Positions 1 through 64,000 of a stretch of 64,000 nt of DNA are shown here, one piece after another. Origin of the DNA: Conchocele bisecta (lineage: Eukaryota > Mollusca > Bivalvia > Lucinida > Thyasiridae); the NCBI GenBank assembly GCA_029237695.1, contig CM055269.1:31902956-31966955 (forward strand), read 5' to 3'. Position numbers and translations under genes: made by a program. Under the pieces are notes generated by a model. It was not told the origin of the DNA, ran no database searches, and saw nothing but the letters and a program-made list of their open reading frames with translations. Position 1 is the first letter of the stretch. Each line of letters begins with the position of its first letter.

Positions 1-86
1 GTGGGAACGAATTGTTAATTCGAGGGAACGAATTGTTAATTCGTGGGAACGAATTGCTATATCGTGGGAACGAATAAAATACATAA
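1..86. repeat. About 21-bp tandem repeat at window edge
   Basis: About four degenerate copies of a unit beginning GTGGGAACGAATTGTTAATT. The reverse-complement form recurs at 3455-3552, so the two blocks face each other around NPC2 exon 4. The array is cut by the window start. Confidence 0.7.
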
Positions 87-420
87 GCCATATGATAACG
101 GCAAGCTATAAACAGTATTCCAGCAAACTATACAAAAGATGAGATGTCTGAGCATTTCTCCCATCAATCTCAAAATAAATGTTGATGTGTAAACTTTTCA
201 ATCTGCTGCACAGCCTATGTTAGTATACACGTTACCCATAGGTAAAGTCATATTTACTCGCATAGTAGGTAAGAAGACACCAGGGAAAATACACTCAGAT
301 AACTGCTTACATTTCACTGGATTATATAGTTAATAACATAGTACAGTAGTCGGTATATATGGTATACGCTGTGTGCCAGAAACTTGTCCAGAAAACTGAC
401 ATGTGTTACAGTTTGATGTA

Positions 421-656
421 ATATAATTGATAGGAGTTCGTTCTTCTGGCTTTTCTACATGTGATTAGCTACGTTATATCATAGTTTTCTATTTCACATT
501 CTGAGTTCTTTGCCAAACGGCAGAACAGGTGAAACTGGCCGATGGCTGAAACATACACAGATGGCCGACTTGGCCACTCCATGTGCCGTATTGGATACAG
601 TAACGAAGCAATTATCTTTGAATCAAACGATGATCAGGTATAGAACGGGTCCTTAA
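421..656. mobile_element. Right half of a TTAA foldback MITE
   Basis: Resembles the right half of the complete foldback at 20346-21129: a shared block near GTGATTAGCTACGTTATATC, the GGTGAAACTGGC segment and the end ACGGGTCCTTAA. The left half is missing. Confidence 0.5.
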
Positions 657-701
657 GATAAAGGTCCACAGCCCATTAGTATGTCCAAATACAACAGTAC
701 A

Positions 702-937
702 GGGGGCCGTTTCATTAAACTTCGTACGACTAATATGTTCGTAAGTGCAAATTTAGGATCGTCTGGAAATTTCAATTGATGGATTTACATTTATTGAACA
801 TATATGCAGCCTATGTTCAATAAATGTAACTCCAATAATTGTGTACAAGAAAAAAGTGTTAATGTGAAATTTACAGACTATCATAAGTTTGCACTTACAA
901 ACATATTAGTCGTACGCAGTTTAGTGAAACGGCCCCC
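702..937. mobile_element. Hairpin MITE family A, complete copy
   Basis: An inverted-repeat element with ends GGGGGCCGTTTCA and TGAAACGGCCCCC. The arms read toward the centre through TTCGTACGACTAA and meet near ATTTACATTTATTGA. Other copies: 1524-1746, 21666-21882, 28763-28991, 30452-30679, 60256-60477, with a truncated one at 49972-50062. Confidence 0.8.
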
Positions 938-1229
938 AGATTTCTATTGACCGGGTTTGAGGAGTTGTGTGTATATGACGAAAGTAAAACTCGGGTTTCA
1001 TGTTTCAATCGGGGCTTGTATGCACGAAATGCACAATAATTCAGATATTCAATACGCTTCAGGCACTGTGTATGTTATATCAACAATCGCACCATTTAAT
1101 TTATTTGATCGAATTCCAAAATAACTAGACGTTATGTTTGTAAAATATGGATATGACCCCATGGCATACTGAACTATAACTAGAGATTTGTGTAAAATCA
1201 TAATATTTAAGTTTACACAAATTTCAAAG

Positions 1230-2020
1230 TCATTTGAGGAAGTCTTACAAACTTTTTGACGTAAGAAAATGGCTGTGTTTCAGCACCATTTTGAAGGTCA
1301 CACAGGTCCTGTCATTGTTGGTGTGATTGCGTCACGCATGTTCTGTTGAATCAAGTGTCCAAAGAGTAAAGCAATCCTTCAAGAAATATTGAAGATACTA
1401 CATGATTGAGAAACTTTACAAACGTTACGACGTAACAAAATGGCTAAGTGTTTCAGCACCATTTCGAAGTTCACAACGGTCAAGATCATGTCATTTGTGG
1501 TGCGAGTGCGTCGCACATGTTCAGGGGCCCGTTTCACTAAACTTCCTACGGCTAAAATGTTCGTAAGTGCAAATTTAAGATCGTCTGTAAATTTCAATTT
1601 ATGGATTTACATTTATTGAGCATAGGCTGCATATGTAAATCCAATAATTATTTACAAGAAAACAATGTTAATGTGAAATGTACAGACTATCATAATTTTG
1701 CACTTACGAACATTTTAGTCTTACTAAGTTTAGTGAAACGGCCCCCTGGTGAATGAACTGTCCAAATATTAAAGCATCCTTCAAGTAATATTGTAGATAT
1801 ATTACATGATGGAGACACTTACAAATCTTTCGACGTAACACAATTGCTAAGTGTTTCAGCACCATTTCGAAGGTCACAACGGTCAATGTCATGTCATTCG
1901 TGGTGCGAGGTGCATGCACCGTCCAAATAGTAAAGCAATATTTCAAGTATCATTGAACATACTCCCTGATGGAGAAACTTACAAACTTTTCGACGTAAAT
2001 GTACACGGACGGACGGACGT
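1230..2020. repeat. About 165-180-bp tandem array ending in an ACGG microsatellite (pearl/HINE-like)
   Basis: Four units are marked by CAAACTTTTCGACG-like words at about 1248, 1418, 1823 and 1983 and by GTGTTTCAGCACCATTT. MITE A sits inside the array (1524-1746). The array ends with GGACGGACGGACGTACGG. Tandem cores of this length with ACGG microsatellites are typical of bivalve pearl/CvA elements, later classed as Helentron-derived HINEs; that assignment is by analogy. Confidence 0.55.
1524..1746. mobile_element. Hairpin MITE family A, inserted in a tandem array
   Basis: Ends GGGGCCCGTTTCACTAAAC and GTTTAGTGAAACGGCCCCC, with arms meeting near ATTTACATTTATTGAGCAT. It splits the second and third units of the surrounding tandem array, so it is younger than the array. 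Confidence 0.78.
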
Positions 2021-2129
2021 ACGGAACCTCAAGAGCAACGAAATATGCCCCCCTTGCTGGATAACTGATAAACAGAGGAGATAATTAATGTTGATATGCA
2101 TTTTTGCTATGCACATGGCTTTAAGTAAA

Positions 2130-2383
2130 TACATTAGAACCTCTCTAAACCGCACACTCTGGGGACCCCATTATGTTTAATTTAGACATATTTCAGTGCA
2201 ATTTATTTAATTATCGTGTCTGTTCATGATTGAAAATGACAAAAACTGTTCATGGGGTGCTTAATGACAGTGGGACCTCTCTAAATCGGACATCCTGTGA
2301 CTGTGCAGACGCACATGCTGATCCAGATCTGCACTGGTCGCGCAACCTATAAGCCCCACTTCTCCAGTCACAGCCACATAATA
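2130..2383. mobile_element. MITE fragments: pogo-like ends and a family C end
   Basis: At 2130-2300 two ends like GAACCTCTCTAAACCGCACA and GGGACCTCTCTAAATCGGAC resemble the CAGTGGAACCTCTCTAA ends described at 27092-27300. At 2300-2383 lies the end of family C (CTGATCCAGATCTGCACTG ... TCTCCAGTCACAGCCACAT). These sit just 3' of NPC2 exon 4. Confidence 0.5.
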
Positions 2384-2688
2384 GAATAGAGCTGCTGCTT
2401 TTTGTTCATATTTGTATTAAATATTTCTTAACACGAGTATATATTTACAGCACATACAGATTGGAGACACTTCTAGTGTACTGTCAACTTTCTACGGACG
2501 CCGATACGTGTCACTTAGAATTGTTTTATATATTGAAATAACGACATAGCTATGTCGTTATTCCGACATATAAAACAATTCTATGGGACACGTGTCGACT
2601 TCAGTAAGTTTCACTATAGTTGCGACATATTGAAGATATAAATATGAGCTAACGACGGAAGTTTTACATCGTTATACGTGAACGTCTA

Positions 2689-2775
2689 CTAATCGCTGAT
2701 GATGATTGGGAAGATGAAGCAGACGATCATGTTTTTGCTTCCGTCTGTCAGCTCCCACTTCACGGGCAATTTGAT
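2689..2775 (-). CDS. NPC2: NPC2-like gene, exon 4 (C-terminus and stop)
   Basis: This 87-nt exon starts after acceptor CCTGTTTCAG (ends 2776) and stops at TAG 2691-2689. It encodes IKLPVKWELTDGS... and a final CFIFPIIISD. It continues exon 3 in frame (KEYPS then IK), as in the NPC2 family, and carries the last conserved cysteine. The distance of 18.4 kb to exon 3 is explained by inserted repeats. The 3'UTR should lie below 2689; I could not choose one poly(A) signal. Confidence 0.85.
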   Translation of the reverse strand: MKLPVKWELTDGSKNMIVCFIFPIIISD

Positions 2776-5700
2776 CTGAAACAGGAATACAGAAGTTTCA
2801 TCAACATTGAGTGTATGTAGGTGTGGCGTTCCATAGAGACAGACTTGGAAAAGTCGCGGGAATACTGGACGAGGCCTTCCGGCCTTCGTCCAGTATTCCC
2901 GCGACTTTTCCAACGTTGTTGGCGTTAACACTAAGGTAATGACGTTGTAGCTCTACAGTGTTGTACCTGGCTGTTGTCTGTGACAAGAATGGGACGCGTT
3001 CAGTAGCCCATTTCATCAACATTGCAAAGTATACTTTACTAGCAAAGTATACTTTGAGGGAATAATCATTTATTTTTCCTGAAATGCATTATTTCTTATA
3101 GAACTAACAACTGCATATAGTTCATGATTAAAAGTATGCAGAATTATTATACTGAATGTATTACATTATCACAGCCAAATTGGCTGTGATAATGTAATAA
3201 ATTCAGTATAATAAACATTAATAAATTTATCATAAAATTGAAAATTTCTCCCTCAAAGTATACTTTGCTACTAAAGTATACTTTGCAATGTTGATGAAAT
3301 AGGCTACTGAAACAGGAACACAGAAGTTATGGTAGACATATACGAGTACTGCATCTGTCATTACTTAACATTGAGCACTGGAACCGATATATCTTATATG
3401 TTTACTATTTAGTAGGGAGCCCCGCAGGGGGCGTATAATTCTTTTTTTTATTAATTCGTACCCACGAAACAACAATTCGTTCCCACGAATTAATAATTCG
3501 TTCCCTCAATTTAACAATAATACGTTCCCACAAAATAACAATTCGTTCCCAAGTCTGCTAATCACTGATGATTTTGGCTGTGATAATGTAATAAATTCAG
3601 TAAAATAATTCTGCATACTTTTAATCATCAAATATATGCAGTCGTTGGTTCTATATGAAATAATACATTTCGGGAAAAATAAATGATTACTCCCTCAAAG
3701 TACACTTTGCTAGATAAGTATATTTTGCAATTTTGATGAAATCGGCTACTGGTCTGGAAATGTCTCTAAACCAAAACACTCATGAACCTCCGCAAGATAA
3801 CAGCAGTCTACTATCTGCTCTAAGTTGTTGTTTGTTTTATTAGTGTTTAACGGCCTATCAACAGCTAAGGTCATGTAAGGCCGGGAAAACGGGTTCGATC
3901 CCATTTTAACCTGCTGCATTGGGGGGAAAATCTCAAAATCAGAACGGAATATTTACATCGAGAACAAATATATTCAGCCCTGAAATTAGAATAACCTGAC
4001 CTGGTGCCAGGTCCATACCACACCAAGTCACTTGGCCCCTTCCCCTAAAATAGGATTACGAATATCGTAATACTCACATAAGGGGTATAACCAGATTAAA
4101 CTGTCACATACCAAATGCCAAAGACGTATGTGAGGGCCAAACCAGGTCTCCAGTCGGGATTCCGTTAAGGATGAACCCCGATCGTTAAATTATCCATCGC
4201 GAGCTCCCACCTGCCACCCACCACAGGTGGAAGACTCGGACCTATGACACAAAAAAAATGCCTATTAAAAAAATCCCTTTACCCCACCCACTTGGTCTCG
4301 TACAGTACTATATGCTAATATAAAGGTGAGCATAAATAGCGCTATTATAGAAAGAGCCCTCTCTTTTCCGGCTGGCACAAACACAATAAACATCGATTAA
4401 ATGTATGAAATATGTCTCTGGCAATCGATAAAGGTATTAGGTGTGTGAATATACTCACTTCAAATCGCTGTTTCAAGTATTTATTGAGTTATTCGCGTTT
4501 TGATTACCCCATCCAAAGCGAAAGTTGCGTGTACGAAAGAATCTCACACATAATCGGAGGCCGTCCGGCTGGATTATCGGTCATATTTGGCCGATAGCTG
4601 ATCGCCAGCTCAAACTAAAGTCGTGCACCATGATCTATACATTAGAGACTCCAACCATACAAAGTTCGTCCAATTGTGATCGTTCGCCGATCTAAAAAAC
4701 ACTTTTCTATAATTTCGTTCATTATCTGGAACTGGGTCAATGCACTATCTTCCATAATACAACCACCGAAGCATCTATGTAAGAACATCTCTGATTGGTT
4801 AAACCTAAAAATAGACGCGAGGACTTTCCCTTTTCAGGGTTTCCGGAAGACATAATCTGATAGTACGCGAATCATGAATGAAAGTCAATAAAATTAGAAA
4901 AAAAAGTGTTTTTTAGATCGGCGAACGATCACAATTGGACGAACTTTGTATGGTTGGAATCTCTAATGTATATGATCATGGTGCACGACTTTAGTTTGAG
5001 CTGGCGATCAGCTATCGGTCAAATATGACCGATAATCCAGCCGGACGGCCTCCGATTCTGTGTGAGATTTTTACGTACACGCAAATTTCGCTTTGGATGG
5101 GGTATACAAAATGCGAATAACTGAATAAATGCTGGAAACAGCGATTTGAAGTGAGTATATTCACACACCTAATACCTTTATCGATTGCCAGAAACAGAAG
5201 TCATACATTTAATCGATGTTTATTGTGTTTGTGCGAGCCGGAAAAGAGAGGGCTTTTTCTATAATGGCCCTATTTATGCTCACCTTTATATTAGCATATG
5301 GTACTGTACGAGACCAAGTGGGTGGGGTAATGGGATTTTTTTTAATAGGCATTTTTTTTGTGTCATAGGTCCGAGTCTTCCACCTGTGCCACCCACCTGC
5401 TCTAAGTTGTGCTGCCGACGAACTTTTAGCTAGTACACACATTAAAGGTACATGCCCACTCAGAACGCACAACATGTTCTTTAGTAGTATATAGGGAGTC
5501 AAAATGATACCACCTACGGTGGTATCATTTCCACCCCTATATACTACTCCCACCACCCCCTAAAAATCAAAAAATGGTTAACGAGGAAATTGTCTCCCAC
5601 CAACCACGAAAAATCCAAAATTGGTGTCATAAATACATCATGTTGTTTTCACGCCCAATTGAACAGATAAAACAATAGTACTAAAAAGGATTTATTTTTG

Positions 5701-8700
5701 TCTCGTTGTCATAAATACATCATGTTTTTTTCACAACACGGTATTTTCCTCCTCCTCCAATATAGCTAATTGATTTCTACGATGTCGAATTGTAGTCCAA
5801 TTATATTGGTGTCTATCGCAATGGTATTTGCAACTACTATAGGCGGGGTAGTTGAAACAAGGTAGTTGAAAACCTCCTCAATTTTGCCACGGATTTTATG
5901 AATTTCTTCTTATAGGAGCGCAAAAATCCCGCCGACAACCATGTTTTCGACAACCACAATCTAGAGAAAACCAAAGCAAGCGTTTCTAGCACCAAAATAT
6001 AGATGTTTGTAGTACATTTTCCCGTCTACGATGGTCTCGATAGAATCTTTCGAATAGTTTCCCAACAGTACCAAAAATTGCCAAAAATTGTCGAAATGTT
6101 CTCGAACAACCAATTGAACATATGTTGTTGTACATGTATTCGACAACAAAGTTTGAAAAATGGCAACCACAACAACAACTTTCCAAGCGATGGGAATCCG
6201 TGCAGCGAAAAGTCTTTCCAAACATTTGCTCTTGGAGAACGCATACGAAAACAATCTTGTGTCCGACATTGGGCGCGTAGACTACCTCGAAAACCACGAG
6301 GGACAAACAAATTTGCAACCTCTAGAAGGTTTGCCAGCATTTGTAGACGATTTGTACGTGTTTGGGTACCTAGATAGAGAAGAATGCGTAGTAGTAGGAA
6401 ACAAAGCATCTTGCACAACTGGGGAAAAGCGGTCTGCGAAAAATTGTGTGGGTAGAATAGCAATTGCATCTAGAGAAACAATTGGAAGATAGCAAACCAC
6501 TGCACACTACAATCGTACATACAATTCGACGCGAGAAAGAGTTTGGAAATAGTTCCATTCGAAATACTGTAGAACGCATAGAAGAAGCAAGCGAAGGCAT
6601 AGCGAAACAAAGATGGGTAGAAATACACCAAGGGAGAGAACCCTTCGCACTGTTTGTAGCAAAAATAGCAGTGTCGGAAATAGCAATAGAAATTCTAGAA
6701 GAGCAGCTACAGGCTCTACAAAATAGATTGCGAGCAGCTGGAATGGAAATCTACTGTGTAGACTACACGAAAGACTTTTCTGGTACGCTAGATAGACCGG
6801 CTTTGGTAGAACATCTACAGAAAGAGAAAGATTTTGCAATGCAAGGAAAAAATAGAGGTTGGGGAGGAATCGACGAAAGTGCGGGAACAATTCTAGACAA
6901 CACAGGTACAGTAGGGAACCACGTTTGCTCTTGGATACAGACCAGAGACAACAGAACCACTAGAACAAAATTGTACAACAAGATAGTTTCCAATTTCGAG
7001 GCTGGAGAAGTACGAGAAAGCATTGGTGGGCATCTAGCAGACTACGCAGATTGCACCAACGACCATCTTCGGAAAACATTCCAACATGCGGATGTACAAC
7101 GAAGAGGTTGCACTAGAATCGAGGTTTCGGTCTACGGTTCTCTGGATATTTCCAAAGAGACAGCACTAGAGGTGCTTGCAGAAGCAGAAGAGACTGTTTC
7201 CCATACAAATCTATTTGTAGTACAACCTCCACACAAACAGTGGGAAAATCTAGCAAAATCCATCGATAGATGTTTTGTGCTAGGCGACAAACCATGTGGA
7301 GAGATCTTTGTAGCATGGTATGTGCACACAGGTACAGGTAGGATTGCTGGAGTTCGTGTACGACCAACTGCGGCCACTATTGCAGATCCTTCTAGATGGA
7401 GTAGAGCAATGGAGTGGGCAGCTGCAGATTTTGGTTTCCGAGCATGTCCGATCTTTCTAGCAGAGATTCTGTCTGCGGAAAATGGAGAAATAGAAATGTC
7501 TTCGCTGCGTTGCTACACAAAAGCAAAAGATTCTTCGACAATACTGTGTGGCAGCAAGCATCCGTGCGAAGTTTCGTGCTAGAGGTGTGGAAGTAGATCT
7601 TGTAGAGGTACTACCACCTACGGACTACGTATGTTGGAAGTGGAGAACCACAAAATGCCAGCTATAGGAGTGGAGAAATCCAAATTCGAAATTCTAGAAG
7701 TTCCGGAAATAGCAGCTACTAGGTGTGTTTCTACACTCTCTACATACAATAGAGCACAGAGACTGGTACAATTGCAAGATGCAGAGGAAGCAGAAATTTG
7801 GAGAAGGACAACTCTTGCAAGAGAGCTAGAAAACTACTCTAGAGAAGAGTACAATAGAAGAGCCATCGAGCTAGAAAAGCTTGCAGAAGCTGCCAAGGAA
7901 CATACAGAACACATTCGCAAAAAGGAAGAACTCCGTCTAGATGTTCGAGAAATGCTAGGAGACAAAAGAACGTGCAAAATATCGGAACTACCAGACGAAA
8001 ACGAAGTGTGGCACATTCTAGGTTTCCGTAGTAGACCCGGTGGCAGGTTTGGAGATAGTACTAGAGTAGTTTTCTACCAACAAAATGCCACAAAACATAT
8101 TTGTGTTTGGCCAACTAGAGGAATTTCCAAAGTTCTAGACAGTTGCACGGATGCATTCGAAATGGAGCGCGAAGAGCACCTAGAGAGGGAAAACATTCTG
8201 GCTACCACCACGTGTTTCTCTTCGAATTCTAGTACGTGCTGGGCAGGAGTTCCGGAGCCAAGGTAGGACCATCCGATGGAATCCCATAGAAGTTGTAGAA
8301 ACACCAAATCCAAGAGAGTTGGAGAGAATACAGAGATTGGCTAGAGAGATGGAAGAGTACGATTCTCAGAGAAGTTGTGTGTAGAGGAGACTTTCTTGCA
8401 ACAGAAAACGGAAACCTACAGAGACATAGATGTAGAAGCGGGTTTGTACGATTGTAGTAGGTACTGCGACACAATGTACAGAGGATGCAAAAGAACAATT
8501 CTATTTCTGGTGGCCACAAACGAAGATGGTACTCCAACAACAGGAGTGGAAATTCCTACCTACGGATTTCTCCTACAGAAAGAAATAGAGAGCATTGGTA
8601 GGCCTCTTCGGGAACTACAGAATCCACTTCGATGTAGAATGGGAGAGCCTCGCACTACACCAGCCAAGAGAAAATCTAGAACATTTGTAGTGTGTCCTGT

Positions 8701-11700
8701 AGATGGAAATAGAAACTAGAATCCACTTCGGTGCAGAATGGGGGAGCCTCGCACTACACCCAACAAGAAGAAATCCAGATGGTTTGTGGTATGTCCGGTG
8801 GCAGTTCTATCTACAAATCGAATTTCCCAATAGGGAGGGTTCGAATATTTCCCAAAGAGAGCTACTCCATGTAGAAAGGGTCGCCAGGGCGTATGGACTC
8901 GCCAAGAGTTTTCTTTTTTTCCTCCGGTTTGGTGGACTGTTTGGTGGGGTGCGCGAACTGGGCGTCGGGATCTCCATTCTTCCAGATTCTACAAGACTCT
9001 AGGGACACGAATGGGAACAGTGGTTTGCAGACCGCGTACGCCACCACGAGAACCCCGAGCCACCACTTCGCATTCTCTATGGTTTTCCAAATGTCGTGCA
9101 CCTCCCGCTCGTCTTTCTTCGGACACTCGGAATCGATAGTTTTTCCAAAACTGCTGGCATCGTCGGAAATCGCGTCCAACAACAGTCTACGTTCCAGCGC
9201 GTCCAATCGTCTCTCCATGTCGGACAGGCGCGTCGATTCTTCGAACGAGCTGGCGTTTCGTACATCTTCGAGTAGATCCCGAGGGAACTCGGTGGGACCA
9301 GGCGCGGTCGCCCTTTGTACTACGGGGGTAGGGGTTTCTTGTTCTTGGGAGGTTTCTTCGGGCTTTGTACTACGCTCTACATCGGCATCGTCCCATATTT
9401 TTCGAAGTCTGGCACTACCGATCCCGTACTTCTTCTTTGTTTCGTCGGCTGTAGCCTTCCCACGGGTGGAAATAATTTCTAGAATATTTTTCGGAGACAA
9501 GTAGGTTTTTGGCATGCTTGCAAACGCTTCTATCTAGATAGGGAACATTTGTCCAACATGGAATTCCCAAATTATTCGAAATGGTCGAAATACTTGTTCG
9601 CGGTGCTCGGATTGCTCGGATTGCGCACCAGATTGCTAGGATTGCGCGCCAGATTGCTCGGATTGCTCGCCAGGAAATCCAGTCCTCTCGGGAAGGTCGA
9701 AATGCCTGCTCGCGATTCCCAGGGGGCTCGGGCTCTCCATTTCTAGCCAACAAGGATAGCAAAAATAGAAATCCTGGAAGCAAACTGAGCACCCTGGAGA
9801 GCCCGAGCCCCCTGGGAATCGCGAGCAGGCATTTCGACCTTCCCGAGAGGACTGGATTTCCTGGCGAGCAATCCGAGCAATCTGGCGCGCAATCCTAGCA
9901 ATCTGGTGCGCAATCCGAGCAATCCGAGCACCGCGAACAAGTATTTCGACCATTTCGAATAATTTGGGAATTCCATGTTGGAAAAATGTTCCCTATCTAG
10001 ATAGAAGCGTTTGCAAGCATGCCAAAAACCTACTTGTCTCCGAAAAATATTCTAGAAATTATTTCCACCCGTGGGAAGGCTACAGCCGACGAAACAAGAA
10101 GAAGTACGGGATCGGTAGTGCCAGACTTCGAAAAATATGGGACGATGCCGATGTAGAGCGTAGTACAAAGCCCGAAGAAACCTCCCAAGAACAAGAAACC
10201 CCTACCCCCGTAGTACAAAGGGCGACCGCGCCTGGTCCCACCGAGTTCCCTCGGGATCTACTCGAAGATGTACGAAACGCCAGCTCGTTCGAAGAATCGA
10301 CGCGCCTGTCCGACATGGAGAGACGATTGGACGTGCTGGAACGTAGACTGTTGTTGGACGCGATTTCCGACGATGCCAGCAGTTTTGGAAAAACTATCGA
10401 TTCCGAGTGTCCGAAGAAAGACGAGCGGGAGGTGCACGACATTTGGAAAACCGTAGAGAATGCGAAGTGGTGGCTCGGGGTTCTCGTGGTGGCGTACGCG
10501 GTCTGCAAACCACTGTTCCCATTCGTGTCCCTAGAGTCTTGTAGAATCTGGAAGAATGGAGATCCCGACGCCCAGTTCGCGCAACCCACCAAACAGTCCA
10601 CCGAACCGGAGGAAAAAAAGAAAACTCCTAGCGAGTCCATACGCCCTGGCGACCCTTTCTACGTGGAGTAGCTCTCTTTGGGAAACATTCGAACCCTCCC
10701 TATTGGGAACTTCGATTTGTAGATAGAACTGCCACCGGACATACCACAAACCATCTGGATTTCTTCTTGTTGGGTGTAGTGCGAGGCTCCCCCATTCTGC
10801 ACCAAGTGGATTCTAGTTTCTATTTCCATCTACAGGACACACTACAAATGTTCTAGATTTTCTCTTGGCTGGTGTAGTGCGAGGCTCTCCCATTCTACAT
10901 CGAAGTGGATTCTGTAGTTCCCGAAGAGGCCTACCAATGCTCTCTATTTCTTTCTGTAGGAAAAATCCGTAGGTAGGAATTTCCACTCCTGTTGTTGGAG
11001 TACCATCTTCGTTTGTGGCCACCAGAAATAGAATTGTTCTTTTGCATCCTCTGTACATTGTGTCGCAGTACCTACTACAATCGTACAAACCCGCTTCTAC
11101 ATCTATGTCTCTGTAGGTTTCCGTTTTCTGTTGCAAGAAAGTCTCCTCTACACACAACTTCTCTGTAGAATCGTACTCTTCCATCTCTCTAGCCAATCTC
11201 TGTATTCTCTCCAACTCTCTTGGATTTGGTGTTTCTACAACTTCTATGGGATTCCATCGGATGGTCCTACCTTGGCTCCGGAACTCCTGCCCAGCACGTA
11301 CTAGAATTCGAAGAGAAACACGTGGTGGTAGCCAGAATGTTTCCCTCTCTAGGTGCTCTTCGCGCTCCATTTCGAATGCATCCGTGCAACTGTCTAGAAC
11401 TTTGGAAATTCCTCTAGTTGGCCAAACACAAATATGTTTTGTGGCATTTTGTTGGTAGAAAACTACTCTAGTACTATCTCCAAACCTGCCACCGGGTCTA
11501 CTACGGAAACCTAGAATGTGCCACACTTCGTTTTCGTCTGGTAGTTCCGATATTTTGCACGTTCTTTTGTCTCCTAGCATTTCTCGAACATCTAGACGGA
11601 GTTCTTCCTTTTTGCGAATGTGTTCTGTATGTTCCTTGGCAGCTTCTGCAAGCTTTTCTAGCTCGATGGCTCTTCTATTGTACTCTTCTCTAGAGTAGTT

Positions 11701-14700
11701 TTCTAGCTCTCTTGCAAGAGTTGTCCTTCTCCAAATTTCTGCTTCATCTGCATCTTGCAATTGTACCAGTCTCTGTGCTCTATTGTATGTAGAGAGTGTA
11801 GAAACACACCTAGTAGCTGCTATTTCCGGAACTTCTAGAATTTCGAATTTGGATTTCTCCACTCCTATAGCGTGGCATTTTGTGGTTCTCCACTTCCAAC
11901 ATACGTAGTCCGTAGGTGGTAGTACCTCTACAAGATCTACTTCCACACCTCTAGCACGAACTTCGCACGGATGCTTGCTGCCACACAGTATTGTCGAAGA
12001 ATCTTTTGCTTTTGTGTAGCAACGCAGCGGAGACATTTCTATTTCTCCATTTTCCGCAGACAGAATCTCTGCTAGAAAGATCGGACATGCTCGGAAACCA
12101 AAATCTGCAGCTGCCCACTCCATTGCTCTACTCCATCTAGAAGGATCTGCAATAGTGGCCGCAGTTGGTCGTACACGAACTCCAGCAATCCTACCTGTAC
12201 CTGTGTGCACATACCATGCTACAAAGATCTCTCCACATGGTTTGTCGCCTAGCACAAAACATCTATCGATGGATTTTGCTAGATTTTCCCACTGTTTGTG
12301 TGGAGGTTGTACTACAAATAGATTTGTATGGGAAACAGTCTCTTCTGCTTCTGCAAGCACCTCTAGTGCTGTCTCTTTGGAAATATCCGGAGAACCGTAG
12401 ACCGAAACCTCGATTCTAGTGCAACCTCTTCGTTGTACATCCGCATGTTGGAATGTTTTCCGAAGATGGTCGTTGGTGCAATCTGCGTAGTCTGCTAGAT
12501 GCCCACCAATGCTTTCTCGTACTTCTCCAGCCTCGAAATTGGAAACTACCTTGTTGTACAATTTTGTTCTAGTGGTTCTGTTGTCTCTGGTCTGTATCCA
12601 AGAGCAAACGTGGTTCCCTATGTACCTGTGTTGTCTAGAATTGTTCCCGCACTTTCGTCGATTCCTCCCCAACCTCTATTTTTTCCTTGCATTGCAAAAT
12701 CTTTCTCTTTCTGTAGATGTTCTACCAAAGCCGGTCTATCTAGCGTACCAGAAAAGTCTTTCGTGTAGTCTACACAGTAGATTTCCATTCCAGCTGCTCG
12801 CAATCTATTTTGTAGAGCCTGTAGCTGCTCTTCTAGAATTTCTATTGCTATTTCCGACACTGCTATTTTTGCTACAAACAGTGCGAAGGGTTCTCTCCCT
12901 TGGTGTATTTCTACCCATCTTTGTTTCGCTATGCCTTCGCTTGCTTCTTCTATGCGTTCTACAGTATTTCGAATGGAACTATTTCCAAACTCTTTCTCGC
13001 GTCGAATTGTATGTACGATTGTAGTGTGCAGTGGTTTGCTATCCTTCCCAATTGTTTCTCTAGATGCAATTGCTATTCTACCCACACAATTTTTCGCAGA
13101 CCCCTTTTCCCCAGTTTGTGCAAGATGCTTTGTTTCCTACTACTACGCATTCTTCTCTATCTAGGTACCCAAACACGTACACATCGTCTACAAATGCTGG
13201 CAAACCTTCTAGAGGTTGCAAATTTGTTTGTCCCTCGTGGTTTTCGAGGTAGTCTACGCGCCCAATGTCGGACACAAGATTGTTTTCGTATGCGTTCTCC
13301 AAGAGCAAATGCTTGGAAAGACTTTTCGCTGCACGGATTCCCATCGCTTGGAAAGTTGTTGTTGTGGTTGCCATTTTTCAAACTTTGTTGTCGAATACAT
13401 GTACAACAACATATGTTCAATTGGTTGTTCGAGAACATTTCGACAATTTTTGGCAATTTTTGGTACTGTTGGGAAACTATTCGAAAGATTCTATCGAGAC
13501 CATCGTAGACGGGAAAATGTACTACAAACATCTAGATTTTGGTGCTAGAAACGCTTGCTTTGGTTTTCTCTAGATTGTGGTTGTCGAAAACAAGGTTGTC
13601 GGCGGGATTTTTGCGCTCCTATAAGTACTATTGTTTTATCTGTTCAATTGGATGTGAAAACAACATGATGTATTTATGACACCAATTTTGGATTTTTCGT
13701 GGTTGGTGGGAGACAATTTTCTCGTTAACCATTTTTTGATTTTTAGGGGGTGGTGGGAGTAGTATATAGGGGTGGAAATGATACCACCGTAGGTGGTATC
13801 ATTTTGACTCCCTATATACTACTTCTTTATATTAGAGACATCATCGGAGCCATTTTCTTGCAAAATAAAAATAAAAAATAACCGAGTTTCCTTAAAATGT
13901 TAACGGACATTACTATTTACTATCTGTATTTATTTTGTTTGATGTCCAATGATTATACTTTATAAACTGTCGAAAATTAGTATAAATAATTAAAAAATAT
14001 CGTGCCTTATTTGCATATGAAAATAGCAGGATACCACCGTGCGTCACTATCAGTAAAATAAATAATGTATTATTAAATGATAATATTTGTATAGCGGGCA
14101 CTCGTAATGTTTAGAACTGGTGGAATAGCGACACAATTATACACTTATTTAATTCCTATAAAGAACATGTTGTGCCTAATAAGTGGGCATGTACTTTTAA
14201 ATCTAAAAATATTTAATTGTAAGTACAGTGCAACCTCTCTGAACCGGACACATAGAACAGTTAGTTGACAACTGAGTTTTGCTACCTTTGATAGGTTTCA
14301 TTGACATTTGTTTCAGATGATAATATTTCATTGACATTTGTTTCAGATGATAATATAAGGTTTGATCATGTCCAGCCGTGTGCAAACGTTCGCTGTGGCC
14401 CGAGGGAACTGTTTGAACCCAAGGCCGCAGACCGCGGGTTCAAACAGTTCCCGAGGACCACAGCAAAGTTTGCACACGGCTGGACATGATCAAACGTTAT
14501 TGTTACATTACCAACAAAAAACTGATGTAATTCGAGCATTATATTCAGTATTTTCAGTACTTTTATAAATCGACCCATTCACGTAGATAATTTTCGGTAT
14601 TCATATTCCGGGGCCGCGTCATGAACGTCATGAAGTAGTGACGTCATGAAGGCACTTCCGCGTAGTGACGTCATGAAGGCACTTGGTCTACGCGCGGCCC

Positions 14701-17700
14701 CGGAATGAGCATTGCATAAAGCCATATGCAAACAGCACGCGCTATACATATGTGCAAACAACGGAAACCATGTAACAATGTCTGGTCAGTATCGGAGCAA
14801 CACGCGTGTCAATGGAACATTTCTAAGCCGGACACCCTGGGAACCTCCCAGGGTGTCCGATTTAGAGAGATTTCATTGTACTCTTTCATCAATAACAAAA
14901 ACGTCGCCCGTCTATGCTTCAAACAAGAAATATAGTTCAGGCTAGGAGTGTGTGCTGTTTGATAAGGAGCTACACTTGTCACAAATCCTATAAAGTTCCG
15001 TTTCTCCATTCACGGCCACAATAAAGTCTCGTCGATATTACAAAGCAAACATGTATAGCCCGTGAGCCAGATACCGAAACCCTCCCCCCCCCTGTGGGAT
15101 TTTTGCAGACATATTTTTCCTAAAACTACATTCAATTGCGAGTGTTATGCCGTATGTCTGCGCTCTGTAACCCGCTGGATGAACATATGGCGCCATTTTG
15201 AAGTAGGTCACCCTCGGACTTTTTCCCATCTTCATAAATCACATTTTTAACTAAATATTGACCAAATTATATCATTTTAATTACATAAAGTAGTATTTTT
15301 GCACTTTTTCAGAGATGTTGGACAATATGGAATCTAATAAGGTACACTTAAACAAAATCTGATAATCCAGAAGTCAAATTTTACGTGTTTGATTACCCCA
15401 CCCACCCAATTTCAATGGTAAAATATACATGTTAATAACTTTATGCAAACGTGGTATTTTTTCATATTATCAATGTTAATGTAAGCTAGGAGTGTCTATT
15501 AAACATATCCAATGCAAATACGCCCAATTTTTTTGTGTCTACTGCAAAATATACAAAGTGAAAAACAACACATTTTTACCATTCCCCACCCACTAATTTT
15601 ACAATGGTTATTTCACCGGTATTCAATATTATGCAACGTCAGATCCTTAAAACCGGTTGCTATGGACAGACAACTAGTTACATATTTATTAGTATTGTCT
15701 ATGCAGACTGCAGATACTATTTGTCGAATGTTCGTCCGTCTGTACGCACGCTTCTTAGCTTCTTAAATATTAATTGACTGCATCGATGGGAATAATGTAC
15801 ACATATTAATATAGTTCGAGGCATGTGATCATTATCGTCAACAGGAGTTAATATACGATAATAGTTATCCATTTGTACATAGATTTCTTCTCCTTTTTTT
15901 TACAATATTCAGTAATGGTGTTAATATCGTGCATCAAATATGCCTGACGGAGGAAGAAAATCCTGAAAGCTAAAAACAATTTTTTAAGATAAAATAATAA
16001 AAACCATGTTTTGTTTTCACTTCGCTATCCGACATAAGATGAAACCATACATATAATGGATGAAGTTGGATCAATTTGTTAATTATGCAATTTCAAAATG
16101 GCCGCCACATTGATAATTTATATATATGTATACAGCAATATATCGCTCGATATGATTGTGGAGATGGACATAATGGTCTATATCATTTGTAACTTCCTTA
16201 TTATTATATTGAGGTGGCGGAGCAGCCTTATAATCTGGTGGAACATCCTTATGTCGTGCTGATACATCCTTATACATGTAGTGTGATGCAACTGCCTTAT
16301 ATTGTGATGGAACATCATTATAGTGTGGTGGAACCACATTATGTTGTGGTGAAACTGCCGTATAATGTGATGAAAATGCATTATAGTGTGACGAAACTGC
16401 CTTATATTGTGGTGGAACTGCCTTATTTTGTGAGGAAACATATGTATAATGTGATGGAGCATCATTATATCGTGGTGGAACATCCTTTGAGAGTGGTGGA
16501 ACATTCTTATATTGTAATGGAACTGCCGTATACTGCGTGATAACTGCCTTATAGTGTGGCTGAACATCCCTATATTATGGTGAAACTGCCTTATAATGTG
16601 GTAGAACGGTCTTATATTGTAATTAATTTGCCTTATATTGTCACTAAACATCATTATACTGTGGTGGAACGTCCTTATAGTGTGGTGGAACATCATTATA
16701 TGGTGGTGAAGCCGCCTTATAATGTGGTGGCACTGTCATATAGTGTGACGACACTGTCTTATATTGTGGTGGAATGCCTTATATTGTGACAAATTATCTT
16801 TATATGGTGGTGATGTATCCTTATATCGTGATGCAACATCATTATATAGTGGTGGAACTGTCTTATATTGTAATTAATTTGCCTTATAGTGTGGTGGAAG
16901 TGCCTTATATTGTTATGAAACACCATTATAATGTGGTGAAACATCCTTATAGTGTGGTGGAAACATCATTATCTTGTGGTGAAACCGCCTTATAATGTGG
17001 TGGCACTGCCGTATATTGTGACGAAAATGTATTATAGTGTGGTGAAACTGTCTTATAGTGTGGGGAAACATAATATTCTGTGGTGGAGCATCCTTATATT
17101 GTGATGGAACAGCCTTATATTGTGACGGAACATCCTTATAGTGTGACGGAACATCCTTATATTGCGATGGAACTGTATTATAATGTGTTGGAACTGCATT
17201 ATAGTGTGGTGGTAACATCCTTATATTGTGGTGAACTGTCTTACAGTGCAAGTAATGTTCCTGATATTGTGATGGAACATCTTTATAATGTGGTGAAACT
17301 GCCTTATAATGTGTTTTATCTGCCTTATATTGTGATGAAACTGCTTTATAGTGTGGTGGAAGTGCCTTATATTGTTATGAAACACCATTATAATGTGGTG
17401 AAACATCCTTATAGTGTGGTGGAAACATCATTATCTTGTGGTGAAACCGCCTTATAATGTGGTGGCACTGCCGTATATTGTGACGAAAATGTATTATAGT
17501 GTGGTGAAACTGTCTTATAGTGTGAGGAAACATAATATTCTGTGGTGGAGCATCCTTATATTGTGATGGAACAGCCTTATATTGTGACGGAACATCCTTA
17601 TAGTGTGACGGAACATCCTTATATTGCGATGGAACTGTATTATAATGTGTTGGAACTGCATTATAGTGTGGTGGTACATCCTTATATTGTGGAATAACTG

Positions 17701-20700
17701 TCTTACAGAGCAAGTAATGTTCCTGATATGTGATGGAACATCTTTATAATGTGTGGTGAAACTGCCTTATAATGTGTTTTATCTGCCTTATATGTGATGA
17801 ACTGCTTTATATTGTGGTGGCACTGCCTTATAGTTTGAATAAACATATTTATATCGTGGTAGAACTGCACTATATTGTGATTAAACAGTATTATGTTGTG
17901 ATGGAGCATCCGTATTATTGTGGTGGAACACCCTCATATCGTGATGGAACAAGCTTATGTTGTGATGGAAAAGGCTTGTAGTGTGATGTAACATCCGTAT
18001 AGTGTAATGGAACATCCTTATATTGTACCGGAACTGTCTTATAATGTGGTGGAACATCACTACACTGTGGTGGAACGTTACATTGTGGCAGAACATCTTT
18101 ATATCTGATTGATATAAAAGTGTGATGCTCCATGCAAGTCTTAATTTAGTTAGATCAAACATGACGCAAGAGACCCTAACATTTTATCACATGTTTTGTA
18201 CTGCTACACGTCGATACTCTATGGAGATACATCTATCTTAACTTAACCATCATGATATCAATATAGCCCTCTCTTCAAATAGTAGTAGCTGCATCATTTA
18301 TTTGGCCAGTGTGTGAATTATTTTATTGCATACATCCAAATAATGTAGCACGAGTGTAACATCAAATTAAATGAAGTACAATATATGCCTCCTCACTTCA
18401 TATACTGTACATTTAATTTAATATAACAATGGTGTTACTATTTATACACATAGCTGTGGTTTTGTTAACTAATCAATGTTGAATGATACAAATGCTAATA
18501 ATCAACATAATTAACTGATAATAGACAGATGTCCCGGATTACGTAATAGGTTGATTTGATTTGCAACCATGAATCATCAATCTGTTCACTTACAAGTAAC
18601 AGGGTCGTACTATTACCATATATTTCAGAGTATTAATAAGATTAAAAATGGTTCTGTAAGTATTAATTAGACAACTGGTGCAGACAGTGAAAATTCCTAC
18701 TACTATGCGAACCTAATTTGATTTGCAATTGTCACTACACATGCCTGATGATCATATACATGATTCACATGTATACTGTATTTAAATGTTATTAATACTA
18801 CCTAATGGTGACTATTGTGATTGTCACTGATTGTGTCAATCAATCAACCAATATAATAGATTCTTTCAATCATCACAACCAGTCAGCAAATGTTTTAAAC
18901 ATGTTTTTGTGCATTTTTATACAATTTGAATTGCTGAGAAAAACATGATTTTCTATTGTGATTTATGAAAATAAACATATTAGGCGGCCATTTTGAATGT
19001 ATAACAACATTATTGTATCATGGAACATGACTGTGAATGCTAAGCAAACTATATTTAGGTCAATTTGTATTATAATATATGACCATTGCGTGTTTTATAG
19101 CATCTTCGAAATTCCAGACAGTAGTAAATATGTAGTTTATGGCGTCCATTTTGAAATATTTTGAGAGTTATGATATTTAAAGGGATTACATGTTCCTTTC
19201 ACAGGTATATATAAGTAATGCAATGAAAAATAAGTGCATTTTAACATCATTACAGTTTTGTAATAGTTCTCATAATAGTTATATTGAAAATAATGTTGAA
19301 AAATGCCAATTTTGGCGGCCATTTTGGAAATTATTGGTATAGTATGATGTAATGATGTATAATGTCCATTGTATACCATTCAGTAACCAATTTGGCAAAA
19401 CATCGTAGCTATTTACAGGGTTTGTACTTGCCTAAATATCAATTAACAGTCATAATATAAACGGCTCAAAATGGCATGGCCACCATTTGTTCATCCAGCG
19501 GCTTTTTGAGCGCAGACATTCAGGATTAATAGACAATAGGCTACTGAATCTGAAAATCATAGTCACCAAAGGGGGGGGGGGAGGGGGGGTTGGGGGGGGG
19601 ATTGGTGGCTCAAGGTCTAGTAAGTATTGGCTTGTTCATACGCCTGCATTACGTTCATTAGCGAGAGCATATAGAGTCGGCAAATGTGACACTGGTGTTT
19701 AGAACCCCTACTGTTCACCCATCCCTATGTAAGGGTGGGTGAACTGTAGAGGGTTCTAAGCGTAACAGACTGTTTCACGAAACCTGCCCAAATGTTATGG
19801 ATATATAAAGAATGCAAAAACAATATGTTTTTCGATATATAAATATATATATAATATATATATTATATATATATAAATTAATAATTTAATAAATTAAATG
19901 TTATCATAATTTAAGAGTGAGCCTTCTTTTTATTTTGTGAAATTTGGTCCAATATTGCCCCTTGCTAAATCCCAATAGGTGTCTATGGGGATTGAACGCG
20001 AGGATTTTTTTTCTAATTACAGAAATAATGGACCAATTTTCAAAAGTTAACGTTTGTTTTCTTAGATCATTACGAAGCTACGAGTATCTAGCCAGATATC
20101 GGAGTTAATTTCCAATTTGAAAAGTCAAAAGTTGTCAAAATGTACTGTGAACATTTTGTAAATGTTTGACAACATTTATGGAAAATATTGTAAATTTTGT
20201 AAACGTATTTAATGAAATGACACAGAATGTACAAATTGCATGGCGTGTCTCATTCATTCAAACTAAATTCTACTTGGAATGGATTGGTATAATATGTCAT
20301 TTTGCTAGTTTGTTCTTTTGGGGCTTGAATCTTCAAGCAGCTACTTTAAGGACCCGTTGGGTACATGCTCATCATATGGTTTCAGCAGTATTGAGTCCTA
20401 AATGTGATGGAATATATGCCTAACATATATTATTTGAAAATCGCCTCGTTACTGTGTACTATACAGCACGTGGAGTCGGCCATTTTTGTGCGTTCCAGCC
20501 ATTAGCCAGTTTCACCTCTGGTCGCGTTTGACACTGAACGGAAAATCCAAAGTAGAACATATGACAGAATGTAGATAATCATGTACAAAAGCCAGGACAA
20601 CATACTCCTATCAATTATATTACACCAAGGCGTACAAGTCAGATATCTGTGTATTCTTTTACTAACATTCGAAACATATCCGCTATGTACACGTTTCCTA

Positions 20701-23700
20701 GATACAGCAATGTTCTAGATGTAAATACACATGGGCCATATTTACTCAGCCATGTAAAGATGACACACTATGCCATTTTCTGTGTATGAAGCTATTTACG
20801 TGGGCGATTCGTGTTAAAAAACATGCACCAAACTGTCCATAAAATGGACATATTTTAATATAATTGATATAGGTGTGTTGCCCTTGCTTTCCTATATATG
20901 ATTAGCTACATTATATCACATGTTCAACTTTGCATTTTCCGCTCAGAGCCAAACGACATATGAGGTGAAACTGGCTGATGGCGGGAACACACAAATATTG
21001 CCGTATAGTTTACAGTAACGAGGCGATGTTCACATATACATGTATGTTGTTATGTGCATATATACCATCACATTTAGGAAGCAATTATGTTTACATCATA
21101 TGATGATCATGTGTCCAACGGGTCCTTAATCTTTTGGGTTAAGCAATTTACCGATGGATATTCCTTCAGCACGGGCAGCGTGGTGATGTACGTGTATGGC
21201 GATCCCTTGGTGATGGGGCACTGCACGTTGCTGTCTAGGCAACCGTCGGGGTTGGGCAACGGGAATGGCATAGGCACGCCGGCCAAAATACCGAACACCT
21301 TCGAGTGGAGAGAACTGCTGTCCATCGCTGCAATAGTTATAGGTAAACAATGTGAAAGTACGGTGTCCTGTTGAACTGTATATGTTGGTAGATTACGGTC
21401 GCCTCAATCAGCTCCATGAACGTGTATTGTAAATTCATAGAAATCTTCGTACGAACATTTTTATCGTACTAGGTTTAGTGAAACAGGCCCCAGATCTCGG
21501 CATAAAACATAGTGCTCATCGCAACAAGTCGCACGTTACCAGTCTTATTTAGGGGGTGCATTTAAGGAACTTGCATCCTTCTTTCACTGACCCCTTCATA
21601 CATTACCCAACCCCGAGAAGTACTTGGATTGAAATGTAAGTGGTAAGGTACTGGTCTAAGAACCAGGGGTCCGTTTCACTAAACTTCGTACGACTAAAAT
21701 GTTCGTAAGTACAAATTTAGGATCGTCTGGAAATTTCAATTGATGTATTTACATTTATTGAGCATAGGCTGCATATGCAGCCTATGCTCAATAAATGTAA
21801 ATCCAATAATTTTTTACAAGACTTATCATAATTTTGCACTTACGAACATTTTAGTTGTATGAAGTTTAGTGAAACGGGCCCCAGGATCGGGTGGCAAATT
21901 ACGGGTTCAGTGAAAGAAGGACGCCATGTCTACAAGGGACTTTGCCTCCTTCCACTGACCCCTTCAAACATTACCCAATATCGAGATACATGTACTTACT
22001 TGGATTGAAGTTAATGGTCATCGTTCCATTCACACCTTTCTTCATGTTGCACGGGTTGGTAGTACAAGGCGACAGGTCTACACTCTTCAGCGCACCCGCG
22101 GGACCTGAAATACCAGAAGCTGATTTCATCAAAATTGCAAAAGTATACTCATCTTGCTAAGTACACTTTGAGGGAGAAAATTTCTATTTAAGGATACCAT
22201 TATTAGTTTTTATGCCACCGGTCTCGAAGAGCCGGGTGGCATATTGTTTTTGGACCGTCCGTCCGTCTGTCCGTCTGTCCGGGCCAACGTCCGGGGGTTT
22301 GAGAGCTTAGGGGCGTGGTTAGGAACAAAAGATTCCTTTGTAATATTCTGTAAGCTCATAAACTCTATTGTTGTTTAGGGGCTTTTTCTTTGTTATTCAA
22401 ACAATGGAAATACCCCATAAACCCAAAATGTTGGAACGTCCGTCCGTCCGTCCGTCTGTCTGTCTGTCTGTCGTCCGTCACACTTTTCGGTTAACCACTT
22501 TGTCACAGTTTCTCAAACTGGCCATATCATCTACATAAGTTGCTTACTCGCTTCAATACTTCAACACTTCATTCATTGGTATGTGTGCCACACCTGCCTT
22601 TTCATAATTTATATGACCTTCGCCTTTTCACCTTCACCAGGTTACTTAAATGACTTAATTTTGGTTAACCAGTTCGTCACAGTTTCTCAAAATGGCCATA
22701 TCATCTACATAAGTTGCTTAATCGCTTCAATACTTCAACACTTCATTCATTGGTATGTGTGCCACACCTGCCTTTTCATAATTTATATGACCTTCGCCTT
22801 TTCACCTTCACCAGGTTACTTAAATGACTTAACAATTTCGGTTAACCAGTTCGTCACAGTTTCTCAAAATGCCCATATCTACATAAGTTGCTTAATCGCT
22901 TCAATACTTCAACACTTCATTCATTGGTATGTGTGCCACACCTGCCTTTTCATAATTTATATGACCTTCGCTTTTTGACCTTCACCAGGTTACTTAAATG
23001 ACTTAACAATTTTGGTTAACCAGTTCGTCACAGTTTCTCAAAATGCCCATATCATCTACATAAGTTGCTTAATCGCTTCAATACTTCAACACTTCATTCA
23101 TTGGTATGTGTGCCACACCTGCCTTTTCATAATTTATATGACCTTCGCCTTTTGACCTTCACCAGGTTACTTAAATGACTTAACCACTTTGTCACAGTTT
23201 CTCAAATATGCTGCAGGTGGCATCCGCGTTCGACAAACGCAGTTCTTGTTATTTAATGAAATAAAATATTTTCTGACCACATTATTATACTGAATTTATT
23301 ACATTATCACAGCCATTTTGGTTTTGTAAAATGTATTTGACCTTGACCTTGTGATCAGCGGGGGTTGGACGGTCATGGATTTTGCACAGCATGGAAGTAG
23401 AGCTTTACAGGAATGCATGTGTGAAATATGAAGCATTTTAGATGAAGGAAGTAGAAGTTATAACAATATTTCTCTAATGTTAAGTTTAATGACGGACGGA
23501 CGAACACACGGACGAACACACGGACGGACGGACAACCTGACTCCAGTATAAGTTGATGTAATATGGCGCATCAAACGCGTCTTGTTAAGCTGCATTTGGT
23601 GGTCTCTTTATTTTCGCCCAAACTTCTGTCGTTTTTGCGAAGAATCGATGTCCGTGTCTCCGACACGGAAATCGATTCGTCGCAAAAACGACATAAGTCT

Positions 23701-25428
23701 GTGCCAAACTCCCTAGACCATCAAATGCAGCTCATGATGACGCGTTTGCCGCGCCATATTTCATCAAAATCCGTTGCATATTAAGGAAAATATCAAATAA
23801 TACTTACTTTGGAGTGGGTGACGTTGTTGTTGTTGTAACCACGTGATCATGCACCTTGCTATTGCCTATACAGCGGAATACGTGCAGCTAGGAACGGGGT
23901 AGCAGTTTTGTTTCTATGTCACACCATGTGTTTACTGAGAGAAAGAAGTCAACAGACACAACGGAACACGACGATTTGCTAGCTTAGATCATCTCAGCTC
24001 TACGGATGTCTTTTACTATTTCATCTGTCTTTTATATTTTCTAGCCCTACGGTTGTCTTTTACTATTTCATCTGTCTTTTATATTTTCTACCTCTACGGT
24101 TGTCTTTTACTATTTCATCTGTCTTTTATATTTTCTGTATCCGGTATTCCAAGGGCTATGCATAACACACACCGTGTTCAATTGACATAATGGCATATAG
24201 TAGGCATTGGTCCGACTGGACGGACTTGTCACAATTAGTACACACATGAAGCCAGCCATGTGATTTTGTACCTATAAAGAAAAATACTAATATTTTCTGT
24301 AAATGACGTCAGACGTTCCTCGCATTAACTCTGATGAATTCAATAACTTTCGATGTCATTTACGGAAAACATCGTAAATTTTGCAAATATTTATCACGAG
24401 AGATTGTCCATCTTCTAAGATACATGCATGGTCTCGTAGACTAGTAGTTCTTCAACAGCTAAGGCCGAGCAAACGGGTTCGATCCCGTTTTAACCTGCTG
24501 CATTGGAGGGGAGGGGGATCCCAAAATCAGAACGGACTATTTACATAGAGAAAAAATATATTCAGCCCTGAAATTAGAATAACCTGGCCTGGTGTCAGGT
24601 CCATACCACACCAAAGTCATTTGGCCCCTTCCCCTGTTAAAAAGTAATACCGGTAGGATTACTCGTATAAGGGGTATAACCAGATTAAACTGTCACATAC
24701 AAAATGCCAATGACGTATGTTAGGGCCAAACCAGGTCTCCAGTCGGGATTCCGCTAAAGATGAACCCCGATCATTAAATTACCTAGCTTAGAAAATCTCA
24801 ACTCTACGGATGTGTTTTGCTATTTCATCTGTCTTTTACAGTTTCTGTATCCGTGAGAGCGGAGACCCTTATAGTGTAAATTTTAGTCACAATAACAGCC
24901 CATTTTGTCCTGCCGTTTTGCTACACATTCTGACGAGTGAGAAGTGTAACACTTCACAGTCATGTTAAAAACATTCATAGACCAATAATACACATGTAGG
25001 TATACATAGTTTGACATTGGTTATCATTTTATTCCCATTTGTGTAGCAACACACAAGGACAAAGTGGGTTGTTACTGTTACTCTAAGGCTCGCACGGATA
25101 CAGAAACTATAAACATGATAAAAGACAGATGAAATATTAAAACACATCCGTAGAGCTGAGATTTTCCAAGCTATCAATTACCCTGTGCATGCTTCCACCT
25201 GCCACCCACTCCGAGTACATAACTCTAATTACATTTCATTACATTGCAGTATACAAGATATAGAGCAACCCGTTGCCTTAAAGCGGAATATGTGCAGTTA
25301 GTATACTGGTAAACATGTGGTAATAAAACATCTCGTGACTTACCACAGTCAGTGTATACTAGTTTTTCTCCCGAACAAAAGACGGTCAGCAGCAGTAGGC
25401 AGACAACATTCAGGATGACTTGGTACAT
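2689..25428 (-). CDS. NPC2: NPC2-like secreted sterol-binding (ML domain) protein, whole four-exon gene
   Basis: Coding parts are 25428-25344, 22104-22000, 21327-21152 and 2775-2689, total 453 nt, encoding 150 residues, very close to the usual NPC2 length. Seen: a hydrophobic N-terminus typical of a signal peptide (MYQVILNVVCLLLLTVFCSG), then VYTDCG, SPCTTNPC, GVPMPFPLPNPDGC, VQCPITKG, LPVLKEYPS and IKLPVKWELTD with a final cysteine. These match the NPC2 family in order, spacing and all six disulfide cysteines. The PMPFPLPNPDGC and KEYPS-IK blocks are the most diagnostic. Introns are GT-AG; lengths are about 3.2 kb, 0.67 kb and 18.4 kb, with phases 1, 1 and 0. Family knowledge: NPC2 binds cholesterol in the lysosome lumen and hands it to NPC1; invertebrate paralogues can be secreted carriers. 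Intron 3 holds palindromic element 1 and a minisatellite. Molluscs may have several NPC2 paralogues, so orthology to human NPC2 is not claimed. Confidence 0.88.
2847..2914. repeat. About 70-bp near-perfect palindrome, family F
   Basis: The arm starts CTTGGAAAAGTCGCGGGAAT, continues through ACTGGACGAGG, and the complement follows after a GGCCTTCCGGCC centre. Near-identical copies are at 49325-49402 and 50537-50612. This copy lies in NPC2 intron 3, 72 bp from exon 4. Confidence 0.85.
3003..3308. mobile_element. Hairpin MITE family B, complete copy
   Basis: Ends TAGCCCATTTCATCAACATT and its complement ending ATGAAATAGGCTACTG. Inside are GCAAAGTATACTTT words and a central palindrome around CACAGCCAAATTGGCTGTG. 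Other copies: 3571-3750 (half), 28455-28761, 30172-30440, 60514-60888, about 60925-61012 (half) and 22117-22190 (fragment). Confidence 0.8.
3455..3552. repeat. About 21-bp repeats, inverted relative to 1-86
   Basis: About four copies of a unit containing AACAATTCGTTCCCACGAA, the reverse complement of the block at the window start. Confidence 0.7.
3571..3750. mobile_element. Half copy of MITE family B
   Basis: Runs from TTTGGCTGTGATAATGTAAT to GAAATCGGCTACTGG and matches the right half of the family B element; the left half is absent. Confidence 0.7.
3828..4221 (-). mobile_element. tRNA-related SINE (family J), flanked by 13-bp target duplication
   Basis: Read on the minus strand it begins GTGGGTGGCAGGTGGG, has a B-box-like GGGGTTCATCC, and ends with GGCCGTTAAACACTAATAAA and an AAACAAACAA tail. 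The 13-bp repeat CTGCTCTAAGTTG flanks the whole unit at 3815-3827 and 5397-5409, once the foldback at 4222-5388 is counted as a later insertion. Other copies: about 24449-25208 (split), 53696-53845 (truncated), about 34466-34800 (diverged). The SINE class is inferred from the boxes, the tail and the target duplication. Confidence 0.6.
4222..5388. mobile_element. 1.17-kb foldback transposon with 8-bp target duplication (hAT-like)
   Basis: Two arms of roughly 0.5 kb, starting CACAGGTGGAAGACTCGGAC and its complement, face each other around a centre near 4710-4905. The 8-bp direct repeat CCACCCAC flanks it (4214-4221 and 5389-5396). The 8-bp duplication suggests hAT-type mobilisation. The ORFs on both strands mirror each other and show no recognisable protein, so it is read as non-autonomous. 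Confidence 0.75.
5483..5548. repeat. Element 1 left terminal hairpin
   Basis: The terminal 66 bp are themselves an inverted repeat: AGTAGTATATAGGG pairs with CCCCTATATACTACT and ATGATACCACC pairs with GGTGGTATCAT around a TAC loop. The 66-bp sequence is repeated inverted at the other end. Confidence 0.85.
5549..6159. other. Element 1 left-arm leader; holds the 226-bp arm indel
   Basis: Between the terminal hairpin and the first ATG of the long ORF there is no convincing gene. Positions 5683-5908 are present here but absent from the right arm. The matching junction in the right arm reads AGTACTTATAGGAGC in the same orientation. The segment has no TIRs of its own, so a deletion from the right arm is as likely as an insertion here. 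Promoters for the long ORF would be expected here but I could not identify one. Confidence 0.6.
6160..8719 (+). pseudogene. Long unassigned ORF, left-arm copy (frameshifted)
   Basis: About 850 codons in open segments 6160-6492, 6464-7582, 7631-8266 and 8375-8719, separated by 1-2-nt indels near 6484, 7570, 8192 and 8366 when compared with the right arm. The start ATG 6160 (MATTTTTFQAMG) matches the right arm. Visible features: a Glu/Lys-rich middle likely to be coiled coil, a block with DYTKDFSGT, later TRTKLYNK and TRIEVSVYG, and a basic C-terminus in a tandemly duplicated 33-codon unit. The spacing of the D-x-T-x-D-F, K-x-Y-x-K and R-x-E-V strands faintly recalls rolling-circle replication initiators, but I see no clear HUH motif. 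I do not recognise the family. The gene converges on the HTH/TM gene at 8862-9515. Confidence 0.6.
8621..8818 (+). repeat. 99-bp tandem duplication at the end of the long ORF
   Basis: Units 8621-8719 and 8720-8818 both carry AATCCACTTCG, GAATGGG and GAGCCTCGCACTACACC. The stop codon of the long ORF falls at the junction, so the second unit is downstream of the coding end. Element 2 keeps a match to this segment at about 38140-38280. The right arm has the mirror copy. Confidence 0.8.
8862..9515 (-). CDS. HTH-like / coiled-coil / membrane-segment protein, left-arm copy (intact)
   Basis: 217 residues from ATG 9515 (MPKTYLSPKNILEII). In order: an N-terminal helical block with KKKYGIGSARLRKIWDD (about residues 28-44) that looks like a compact helix-turn-helix; a charged Thr/Pro linker; a heptad-like stretch around SDMERRLDALERRLLLD (about 100-116); then a hydrophobic segment WWLGVLVVAYAVCKPLFPFV (about 150-170) and a charged tail. 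I infer a DNA-binding, oligomerising, membrane-anchored protein; the family is not known to me. Relatives: the right-arm copy and three in element 2 (38292, 39296, 39882), all sharing the G-I-G/G-P-x-R-L-x-x-[IL]-W core. It is the only uninterrupted copy in element 1. A role at the replicon ends is speculation. Confidence 0.72.
   Translation of the reverse strand: MPKTYLSPKNILEIISTRGKATADETKKKYGIGSARLRKIWDDADVERSTKPEETSQEQETPTPVVQRATAPGPTEFPRDLLEDVRNASSFEESTRLSDMERRLDALERRLLLDAISDDASSFGKTIDSECPKKDEREVHDIWKTIENAKWWLGVLVVAYAVCKPLFPFVSLESCRIWKNGDPDAQFAHPTKQSTKPEEKKKTLGESIRPGDPFYME
9605..9674. repeat. Short GGATTGC repeats near element 1 centre, left side
   Basis: Repeated GATTGCTCGGATTGCGC and CCAGATTGCT words, about 24 bp apart, lie close to the palindrome centre and are mirrored at about 9860-9929. 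They look like iterons or a simple tandem array; function is unknown. Confidence 0.6.
9740..9794. other. 55-bp unpaired spacer at the palindrome centre
   Basis: Sequence between the innermost paired bases (GGCTCTCCA at 9731-9739 and TGGAGAGCC from 9795). It contains no repeat of the terminal hairpin. A long palindrome with a short spacer would form a large cruciform loop. Confidence 0.85.
9860..9929. repeat. Short GGATTGC repeats near element 1 centre, right side
   Basis: Mirror image of the left-side repeat, reading GAGCAATCCGAGCAATC and CTGGCGCGCAATCC. Confidence 0.6.
10019..10671 (+). pseudogene. HTH-like / membrane-segment protein, right-arm copy (1-nt frameshift)
   Basis: Same gene as 8862-9515. 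The matching start is ATG 10019. Near 10098-10104 the run of A is one base shorter than in the left arm (ACAAGAAGAAG against ACAAAGAAGAAG), which shifts the frame inside the HTH block. The rest, including the coiled-coil stretch and the hydrophobic segment, remains open to the stop at 10671. The single-base difference in an A run could be an assembly or read error. Confidence 0.68.
10813..13374 (-). pseudogene. Long unassigned ORF, right-arm copy (frameshifted)
   Basis: Open segments 13374-13078, 13085-12618 and 12672-10813; the last is 619 codons, the longest ORF in the window. Compared with the left arm there is one extra A near 13118 and one missing base near 12623. The lesions differ from those in the left arm, so where one arm is broken the other is open, which supports a single ancestral gene of about 850 codons. 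Convergent with the HTH/TM copy at 10019-10671. Product unknown. Confidence 0.62.
13758..13823. repeat. Element 1 right terminal hairpin
   Basis: Inverted copy of 5483-5548 with the same internal fold (AGTAGTATATAGGGG ... CCCTATATACTACT). It is followed directly by TCTTT, matching the left flank. Confidence 0.85.
14226..14883. mobile_element. Composite of pogo-like MITE ends and a GC-rich palindrome
   Basis: The left end ACAGTGCAACCTCTCTGAAC lies at 14226. A near-perfect palindrome at about 14360-14497 has arms starting TTTGATCATGTCCAGCCGTG. Short direct repeats of GACGTCATGAAGGCACTT lie at about 14640-14685. The right end is a hairpin, CCGGACACCCTGGGAACCTC then CCCAGGGTGTCCGATTTAGAG (14827-14870). 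Nested order is not resolved. Confidence 0.5.
14945..15025. mobile_element. Fragment of MITE family C
   Basis: Matches the right end of the family at 31191-31437: TGTGCTGTTTGATAAGGAGC, CACTTGTCACAAATCC and TTTCTCCATTCACGGCCAC. Confidence 0.6.
15026..16195. other. Non-coding DNA without recognised content
   Basis: AT-rich sequence inside NPC2 intron 3. No ORF with recognisable motifs, no TIR pair and no tandem repeat were seen. Confidence 0.6.
16196..18112. repeat. 21-bp minisatellite, about 90 units, with a 462-bp internal duplication
   Basis: The degenerate 21-bp unit is like TGTGGTGGAACATCCTTATA. A block from about 16881 is repeated 462 bp (22 units) later, with near-identical sequence over at least 16900-17240 and 17362-17700. 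The period is divisible by three and the unit lacks stops, so both strands show long ORFs of 7-residue repeats. These lack a start context and similarity and are taken as by-products. Confidence 0.9.
18113..20345. other. AT-rich intron DNA with scattered simple repeats
   Basis: No gene seen. Holds GGCGGCCATTTTG words (about 18982, 19313), a G-rich run at 19570-19602, an AT microsatellite at 19840-19880 and a short inverted repeat around 19705-19757. 19915-20050 resembles, in inverted orientation, part of 27920-28200. Confidence 0.6.
20346..21129. mobile_element. TTAA foldback MITE, complete copy
   Basis: Ends TTAAGGACCCGTTGG and CCAACGGGTCCTTAA; arms continue through CATGCTCATCATATG and GCCTCGTTACTGT. 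The target site TTAA suggests piggyBac-like mobilisation. It ends 22 bp from the donor of NPC2 exon 3. A half copy is at 421-656. Confidence 0.75.
21152..21327 (-). CDS. NPC2: NPC2-like gene, exon 3 (core of ML domain)
   Basis: This 176-nt exon lies between acceptor ...TATTGCAG (ends 21328) and donor GTAAAT (begins 21151). It encodes the most diagnostic NPC2 stretch: FGILAGVPMPFPLPNPDGC, VQCPITKGSPYTY and LPVLKEYPS. The Cys pair and the Pro-rich loop near the sterol pocket entrance are intact. The exon ends in phase 0. A TTAA foldback element begins only 22 bp beyond the donor. Confidence 0.9.
21666..21882. mobile_element. Hairpin MITE family A in NPC2 intron 2
   Basis: Ends GGGGTCCGTTTCACTAAAC and GTTTAGTGAAACGGGCCCC with the same arms as 702-937. 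A fragment of another copy end lies at about 21443-21492. Confidence 0.78.
22000..22104 (-). CDS. NPC2: NPC2-like gene, exon 2
   Basis: This 105-nt exon lies between acceptor ...TATTTCAG (ends 22105) and donor GTAAGT (begins 21999). It reads ...GALKSVDLSPCTTNPCNMKK... and then a GVNGTMTINFNP strand, matching the NPC2 segment with the C-x4-C disulfide pair and a possible N-glycosylation site (NGT). Both boundaries are phase 1 and join in frame to exons 1 and 3. A piece of a MITE abuts the acceptor on the intron side (about 22117-22190). Confidence 0.87.
22117..22190. mobile_element. MITE family B fragment next to the exon 2 acceptor
   Basis: Matches one end of family B (GCTGATTTCATCAAAATTGC ... 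TACACTTTGAGGGAGAAA). It supplies the intron sequence immediately upstream of the NPC2 exon 2 splice acceptor. Confidence 0.65.
22210..23545. repeat. Pearl/HINE-like element with a 175-bp tandem array
   Basis: Starts GCCACCGGTCTCGAAGAGCC; has (CCGT)n tracts at about 22255-22280 and 22436-22475. A tandem array follows with units marked by ATGTGTGCCACACCTGCC at 22581, 22755, 22929 and 23106 (spacing 174, 174, 177). GGTGGCATCCGCGTTCGACA at 23216 resembles an element end. A second (GGAC)n tract at 23491-23532 follows a CCTTGACCTT block. The 131-codon ORF here is the array read through and is not a gene. Confidence 0.6.
23545..23795. mobile_element. Hairpin MITE family G, first copy
   Basis: Arms start ATATGGCGCATCAAACGCG and TGCATTTGGTGGTCTC and face each other around CCGTGTCTCCGACACGG. 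A relative is at 52248-52505. Confidence 0.7.
23977..24140. repeat. Three 47-bp tandem repeats at a MITE family K end
   Basis: The unit contains CTACGGTTGTCTTTTACTAT and TTCATCTGTCTTTTATATTT. The flank GCTAGCTTAGATCATCTCAG matches the end of the family K MITE at 24784. Confidence 0.75.
24245..24445. mobile_element. MITE family H, diverged copy
   Basis: Shares GTGATTTTGTACCTA and the inverted TTTTCTGTAAATGACGTC / GACGTCATTTACGGAAAA pattern with copies at 25850-26080, 29205-29455, 31567-31780 and 61600-61800. Confidence 0.55.
24449..25208 (-). mobile_element. SINE family J copy split by a MITE
   Basis: 24449-24783 and 25174-25208 match the SINE at 3828-4221 (AACAGCTAAGGCC..., GATGAACCCCGATC, then CCACCTGCCACCCAC). 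The break holds MITE K. Confidence 0.6.
24784..25173. mobile_element. MITE family K inserted in a SINE
   Basis: TIRs TAGCTTAGAAAATCTCAACT and its near-complement ending AGATTTTCCAAGCTA. The TIR continues through CTACGGATGTGTTTT and TTCATCTGTCTTTTA. The word AATTACC occurs at both flanks. Confidence 0.7.
25344..25428 (-). CDS. NPC2: NPC2-like gene, exon 1 (start codon and signal peptide)
   Basis: This 85-nt coding exon starts at ATG 25428 and ends GAC TGT G before a strong donor, GTAAGT, at 25343-25338. It encodes the signal peptide and the start of the mature protein (KLVYTDC plus the first base of the next Gly codon), giving a phase 1 boundary. The DCG motif is the conserved first cysteine of NPC2. 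The 5'UTR and promoter are not resolved; 25429-25560 has no clear TATA box. Confidence 0.87.
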
Positions 25429-25574
25429 TATCGTCTGCTGGATGTATGACGTGAAAATAAATATAAGATTCCGCCACTCGTTCTGAGATTCTGTCCCTGT
25501 ATTGGATGTTAGCGCCTTGTTGTGTCTCGCTCAGGTTTATGCACGTGAATGTGAGTCAGTCCGAATGACTGTTT

Positions 25575-25815
25575 ATATGTGGCTGTGACTGTAGAAACGG
25601 GGCTTATTGGTTTTGCGACCAGTGTAGATCCAGATCAGCCTGTGCATCCGCACAGGCTGATCAGGATCTGCACTGTTCGCCATTCCATCAATGAAATACT
25701 GATGCTTCTAACAAGCACTATAAATCGTTATCAGGTTATGCGAGTGTGTTATTTGATCAGGAGCTACACTTGTCACAAATCCCATAAACCCCATTTCTCC
25801 AGTCATGGTCACATA
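25575..25815. mobile_element. MITE family C, complete copy upstream of NPC2
   Basis: TIRs ATGTGGCTGTGACTGTAGAA and the complement of ATGTGACCATGACTGGAGAA. An inner palindrome lies around CAGCCTGTGCATCCGCACAGGCTG. Other copies: 31191-31437, 53263-53494, 54675-54850, fragments at 2300 and 14945. Confidence 0.75.
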
Positions 25816-25849
25816 TAACCATAGTCCACCTGGGAAATATGAAACCAGT

Positions 25850-26080
25850 TATTGAATTTTGTACCTAAGCACATATGCGATATTTCATGAAATATATTTA
25901 CAGAAACTGTGACATTTTCTGTAAATTACGTCGAAATTTAAATAGAAAAGTATTCTGCATTTGCTATGAAAATATCAATAACTTTCGACGTCATTTACCA
26001 AAAATATCGTAAATTCTGTAAATATTTTACATGAGATATCGCACATGTTATTAGGTACGAAATCACATGTGTATTAATTA
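25850..26080. mobile_element. MITE family H, complete copy
   Basis: Inverted ends TTTTGTACCTAAGCACATAT and ATGTTATTAGGTACGAAATC; inside is the TTTACAG ... GTAAA / ATTTACC ... GTAAATATTT foldback. Confidence 0.65.
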
Positions 26081-26563
26081 TAATATACTCAACACAAATA
26101 AATAAGGACCATTCAATGGTAATGTACGTCGACTGTAATGTCATCTGCTTTTTGTCGCACCCACGATAGTGGAAAGCGAGATATAGCGGTCACAATTCCG
26201 TCGTCCTTGTGTTTGGACGTACACCTTCGCATATCTCTTGATCCGTTAGTCAACGTCATCAACACCTTTCTCGCATTGATAGCTATCCATCCCGTGTCAT
26301 TCGGGTGACCTTGACCTACACATTGGTAACCTTAACCTCTGTGTCAATAGTTTGGAAGTACGTCCAAATGTTGAATAGCTCCCGATTCGTTCGTCGGATC
26401 ATTACTAAACTTCATCATTAGCTTCCTTACATTGATGGCTATCCGCCCAGTGTCATTCGGATGATCTTAACCTTGGTACATGCATTTAGTTGCCATTGTG
26501 AAATAAAATTTAACAGCCTTGTTAGGCAAAATAAATAAAAATTGGCCACATATTATAGATGTA
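26081..26563. other. Non-coding DNA without recognised gene
   Basis: Contains a partial internal similarity: TTGATGGCTATCCGCCC (about 26434) resembles TTGATAGCTATCCATCCC (about 26276), 158 bp apart, each followed by GTGTCATTCGG. This looks like two decayed units of a tandem repeat with CTTGACCT words. Confidence 0.5.
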
Positions 26564-26722
26564 CAGGGGAACCTCTATAAACCGGACACCCTTGTGAAAT
26601 GGATGTGTTAAATTATGATCGATTGCACTGTCATATATCTCTGATGTTTATGGGTGTTCATGATTGAAATGCACACAGCCATATTTCCCAGGGTGTCCGG
26701 TTTAGATAGGTTACACTGCATC
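26564..26722. mobile_element. Pogo-like MITE copy
   Basis: Ends TACAGGGGAACCTCTATAAA and the complement TTAGATAGGTTACACTG; inside are ACCGGACACCCTTGTGAAAT and GGGTGTCCGG. The TA-flanked CAGTGGAACCTCTCTAA type of end resembles pogo/Tc1-superfamily TIRs. Confidence 0.6.
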
Positions 26723-26754
26723 TTCATTACCGGAGAAGTAATCCAGGTAGACCT

Positions 26755-26912
26755 ATGTAGAGAATAGTAGGTTAGTGCCGTGAATGAGAAAACATATCTG
26801 GCAAGGCTTAGGAAACGGGATGGGCGAGGCTCTGTCGAGCAAATCCCGCTTCCGTGCCGCGCCAGATATGTTTTCCCATTCACAGCACTAACCTACTATT
26901 CTATTTATCCCG
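26755..26912. repeat. About 158-bp near-perfect palindrome
   Basis: The arm begins TAGAGAATAGTAGGTTAGTG, passes through AAAACATATCTGGC and is mirrored by GCCAGATATGTTTT ... CACTAACCTACTATTC. No copy elsewhere in the window was seen. Confidence 0.75.
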
Positions 26913-27091
26913 TCAACACCTACAAATGGCTTTAAAATGCAAAACAAATAACCCCAGCCACCGCACATATTCTTACGCAGTGATTAGGTCGTATTAACAG
27001 GATATCAATGTTTCACGGCACCGTTTTTCACGGCACATACGCACTGTGTTGACGGGATAAAAACTAGTAAAGGTCCAACTACGTGTACATA

Positions 27092-27300
27092 CAGTGGAAC
27101 CTCTCTAAACCGGACACCAAGAAAACACCTGTGATCTTATTTTGGATGAGTTTGTTGGTCATATATCTCAGGGGATAATATCTGTTCGTGATCACATAGC
27201 TCCCGGCTATGACTAAATGCCGGATTTACAGTGAAACCTCTCTAAGCCGGACACCCTGGGGACCTCCCAGGGTGTCCGGTTTAGAGAGGTTCCACTGTAC
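27092..27300. mobile_element. Pogo-like MITE with nested palindromic end
   Basis: TACAGTGGAACCTCTCTAAA at 27092 and its complement ending at 27300. A perfect-looking 70-bp hairpin (CCGGACACCCTGGGGACC / TCCCAGGGTGTCCGG) lies at 27230-27300. Confidence 0.7.
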
Positions 27301-28454
27301 ATGTAGAAAGGTTGAAGACCCGGAAGGCCTTGAGATGGGCCCCAATAATATGTGAATTTGTATTCTTGGGACCCAGCCTTCAACCAGTATTGTTGAACTT
27401 TTAAAAGTTATATCCCTGACTAATTATCGAAAAGTGTCGTTTATTCCTTATACAGTCTACACCCGTTACCACAAACCCTCTTTCTTGGTCCCAAGTACAT
27501 GTTTTCCTATAGAACAACTCTCATTAACTCAAAGTTTCGTTACTGACTCATTTAGTATTTCCTCTGGACTTTGAGTAAACAAGTGTAAACTGGATTCGAA
27601 TTCAAATCCATTTCCAAGTCATGAACAGGACAATTTATCATATTTTCATAGCCTTTTTTCATATTAAAAAAAAAGTGTATATCAATACTCACGTGCATTT
27701 TACGTCGTTCGCGTCGAAAGCAGTGACGTAACGTACACATAATATGGTGGACAGCTGAACGTCAGCCAAAACAAACGGAAAGTGGGCACATGTAAGTATT
27801 CAGTTTTTTGCAATAGTCAGTAACTCTTGCAATCTACTCCCGTACAGTTCGCAGCAATATTGTGTTTTTCGCATTTGAAAGTTTGAACCGATACAAAATA
27901 TTTTTGGTCAAATATTGATTTTATTGCGAAAAAAAACAAACAATTTCCCCATGTCTATGGGTATTTAACATGGGGATTTTTTTCTAATTCCAGAAATAGT
28001 GGACAGATTTTCAAAATTGCCTTAGATCATGTCCAAGCTATCTAACCAGGTATCGGTGTCAATTTCCAAATATTTTCGTTGTTTTGCTCCTCGCCCAGCT
28101 CCTCCAGCTCTTTTCGCCCATGTTAAATTCCCATATTATAAAATCAATATTTGAAAAAAATTCACGAAATAAAAAGAAGGCTCATTCTTAAATTTTGATA
28201 TTTGCATTGTTTATATAGCCGTAATATGTGGGCAGGTTTCGTGAAACAGCGAGTAGTTTGTGTTTACCATTCTGATTCAACATAAATTACGGAAAAAACA
28301 CACACACTATAAACTATACATTTAATGGGAAGTTCATATCAGTGGTCATAGTTGGCCGCCCGTGATTACTTGTGTGGAGTATATTTATCGCTGGTAATGT
28401 TTGCCTTGCAAGATTATAACATATCGATAGATTCAACGCAAAGTATGGTGACCT
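27301..28454. other. Non-coding DNA without recognised gene
   Basis: No protein motif seen. 27920-28200 shares inverted similarity with 19915-20050 (for example AAAATAAAAAGAAGGCTC against GAGCCTTCTTTTTATTTT), so a further decayed repeat family is present. Confidence 0.55.
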
Positions 28455-28761
28455 GTAGCCTATTTCACCAACATGGCAAAGTATGCTTTTCTAGCAAAGT
28501 ATACTTTGAGGGAGAAATTTTCAATTTAAGGATAAATTTATTAATTTTTATTATACTGAATTTATTACATTATCACAGCCAATTTGGCTGTGATAATGTA
28601 ATACATTCAGTATAATAATTCTGCATACTTTTAATCATGAAATATATGCATTTGTTAGTTCTATATGAAATAATGCATTTCAGGAAAAATAAATGATTAC
28701 TCCCTCAAAGTATACTTTGCTAGAAAAGTATACTTTGCAATATTTGTGAAATCGGCTACTG
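28455..28761. mobile_element. Hairpin MITE family B, complete copy
   Basis: TAGCCTATTTCACCAACATG to AATCGGCTACTG, with a central palindrome ACAGCCAATTTGGCTGT. It lies directly against a family A copy that starts at 28763. Confidence 0.8.
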
Positions 28762-28762
28762 T

Positions 28763-28991
28763 GGGCCGTTTCACTAAACTTCGTACGACTAAAATGTTCG
28801 TAAGTGCAAAATTATGATAGTCTGTAAATTTCACATTAACAATGTTTTCTTGTGAACAATATTGGATTTACATTTATTGAGCATATAGCCTATTCTCAAT
28901 AAATGTAAATCCATCAATTGAAATTTCCTGACGATCCTAAATTTGCACTTACGAACATTTTAGTCGTACGAAGTTTAGTGAAAAAGGCCCC
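28763..28991. mobile_element. Hairpin MITE family A, complete copy
   Basis: GGGCCGTTTCACTAAACTTC to GTTTAGTGAAAAAGGCCCC. The arms meet near ATTGAGCATATAGCC. Confidence 0.8.
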
Positions 28992-29204
28992 TGGTGAACA
29001 TTAATAATGAGCAAACTACGTTTTTGTTCGGTAAACTTTCGCCCTCATGTACACTCATAGATTTTCGAAATAATGAAAATCGCCTGGAAGACAGAACACC
29101 GTATTGGTATGAGAGTAATACGCATGGCCAGTTAAGAAGAAGTGACTCATTGTATTTTAGACCAGTATATCTCCTGATCTAATCATTTAGTACACTCGTA
29201 TTTG

Positions 29205-29455
29205 TAAAATGATTGGCAATGAGAAAAGAAATGTGACTTTGTAGCCAAGATGTCCGATTTTTTACGAAAAATATTTACAGAAAATGTGATATTTCCTGTA
29301 AATGACGTCGAAAGTTGACGAATTTTTTATATAAAATGCGTAATTATATTCCTCATCTGCTCCGAACATTTCACCAAATTTTGACATCATTTACGGAAAC
29401 TAACGTAAAGCTTGTAAATATTTCTACAAGATATGCAGAGGTACAGAATGACATT
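29205..29455. mobile_element. MITE family H copy
   Basis: The foldback of TGTAAATGACGTCGAAAGTT against TGACATCATTTACGG, with AAATATTTACAG flanks, matches the other family H copies. Confidence 0.55.
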
Positions 29456-29470
29456 GCTTGTCTAAAATAT

Positions 29471-29672
29471 GTACAGTGTAACCTCTCTAAACCAGGATGT
29501 CCGGTTTAGAGATGTTCCACTGTAATTAAGGTGTATGATCACTGGAAAATATGGCTGTGTGCATTGCAATCATGAACACCCATAAACATCAGAGATATAT
29601 GACAGTGAAATTGATCATAATTTAACACATCCATTTCACAAGGGTGTCCGGTTTAGAGAGGTTCTACTGTAC
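29471..29672. mobile_element. Pogo-like MITE copy
   Basis: A 54-bp hairpin at 29471-29524 (TACAGTGTAACCTCTCTAAA / TTTAGAGATGTTCCACTGTA) is followed by the inverted sequence of the 26564 copy. It ends GGTTTAGAGAGGTTCTACTG. Confidence 0.65.
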
Positions 29673-29789
29673 AGTGTAGGACCTGCTCATACTGTGCAGG
29701 CTAATCAGGCTCCACAAGTGGTGTTAGGGACACAGGCAAATTGTGGTATGAACGAGAAAAGCCTCTTTAAATCATACTCAATTTTATTT

Positions 29790-30050
29790 GTATATTAAAT
29801 ATCTACAAGGTAGGACACTCGCCATCTTTTCAATCAACGGAAGTGAATTATTTACCTTAGACCCGGCTCGCTAATTCCGTAATTGCAACGCGCGCGAAGG
29901 GCTCGCTAATTCAGTAATTGTAACGCGCGCGAAGGCTTCGCGTGCGTTACAATTACTGAATCAGCGAGCCGGGCCTAAGGTACACTAGTATCACTTCCGT
30001 TGGTTGAAAAGATGGCGAGTGTCCTACCTTCTAGATATTTAATATCAGAT
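29790..30050. repeat. About 260-bp foldback repeat
   Basis: Arms start TAGGACACTCGCCATCTTTT and meet at GCGCGCGAAGGCTTCGCGTG. An inner duplicate of GCTCGCTAATTC.GTAATTG is on the left arm only. Confidence 0.7.
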
Positions 30051-30171
30051 TGAAAATGGGTACGTTAAAGTGCCTGTAGTTCGGGAGGGTATGCATAACA
30101 ATTAATTCTTACGGATTCATATTATTCATTATGATAATGAATCTTACTGGGAATCACATCTGTAGCATATT

Positions 30172-30440
30172 TCACCAAATTTGCAAAGTATACTTTTCTT
30201 GCTAAGTACACTTTGAGGGAGAAATTTTCAATTTAAGGATAAATTTATTAATGATCAAAAGTATGCAGAATTATTATACTGAATTTATTAAATTATCACA
30301 GCCATTTTGGATACTTTTAATCATCAAATATATGCAGTCGTTAGTCTATATGAAATAATGCATTTCTGGAAAAATAAATGGTTACTCCCTCAAAGTATAC
30401 TTTGCTAGTTGAGTATACTTTGCAATTTTGATGAAATCGG
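30172..30440. mobile_element. Hairpin MITE family B copy
   Basis: TAGCATATTTCACCAAATTT to TTTTGATGAAATCGGC, with the central CACAGCCATTTTGG. Confidence 0.72.
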
Positions 30441-30451
30441 CAAAGTTATCA

Positions 30452-30679
30452 GGGGCCCGATTCACTAAACTTCGTACGACAACATTTTTCAAAAGTGCCA
30501 ATTTAGGATCGTCTGGAAATTTGAATTGATGGATTTACATTTATTGAGCATAGCTGCTCAATAAATGTAAATCCAATAATTGCTTTTAAGAAAACATTGT
30601 TAATGCAAAATTTACCAACTGTCATACGGCTGCACTGACGAACAGTTTAGTCGTACGAAGTTTAGTGAAACGGCGCCCA
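30452..30679. mobile_element. Hairpin MITE family A copy
   Basis: GGGGCCCGATTCACTAAACT to TTTAGTGAAACGGCGCCC. It is followed by a C-rich run at about 30749-30765. Confidence 0.75.
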
Positions 30680-31190
30680 GATGTAGTAAGAGGATCTGGC
30701 ACGGCATCAGGATACTGCATCCAGTGCTCAACGAGTTTGTTACTGTACCCCCCCCCCCCCCCCACCCCCACGGCTTTAGAATTTCCAAACTATTTAGCGC
30801 TGTTTCGGAATCAATTTCCAAATGTTTTCGTTTGTTATCGACTCCGCCTGCAAGTTCTTCAGCTCCTTTTGCCCCATGTTAAATTCCCATAGGAAAGAAA
30901 CATCGAAATAATATCAATATTTCTTGGAATTTCATCAAATAATTTTTGTTTGTGTAGTTGCAGTGCTGAATGAATGTACGGCACTGTGCATTCTCGTCTG
31001 TATATGATCAAACCACGATCACCCAATCAATCTACACTGGTCGCAAACTGAACACGCCCTTTTGTGTCACGGCGAGTTTCATACGCAACTACTCTCTTTA
31101 TCTCGACCCCGTCCGATCGGATGACGTGACGTCCAACTAAGATGGTCAGGCCATGGCTTCATATTATATAACCATATAGCATGATCCACT

Positions 31191-31437
31191 CTGTGGCTGT
31201 GATTGGAGAAATGGGGCTTATGGGCTTTGCGACCAGCGTAGATCCAGATCAGCCTGTGCGTCCGCACAGTCTGATCAGGATCTGCACTGTTCGCCATGTC
31301 ATTAATGAAAGTGCCGTCATGCTTGTAACAAGCAATATAGGTCGGTATCAGGCTACAGTAGTGTGCTGTTTGCTCGGGAGCTTCACTGGTCACAAATCCC
31401 ATAAGCCCCATTTATCCAGTCCAGGCACTGTCACATA
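31191..31437. mobile_element. MITE family C, complete copy
   Basis: CTGTGGCTGTGATTGGAGAA to its complement, with GATCCAGATCAGCCTGTGCG and the inner palindrome. The 110- and 122-codon ORFs on the two strands are this repeat read through. Confidence 0.78.
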
Positions 31438-31566
31438 TCAGTGTGCTCATGCCATCGATAGGAGCACGTTTCATGTGTCCATTCATGATTGGCATCCGTA
31501 TGCCGTTTCCCACAATCTCTCACAACCATCTGCAGTGTGTACCGAATAATTATATGAGACACGGAA

Positions 31567-31780
31567 TGTGATTTTGTACCTAAGAACATGTGCGATATCT
31601 CATGAAAACATAAATATTTACAAAATTTACGATATTTTCCGTAAATGACGTCGAAAGTTGACGACATTTTCATAGCAAATGCGGAATTGTATTCTATTCC
31701 GCAGTTGTTACGAACATTTCGTCATCTTTCGACGACATTTACAGAAAACATCACAGTTTCTGCAAATACATGTATGTGAA
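31567..31780. mobile_element. MITE family H, complete copy
   Basis: GATTTTGTACCTAAGAACAT start; CCGTAAATGACGTCGAAAGT faces TCTTTCGACGACATTTACAG. Confidence 0.65.
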
Positions 31781-31858
31781 AATGGACCAGTTAAGTGAAA
31801 ATTACGGATTTCGAGTTTTTGCATTTTCTAAATCTACATTATTTTCTGATTTCAAAAA

Positions 31859-33100
31859 TATACTGAAAGGATAAAGAAACGCAGGGTAAACATTTGAGGT
31901 GATTTAAAGTGATGTGTTTGCTGTTATATACAATATTTTATATGAGTATTAAAAAAACATCTTTAGTCAACACATTACCAACATTGCATTAGGTTTTGAC
32001 CGATAATTCATTAGTAATTAAATCACAATTGACGGTTAATGTTATGGTCAGCGAGAAAGTCTTGACAAACTCTGGCTACATGGGGCCGGGCATTATCATG
32101 CTGGAAAATTAGTTAACGCTGTTGCACAAATGGAACAACAACCGGGCGGAGGATTTCATCCCTATATCTTACGGCGGTTCAATTCCCGGCTACCACAATC
32201 AACGGTGACTTAACCTGTGAGATATCCCTCCCCAGACCATAACCGAGCCACCCCCAAACCTATCCCTCTCAAGAACGCAAGCGTCGGCGAAGTGTTCCCC
32301 ACGAGTCGGTATACACGACGTCGACCGTCCGGACGAAAAAGAGTGAACCGGGACTCATCTGTGAAAAAGACTTGTCTCCATTGCCTCATTGGAAATCGGC
32401 TGGGAGCATGTGCCGCCAACCAAGCCATACGACGCGCGCGACGTGCACGAGTGAGAGGCAGACCAACGTAGTGACGACGTGCTCGCAGACCAACCTCGCG
32501 CAATCGATTTCTTACAGTTTTGGGGTGAATGTGGCGATTATGATTGCCTACCGTGTTAATAGCGGTTTCAGTGGCAGTAACGTGGTGATTACGTAGGTGG
32601 GCGAGACGAATAGCCCTGTATTGACGTCGCGACGTTACGCGCGGACATCCAGATCTCGGTCGGTCGGCAACCCTTCCGGTCTCTCTCAGACGACGGACAA
32701 GACGTTCTATGGTGGAAATATTCACACCGAACTGCATAGCAACCTGCTGTTGTGTTTGACCTTGCGTTAGCAATGCAATAGCCTTCCGTCAGACGTACCA
32801 TGATTGTGAGAGCTATAAATTCAGTGTAAATAGCGGAAAACGATGTGTATACCTCAAGCGTATCAAGTGGTATGACAAAATGTTTTGACGAACTTATCAT
32901 CATCATGCTGCACGTGTTTTTGGCTTTTTATCACTTTCTCTATGTGGTACGGTGCATTACACGGTTGAGTAACTTTAGGCACCGGTTTGGGTGCACAGTG
33001 ACCAAGATAGTCGCCTGACCGGTTTTCATAATTTTAGGCCAAGCATTTAAATAATTATTGCGTATATTGTTACCCTGCGTTTCTTTATCCTTTCAGTATA
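31859..33100 (-). mobile_element. Dead Tc1/mariner element
   Basis: TIRs TACTGAAAGGATAAAGAAAC (31861 on, 29 bp through GCAGGGTAA) and the exact complement at 33070-33098. They are flanked by TA, as expected for Tc1/mariner. Length is about 1.24 kb, and it encloses the transposase remnant on the minus strand. Confidence 0.85.
32040..32810 (-). pseudogene. Tc1-like transposase, truncated and frameshifted
   Basis: The longest open piece is 32773-32210. It shows the bipartite N-terminal HTH (GVNISTIERLVRRLRETG, then a second block with TVRNRLREVGLRARR) and the first catalytic Asp in VFFTDESRF. Below 32245 the frame shifts and has stops; QHDNARPHVARV (about 32075-32110), with the second Asp, is still readable. 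The segment with the last acidic residue (the usual SPDLNPIE) is missing. The start also needs a frame change near 32770. The transposase is therefore catalytically dead. Mobilisation of the TIRs in trans remains possible. Confidence 0.85.
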
Positions 33101-34465
33101 TATACTTTTTGTGTGTTATGACTGTCTTAATAACTTGTAATTAAGCTCCAAATGCATGCATCATTAACGGGTTTTAATGACATTACGTCATGACGTCAAA
33201 CTTCTGTCAAACCACGACGGATACACTATGCTAACAGCCGCGTTAGCAGGTAAAATGTCACCTGCTGAAATTGTTGCTATAGTCTTCGGAAATGTGTTTT
33301 ATGATAAGAGTATGTGACATAGTACACAAATAAATTGGTACCATTTTTTTCGGTCACATGTGTGGCGGCCATCTTGAATTTTAAAATGGCCGCCATTAAA
33401 GCATATATACTCATTTTCGACCACAAGTTAGACCAATTATTTATGGGATATATCTAAAAAATGAAATGGTAACATTTCCGTTCAATAACAGATATGTGTG
33501 TCATGTTAAAATGGCCGCCATAACAATACATTTTGTGGTATTTTCATTTGAATACAGGCAATTTCATTGTTAAAATGGATAATTATCAGCAGAATCATGC
33601 AGTAAATGAAATGTGTCATTTGAACATGTATAAATATGTGACGTAATGAAATTAAATGTTGTTTATATTGATTTGTATTTCAAAATGGCCACCGTTCTAA
33701 TCAAACAATTATATCAGCAAGATAATAGCAATGGTTTGGACGAGAAATTTGGCTAGTTATGTACGATATTAATTTAAAACATATATTAGCCACACTTGTA
33801 TGCAATAACACGTATGCCTGTCATTTTAAAATTCAAGATGGCCGCCATATTTAGCATACTTTGACGTGTTCCAAATGGATACCTGTACTTCTCAATAAGC
33901 AATGTCAGCATTTATTAAAACAGGCAGAAAATGATACTAGTAGAAAGTTTGCGTTTGACTATTGCATTTTTGACATTGATATTTAATCATGGCAGTCAGG
34001 GATTTTCACATGGCACATCATATGAACATTAGTATAGCCTACACGCATTGTATAAGGGCAGTAATGTTCTTGTGACTACCACTCTGTTGGTCAACACTAA
34101 TGGGCATTTATTTAATGTATGACATCTAAATGCATGATGTGTCATTGCACAGGCAATATCTGATTGGTGACCTATAGTGTTAAGCATATACTTCTACTTT
34201 TCTGTCGTTTGAACAATTATAATGTTTGTTTCCTTTAAAGGACTGGCGTACGTTGCCCCACTAACTCGTACGTGTTGGAAGGTAAATGACATAGGGCATG
34301 ACTTATAGAAGGATGACTCTTTTTATATTCACAATTATTGTTAGGCTGGTGTACCTTTTCATATCAATCCACGTTTACAAAATCAATGAATCATGGTTGC
34401 GCGAACATTTTCATTACTTTCTATTCCTTGTAATTGGCCCGTGGGTAAACTAACAGTACATTTAT
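33101..34465. other. Non-coding DNA rich in GGCGGCCAT words
   Basis: 33355-33850 has repeated GGCGGCCAT / ATGGCCGCC words on both strands (for example 33364, 33387, 33510, 33838), at irregular spacing. No gene seen. Confidence 0.55.
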
Positions 34466-34800
34466 TTATATATTTCTTTTATGGTGCTTAACGGTCGGTC
34501 AATAGTTATGTGTCACTTTAGGCCGGGTTATCTGGATTGAATCCCATATTTCACCTATATGGATAGTAGGGGTAGGCGGGATTCATGTGAAACGCACCAA
34601 ATGTACTGTTAGTTTTCCAGGTGGTTAGTCGGGAGCATACACAATTTAACAATGGAGGTTATCCGTACCGGAATCCCAAAATCCCTGATTTGACCCTCAG
34701 CTACACTATTGGTTTTCTGATATGTGAGAGTTAAAACCGGTTATACTAGCTATAAGACTAATAGCATTAGTAATAATCCTATTTTCTTACGGGATGGGAC
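34466..34800 (-). mobile_element. Diverged SINE family J copy
   Basis: GCTTAACGGTCGGTCAATAG and AGGCCGGGTTATC ... GATTGAATCCCAT match the 3' half of the SINE at 3828-4221 with many changes. Confidence 0.45.
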
Positions 34801-37751
34801 TATGATTCCACCCCACCCCCTCCAGCATATCATAGCAATCACATACGCATAGCTTGTTTAGTGCGATACTGTTGTTTACAGCTTCTACTCAGAAATAATT
34901 TAAATTTTCAGCTGCGAGCCTATCGCAGCTTATGTAGCCGGTTCTCAAAATACAGTCAGATATCACGGCGCTATTTTTCTTGTGGCGCGAATGTATACAT
35001 CGTGTATCTAGGTCATTGTTAACGATTCGTTTTATGCTATTTTACATTTCGTTTTTATTAGAATGTATATCTTTGGTATATAATTAATTGAAGAAAAACC
35101 AATGGAACCTCAGATTTAGCCGTTCATTTATCACAAATAAAAGGGACTATTTTGGTCGCGCATTAATGGTGTGTAAACCCGAATCACACCTGTCTGGCAC
35201 CTGTCTGGATTTTTCATTCACAACTACGGAGTGTACACAAATGCATAAAACAACAATATAACCACAGGTGTTTGAAGAGTAAATCCGGATATGGAATTAC
35301 CACCCTTATCGCATCGCCGTATTTCGCCGATATTGATTTCGAAAATCAGTCATATTTTCCTTAAATGATGTCGAAAATTGATAAAAATATACTGTTGCCA
35401 CTCATTTGAACCGTGTCGTCTAGATGGTTCACTCATTTCAATCGTCGCGTCGGCATGTTTCGAATGAGTGGTAATAGCGTACACTTTCACTTACACTATA
35501 ATTGAGCCCGGATATGGAATTACCACACTTATCGCATAGCCGTATTTCGCCGATATTTATTTCGAAAATCAGTCATATTTCCGTTAAATGTTGTCGAAAA
35601 TTGATAACAATTGCAGAGCTCATGCGGATGTGTATGTAATGCATAAAACACAAACGCTAAGCCTTACTGGATTCTTCCTGTTTCTATACAGCTCCTTCCC
35701 CTCTCCACATACAAAATATGTCGAGTGTTATACAGTTTCCCATAACACCATTTACTAAAATTACTCTATTTGAAATATTTAAAGGAGAATATACTAAAAC
35801 ACTGTTTACAACCCATTTCAGTTGGGCTCGCAGCTCAGTACTTTCAGCACTTTGATTCATCCCGTTTTGAGACTGCTAAACCTGCAAACTTAATATAGAA
35901 GCATTATATATACGCTTATTTAGTACCTATATGCCAAATATCAACTCCTTATGTAATCCTGTGGCATATGTACGTAAATGTATAACCGACTGCAGTGGAA
36001 TGTTAGACCGAGCTGTCACAATCGCGGCGAAAGCTCTGTAGATGGCAGTTTTGGACATACATGGGGTATTGCATTCATGTATCTCCTACTGATATGTTAG
36101 TTATTGATCTTTTTCAAGCTGCATCAATAGCTTCCTTAGAGTTATGACTAAGCACCCTCTGTCACCAACCTTCTATGCTATGGAAGAAACTGTCCTCTTC
36201 TCGGCGACCACCTTATTTTACAGCGATCGCTTGCTAGTCATGTGACCATGCATACATAGTATCCATGTATAACTTGCAAATTCATCCTGGTGCCATATGT
36301 ATATTACACAGATGATCATTTACCCAAATCCATGTTTGTACACCTTTTAGATAGTGACAATGGCGTAGTCATGATGAGAACACTATTGTTGACCTGGTCA
36401 AAAGTTCACTCTGACAATGGGCATTGTCATACGTGTAACATATCAATATATAGAATAAACACACTTGTGTATACATACCACGAATATGCTTATTTATATA
36501 TACGGATATATCTACCAATGCGTGTCTGGACCGCATTTGTGTACATCTATGCGAAGCATGTTTGAAAATGATGTAGGACATATTGATTGGAACTCAAAAA
36601 TAATTCATACAAATGAACTGTGAATATATTTGGAAGATCTGGTTTCGACAACATGTGTTTTTAAAATGTGATAGATTGACGGTTCCATCATGTGATCGGG
36701 ACAACATGACACCAGTTTGCAAGTCATATATTTTGTAATCACGTGAGTAACACTTATTGTAAAATTTAATTATTAAACGGCCATTGTTATTGTGTTATCA
36801 TGTTCAAACATTCCGGGGAGGAGTCATTGACGGGGCTGTTTCTGTCCGTAGATTAACATTCAATACCTTCACCTGGGTTATGTTATCCTTTTGGCTGGCA
36901 TAAACATCTGACACCACAAAATAAAAGTCATAAACATGTAAAAAGTAGTTATTTCATTCCTCCGTGTTAAGCCAATAAAAATAGACAAATGCCCGTCTTC
37001 AAAATGTTAAAGGAGCATAACATGTAGCTATAGTTTATTATTGGCACAGCATGTTGAACACCTGATGACCGACACATCCTTCTTCCAAGGTTGAGCTTAT
37101 CACACGTGTGTCAATGACCAATAATCTGGATTAAACAGAATCAAAACGTACATTGTATTTAGTTACTTCATCACTCTACCAAGACTATTACTTTTATCAC
37201 TGCTATATGCACAAAATGTGTCATTTTAAACCTACCAAATTTAACTTATCTTGGCGGCCATTCTCACATGCTATATGATCGTCTTTTAGCACTACTCATT
37301 GCTGGCTTTTATAACACACTATTTACAAATAATATCAAGCAGAATGGTGTTGAAAAATTAGTTCTACATCACAATAGTGTAAAATATATTTTTGATCGAG
37401 AGGCCATTTTTAATCCAAGATGGCGCCCTCTATGGATTGGACAACATAGCGAATTTATTTTCTGATAACTGCTTCCATACACTATCCAAAAACGTATAAT
37501 TTACAAATATAAAAACAATCATAACACAATTATGTAGCAAAAGCCCACACATATGCAGCATTATTGACCATAATGGTGGCCATTTTGAATTCAAGATGGC
37601 GGCCAAGATAGTGATGGAAAAAAATGGTACCTATTTGTTTTTTGCTTTACAATGTCTCAGAATGAAAATAAACACAAAATGTAAGACTATAGGAACAATT
37701 TCAGCAAATGCATATTTTTTCACTTTCTGACACCGACTATAAGCTGCATCA
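34801..37751. other. Intergenic DNA without recognised gene
   Basis: A direct repeat of about 105 bp (35281-35385 and 35508-35610, from CCGGATATGGAATTACCAC) lies here. GGCGGCCAT words recur at 37253 and about 37570-37605. No coding signal or RNA gene was seen. Confidence 0.55.
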
Positions 37752-38040
37752 GTAGTATATAGGGAGTCAGTTCGTTACCGCGAAGTGTGGGGGAAGAATT
37801 GAAAGCAGTGGGTAGCCCCATAGGTACCAAAAATAGTAAAATTTCCTGTTAATTTAAAGCGAAATAAATACAACCCACAGTAAAACAAAATGATACCACC
37901 AAAGTTTGTAAAATGTGTCCCCGATTTGCAGCGGTTTCGGCTACCCAACGAAATAGTAAGTCGATTTGCAAGGGTTTCGGCTACCTGTTTCAGCTACCCA
38001 ACGAAATAGTAAGTCGATATACGCGGGAGGTCTCCCATAT
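37752..38040. repeat. Element 2 left TIR
   Basis: Inverted match to 46471-46760. Its inner half has two copies of a unit with CAACGAAATAGTAAGTCGAT, and GTTTCGGCTAC occurs several times. It shares AAAATGATACCACC with the element 1 hairpin. Confidence 0.85.
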
Positions 38041-38084
38041 AGAAAGCGGAGATTTGGTCGAGGCTACCAAGGTTTCGGCTACTT

Positions 38085-38280
38085 TTGCAGTTTTTTGGAA
38101 ATCGAGAAGTGGACAACATCGGGAAGCCACTGTGCGAACTACAGAATCTGCTTCGGTGTAGAATGGGGGGAGCCTCGCACTACACCCAACAAGAAAAAAT
38201 TCAGATGGTTTGTGGTATGTCCGGTGGCAGTTCTAGCTACCAATCGAAGTTCCCAATAGGGGAGGGTTCGGATACTTTTT
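38085..38280 (+). pseudogene. Remnant of the long-ORF 3' end in element 2
   Basis: CTACAGAATCTGCTTCGGTG ... GAGCCTCGCACTACACC ... GGTTTGTGGTATGTCCGGTG matches 8600-8860 of element 1, in the same position relative to the HTH/TM gene. Only the tail is left, so the long ORF has been lost from this copy, apparently between the TIR and here. Confidence 0.7.
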
Positions 38281-38291
38281 TTCAAAAATGG

Positions 38292-38963
38292 CTACTGCAT
38301 GTAGAACGGGTCGCGACTACCAGAGTGCTGGTGTACGGAGTCGCTAGTTTCGTTTTTCCCATTCGGCGTACCGGACTGTTTTGCGGAGTGCACGAACTGG
38401 GCGTCGGGGTCTGTTTTCTTCTTCCAGAGGCTATGGGCCTCTAGAGACACGAATGGGAACAGTGGTTTGCAAACCGCGTACACCACCGCAAATACCCCCA
38501 GCGACCACTTTGCATTATCTACGGTTCTCCAGATGTCGTGCACCTCCCGCTCGTCTTTCTTCGGACACTCGGAATCGGCATCGCCGGAAATCGCGTCCAA
38601 CAGCCTGCGTTCCAGAGCGTCCAACCGGTTCTCCAAACGTCTCTCCATGTCGGACAGGTGCGTCGACTCTTCGAACGAGCTGGTGTTTCGCGCATCTTCT
38701 AGTAGAGCCGTGGGGAACTCGGTAGGGCCCGCAAAACCAGGCGCGGTCACCCTGTGTACTACGGGGGTAGGGGTTTCTTGTTGTTCTGGGGTTTCTTGTT
38801 CTTCGGGTTTTGTACTACGTTCCGCATCGACGGCGTCCCATATTCTTCGAAGGCGAGTGGTACCGATTCCAAATTTCTTCTTCGTATTGTCTACAGACTC
38901 TATACCCCGAAGATTACGGATATCTTCTATATCTTGTTCGGACAAATTTTGCTTTGGTGGCAT
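38292..38963 (-). CDS. HTH-like / coiled-coil / membrane-segment protein of element 2 (copy a)
   Basis: 223 residues from ATG 38963 (MPPKQNLSEQDIEDIRNLRG); an ATG six codons upstream at 38981 is possible, but the chosen one aligns with the element 1 protein. Order: HTH-like block with KKKFGIGTTRLRRIWD; Pro/Thr/Gln linker with PEEQETPEQQETPTPVV; heptad stretch SDMERRLENRLDALERRLLD; hydrophobic segment WSLGVFAVVYAVCKPLFPFV; charged tail. Its similarity to 8862-9515 runs end to end, with the coiled coil extended by four residues and other small indels, so the two elements share this gene by descent. The frame is open, unlike most other genes here, which hints at selection or recent activity. Function unknown. 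Confidence 0.75.
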   Translation of the reverse strand: MPPKQNLSEQDIEDIRNLRGIESVDNTKKKFGIGTTRLRRIWDAVDAERSTKPEEQETPEQQETPTPVVHRVTAPGFAGPTEFPTALLEDARNTSSFEESTHLSDMERRLENRLDALERRLLDAISGDADSECPKKDEREVHDIWRTVDNAKWSLGVFAVVYAVCKPLFPFVSLEAHSLWKKKTDPDAQFVHSAKQSGTPNGKNETSDSVHQHSGSRDPFYMQ

Positions 38964-39024
38964 ATTTTTTTGTAGGCACATACAAATATAGTTTGCCCAA
39001 TGTTCAACATGATTTGTCTAGGTA

Positions 39025-39230
39025 AAACCAGGCATACTAGCACCACAACTAGGCATACTAGTACCACAACTAGGCATACTCTTACAAGGCCTAGGCTTAC
39101 TCGTACCATGCCTAGGCTTACTCGTACCACGACTAGGCATACTAGCACCATAACTAGGCATACTAGTACCACAACTAGGCATACTAGTACCACACCTAGA
39201 CATACCAGCACCACGACTAGGCGTACGAGC
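39025..39230. repeat. 21-bp tandem array inside element 2
   Basis: About ten copies of a unit containing CTAGGCATACTAGTACCAC, between divergent HTH genes. Both strands are open by chance of the 21-bp period. The position and the repeated half-palindromic CTAG/ACTAGT words would suit binding sites (iterons), but a plain minisatellite is equally possible. Confidence 0.8.
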
Positions 39231-39295
39231 ACCTTGGGAAAGACGGGCATTTTTGAGCATTTCGAACAAAGTTTCTGCCCTCATAACAATTAAAA

Positions 39296-39636
39296 ATGAC
39301 AAAGTCCTACTTATCGAATAAAAATATTGAAGAAATTGTTTCGGCGCGTGCCTGCGAACGCTATTAAGAAAAAGTATGGGATCGGAAGTGCGAGGCTTAA
39401 AAAGCTGTGGAAAGATAAAACCACCTCTGGATTGAATTTACCTTTTTTTCTAAGGAGGTGTAAACGATCGGTTGATTGGGGGGAAATTATTGATGATAAC
39501 CTCAAATATGGGGTTTGCACAATCGTTAAAACCAAATTTAGAACAAGTTAACGAAGAAGATTCTTCAACTATATCTTGGACCTATTCAGCTGTGGCTCTA
39601 GCAGGTTTGCTTGTTGGTGTGTTCGAATTACCATAA
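39296..39636 (+). pseudogene. HTH/membrane-segment protein, element 2 copy b (frameshifted)
   Basis: Starts MTKSYLSNKNIEEIVSARA, stops early at about 39365, then in another frame reads IKKKYGIGSARLKKLWKDK. Near the end, in a further frame, a hydrophobic AVALAGLLVGVFELP precedes TAA 39634. Its N-terminus is closer to the element 1 protein than to copy a. The region between lacks the coiled coil. Broken by at least two frame changes. Confidence 0.6.
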
Positions 39637-39881
39637 TAGAAAAGACCCCTGTAATTGGCGTGACCCTAATAAACTGCATTATGACAGATGGATTAATTCA
39701 TCATCTTTTCCATGTAGAGCTTTTTAAACTGTTTTATAATACTTCTGTAAGGGTTTCCAGCATTGAATCGTGGTAAATCTCAACAGGTTTTGCTTTCACG
39801 GTTTCCATAAATATATTTAATATTATTATAATTATTTATTTCCAATTGTGAATTAATGTTAGACATTTATATATATATACC

Positions 39882-40067
39882 ATGCCTAAATCGGTTATTA
39901 CGCAGGAAGCGCTGATAGATATTTTGCAGTCCCGTGGAATTGTTCCTGCCTATGAAGTTAGAAAGAAGCACCATATTGGTCCCAAACGCCTTACAGATCT
40001 GTGGAAATATGATAAATTTATCATGGGACTTTCTAGAGATAATTGGCCAAAAACCCGGAAACCGTGA
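39882..40067 (+). CDS. Short HTH-like protein, element 2 copy c
   Basis: 61 residues, MPKSVITQEALIDILQSRG then VRKKHHIGPKRLTDLWKYD. This is the HTH-like block alone, without coiled coil or membrane segment. It is preceded by an AT-rich stretch (39801-39880). Either a genuine stand-alone DNA-binding protein or the 5' end of a broken longer gene. It lies tail to tail with PolB, whose 3' end is at 40148. Confidence 0.5.
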   Translation: MPKSVITQEALIDILQSRGIVPAYEVRKKHHIGPKRLTDLWKYDKFIMGLSRDNWPKTRKP

Positions 40068-40147
40068 TAAGCCCCCGTTGGAAGACCTAAGGTGTGTAAG
40101 ATACCTTCAAAAATTGAACAGGTTGCATAATTTTATTTAATGAAAGT

Positions 40148-43100
40148 TTAAAGGGGTTCTGTATGTATCCCATCTTCTAAAACCCTTCTCTTGTCATAGT
40201 AAGCGGACAGTCCTAATTTATTTTGGGTATATGTTTTCATAACACCATTTCTCATTCTAAACCCTCTGTGTGTTCCTCTATCCGTTCCAACCTGGTGTAG
40301 GGCCTCCATATACCTTCTCGATGTAAGACTATTTTGCCTGGCAGATAACCCCTTTGCTGAATGTTTTAATTCATTATTTTTAATTTTTTCAACCAAATAG
40401 CATTTACTGGATAGAGCTATTGCACGATCTCCTTGGAACTCCGTTTTGAATAGCCCTGGTTCTCTATTACTCCATTTATCCCACGCTAGCCACTCTTTTT
40501 TATGTTTTTGGAAATCCTCCACCATTTCTGGTTTTATCATTTTTCCTTTCCTAACTCTCCACCCTTCATACTAACCCCCATATACAAACTATCAGTATCC
40601 ATCTGTACTAGTTTTCAAAAATCTGCTCTATCTACGTATTTGTCCATAAAATCATAATAAAATTCTAACATTCTTTGTTTTGCATATTGGTATACAGCAA
40701 TCCCACAGTGAAATGGACGAGTCATATTGGCATTTACATTTCTTGAGGATATTTCGTAAGAATCTCCTATTTCCTCTAAATCATCGAAATACGCTGATCT
40801 TAAAGCTTTGTCCACACATTTTTCATCTTTTGTATACGTTGTGTTGAGGTGTTTTTCGGGGGATTCTATCATTTTCCCGCAACATGAGTTACCTAATAGT
40901 TTCATTATATCTGCAATTGGGGACTTGGAGCTATCAACATCTCCGGATCTCCTGGCTGAAGTAACTTCTTTAACAAACCATTCAAAGGGCTTACCTGCTG
41001 TATAATTTATTACTCTGTAAATCCCTGTAATTTCTAAACCCTGCTTCAAATACCATTTTAATAATGGGGCAAATAGTAATACTTTTTGAGGAGACATTGC
41101 ACCTACTAGTTTTCTACCATCTCCTCTTGCACGGTTAGTTTCTTGTAAATACTGTAACATCTTCTCTGGAACTTCCTCCTCCTCTACAATCCTATTTATA
41201 AATATTGGGGACATTTCCGAAAACTTCTCTTTTAAACTGCTGGGAACCTCTATATCTACTTCAGCAAAGCCAAACCACTTACCATTTAAAACCGCCTTGG
41301 AAAACTTATTTATTTTAATAGAGTCGTGAGGGCTGCTTTCCTCGTGTAGTTTCCCTTCGCCACATGGCATATGTTTATTTAATGTTGATAAATATAGGGC
41401 GTTTGCATCAAAACCAAGTACGGCTTCGCAAAGCTTTCCATTTCCATCTGAGGCTGACCTAATTCTCGTAACACCTGCTTCTACATATCTTGTAAACACA
41501 ATTGACGGACCTCCAACTAATGCTCCTTTTAACATTTCATATATTTCCTCACCAGGGGCATACAGTGGTGGACATATCGCGTCTGCTATCTTACTCTCTT
41601 TGGTTTGATAAGGTTTTATATGGTTTTTTATCGTTCCTCTGAGAATGTATTGTAAAGCAACTCCTGGTAGGGTAACTGCATCTTTAAACATATCTATACC
41701 TTTTGTTTGATAAAATTTTGTCATTTTTCCGATAGCTTCTAAAAAGGGGCCAACATCCAAGTTGCTATAGTATTTTAACCAGTCCTTTGAAAGACTTCAT
41801 ATTTAATCTGTTATAAATGTTGTTGCACTCTTCCAACTGTTTTTTGGTTATCGCTTTATTTGGAGTTAATTTATTTGTCCAATTTTTAAGTGGTGGTAAA
41901 CCCTCATACGCTAGTTTATCGGGAGAATCAAACCATTCATAGGGGAAGAAGGATTTTTTCACCTTCGCATCCATATGCCTTAACCCATCTCGTAATCGAT
42001 ACCAGGGGCAAGATACAATTTTACATCTAAAAACCAAATAAATGCTGGGGTAAATAGAAAAATGGTTGTATTAGCTTTCTTACCTACTAGTACCGTAGAG
42101 GTTTTGTCCGTTAAAAACGTCAACTAAATGCTTCTTTATTAAATTAAGATCGTAATTACTGGAATTGAACCCAATTACTGGGACTTGGGAAATCCATCGG
42201 GTGATTTCTCGCTCCCCCCCCCGCTGAGAAGTGTAAGATACTCCATGTCTGCAGGGTACCCATATGTTTGTTATTGCTACTCCCCACGGCCTCTCGGATA
42301 TTATTCTCCCCCCTCCTCTTACATCTTCCATAAATAGGGTTACTAATTGTTTTGGAGAAGTATCACATATGTGAGTTATACTGTTGGATAGAGTATCTCC
42401 TATACTAACACTTATTTGGACATGTTCGTTTATAAACTCTAGATCTTTAGTTGGGTTACGCTTTTCTTTACTTCCGTCTAAATATGCCTCAAAATCGTAT
42501 ACTATATGATACGGGTAAATCACTGTAGGAGGCTTTTCGAGTTCCTTTACATCCTCAGGTTTACAAATTGCATCATACTCGCATTCAAAAATAGTTACTA
42601 ATTTACACTTACCCTCAATTGCTTCGTCTCTCTCGTTGGATCTTCTAAGCTTATTTTTATAATCTTTACAATGTTTGGGACACCCGTGCCAATAACAGCC
42701 GTGAAATTGTATAAACCGTATCAGTCATAGGGCAATACCCATCCACTGGGGCTCCCGCAATTATTCTTTCTCCACCGTGGCCACATACTGCAGTGTGAAT
42801 GTGGGGTCCCTGGCAAAGATTTTATCCAACTAATTGATTTCTTGCTACAACTGGGTTTTGGATAGAAAGCTCTTTCGAACGCTGATACTGGTCGATCTAT
42901 TTTTCCCCTTTACACGATACTTTGGTTAATCCCTTCATACAAGTCAATGCGTGCCGGGTTAAATTACTGACCTTTGTAAGCGTTGTTTGCAGTCGAAGCA
43001 ACAATAATTGTTTTCAGCGGCTTTATTCATATCTGTAATAAGGAAGGCGTGATCGTTATAGATGCCTATTTTCATCTTTTTATTACCAATATTGTCGTAA

Positions 43101-43909
43101 TGAACGGCTACTTTTCTTAAATACCATGTTCCCTCTTCTGTAGGTTCGTATGCATCAATACCTATTTTAAAACACTCTTCTATTTTCTTGATATCTCCAA
43201 ATAATATGGGTCCTTCTGGTTTCGGTAATTTATGGGTTTTACAAAACTGTAAATATTGTTGCTGGAGTTCTTTGGTCAACGTTAAACATCTATCGGCCCT
43301 AAGCTTCGATGTGTGGAGCGCCAAGCATCTGAACAAACAAAGATCATCATTGAAACTATCCAGGGGCTTCATCCCTTTCTTATAACGCAACCACTCTGGC
43401 ATTCGACCTCCTGCCACTTTTTCGGATTTCATTTCAGCATCACCTTTGGGGATTTCATACCCCTTTAAAGCTGTTCCATATACTATTTTAACGCTGACAC
43501 CCATCCATCTTACAAACCTCCATTTTGTGCTTGGCCTATCTATTTTATCTATGTTTAATCTATGCTCTTCTTGTTTATTAATCCACTCTTCAACCTCATC
43601 GTAACCCCTTAACCACGGACTTCCGGATAAATTTTTATAAAATACCAACGTTGTCGGCTTTCCTCTTGCGTCTCTCTCCTCTTGGTGAATTAATTTGTAA
43701 GAAAAAGAGAATCTTAGGTAAAAACTGTCAGTTAACAAAGGCTCTAACTCGCCCATTATCCTTTTGCTGTTATTTATTTGAAGTTTTCTTTTCATGGTTA
43801 TTGTAGTTATCCTACGCCCTTTTACTATTTCTTTTTCTTTTTGTTTATAATCTTCTAATATTTCGCTACCTTCCTCTGTTAACTGTTGTAATAAACGCGC
43901 TTTCTGCAC
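40148..43909 (-). pseudogene. Family B DNA polymerase, protein-primed type (frameshifted)
   Basis: Roughly 1,250 codons in pieces: 43909-42959, about 42955-42530 in mixed frames, 42523-42080, 42037-41765, 41760-40615, then 40612-40527 and 40540-40148. Seen in order: an N-terminal region with LCLFRCLALH and a later CCFDC; a CGHGG and WHGC segment around 42675-42790; ExoI VYDFEAYL (about 42490); ExoII GFNSSNYDLNLIKKHL; ExoIII region NLDVGPF; polymerase motif A FDANALYLS (about 41410); motif B KLLGNSCCGK (about 40890); motif C MDTDSLYMG (about 40600); C-terminal KHSAKGLSARQN and LSAYYDKRRVLEDGI. All catalytic acids are still encoded, but frameshifts near 42040, 41785 and 40615 and others inactivate it. 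The C-terminal motif resembles PolB genes of mobile elements in cnidarian and molluscan genomes (recollection, not a search). Confidence 0.85.
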
Positions 43910-44014
43910 TCGTTTTTTTAGGTTTGCCGATGTTCCTGCTTCTAAGACGAGGGAAGCCCATCTTAGCTATATTCTGTGCTATCTTTTCTATATTCTTTTT
44001 TTCCACCTTAAATA

Positions 44015-44026
44015 CCCCCCCCCCCC

Positions 44027-44071
<45 letters not shown>
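44015..44071. repeat. C homopolymer run of more than 50 bases
   Basis: Nearly pure C with one A at 44027. It lies upstream of the PolB N-terminus and probably expanded after integration, or is an assembly artefact; it makes a false glycine-rich ORF on the minus strand. Confidence 0.9.
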
Positions 44072-44072
<1 letters not shown>

Positions 44073-44185
44073 CACAAATTGCACGAGCCATTCTTTTCAT
44101 AAATTCATCATTTTTTTCCTTATTTATTAGTGTTAGTTAACCCCCCTTTCCCTTAACCTGTTTGAAAAAGGTGTACCCATTCTTA

Positions 44186-44320
44186 TTAAATTCTGAACCT
44201 TAATTCCCGAATCCTAGGGGAAGAACTTTTAGATGGATTTACACCCCTTTTATCGCTAATCCTTGTGCGAGTTAACTTAGGGCGAGGCGCTCTCGTAACT
44301 TGTTTACGTATATCTGTCAT
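44186..44320 (-). CDS. Small basic protein upstream of PolB
   Basis: 44 residues from ATG 44320 (MTDIRKQVTRAPRPKLTRTR), rich in Arg, Lys and Ser, stop at 44186. It lies on the PolB strand before it and could be a broken N-terminal piece of PolB, a separate basic protein, or chance. I do not recognise it. Confidence 0.35.
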   Translation of the reverse strand: MTDIRKQVTRAPRPKLTRTRISDKRGVNPSKSSSPRIRELRFRI

Positions 44321-44639
44321 TTTTCTAATCGTGGAAATTTATTGTTTCATATAAATACCTATATGGCTTATGTTCAATAGGGTGTTTGTTCATCTTTGAC
44401 AATTAATTAATTATAACACCTCATACTACAGTATAGAAGACACATATTTTGTCGGAGCTAGGGGGCTTTCTGCTAGTTTTCTCGTGTTCAATAGGGTGTA
44501 TTAAAACATTCCCACAGAATAAAATAGGGCACAGTTCGTACGCTACCCAAAGCCATCTCGCTCCGTTTTCGATATGGACTAGAAAAATTATACAGAGAGG
44601 CCATTCCTATATCTATCTATCTCTGTATTATGCTGCACA

Positions 44640-46470
44640 CCCTCGCGGGTAATTTTGAGCATTTGCGCTGCCTGTGTCTAGTTTATAGAAACAGAGAAGT
44701 TATAAGTATAAGACAAGTGGAGTAAATTGATAGCATGTTAAAATATGTGTGAAATTGAAGATAAAATCAGGTTAAAAAACATCATTCCAGGATTTAGGGT
44801 TTGAGATGGTCGATGCGACTAACCGCAAGTTTGAATTTCTCCAAATCTTGGGTTAGTGCGACATCCTGAGGTAGTGCGTTCCACTGTACTATGGCCAAAG
44901 GAAAAAAATGAATATTTGTAATAGTTTGCTCCAGTATGAATTTGTCGGTAGCTCACTGAGTGGCAGTATCGAGAAAGCCTAGTAGGGTGCTGAATATATG
45001 CTGGCATTGGTACGGCCACGAGACCATTGACAATTTTTATAAAAGAGACACAGACGAGCATCCGACCTGCGCTGCTCCAGAGACCTCCACCCTAACCCGT
45101 CAAGCATTGTAGTGACGCTGGAGTAGCTCGAGTAGTCGTTCAGGACCCACCTGGCTGATCGCCTTTGAACCATTTCAAGTTGGTTAATATTACATTGGGT
45201 GTGGGGGTCCCAAACGGCACTGGCATACTCAACTTGGGGACGGACAAGGGCTTTATAGGCGTGCTCCCTGATTTTAGGATTGTTTGTCTTAATGTTCCTT
45301 CTCAGGAATCCCAATGTGCGATTGGCATTGCCAGTAATTCGATTGACATGTGTGTTCCACGAGCAACTACCGGAAAGGTCAACGCCAAGATAGCGAGCAC
45401 TGCTGACTGATTGAAGCACTTGTCCGTGAAGTCTGTAAATGCTAGGATATGGGGTTCGAGCCTTTGTGACCTGTATGACCTGGCACTTCGAGGGATTAAA
45501 ACTCATATCCCATCGAATGGACCAGTCTTGCATAGTGTCCAGGTCGGCCTGTAATTGTCATATTGTCCGTAGGTTTTGTCATTTAGGGTCAAATATGCCG
45601 CTGTATCGTCCGCGAAGAGCCGTACTTGTGAGATTATACTTTCGGGCAGATCGTTAATGTAAACCAGAAATAATATGGACCAAGGACGGAACCCTGAGGT
45701 ACGCCCGAGGTGACTGGTATGGTGTCTGATATCTCGCCTTCTAGTACAACTGTCTGCTGTCGACCACTCAGAAATGCTCGTATCCATGAAAGTGTATATC
45801 CTCGAACACCATATTTGTGTAGTTTGTAGAGCAATTTCTCGTGGGACACCATGTCAAAAGCCTTGCTAAAATCAAGGAGCACAAGATCTGTTTGCTTACC
45901 TATGCTGGTATTTTTGGCTAGATCTTCCACTAACATGGCTAGCTGAGTCTCGCAGGACCTACGCTCTCTGAAGCCGTGCTGCAGATCGTACATCAGGCCA
46001 TTTGAATCCATATGTCTGACTACATTGGAAGCAACCACATGCTCCAGGACCTTACACAATATGCAAGTAAGTGATATTGGGCGGTAGTTCGCTGCTGTTG
46101 ATTTGTCACCTTTCTTGTACAACGGTGCTACGTTTGCAGAGGTCCAGTCTGTTGGTACTTGTCCTGTTTTAATTGATAAGGTGTAGATTACCTTAAGGAC
46201 TGGTGCAATCTGCTCACGCAGCTCCCGAAGTACAAGTGGTCTAATTGTGTCCGGTCCTGCAGCCTTGGTTGTGTTGAGTCCCTTTAAAAGTTTAAGAATA
46301 CCGTTAGTAGATATATTGATGTCCGGCATGACCGAGTTCATGTTTACATATGTTGAGGGTGATCTTGTAGTATCCATGTTGGAGTCGTCTATATGATTTT
46401 GTATACTTACCTGGCATAGTTGTGACAGGCTGAGGGGTGACTTGGGAGTGAAAACGGACTGGAATTGAGA
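44640..46470 (-). mobile_element. 5'-truncated non-LTR retrotransposon (CR1/Jockey-like LINE)
   Basis: The reverse transcriptase is readable in three overlapping frames: up to 45634, then 45787-45503, then 45533-44979. Seen: NYRPISLTCILCKVLEHVV; motif A LLDFSKAFDMVSHEKLL; motif B TSGVPQGSVLGP; motif C RLFADDTA; thumb NPSKCQVIQV; and the usual C-terminal VRPQVEYASAVWDP / NINQLEMVQRRSARW block. No endonuclease domain is present, so the 5' end is truncated, at the inner edge of element 2's right TIR. The 3' end is not sharp; a GATAGATAGATATAG-like tract near 44610-44640 may be its tail. At least two frameshifts: dead. Confidence 0.82.
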
Positions 46471-46760
46471 ATATGGGAGACCTCCCGCGTATATCGACTT
46501 ACTATTTCGTTGGGTAGCTGAAACAGGTAGCCGAAACCCTTGCAAATCAACTTACTATTTCGTTGGGTAGCCGAAACCGCTGCAAATCGGGGACACATTT
46601 TACAAACTTTGGTGGTATCATTTTGTTTTACTGTGGGTTGTATTTATTTCGCTTTAAATTAACAGGAAATTTTACTATTTTTGGTACCTATGGGGCTACC
46701 CACTGCTTTCAATTATTCCCCCACACTTCGCGGTAACGAACTGACTCCCTATATACCACT
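46471..46760. repeat. Element 2 right TIR
   Basis: Inverted copy of 37752-38040, ending GACTCCCTATATACCACT and followed by GCATC. Confidence 0.85.
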
Positions 46761-47535
46761 GCATCTGTTGATATAATGCGTTGTAGTGATGATAACTTAG
46801 ACGGATTTGGTATAGTGTATGATATACCGATCGGCTATAAGTATTCCAAAAGTACAGATATATATATAAATGGGCAGCGCTCTGTGAAAACCAGCCTTGA
46901 TGACAAAATGTTTAATTTGCACTTTTTTACATTTTTTTTATGCGGACACCTTTCAAAGACAATATGGTGAAAAGAAAATGCAAATATGTTTCATAGTTTT
47001 TGTTTTATCTCACTTTTTGTAGCACCATGTGAATCACGCAAGGAAAAAAAAGTAACGTCATCGAGAAAATGACGTTATTGAAACGCTGACGTTTGTTCAA
47101 TGCAAAACAACAGCCTACAGTAGAAATGCGTGTTCATAGACTCATTGACTGTGCTTGCTGTAAACTGTATTTGCTGATAAGTTGCACTAAATATATCTAC
47201 AATTGTTAGTACGTATACTATCAAACATTGAACAGAATAAAACTATGATATGTACATGTAGTGAACAAACCAAACGCACCACTATCATGTTAAATCTATA
47301 ATTACTAAATATTAAAACATGTTTGGCCCAGTGTCAACATGATGCGATATGCCAGGAGCTGCGTAATTAGCACTCCCATAATTTGTATCTGTGATACGAT
47401 TATTTTTCTGACAATTTCCAAATTGTATTTTATGTTGATTTTCGAAATATTCGACGGTGAACCAGTAAATCAAATGAATTAAGACCTAGGCGCAGTTCTA
47501 ACCGTGGCTAATTTTATCCAGAATACGTGTCACAG
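46761..47535. other. Non-coding DNA without recognised content
   Basis: AT-rich; no TIR pair, tandem array or protein motif seen. Confidence 0.6.
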
Positions 47536-48247
47536 TTAAAGGTACATGCCCACGCAGCAGGTTACACTGTACTACTACTTTTCATTTTCTGTCATGCCTT
47601 ATATGAGCCATTTGTCTACCCACTAACGAGTTATTTTTAATTACGGCGCGTGTTAATTGGTGTTAAATCGCATTTTATATGCCGCGACCAGAAAGGGTGT
47701 TTTCCGACCTCGTGCTATTTTTACCAACACGAGTCACGTGACACGGTCAATCATATCACATATTTGACATGCGCAGTGAAGTATCGGAAGTTGAGAAGAA
47801 AAATCTCTGTTCGAGTCCAAATCTAAATCTCCACGTAACTCTTTCCATTTGGTGATCTGGTCGCCAATATTAACCACTCTCTCTCTCTCTGTACTGCCTG
47901 TCCCTCAGACATTTCGCCTTTTTTTTGGCCGACGCCGTTTCATACAATTTCCGTCCTGGACGTTTCGACATGTTGATATTCTTGTTTACATATTGGGAAG
48001 CCTGGCGCGCGTAGTATACTACGCATGCGCACCGCAAGCCGTGATGTGAAAGTCGTCGTCCCCGCACATTATCAAAATAGACTGTTACCGCCGCGCGTCG
48101 CTAACAGTAAATTGATAATTAATAAATGATTATATTTGTATAGCGGGCACTCGTAATTTTTAGAACTGGTGGAATAGTGACATAATTATACACTTATTTA
48201 ATTCCTAAAGAACATTGTGTGCCTACTGCGTGGGCATGTACCTTTAA
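47536..48247. mobile_element. TTAA MITE family R, second copy (712 bp)
   Basis: TTAAAGGTACATGCCCACGC to GCGTGGGCATGTACCTTTAA. The right 170 bp match 14030-14200. A minus-strand ORF of 65 codons (48067-47870) with MSKRPGRKLYETASAKKKAK looks like the N-terminus of some transposon protein but is too short to assign. Confidence 0.75.
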
Positions 48248-49085
48248 TGAGCCAACTGTTTACATTTGCTTTAATAAAAGTAACGATTGCGGGCACACTT
48301 TCACGTAGAGCGGGGCCGGGTCTGACCGGCCGTCGGCACTAACCCCCGAGTGTGTCTACATATTTCTAAAATCGATATTGTATTAAGGCTTGTCACGTTC
48401 AAATAAAAGTTAACGTTACTCATCAAAATGATTCGATGGTTCGATCTTCAAGTTGTAAGTACATGTATATCTGATGGTGGTCGCCAGACAGGATCAGTTT
48501 GTTTTCTTTGAGTATTCCGGTTTCAACCCACCCAAATTAAGAAACATACAGACGCCTCCATCTACGCCGACAACAATTGTTCTCGCATTTGTTTGTTGTA
48601 ATTGTTATATAAATAAAGTTTAAAAGACATATTAGCATTATGATTACAAAATACTGATTTTGTTATGTGTTATCTAAAAATACCGGTCGTATGGTTATTT
48701 AGTTTCAATTGTCATTTCACAAGTCGCCCATATAATATATTATAAAAATCATAAATGCAATATGCCCATTTGTATAAAAATAATCGACAAAATGACTACG
48801 TATTTCCTTGAAGGAAACCGAAGAAAAAAAAAGACAACTATCTGAACCACTATGAAAACAACTGTACAATTCTGCACGCATATCCAACATTAAAATATTT
48901 GTGAGCCGTAAAGCGTACGGCTATAAATAGGACAACTTATTAAAATTACGCAACAATTCCAAGTGTCAAAATCCGACGTGACGTTGGTAAATTTAAGCTT
49001 AACTTTGCGACGTCATTTTCAGTCTTTCATGACGTTGTCATTAAGGCTGGTTTTGACAGAGCGCGGCCCATATATATACATATAA
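48248..49085. other. Non-coding DNA without recognised gene
   Basis: Only a GC-rich patch at about 48300-48360 and AT-rich sequence; nothing assignable. Confidence 0.55.
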
Positions 49086-50660
49086 TTCCAGCACAAAAAT
49101 ATTTACACAATTCCCTAACATTTGATTGGCCAGTAGCAAGTCTCTGTCCAAAATTTATATCCCAGTAAACTCCCATGCCGAACTACTTTCCGTAACCGTG
49201 AGGCGCAGTTAAAATAATTCTTAATAAAACGGAAAATAAACACATTTTCTTGATGAATTTATTTAAAATGCTGGAATTATAAGGAATGAATGGCCTTTTT
49301 GTGGAATTTATCGGGGATATAAACTTGGAAAAGTCGCGGGAATACTGGACGAGGTCTTCCGGCCTTCGTCCAGTATTCCCGCGACTTTTCCAAGTTCATA
49401 CCCCAATAAATTCCACAAAAAGGCCATTCATTCTTATAATACATATAATATGTGCTCGGATAATCGGGGATTATGGTATGTGGCGGCTGTTTGAGAACAA
49501 GACGTATACAACCGACGTTGTTTGCATGGTAAAGCATATCGCATTGCAGCCAATGTTTTATTATAGGAATGAATGGCATTTTTGTGGAATTTATCGGGGT
49601 ATAAACTTGGAAAAGTCGCGGGAGTTTACTGGGATATAAATTTTGGACAGAGACTTGCTATGGACCAATCAAATGTTAGGGAATTGTGTAAATATTTTTG
49701 TGCTGGAATTATTCATAACTAAGCAAAATATTGACTTGACATTTCTACATTACACACAACTAAAATGGGACAACTATCTCAAATTATGGTATTGTTGCGA
49801 AATGCTACTTTTATACACTTCCTGCATTAAACGACCACCACCCAACTGGTCCCTTTTCCCTTGGCGGGTCACATTTATATTTCATTAAAAATCGCACCTG
49901 TTATATACAAAGTCACATGACGTGCCTCACGAGTGTATGTCGAGAGCTCGGCAGTGTGAGCGAAAAGACCAGGGGCCCCGTTTCACTAAACTTCGTACTA
50001 CTAAAATGTTCGTAAGAGCCAATTTAGGATCATCTGGAAATTGCAATCGATGCATTTACATTTATAATTCCAGCACAAAAATATTTACACAATTCCCTAA
50101 CATTTGATTGGCCCGTAGCAAGTATGTCCAAAATTTATATCCCAGTAAACTCCCACACCGAACTACTTTCCGTAACCGTGAGGCGCAGTTAAAATAATTA
50201 TTAAGAAAACGGAAAATAAACACATTTTCTTGATGAATTTATTTCAAATGCTGGAATTATAAGGAATGAATGGCCTTTTTGTGGAATTTATCGGGGATAT
50301 AATTCCAGCACAAAAATATTTACACAATTCCCTAACATTTGATTGGCCCGTAGCAAGTCTCTTTCCAAAATGTATATCCCAGTAAACTCCCACGCCGAAC
50401 TGCTTTCCGTAACCGTGAGGCACAGTTAAAATAATTCTTAAGAAAACAGAAAATAAACACATTTTCTTGATGAATTTATTTCAAATGCTGGAATTATAAG
50501 AAATGAATGGCCTTTTTGTGGCATTTATCGGGGATATAAACTTGGAAAAGTCGCGGGAATACTGGACGAGGCCTTCCGGCCTTCGTCCAGTATTCCCTCG
50601 ACTTTTCCAAGTTTATACCCCGATAAATTCCACAAAAAGGCCATTCATTCCTATAATATT
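49086..50660. repeat. Cluster of three about 230-bp units and family F palindromes
   Basis: The unit starts ATTCCAGCACAAAAATATTT, contains CTTTCCGTAACCGTGAGGC and ends ATGCTGGAATTATAAG, so its ends are also inverted. Copies at about 49086, 50066 and 50299. Family F palindromes lie at 49325-49402 and 50537-50612, each inside GGAATGAATGGCCTTTTTGT inverted repeats. A half palindrome is at 49606-49621. A truncated MITE A (49972-50062) is cut by the second unit. Confidence 0.75.
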
Positions 50661-51221
50661 TCTAACAAAAAGTCAATATATGTATTGCCAGCTTTTCACA
50701 TTACATGTATTTATGAAAATGTATGAAAAATGCACATTTATATTCTATCGCGGCCATATTGGCAGCCATCTTGATTTTGTATGTTACTATTTCCCTTGCA
50801 AAATCGAAATTACGTCTTAATTTATCCTAAACGAAATTCAAACAAAACAAGTACATATATTCTCAATAACGATGTTGAATGCGAGATTGATATTTTTGGC
50901 GGCCATCTTGGACGCCATCTTGAATTGAGACTTCGTTCCGCAGATGCCGCAATGGTATATACGCGGATCTGTGATCTAGAGACCACTACGAACATGTTGG
51001 TATATAATATCGTATGTGCCTATTTACCGTCCACCACCTCCTTAAATAGGCCACCTTTCTTACGACAGTTGCAGTACCAGTTTGTGCATACTTGGTCTTC
51101 TTTCTCAATAAAAACATTGTTTGACAGCAAATTAAAATCATCGGAAATGATTGTCAAAGCAAAATTTTGAGAAAAAATGGAAATAAAAATATAAACAGCA
51201 GACAATACATTTTAATTGTAA
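50661..51221. other. Non-coding DNA with GGCGGCCAT words
   Basis: GGCAGCCATC and GGCGGCCATCTTGGA at about 50761 and 50899; no gene recognised. Confidence 0.55.
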
Positions 51222-51594
51222 AGCCCCAGTCACCTCAGGTCCAGGACTACGGATGGTCCCGGACCACCCCGGAGCTCGGTCCGTGGCGATCCGTGGAGAA
51301 CCTTGGGTCAGTCCGTAACCGTGTCGATCTGGGATGGTCCGTAGGTCGCCCCGGAGGTTTTGAACATCCGTGGCCATCCCAGATGATCCCTGGAACTCTC
51401 TGGTACCGTAGTGAATTCTTAGTAGCAACGAGATGGCCGTAGTGGGTCTGTTACTGTAGTACCATCGTAGTACTTCCGTGGCGATCCGGGTGGACCGGGA
51501 TAGTTTTTGGAAGAAGGTGACACTACGGTTGTCCCGGTGATAGCAGGCCCGTACGCAGAGGGGGTACGACGGGTTCGTACGCACCCCCCCCCCC

Positions 51595-51849
51595 TTAACC
51601 CGTTCAGCACCACAGGCCTGTATAGTGGTATTGGCAAAAAGTGTAGATCCAGATGAGCCGGCTTGTCACGAGCCGTCTCATCAGAATCTGCACTTTTTGC
51701 AAGTAATGTTCATAATTTTGAGAACAAAAACACCTCATGTTCATAAATGGACTGGTCTGAAAATCATTTTGTGATGATTTATCATTGGATTGGGTTGCAA
51801 AATTAACATATCAAAATCCATTCCAGTTATTTATGGGTGAAATGGTTAA
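51595..51849. mobile_element. TTAA MITE family D copy
   Basis: TTAACCCGTTCAGCACCACA to GGGTGAAATGGTTAA, with GTGTAGATCCAGATGAGCCG and the palindrome GCCGGCTTGTCACGAGCCG. Second copy at 61942-62188. Confidence 0.75.
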
Positions 51850-52247
51850 TCTGCCGAGTTCTGTCCGTGAATGTGAAAAAAAACAATGTTTAGCCCTTCG
51901 CGCCCTCGATCACGCACCCCCCTAAAATTAATTCCTGCGTACGGGCCTGGATAGTAAGGTATCATCACTACGGAGACCGTGGATCTATTACGACGGTCCC
52001 CCAAGGTGCCAGTACGGTGACCACGGGTTGTCAACGTGTCATCAAGGACTATCACGGTGGGTCACGGTATATCAGGGTGGAACTATGGTGGTACTACGGC
52101 GGCGTCAAGGATGTTCACGGATGGTCCCCGAGTGTCACGGTGCGGGTATATATAGGAGCGAAATCGCGTGGTTACAACAATTTCTGAAAGTGTTGAAAGC
52201 GTGCCCACTTCAAAGAAAGTATTAGGCCTATTTGATATTTTCTTTAA

Positions 52248-52505
52248 TATGTGACGGGTTTTGACGAAATATGGCGCAGCAAACGCGTCTTCATGAGCCG
52301 AGCTGCATTTGGTGGTCTCTGGAGATCGGCACATACTAATGTCGTTTTTGCGAAGAATCGATTTCCGTGTCAGTAAACATGGAAATCGATTCTTCGCAAA
52401 AACGACAGACGTTTGGGCCAAAGTACCGAGACCACCAAATGGGAGCAGATTAACAAAACGCGTTTGATGCGCCATATTTCATCAAACTCCGTTACATAAT
52501 AAGGA
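52248..52505. mobile_element. Hairpin MITE family G, second copy
   Basis: ATATGGCGCAGCAAACGCGT and TGCATTTGGTGGTCTC arms, then GTCGTTTTTGCGAAGAATCG facing its complement. Confidence 0.75.
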
Positions 52506-53262
52506 CAGTATAGAAGAACATGTACTTTGAATCGGAGGCGATTCTGGAAGTTTCAGTAAATTGCTGTTGTAATGCACCTTGATATAGCCACTGCTGGGGT
52601 ACTACGTAACCGTCCGTAGCGATACCGTATGGGGCACCGGGACAACCGTGGCAGCACCGTAGTACGTCCGTGGACAAATTTTGACCATTCGTAGATCGTA
52701 GCGACACCGTGTTGAATCCGGCATGTTTCCCGGATAAACTGCGGACCTACTACGGCCTACCCCGGTCTACCCCGGACGACCGAAGTCATCCGTAGTCATA
52801 CCTTGGCTATCCGTAGTAGAACCGTACTGGCACAGTGTTTCTAGCTAAATCTAGCTTCCCGGACGGCCCCGGTGATGAACCCCGGACCCTCCGTGGCCAT
52901 TCGTAGTTCATCCTTGTTATGTGTGACTCTGGGGCTTCAGGGTTAAGTTGGCTGCCAGTGAACAAACGATACCCAACACATTTGTAACTATTCCAGATCC
53001 TGATCAGCTTTCAGCAGTCACATATTATGATTATAGTCTTAATACTTTTGCTGATGTCGGCAAGAGAACTTCAGTGATTGAATGGCGAACAGAGTATACC
53101 CAGATCCGTATACGGACGTACAGGTGAACCTGAGGCTATAATGGTTAAACATCATTAGCTTTACTTTGTCAGCCAGCGGCCCAAGAAGTCTCATTTCTAC
53201 AAAGGAAACTAAAAGGGGTACACTGTAGTGTCCCTATAAAAAGAAATAGACACTTGTAAACA

Positions 53263-53494
53263 CATATGGTTATGACTGGAGAAATGGAACTTACGGGTTT
53301 TGTGACCAGTGTAGCTACTGATAAAATAGCACATTTCTGTAACCTGACAATGATCTACATTGCTTGTTAGAAGCAGGAGGGGTGTGTCATTGATAGAATG
53401 GCGAACAGTGCAGATCCTGATCAGCATAGCCTGATCTGGATCTACACTGGACGTAAACACCGTAAGTCCCATTTCTCCAGTTACAGCCACATAT
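53263..53494. mobile_element. MITE family C copy
   Basis: CATATGGTTATGACTGGAGA to its complement ending CAGTTACAGCCACATA; GCAGATCCTGATCAGCATAG inside. Confidence 0.72.
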
Positions 53495-53695
53495 ATTATC
53501 TGATTTCTACAAAGAAGACTAAAGGGGCAGTGCTCCTATAAAAAGAAACAGACAATTGTAAAACAGATATGTTATCTGTAATTGTTTCTATATAGAACCC
53601 AGATATCGAAGGTGTTCTATAAATACCCATTAGGTTACTTGGTATGGTTATGAAAAACAAGGACATTCACATTCTGACTAGTGCAGGAATTTATC

Positions 53696-53845
53696 AGTTT
53701 GTTTGTTGAGGTTTAACGGCCTATCAACATATATGGTTATTTAAGGTCGGGTCAAAGGGTTTAGTACTAAATCCCATGTATTACTTGTACATGTACAAAT
53801 GGAGGGGGAGGGGAATCTCAAAATCAGAACTGAATATTTACAATA
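53696..53845 (-). mobile_element. Truncated SINE family J copy
   Basis: GTTTGTTTGTTGAGGTTTAA and CGGCCTATCAACATAT to CTCAAAATCAGAACTGAATA; the tRNA-related head is missing. Confidence 0.55.
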
Positions 53846-54545
53846 AACCAGATGGCCGCGTCCCGCATGTCGAGTCCGCCGAGGCATTTGATGGTCTCAG
53901 TGTGTATTTATTTGAAGTTTGAATTAAGGGTTGTGGAGATACAAGGTATTTAACGCAAACTTTAGTAATTTGACCTTGATCTTGGGCATCTTGGATTAGC
54001 GACGACCTCCATTTTAACAAGTTTGGGTAGCATTGGCCAACCATTTGAAATGACAAAATGATGACTTTTTTACCTTTCGGCAGCCATCTTGGATGACGTA
54101 ATCACCCGATTTCGATGAAAACTGCACCAGAGCGATCGTCTCATCGATATCTTCGTTTGATATATGATTTGACGATATTCGGTCAAATAAGACATTTTAC
54201 CCATATTTGACCTCCCCCCCCGGACCACACCCATTTTTGATCCGGGGTGACGATTTTAAGAACTTTGGAAGATCATTTTACATCGATGATTGCTGCCAAG
54301 TTTCGTCGAAATCCTTCTGGCGGTTCGTAAGAAGATTTTTTTAAGAATTTGTGCTATTTTTTATACGGTGCCGTGGCCATCTTCGATTGTCGACGATCTC
54401 CATTTTAACAAATTTGTAATCCCCATACCTATGTACCACGAGTGTGAAGTTTGACGAACATCGGATTAGCGGTTCCGGAGAAGACGTTTTAAATTGCGGT
54501 AACAATAGCTCACTTGAGCCTTTGGCTCAGGTGAGCAAAACACTG
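53846..54545. mobile_element. HINE-like fragment with 3' hairpin
   Basis: Two decayed units with TTGGGCATCTTGGATTAGCG / CTTCGATTGTCGACGATC and CGATTTCGATGAAAACTGC. The end hairpin GCTCACTTGAGCCTTTGGCT CAGGTGAGC (54508-54536) resembles Helitron-type 3' stem-loops known from mollusc repeats. Confidence 0.5.
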
Positions 54546-54674
54546 GCTGACCCTTTCAATAAAATGTTCATGTTCAATAGGAGTGGACAATATAATAAAC
54601 AACACTTTACTGTACTGTACATTGTATAATCATCAGAGACATAGTCTCAGACACAGTGCTTTTAACACATAAAT

Positions 54675-54850
54675 GCATGTAGCTGTGACTGGAGAAATGG
54701 TACTTATGAGATTTAGAAGCATGACATGTATTTTATTGATGGAATGGCGAACAGTGCAGATCCTGATCATACTGTCCGGTTGCATAGGCTGATCTGGATC
54801 TACAATAGTCGCAAAACCTATAAGCCACTTTTTTCCAGTCACAGCCATGT
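54675..54850. mobile_element. MITE family C copy, shortened
   Basis: TGTAGCTGTGACTGGAGAAA to TTCCAGTCACAGCCATG; inner GTGCAGATCCTGATCA. Confidence 0.72.
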
Positions 54851-55014
54851 TTTATTTTCATAACAGTCAAAACAAATTAATTATCCTATTACATAATATC
54901 TGAGGTATGTAAGTTACTAATTGAACATGCTCTAAGTACATGTATGCATCCAATATAATTTCAGATAAACAGGCACATGGAACAATTTGTGGCAGTACCC
55001 ATACATTCCTAATA

Positions 55015-55800
55015 CGATTTGTGACGTCATGCACATGCAACACATGATAATGATTTGTGACGGCATGCACATGTAACACACGATAATGATTTGTGACGGC
55101 ATGCACATGTAACACATGATAACTGATTTGTGATGGCATGCACATGTAACACATGATACTGATTTGTGATGGCATGCACATGTATCACATGATACTGATT
55201 TGTGACCGCATGCACATGTAACACACGATACTGATTTGTGACAGCATGCACATGTAACACATGATATTGATTTGTCATGGCATGCACATGTAACACATGA
55301 TACTGATTTGTGACGGCATGCACATGTAACACATAATACTGATTTATGCACATGGAAAACACATGATAAGGATTTGTGATGGCATGCACATGGAAAACAC
55401 CTGATAATGATGTGTGATGGCATGCACATGGAAAACACATGATAATGATGTGTGATGGCATGCACATGGAAAACACACGATACTGATTTGTGATGGCATG
55501 CACATGGAAACACATGATTTTGATTTGTGACGGCATGCACATGGAAAACACACAATACAAATGTGTGATGGCATGCACATGGAAAACACATGATATTGAT
55601 TTGTGATGGCATGCACATGGAAAACACACGATACTGATTTGTGATGGCATGCACATGGAAAACACATGATATTGATTTGTGATGGCATGCACATGGAAAC
55701 ACACGATACTGATTTGTGATGGCATGCACATGGACAACACATGCTAATGATATGTGATGGCATGCACATGTAACACACGATAATGATTTGTCATAGGCAT
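55015..55800. repeat. 36/38-bp minisatellite in two blocks
   Basis: The unit contains GATTTGTGATGGCATGCACA. The left block (to about 55345) has GTAACACATGAT units of 36 bp; the right block has GGAAAACACATGAT units of 37-38 bp, about 21 units in all. The minus-strand 329-codon ORF of CHHKSxSCV-like repeats is a by-product of the repeat. Confidence 0.88.
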
Positions 55801-56079
55801 GCACGTGGAGCACATATGATAATGATTTGCGATAAAAAACACAACTAGAATTGTTATGATATGTAAGGGTTAGTTCCCCTGATGTATTTAATACCAGCAC
55901 ACGGCTGCAGTGGCCCCTCACTTTTACTTAAACCACACTAGTAAACAGTCATGATGTTATATGCATATTAAAGTGATTAGTTAGAATACAGAAGTCATTC
56001 TTTCGTCCAACACCACATAAAAGATACAGGATAACATTACAAGAATGTGTGGCCTGTCGACGCACTTAGGGCCCGTTTT
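55801..56079. other. Unique-looking non-coding DNA
   Basis: No recognised content between two repeat arrays. Confidence 0.5.
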
Positions 56080-57840
56080 ACAAAAACTTTTGAATAAATA
56101 AACAGACAGACGGACGTACGATCAGCGGCGAGGGCAATTATATTAATGTGGAAGGATGTATCGTTACTAAGTAATGCATGTGTGCAATATGAAAATATTA
56201 ACTGAAGGCGAACAGAAAGTATAGATGATTTGATGAAACCGTTACAAAAACTTTCAAAAAAAATAAACAGACAGGCGGTTGGCCGTACGGTCAGTAGCGA
56301 GGGTACCGGTAATTGTATTAATGTGGAAGGATGTATCATTAAAGTAATGCATGTGTGCAATATGAAGATATTAGCTGAAGGCAAACAGAAATTATAGGTG
56401 ATTTGAGAAACTGTTACAAAAACTTTCAAAAAAATAAACAGGGACAGGCGGATGGACGTACGGTCAGTAGCGAGAGTAATTGTATTAATCTGGAAGGATG
56501 TATCGTTACTAAGTAATGCATGTGTGCAATATAAAGATATTAGCTGAAGGCAAACAGGAATTATAGGTGATTTGAGAAACTGTTACAAAACTTTTCAAAT
56601 AAATAAACAAATAAATAAACGGATATACGATCAGTAGTGAGGGTAATTGTATTAATGTTGAATGATGTATAGTTACTTAGTAATGCATGTGTGCAATATG
56701 AGGATGTTAGCTGAAGCCAAACAGAAACTAGAAATGGACGCTTGTCGACAAGCGCATGTGTATCCCCCTCCCCAGATACACAAGTAGTTTGAAAAAAGGG
56801 TGTTCGAGTTATGCTCCGGAGACAAAATCAGTGACGGAAAAAACAAAGGGAGATAACTAAAAAATTAGTGATGCAAGAGTTGTCATTCTTGCGTGACACA
56901 CCTTTAGGGTTGTGGTCTATGCATGTGTGAAGTTTCATGAAAATATTCCAAAGGGTGTTCGAGTTATGCTCCGGACATGAAATCAGTGCACGAAACAACA
57001 AAGGGAGATAACTAAACAATTAACGATGCAAGAGTTGTCATTCTTACGTCTGACACACCTTTGGGTCGTCTTCTATGCATGTGTGAAGTTTAATAAACTA
57101 GAAAATGTGTTCATAGAACACGGATGTCCCACATATCGCTTTGATAATAAATGAGGCCAAATTCCAAATCAAAATTTTCTTTTACTGAGCGTTAAAGTTT
57201 TTGAAGCACCAAGTATGTGACCTTGACCTGGGCTTGGCGGGGGCAGGACGAACGTGGATTTGGCACAGGGCGGTGGTAGAAGACCATAGAGCAATGCATA
57301 TATGAAATATGAAGCTGATCCGTGAAAGAAAACAGAAATTATAAGATATTTACCTGAGCGTTAAAGTTTTTGAAGCACTAAGTATGTGATGTTAACCTTG
57401 GGCTTGGCGGGGGCGGGACGAACGTGGATTTGGCACAGGGCGGTAGAGGACCATTAGAGCAACGCGTATATGAAATATGAAGTTGATCCGTGAATGGAAA
57501 GAAAAATTATAAGATATTTAACAGAGCATTAAAGTTTTTGAAGCACCAAGTATGTGACCTTGACCCTGGGATTGGCGGGGGCAGGACGAACGTGGATTTG
57601 GCACAGGGAGGTAGAGGACCATTAGAGCAATGCGTATATGAAATATGAAGATGAACCATGAAAGAAAACAGAAATTATAAGATATTTAAGTATGTGACGG
57701 ATTTGGCACAGGGCGGTAGAGGACCATTAGAGCAACGCGTATATGAAATATGAAGTTGATCCGTGAATGAAAAGAAAAATTATAAGATATTTACCTGAGC
57801 GTTAAAGTTTTTGAAGCACCAAGTATGTGACCTTGACCCG
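56080..57840. repeat. Three adjoining tandem arrays (about 170, 153 and 169 bp), pearl/HINE-like
   Basis: First array: GCATGTGTGCAATATGA at 56176, 56349, 56518 and 56685, with GACGGACGTACG words. Second: AAAGGGAGATAACTAAA near 56846 and 57000. Third: AAAGTTTTTGAAGCAC at 57194, 57363, 57531 and 57804, one unit being shortened. Tandem cores and the AAACGGACGG type of tract match bivalve pearl/HINE repeats by recollection. Confidence 0.65.
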
Positions 57841-57850
57841 AACATATTAT

Positions 57851-57916
57851 ACAATTATTGACTAGTGAGCCATAGAATATCAGATTATATTCTATGGCTC
57901 ACTAGTCAATAATTGT
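57851..57916. repeat. 66-bp palindrome
   Basis: ACAATTATTGACTAGTGAGC ... ATAGAATATCAGATTATATTCTAT centre, mirrored to TCAATAATTGT. Confidence 0.8.
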
Positions 57917-58920
57917 TTTATTATATGATAATAGTCTGTATATAGCACTTACAACCTTATGCTATTAGACAAAAATTGAAAAAGAATTTGAAAAAAAAAA
58001 ATTTAAAAAAAAAATGGAAAAAAAAAGTTTAAAAATTAAAAATAATAATGCTTGCTACTGGAGCCCAGATTTTTTTTTTAATAGTCCTATATTTATCTAC
58101 ATATATCTGCACAGGTCTACATAATGCCACAATATTTTCAACACAGTTTACGGAAATGTAATATACAAAAAAAAATAAAATAATAATGCTTGCTACTGGA
58201 GCCCAGAATTTTTGTTAATAGTCCTATATTTATCTACATATATCTGCACAGGCCCACATACTGCCACAATATTGTCAACACAGTTTACGGAAATGTAGTA
58301 ATGTACCTGTATAAATTACCTGTAATAAGTTAGTGGTCAGTTAAAAAACTGAAAAAGAATGTAAAAAAAAAAATGGAAAAAAAAAAAGAAAATTAAAAAA
58401 AAAGAAAAGAATAATGCTCCCTACTGGAGCCCAGAATGTTTTTTAATAGTCCTATATTTATCTACATATCATATATACACAGGTCCACATATTGCCACAA
58501 TATTTTCAACACAGTTTACGGAAATGTAATATAATCATTTATCTGTATAAATTACCTGTAAGTGGTCAGTGGTCAGTTGCACATGCTAGCACATACACAG
58601 GTGAATAGTCTGTATATAGCACTTACGACCTTATGCTACTAGACAAAAATTGAAAAATAATTTAAAAAAAAAAATGAAAACAAAAAAATGGAAAAAAAAA
58701 GTTTAAAAATAATAATGCTTGCTACTGGAGCCCAGAATTTTGTTTTAATAGTCCTATATTTATCTACATATATCTGCACAGGTCCACATAATGCCACAAT
58801 ATTTTCAACACAGTTTACGGAAATGTAATATCCAATGTAGTAATTTACCTGTATAAATTACCTGTGGTCAAGACTGGACATCTGTACATGCTAGCACATG
58901 CAGCACATGGACAGGTGAAT
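57917..58920. repeat. Tandem units with A-rich and GCTACTGGAGCCCAG blocks
   Basis: Units marked by CTACTGGAGCCCAGA at about 58054, 58191, 58421 and 58721, each followed by AATAGTCCTATATTTATCTA and a CACAATATTTTCAACACAG block, preceded by long A runs. A larger duplication starts GTCTGTATATAGCACTTAC at 57929 and 58608. Confidence 0.8.
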
Positions 58921-59039
58921 AGTTCTCCCAGTCTCTATTGTTCTCTCTACAGGTAAGGTGTACAGAGCACACGAGAAAAGGTGTACAGAGCAGACGAGAA
59001 AACGTGTCTTCATGCATTATTGTCCAGTTTGTAGAGTGC

Positions 59040-59700
59040 GCAAAAAACAAAAAAGGGATGATAACTCAAAAATTAGCTACGCAAGAGTTGTCATTCTTGT
59101 GCGCGACACACCTCCGGGTCGTGGTCTATGCATGTGTGAAGTTTCATGAAAATATTCCAAAGGGTGGTCGAGTTATGCTCCGGACAGGAAATCAGTGCGC
59201 GAAAACAAAAATGGGAGATAACTACAAAAAATTAGCTATGCAAGTTGTTGTCATTCTTGTGCGCGACACACCTTCGGGTCGTGGTCTATGCATGTGTGAA
59301 GTTTCATGGAAAATATTCCAAAGGGTGGTGGAGTTATGCTCCGGACACGAAATCAGTTCAAGAAACAAAAAAGGGAGATAACTCAAAAATTAGCTACGCA
59401 AGTGTTGTCATTCTTGTGCGCGACACACCTTCGGGTCGTGGTCTATGTATGTGTGAAGTTTCATGAAAATATTCCAAAGGGTGTTCGAGTTATGCTCCGG
59501 ACAAGAAGTGTCTGCGGCAGACGCGGACGCGGACGCGGCGCGCTGTCAAATCCATAGTATCCCCCGACGGAGTCCGGGGGATACAATTATAGGTGATCTG
59601 AGAAACAAACTTTCAAAACATAAACGGACGGGCAGACGGACTGGGCGAAACCTATAGGGCACCGCCGATTCTCGGTGGAGCCCTAATTACGCCAATGATT
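59040..59700. repeat. About 158-bp tandem array and HINE-like 3' end
   Basis: Units with GGGAGATAACT at about 59054 (variant), 59211 and 59371, like those near 56846. Then CCCCCGACGGAGTCCGGGGG (hairpin), a (GGAC)n tract at 59620-59642 and a terminal hairpin CACCGCCGATTCTCGGTGGAGC. ORFs of about 60-147 codons are the array read through. Confidence 0.65.
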
Positions 59701-60255
59701 TATAATATGGTACATGTGGACGTGTGATATATACAGCATGCACCTGTAACACACACTAGATAAAGAATTTTGATAAAGCACATGAAAGTAGAATTGCATT
59801 TGTGGTAAACATGCAAATGGAACAACATGATAATGCTTTATGTTAAGACAATTGACAATGATAAAACTCATAATTTGATTTGTTTTTGACAAAATTTCCA
59901 GTGACACCCGTGTTAATGTACATGTATATTCCAATCACCTCCCCACCCCAGGATGTTGGATCATCTGGTATCGTGAGTGTGACATGATGTTTACAGGGAG
60001 AAATAAATAAAATGTAATGATTTTTCATCTGCTATTTTTGAACTATTTATAGCCCATAAGTTTCCCAGCCTGCAAAGAGTTAAGTACCTTTGCATTCACT
60101 AACTTCCAAACGGCACAACAGATTTAGCTGAAACACGGCGCAGCACATCTAGCAATGTTTGCTTTAATATGTAAGTATGCTAGGACGTTTTGAAGAAAAT
60201 ATACAGTAAAAGCTATGTCAAACATGCGTCACAGAATCATACCGGTACATACCAG
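59701..60255. other. Non-coding DNA without recognised content
   Basis: No gene, TIR pair or tandem array seen. Confidence 0.5.
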
Positions 60256-60477
60256 TGGCCCGTTTCACTAACTAAAGTGCAAAATTATGATAGTCTGTAA
60301 ATTTCATATTAACAATGTTTTCTTGTAAACAATTATTGGATTTACATTTAATGAACGTAGGCTGCATATGCAACCTATGTTCAATAAATATAAATCCATC
60401 AATTGAAATTTCCAGACGATCCTAAATTTGCACTTACGAACATTTTAGTCGTACAAAGTTTAGTGAAACGACCCCCA
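60256..60477. mobile_element. Hairpin MITE family A copy with 5' deletion
   Basis: GGCCCGTTTCACTAAC then a short gap; right end GTTTAGTGAAACGACCCCC. Confidence 0.72.
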
Positions 60478-60513
60478 GGCGACTTGGGAGCCCGACAACC
60501 AATGCCCAAAGAT

Positions 60514-60888
60514 CTGTAGCCTATTTCACCAACATTGCAAAGTATACTTTTCTAGCAAAGTATATTTTGTGGGAGTAATCATTTATTTTTCCTGAAATGC
60601 ATTATTTCATATAGAACTATAATGACTGCATATATTTGATGATTACAAGTATGCAGAATTATTATACTGAATTTATTACATTATCACAACCTTATTTTGT
60701 ACTCCCACTTCTGATAATCAATGCGTATTTTTATTATACTGAATTTGTTTCATTAGCACAGCTGTGCTAATGAAACAAATTTCAGCATAATAAAAAATTA
60801 ATAAATTTATTCTAAAATTGAAAATTTCTCCCTCAAAGTATACTTTGCTAGAAAAGTATACTTTGCAATGTTGGTGAAATCGGCTACA
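60514..60888. mobile_element. Hairpin MITE family B copy with extra central palindrome
   Basis: TAGCCTATTTCACCAACATT to TGGTGAAATCGGCTACAG. An insert at about 60700-60790 includes AATTTGTTTCATTAGCACAG facing its complement. Confidence 0.75.
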
Positions 60889-60924
60889 GATCTCGGCCCG
60901 AGTGCCAAAACATTTACATGCATA

Positions 60925-61012
60925 ATAAATTTATCCTTAAATTGAAAATTTCTCCGTCAAAGTGTACTTAGCAAGAGAAGTATGCTTAGTAATTTTGGTG
61001 AAATCAGCTACC
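60925..61012. mobile_element. Half copy of MITE family B
   Basis: AATAAATTTATCCTTAAATT to GGTGAAATCAGCTACCGG only. Confidence 0.65.
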
Positions 61013-61599
61013 GGTGTTAGACTCGGAGCTCCAGATAAGCTTTATATCTAAAGCGTATTACACCCCCGATTTCAAAATCATTGCGTATTTTACTTTCGCA
61101 AATGGATTATTGTTTTTTTTTTTCATTACTAAATAGGGAACAAATGATACAAAAATATAACAAATTTAAACATTTAGTTAATTGAGCTGCAAAAAGCTTT
61201 TGCAGCTCAACTAAGTGAATTTTCAATTTTATGACAGTATTTTCACTACTCAATTTGAAAATCAATGCGTATTTTCACATTGCTGTGCGTATTTTGTACT
61301 CCCACTTTTGATAATCAATGCGTATTTAGCTAAAATAATTGAGTAAAATACGCCAATACGCACCTAATCTGGAGCTCTGTAGACGGACCATAAATCCCAC
61401 AAGCCACCTTCCTACAGCCACAGACACACGAGACAAACAGGGGTGCCAACAGGAAATTGTGAAAAAAAGAGGAAATTGGTCACGCCTACCCCTTCCGATA
61501 TTTTATCATTTTCAAACAGTTCAGCAACTTTTTTTTACGAAAATTTTAGAAAAAAAGAGGAAATCTTTTAAAAAGGGGAAGATTCACATCCCTGGACAA
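61013..61599. repeat. Inverted repeat around GGAGCTC ends, otherwise non-coding
   Basis: GGAGCTCCAGATAAG (61026) and AATCTGGAGCTC (61367) are inverted, and several CAATGCGTATTTT words lie between, so a MITE of about 350 bp may be present at 61025-61380. A central hairpin is around GCTGCAAAAAGCTTTTGCAGC. The rest shows no gene. Confidence 0.5.
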
Positions 61600-61800
61600 A
61601 CCATGTGATTTTGTAAATAAAATATTGACCAAATTTACGATACTTTCCGCAAATGATGTTGAAAGTTGATGAAATGTTAAGAGCACATTTGTTTGTCAAC
61701 TTTCGATGTCATAAGATCATTTACAGAAACTATCACAGTGTCTAAGTTATGTCATGGAAAATCGCACTCATCTTCTTAGGTACAAAATCACATGGCTTGT
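61600..61800. mobile_element. MITE family H copy
   Basis: ACCATGTGATTTTGTAAATA to GGTACAAAATCACATGG; GCAAATGATGTTGAAAGTTG faces its complement. Confidence 0.65.
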
Positions 61801-61941
61801 CTGATATATGCTCAGACATGATTAGTCAGGGGTTATGGTGAATATAAACTTTTTGTCAGAATGTTTTGGGGGTTAGTCAAACATGTAAAGTATATAGAGC
61901 AAGGATTCTAAAAATGGATGTTGTGATCAGAGGCGTTGTAT

Positions 61942-62188
61942 TTAACCCTTTCAACACCACAGGTCTGTATAGTCGTATTGGCAAACAGTGTAGATCCAGA
62001 TGAGCCGGCTCGTGACGAGCCGTCTCGTCAGGATCTGCACTTTTTGCTAATAAATTTCATATTTTTGAGAGCAAAAACACTCCCTTTCCATAAATGGACT
62101 GGTCTGAAAACCATTTTGTAATGGTTGGATTGGTTGCAAAATTAACATATCAAAATCCATTCCAGTTACTTAGGGGTGAAAGGGTTAA
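61942..62188. mobile_element. TTAA MITE family D, second copy
   Basis: TTAACCCTTTCAACACCACA to GGGTGAAAGGGTTAA; GTGTAGATCCAGATGAGCCG and GGCTCGTGACGAGCC inside. Confidence 0.78.
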
Positions 62189-62564
62189 TTTCATGCAAGT
62201 CGAAATACCACTTCCCTTATAGAATTGCTGATCGTTGCCGATATTTATCTTTGGTAAATGATGGCAAAAGTTTACAAAACGAAATCCACATAAAGTCCAT
62301 AATTTCCAATGTCATTTGCATAAAATATGACGGATTTTGGAAATCAATATTGAGAAAACAACAATATAACAAGGGGAGTGGGTACACAACCCCATGCACT
62401 AAATGTACCCTGATTAACAACATCTCTCAGAGTCTGTAGCACAGCTCAGGCTTAGCCAATCAAGCTGTTTGATTTCAAACACAATAATCAAGTAAGGTAG
62501 TTTGAAATAATCAAATTCAGAGCTCCAGTAATTTGACCAACTTGGGGTGAAATTTTGTTATTTC
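62189..62564. other. Non-coding DNA without recognised content
   Basis: Nothing assignable; the 87-codon ORF lacks motifs. Confidence 0.5.
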
Positions 62565-64000
62565 TTCATCAACAAGAGTTGTCAGAAGACAACGAACCTC
62601 GCCTGTTGGCAGCCTTTACTCAAACTTGGCACAGTTGCATAAAAAAACATGAATATTGTATAACTTGACCTTGGGTTAAGGGGCGTGCGGTGGATCTTGA
62701 CATTGGGGTCAGTGGTGCAAGGTGGGTCGTGGGTTTGCTATAGCATAATATAGCATATTAAGATGAATGCATGTATGAACTATCAATGCGCTCCCTGAAA
62801 ACAGAAGTAAAACAAAATTGAACCCAACATTAAGTTTATGAACGCACTAAGTTGGTGATTTTCTACAGCATGATAGCTATTCACATGAGGAATGCATGTA
62901 TGAATGTTCTAAGTTTGTGACCTTGGGGAAAGGGGTGAGGGGGTGGGTCATGGATTTGCTGTAGCACAATAGAGGAACATCAGATGAATGCATGTATGAA
63001 ATATCAAAGCTTCCCTGTAAAGAAACAGAAGTTATACAACATTTACCACAACGTTAAGTTTATGAACATGCTAAGTTTGTGACCTTGACCTTGGGGTAAG
63101 GGTTGGGTGGTGGGTTGTCGATTGTTGGGTGGTGGGTTGTCGATTTGCTACAGCATGATAGAGGGTCATCTGAGGAATGCATGTTTGAAAGATCAAGGCG
63201 TTCCATGAAAGGAAACAGATGTTATAAGACATTTACCCCAACGTTAAGTTTATGAATGCGCTAAGTTTGTGACCTTGACCCTGGGGTAAGGGGTGGGCAG
63301 TGGGTCATGGATTTTCTATAGCACGATAGAGTATCATCAGATGAGTGCATGTATGAAATATCAAGGCGTTCCATGAAAGAAAACAAATGTTATAAGACAT
63401 TTACCCCAACGTTATGTTTATGAATGTGCTAAGTTTGTGACCTTGACCTTGGGGAAAGGGGTGGCGGGTGGGTCATGGATTTGCTATAGCACGATAGAGT
63501 ATCATCAGATGAATGCATGTATGAAATATCAAGGCGTTCCCTGTAAAGAAACAGAAGCTATAAAAAGACATTTACTCCAACAGTGGAGCGCCGTGGCGTA
63601 ATGGTTAGTGTGTCGGACTACTGATCCAAGGGTCGTGGGTTCGAGCCTGACTAGCGGCGTGCGTTGTGTCCTTGAGCAAGACACTTTATCCACACTGCTC
63701 CAGTTCACCCAGCTGTAAATGGGTACCGATAATTCGTAGTTGCTCTGTAAATACGAATTACCGGCTTCTCTCAAAAATCTCTACCTCCGTTCTTTCTCCC
63801 ATTCTTGGGAGACGGCATGCAAGGTCATAGAGCCAGTGCCGCCGTTAAATATAAGCAAAAAAAATATAAAAATTTACTCCAACGTTAAGTTTATGATGTT
63901 GATCTTGGGGAAAGGGGTGGGGGTGGGTCATGGATTTGCTGTAGCACAATAGAGGATCATCAGATGAATGCATGTATGAAATATCAAAGCGTTCCCTGTA
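62565..64000. repeat. About 175-185-bp tandem array (pearl/HINE-like), continues past the window
   Basis: Starts AAGAGTTGTCAGAAGACAAC. Units carry TAAGTTTATGAA, GTGACCTTGACC, GGGTCATGGATTTGCTATAG and GAATGCATGTATGAAATATC. At least six units, some shortened. The SINE at 63582-63871 interrupts it. Confidence 0.7.
63582..63871 (+). mobile_element. tRNA-derived SINE with 12-bp target duplication
   Basis: The head has an A box (TGGCGTAATGGTTAGTG) and a B box (GGTTCGAGCCT). The core, CCTTGAGCAAGACACTTTAT with CCAGTTCACCCAGCTGTAAA, resembles the conserved central domain of bivalve SINEs (BivaMD/Meta-like, by recollection). The tail is A-rich (AAAAAAAATATAAAA). The 12-bp direct repeat ATTTACTCCAAC flanks it at 63570-63581 and 63872-63883, inside a tandem repeat unit. 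It is non-autonomous and would rely on a LINE. Confidence 0.88.

Follow-up and report, generated by a model that had tools for sequence, protein, structure and literature searches.

The window, a stretch of 64,000 nucleotides of contig CM055269.1 from the bivalve Conchocele bisecta, carries an 8.3-kb palindromic mobile element (EL1) inserted in a MITE-like repeat, together with a PolB-bearing relative (element 2, EL2). The features are as follows.

5442..5482, plus strand: left terminal repeat of the MITE-like repeat split by EL1
5478..5482, plus strand: target-site duplication TCTTT left of EL1 (also from the empty-site comparison)
5483..13823, no strand: EL1 (window self-comparison and arm alignment)
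5483..5548, plus strand: 66-nt terminal hairpin, left end of EL1 (−41.2 kcal/mol, RNA parameters)
5483..9739, plus strand: left arm (99.4% identity to the right arm, 4024 aligned columns)
about 5681..5908, plus strand: 228-bp segment of the left arm only, absent from the right arm
6190..8719, plus strand: long ORF, left copy (tblastn to P0001; small indels break the frame; N-terminal domain Rep_trans-like)
8862..9515, minus strand: HTH/TM ORF, left arm (open, 217 aa; HTH and TM are labels of the first-pass annotation)
9604..9673, plus strand: 9/21-bp minisatellite adjoining the axis, left arm
9740..9794, plus strand: single-copy axis loop, 55 bp (L018 and L019 have a near-identical one)
9795..13823, minus strand: right arm (arm alignment)
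9861..9930, plus strand: mirrored 9/21-bp minisatellite, right arm
10019..10671, plus strand: HTH/TM ORF, right arm (frameshifted near its start; boundaries mirrored from the left arm)
10813..13344, minus strand: long ORF, right copy (open over 10813–12672; frame broken upstream)
13758..13823, minus strand: 66-nt terminal hairpin, right end of EL1
13824..13828, plus strand: target-site duplication TCTTT right of EL1
13829..14200, plus strand: remainder of the split MITE-like repeat (right terminal repeat 14159–14200)
37751..46760, no strand: EL2, with 290-bp TIRs
37746–37750 and 46761–46765: EL2 target-site duplication GCATC
about 44979–46551: reverse-transcriptase-like frames of EL2 (labelled by eye)

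Self-comparison of the window and alignment of the arms returned the same palindrome, coordinates and 55-bp spacer as the first-pass annotation. The inverted match runs over some 4 kb, which excludes chance: 4000 of the 4024 aligned bases are equal (24 substitutions), the paired fraction of the element is 0.97, and 10 length differences separate the arms (one of 228 bp and nine indels of 1–2 bp). The 228-bp segment is probably ancestral and lost from the right arm, since several canonical ends match EL1 unbroken across element position 201–252. Both arms hold the long ORF and the HTH/TM ORF, as had been described, and the frame breaks are not the same in the two arms. The 66-nt terminal hairpin is also present in four other elements (L013, L024, L003 and L007) and absent from EL2, L018 and L023; as L018 and L023 are palindromes lacking it, the hairpin is not required, and a parvovirus-like rolling-hairpin origin at this site was rejected.

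EL1 is mobile as a unit, as its 5-bp target duplication and the match to an empty site attest, in line with its earlier description as an integrated mobile element. Its 18-bp end occurs in the window at positions 5483, 13806 and 37751, and with one mismatch at 46743 (0.03 occurrences expected by chance), and 4051 times genome-wide. Among the 39 facing end pairs found in one sampled stretch, 22 span 13.6–20.3 kb. An exact 5-bp target duplication flanks 35 of the 36 evaluable elements sampled on contig C1 (3 of 39 not being evaluable), both short and long, L013, L018, L023 and L034/35 included. The base preceding it was A, T or C in 18 elements, and the survey ruled against reading the EL1 and EL2 duplications as 6 bp with a shared T.

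Of 42 listed Polinton-type ends, 10 agree with the terminal 116–252 bp of EL1 at 94% or more and the others at 73–92%. Polinton type was assigned to the long elements read at length, i.e. 4 of the 22. Profile matches comprised PolB (PF03175, E = 3.9e-10, in L030), the rve integrase (PF00665, 4.4e-9, in L026) and an A32-type ATPase (PF04665, 1.3e-9, in L029), while the double-jelly-roll capsid profile (PF16903) reached E = 2.7e-4 in the long relatives, with a score of 21 below the cut-off of 24. Three of the four long relatives match the PolB, integrase, ATPase and MCP probes (the integrase probe derives from L026 and the ATPase and MCP probes from L029, where these matches are to self), and the fourth, the incompletely read L036/37, matches the ATPase and MCP probes and parts of PolB. 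PolB, rve integrase, A32-type ATPase and TIRs are what these longer elements share with Polintons/Mavericks, from which they differ in a target duplication of 5 bp instead of 6 bp; the latter length is typical of Polintons/Mavericks but not defining. EL1, in contrast, is mirrored and lacks PolB, integrase and ATPase (no PolB or integrase match in EL1 at E 1e-5). It derives from a Polinton/Maverick-type element as a palindromic, mobile form and, as no PolB was found in it, is not a full member.

The gene order that EL1 was said to have in common with EL2 is borne out, the inner arms being about 77% identical (EL1 8718–9446 against EL2 38143–38891, 77%; EL1 8581–8700 against EL2 38105–38225, 77%), and the end of EL1 matches EL2 over the first 18–20 bp and one short internal motif only. 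Dependence of EL1 on EL2, as first proposed, is unlikely as the main point, given that the EL1 ends match Polinton-type ends and that one 293-aa probe found no integrase in EL2 at E 1e-5.

Mirrored arms occupy at least 75% of the length in 4 of the 39 end pairs and at least 60% in 7, the mirrored fraction being 1.00 in L023, 0.97 in EL1, 0.94 in L013 and 0.90 in L018. Among these mirrored pairs, L034/35 has the PolB end duplicated as a palindrome, with PolB in both arms (4.1 kb, 98.0% identity) and integrase probe matches in both pieces. The earlier statement that such a derivative has no polymerase thus stands for EL1, where PolB has no match, and does not hold in general. Palindromic copies were found to recur with target duplications of their own, which answers part of the check first proposed; EL1 is one of a recurring class of palindromic Polinton-related elements that insert as units. 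The axis of EL1 itself is present in the best 40 of 331 candidates, EL1 among them, and at the 39 other best-scored places arm, loop and arm were matched on both strands (93–98%). Within strongly mirrored elements the arms are about 97–99% alike (divergence 0.6–3.3%). At the axis, arm identity is 99.7% in EL1 and 98.5% in L018, against 88.7–90.2% between the two elements, and each arm pair forms a sister pair in this region (support 0.997–0.998). Outside the central 1.9–2.0 kb no match of at least 250 bp at E 1e-20 joins EL1 and L018; their outer arms (the long ORF in EL1, tandem repeats in L018) are unlike on both sides together. The halves of elements of this class thus seem to have been copied from one another. 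Loops measure 55–59, 134 or 595 bp and, with the PolB-end palindrome, make up several distinct axes, and terminal-repeat lengths grade continuously from tens of bp up to the full palindrome.

The HTH/TM ORF had no Pfam match above cut-off and one homologue among 587 candidates scored; dN/dS between EL1 and L018 is 0.38–0.47. Among 73 loci, many of them element ends only, the long ORF was found just in L013, also a palindrome, and the non-mirrored parent with both long ORF and PolB that had been envisaged was not among them. The long ORF matched no Pfam family above cut-off, it and its alignment had no relative in IMG/VR, and a sequence search against the PDB gave no convincing match. Foldseek against viral models returned three matches at E <= 0.001, all of low TM score, one of them annotated as an uncharacterized Synechococcus phage protein. 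In its predicted fold the long ORF may weakly resemble bacterial Rep_trans nicking enzymes (a weak structural score in the comparison to the TBP-like Rep_trans fold), to which conserved residues add: Y271 (numbered in P0086), R318 and E320 in 27 of 27 aligned sequences, K273 and T256 in 26 of 27, and D204, D208, D68 and D69 in 26 of 26. The D, DxxxD, YxK and RxE residues, which in Rep_trans comprise the catalytic tyrosine and the metal-binding acids, follow in the same order as there, an equivalence drawn from order and spacing, not from superposed coordinates. Conservation does not extend to Rep_trans positions Y178, G180 and E196, and at R189 K stands in 27 of 27. As 0 of 33 aligned family members matched PF02486 at E <= 1, the long ORF is not filed as a Rep_trans member. 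Rep_trans proteins are rolling-circle initiators (PMC4797284, PMC13107129, both in the parts available), and the available part of the latter source presents the family as seemingly confined to bacteria, with a distant archaeal relative described. The likeness thus lies in a possible TBP-like fold and the shared residue order, while the long ORF differs in being carried by an animal mobile element and in matching no PF02486.

We consider it probable that EL1 arose by fold-back, integrated as a unit, is inherited as a palindrome and has in its long ORF a candidate nicking function. While a linear element replicated outside the chromosome, the new strand would have switched back on itself or on the displaced complementary strand, within the minisatellite-bearing stretch upstream of the HTH gene, to give a molecule with one end in two copies and a short loop. 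Insertion of such palindromic molecules as units is what the survey shows, a separate 5-bp target duplication marking each one; the enzyme is most likely the integrase encoded by canonical Polintons of the same genome, to which the shared ends and the target-duplication length point. The patterns of arm similarity further suggest that the palindrome is passed on as a palindrome: a single strand would fold into a hairpin, one arm templating the other in each round, so that the arms would start out identical and begin to differ only once inserted. Finally, the product of the long ORF may nick the ends in the manner of a Rep_trans enzyme. More tentatively, these elements could be an animal lineage of permanent palindromic replicons with a Rep_trans-like nicking enzyme of their own and an integrase borrowed from resident Polintons.

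The snap-back reading first given for EL1 keeps its core, as EL1 looks like an inverted duplication of one end, here that of a Polinton-type element, and gives way on another point, as there is a recurring class and not one accident. That snap-back recurs de novo, leaving dead-end palindromes whose non-mirrored parents have a fold-back hot spot in common (a short inverted repeat and the minisatellite upstream of the HTH gene), with arms alike because the palindromes are young, is unlikely, though not negligible. The several distinct axes imply formation more than once, the axes of HTH-side palindromes lie at or adjoin the minisatellite zone, and the continuous range of terminal-repeat lengths would also be expected; however, the precise axis of EL1 recurs at the 39 other places (again within the best 40 of 331) as well as in L018 and L019, and the elements read at length (L009–L037) include no non-mirrored carrier of the loop. 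L019 carries it and is partly mirrored, but has the look of a palindrome of L018 type that has suffered deletions.

Growth of the terminal repeats through recombination or repair by the host, as in Foldback-type elements and with no link to protein-primed replication, is improbable. Foldback and Galileo elements resemble EL1 in very long, variable TIRs that occupy most of the element, and the wide variation of terminal-repeat length here suits such growth. In the part of PMC3573991 available, Galileo is a P-superfamily element with TIRs of 18 to 1,250 bp that lengthen by inverted duplication of internal sequence, whereas the arms of EL1 measure 4.0–4.3 kb, bear genes and end in Polinton-type termini. 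Arms with whole genes reach a loop of 55–134 bp in EL1, L018 and L023, and the host family encodes PolB and integrase, its 5-bp duplication and ends being those of the Polinton-type family.

Gene conversion is known to act between the arms of palindromes in other systems. Chromosomal homogenization of the arms after insertion, of the kind seen in sex-chromosome palindromes, would likewise give arms that agree within an element and differ from one element to another; we nevertheless think it very improbable, as the arm divergence (0.6–3.3%) falls inside the range of the short terminal repeats of non-palindromic relatives (0 to about 19%, repeats 13–20 kb apart), as expected from time since insertion, and small indels differ freely between the EL1 arms. 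Long palindromes are a recognized artefact class, but an assembly or library fold-back, or a local inverted duplication, can be practically dismissed on the 5-bp duplication within the MITE-like repeat, the unlike flanks, the substitutions and length differences between the arms and the recurrence of the structure at independent insertion sites, which also speak against a mirror unique to this locus.

Among other systems, the kalilo deletion derivative of a protein-primed linear plasmid, reportedly described by Vierula and Bertrand in 1992, and a hairpin plasmid derived from pGKL1 resemble EL1 in that part of a protein-primed linear replicon forms a hairpin or head-to-head duplex, but are extrachromosomal, whereas EL1 is integrated with a target duplication and its axis is present at many places. 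Adenovirus and AAV have snap-back or symmetric defective genomes that share with EL1 a mirrored terminal segment and two origins; to our knowledge, these are defective genomes and not a dispersed integrated class, and snap-back molecules of protein-primed replicons are, as far as we know, mainly defective or laboratory forms. Among the papers listed from the literature available to us, mostly non-subscription, none concerns palindromic Polintons, which does not prove that no account exists.

The elements described here would thus be natural, repeated and integrated snap-back structures in an animal-like genome, with dozens, possibly hundreds, of records. If the proposed course is correct, each cycle passes through a self-complementary hairpin and both arms change in step, a testable prediction of a hairpin replication intermediate that bears on how Polintons replicate. 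Arm-to-arm divergence could date insertions much as LTR divergence does, and a Rep_trans-like enzyme in animal elements, if confirmed, would extend this enzyme class to eukaryotes.

The mobile element EL1 is a near-perfect palindrome. The first-pass annotation had proposed two arms meeting at a short spacer, and this was borne out by self-comparison and by alignment of the arms, which are identical at 4000 of 4024 aligned columns. Its parts are as follows:

5483-13823, EL1, near-perfect palindrome (self-comparison and arm alignment)
5483-9739, left arm
9740-9794, loop
9795-13823, right arm

The arms differ in length by one segment of 228 bp and nine indels of 1-2 bp. The left arm has this segment; the right arm lacks it and looks to have lost it, since several canonical ends align unbroken with EL1 over its outer part. 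The ORFs of EL1 itself are disrupted by indels differing between the two arms, the pattern expected after insertion. The element is flanked on each side by TCTTT and lies within a MITE-like repeat, whose left terminal repeat it splits; joined minus one copy of the target-site duplication (TSD), the flanks of EL1 match the other terminal repeat for three more bases and then diverge. A separate fold-back repeat (4222-5388; arms of ~487 bp at 95%, centre ~195 bp) lies ~95 bp to the left, and by eye L013, another locus with the EL1 end, seems inserted in a further copy of it, recognised by similarity to about 4233-4268 of the window.

The 18-bp end that EL1 has in common with element 2 and Polinton-type relatives occurs 2031 times in forward and 2020 times in reverse orientation in the 1.89-Gb genome, where the reversed-pattern control gave 0 matches. 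Judging from protein matches, the host is probably a marine invertebrate. Our family sample, the first 100 ends among the matches listed (contig C1 up to 37.4 Mb), comprised 39 facing pairs (22 of 13.6-20.3 kb, one of 10.8 kb and 16 of 1.2-8.8 kb) and 22 single ends. All 16 short elements were read whole, the 10.8-kb element in two pieces and four long ones in pieces; the other 18 long elements were compared over their first and last 2.5 kb, and single ends were counted by terminus, L007 alone being viewed with 1.5-kb flanks. No mirroring was detected in the 22 long elements across the stretch compared, the best terminal match ranging from at most 58 bp (L048/049) to 1079 bp. Genes were searched for in the four long elements read in pieces: three matched probes for integrase, ATPase, capsid protein and PolB. 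The fourth, of incomplete sequence, gave matches for ATPase, for capsid protein and for parts of PolB. Pfam backs the integrase, ATPase and PolB, the capsid match falling below cut-off. We call these long elements Polinton-type.

An exact 5-bp TSD was found in 35 of 36 evaluable sampled elements, namely 15/16 short elements (in the exception, L024, one base differs), 17/18 long elements compared by ends (L038/039 was not evaluable), L025/27 and L028/30 (2/2), and L034/35; L031/33 and L036/37, as sequences without flanks, lie outside this count. The base preceding the TSD is A, T or C, so the duplication is of 5 bp, and this variable base rules out 6 bp.

The first-pass annotation had also suggested looking for palindromic copies elsewhere with TSDs of their own, and such copies exist: 4 of the 39 sampled pairs were at least 0.75 mirrored and 7 at least 0.60 (EL1 lies outside the sample). 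Mirrored-arm fractions were:

L023, 1.00; EL1, 0.97; L013, 0.94; L018, 0.90
L034/35, about 0.76; L024, 0.68; L011, 0.63; L015, 0.63
L017, 0.49; L014, 0.47; L019, 0.35
seven PolB-bearing short elements, 0.06-0.23; element 2, 0.06

In L034/35 it is the PolB end that is mirrored: each arm holds parts of PolB, and the integrase probe matches both pieces of the element. L011 looks like an L018 from which a deletion has taken out the axis together with one HTH copy; L015 looks like L023 after a similar deletion. The partly mirrored L024 (2.55 kb) matches the integrase probe at E ≤ 1e-5 and perhaps derives from another part of a parent.

The axis of EL1 is widespread in the genome. A 335-bp probe spanning it gave 331 candidates; each of the best 40 of these (including EL1), distributed over 18 contigs, matches the probe on both strands from one arm through the loop into the other, across about 293-335 of the probe's bases, the 39 places other than EL1 at 93-98%. 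These figures describe the centre at the 40 scored places, mirroring out to the element ends lying beyond the probe. L018 and L019 are not within the best 40; their loops and that of EL1 are nearly identical, and in all three a 9/21-bp minisatellite adjoins the axis. Loop repeats are of 21 bp in L013 and 10/20 bp in L023, and element 2 carries 9.9 copies of a 21-bp unit (about 39026-39233) directly upstream of its HTH ORF. Template switching could plausibly take place in such a zone of repeats.

Arms are alike within elements. Beside the axis, identity is 99.7% within EL1, 98.5% within L018 and 88.7-90.2% between the two, with sister-pair support for the arms of 0.998 (EL1) and 0.997 (L018). 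Beyond the central 1.9-2.0 kb, EL1 and L018 have no match of at least 250 bp at E 1e-20: the outer arms of EL1 hold the long ORF and Polinton-type ends, those of L018 tandem repeats and a different TIR. Because these outer arms differ between the elements but agree on both sides of each, the two arms are replaced jointly. The pattern is explained if one arm is copied from the other, and would equally arise if different parents snapped back independently at the same axis. The HTH C-terminal region of EL1 is closer to that of L013 (about 92%) than to that of L018 (about 86%), so modules are swapped between lineages; sister support for the arms here is 0.981 in EL1, 1.000 in L013 and 0.692 in L018. 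The dN/dS of the HTH ORF is 0.38-0.47 between EL1 and L018 and mostly 0.2-0.6 over pairs, with some close pairs at 0.8-1.1.

Ten of the 42 Polinton-type ends listed match the EL1 end at ≥94% over 116-252 bp, and the rest at 73-92%. Similarity between element 2 and the EL1 TIR is confined to the initial 18-20 bp plus a single short motif, and the integrase probe found no match in element 2. Among 73 loci, many of them ends only, none proved to be a non-mirrored parent carrying the long ORF. A 66-nt terminal hairpin is present at some 18-bp termini (L003 and L007 from position 1501; the ends of L024) and missing at others.

Element 2 also contains nested reverse-transcriptase-like reading frames (44979-46551, labelled by eye), a long poly-C run (44015-44071) that may mark an assembly or sequencing limit, and two more short frames (39300-40060) that by eye seem to resemble the HTH ORF start. 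Elsewhere in the window lie a large tandem array (16198-18112; its units agree at about 70-78% across many offsets) and further arrays near 55012-55833 and 57180-59507.

We infer that the palindromes arose when an extrachromosomal element folded back while replicating, probably by protein priming, and that they would have been integrated by a Polinton integrase, a hairpin intermediate allowing one arm to be copied from the other.
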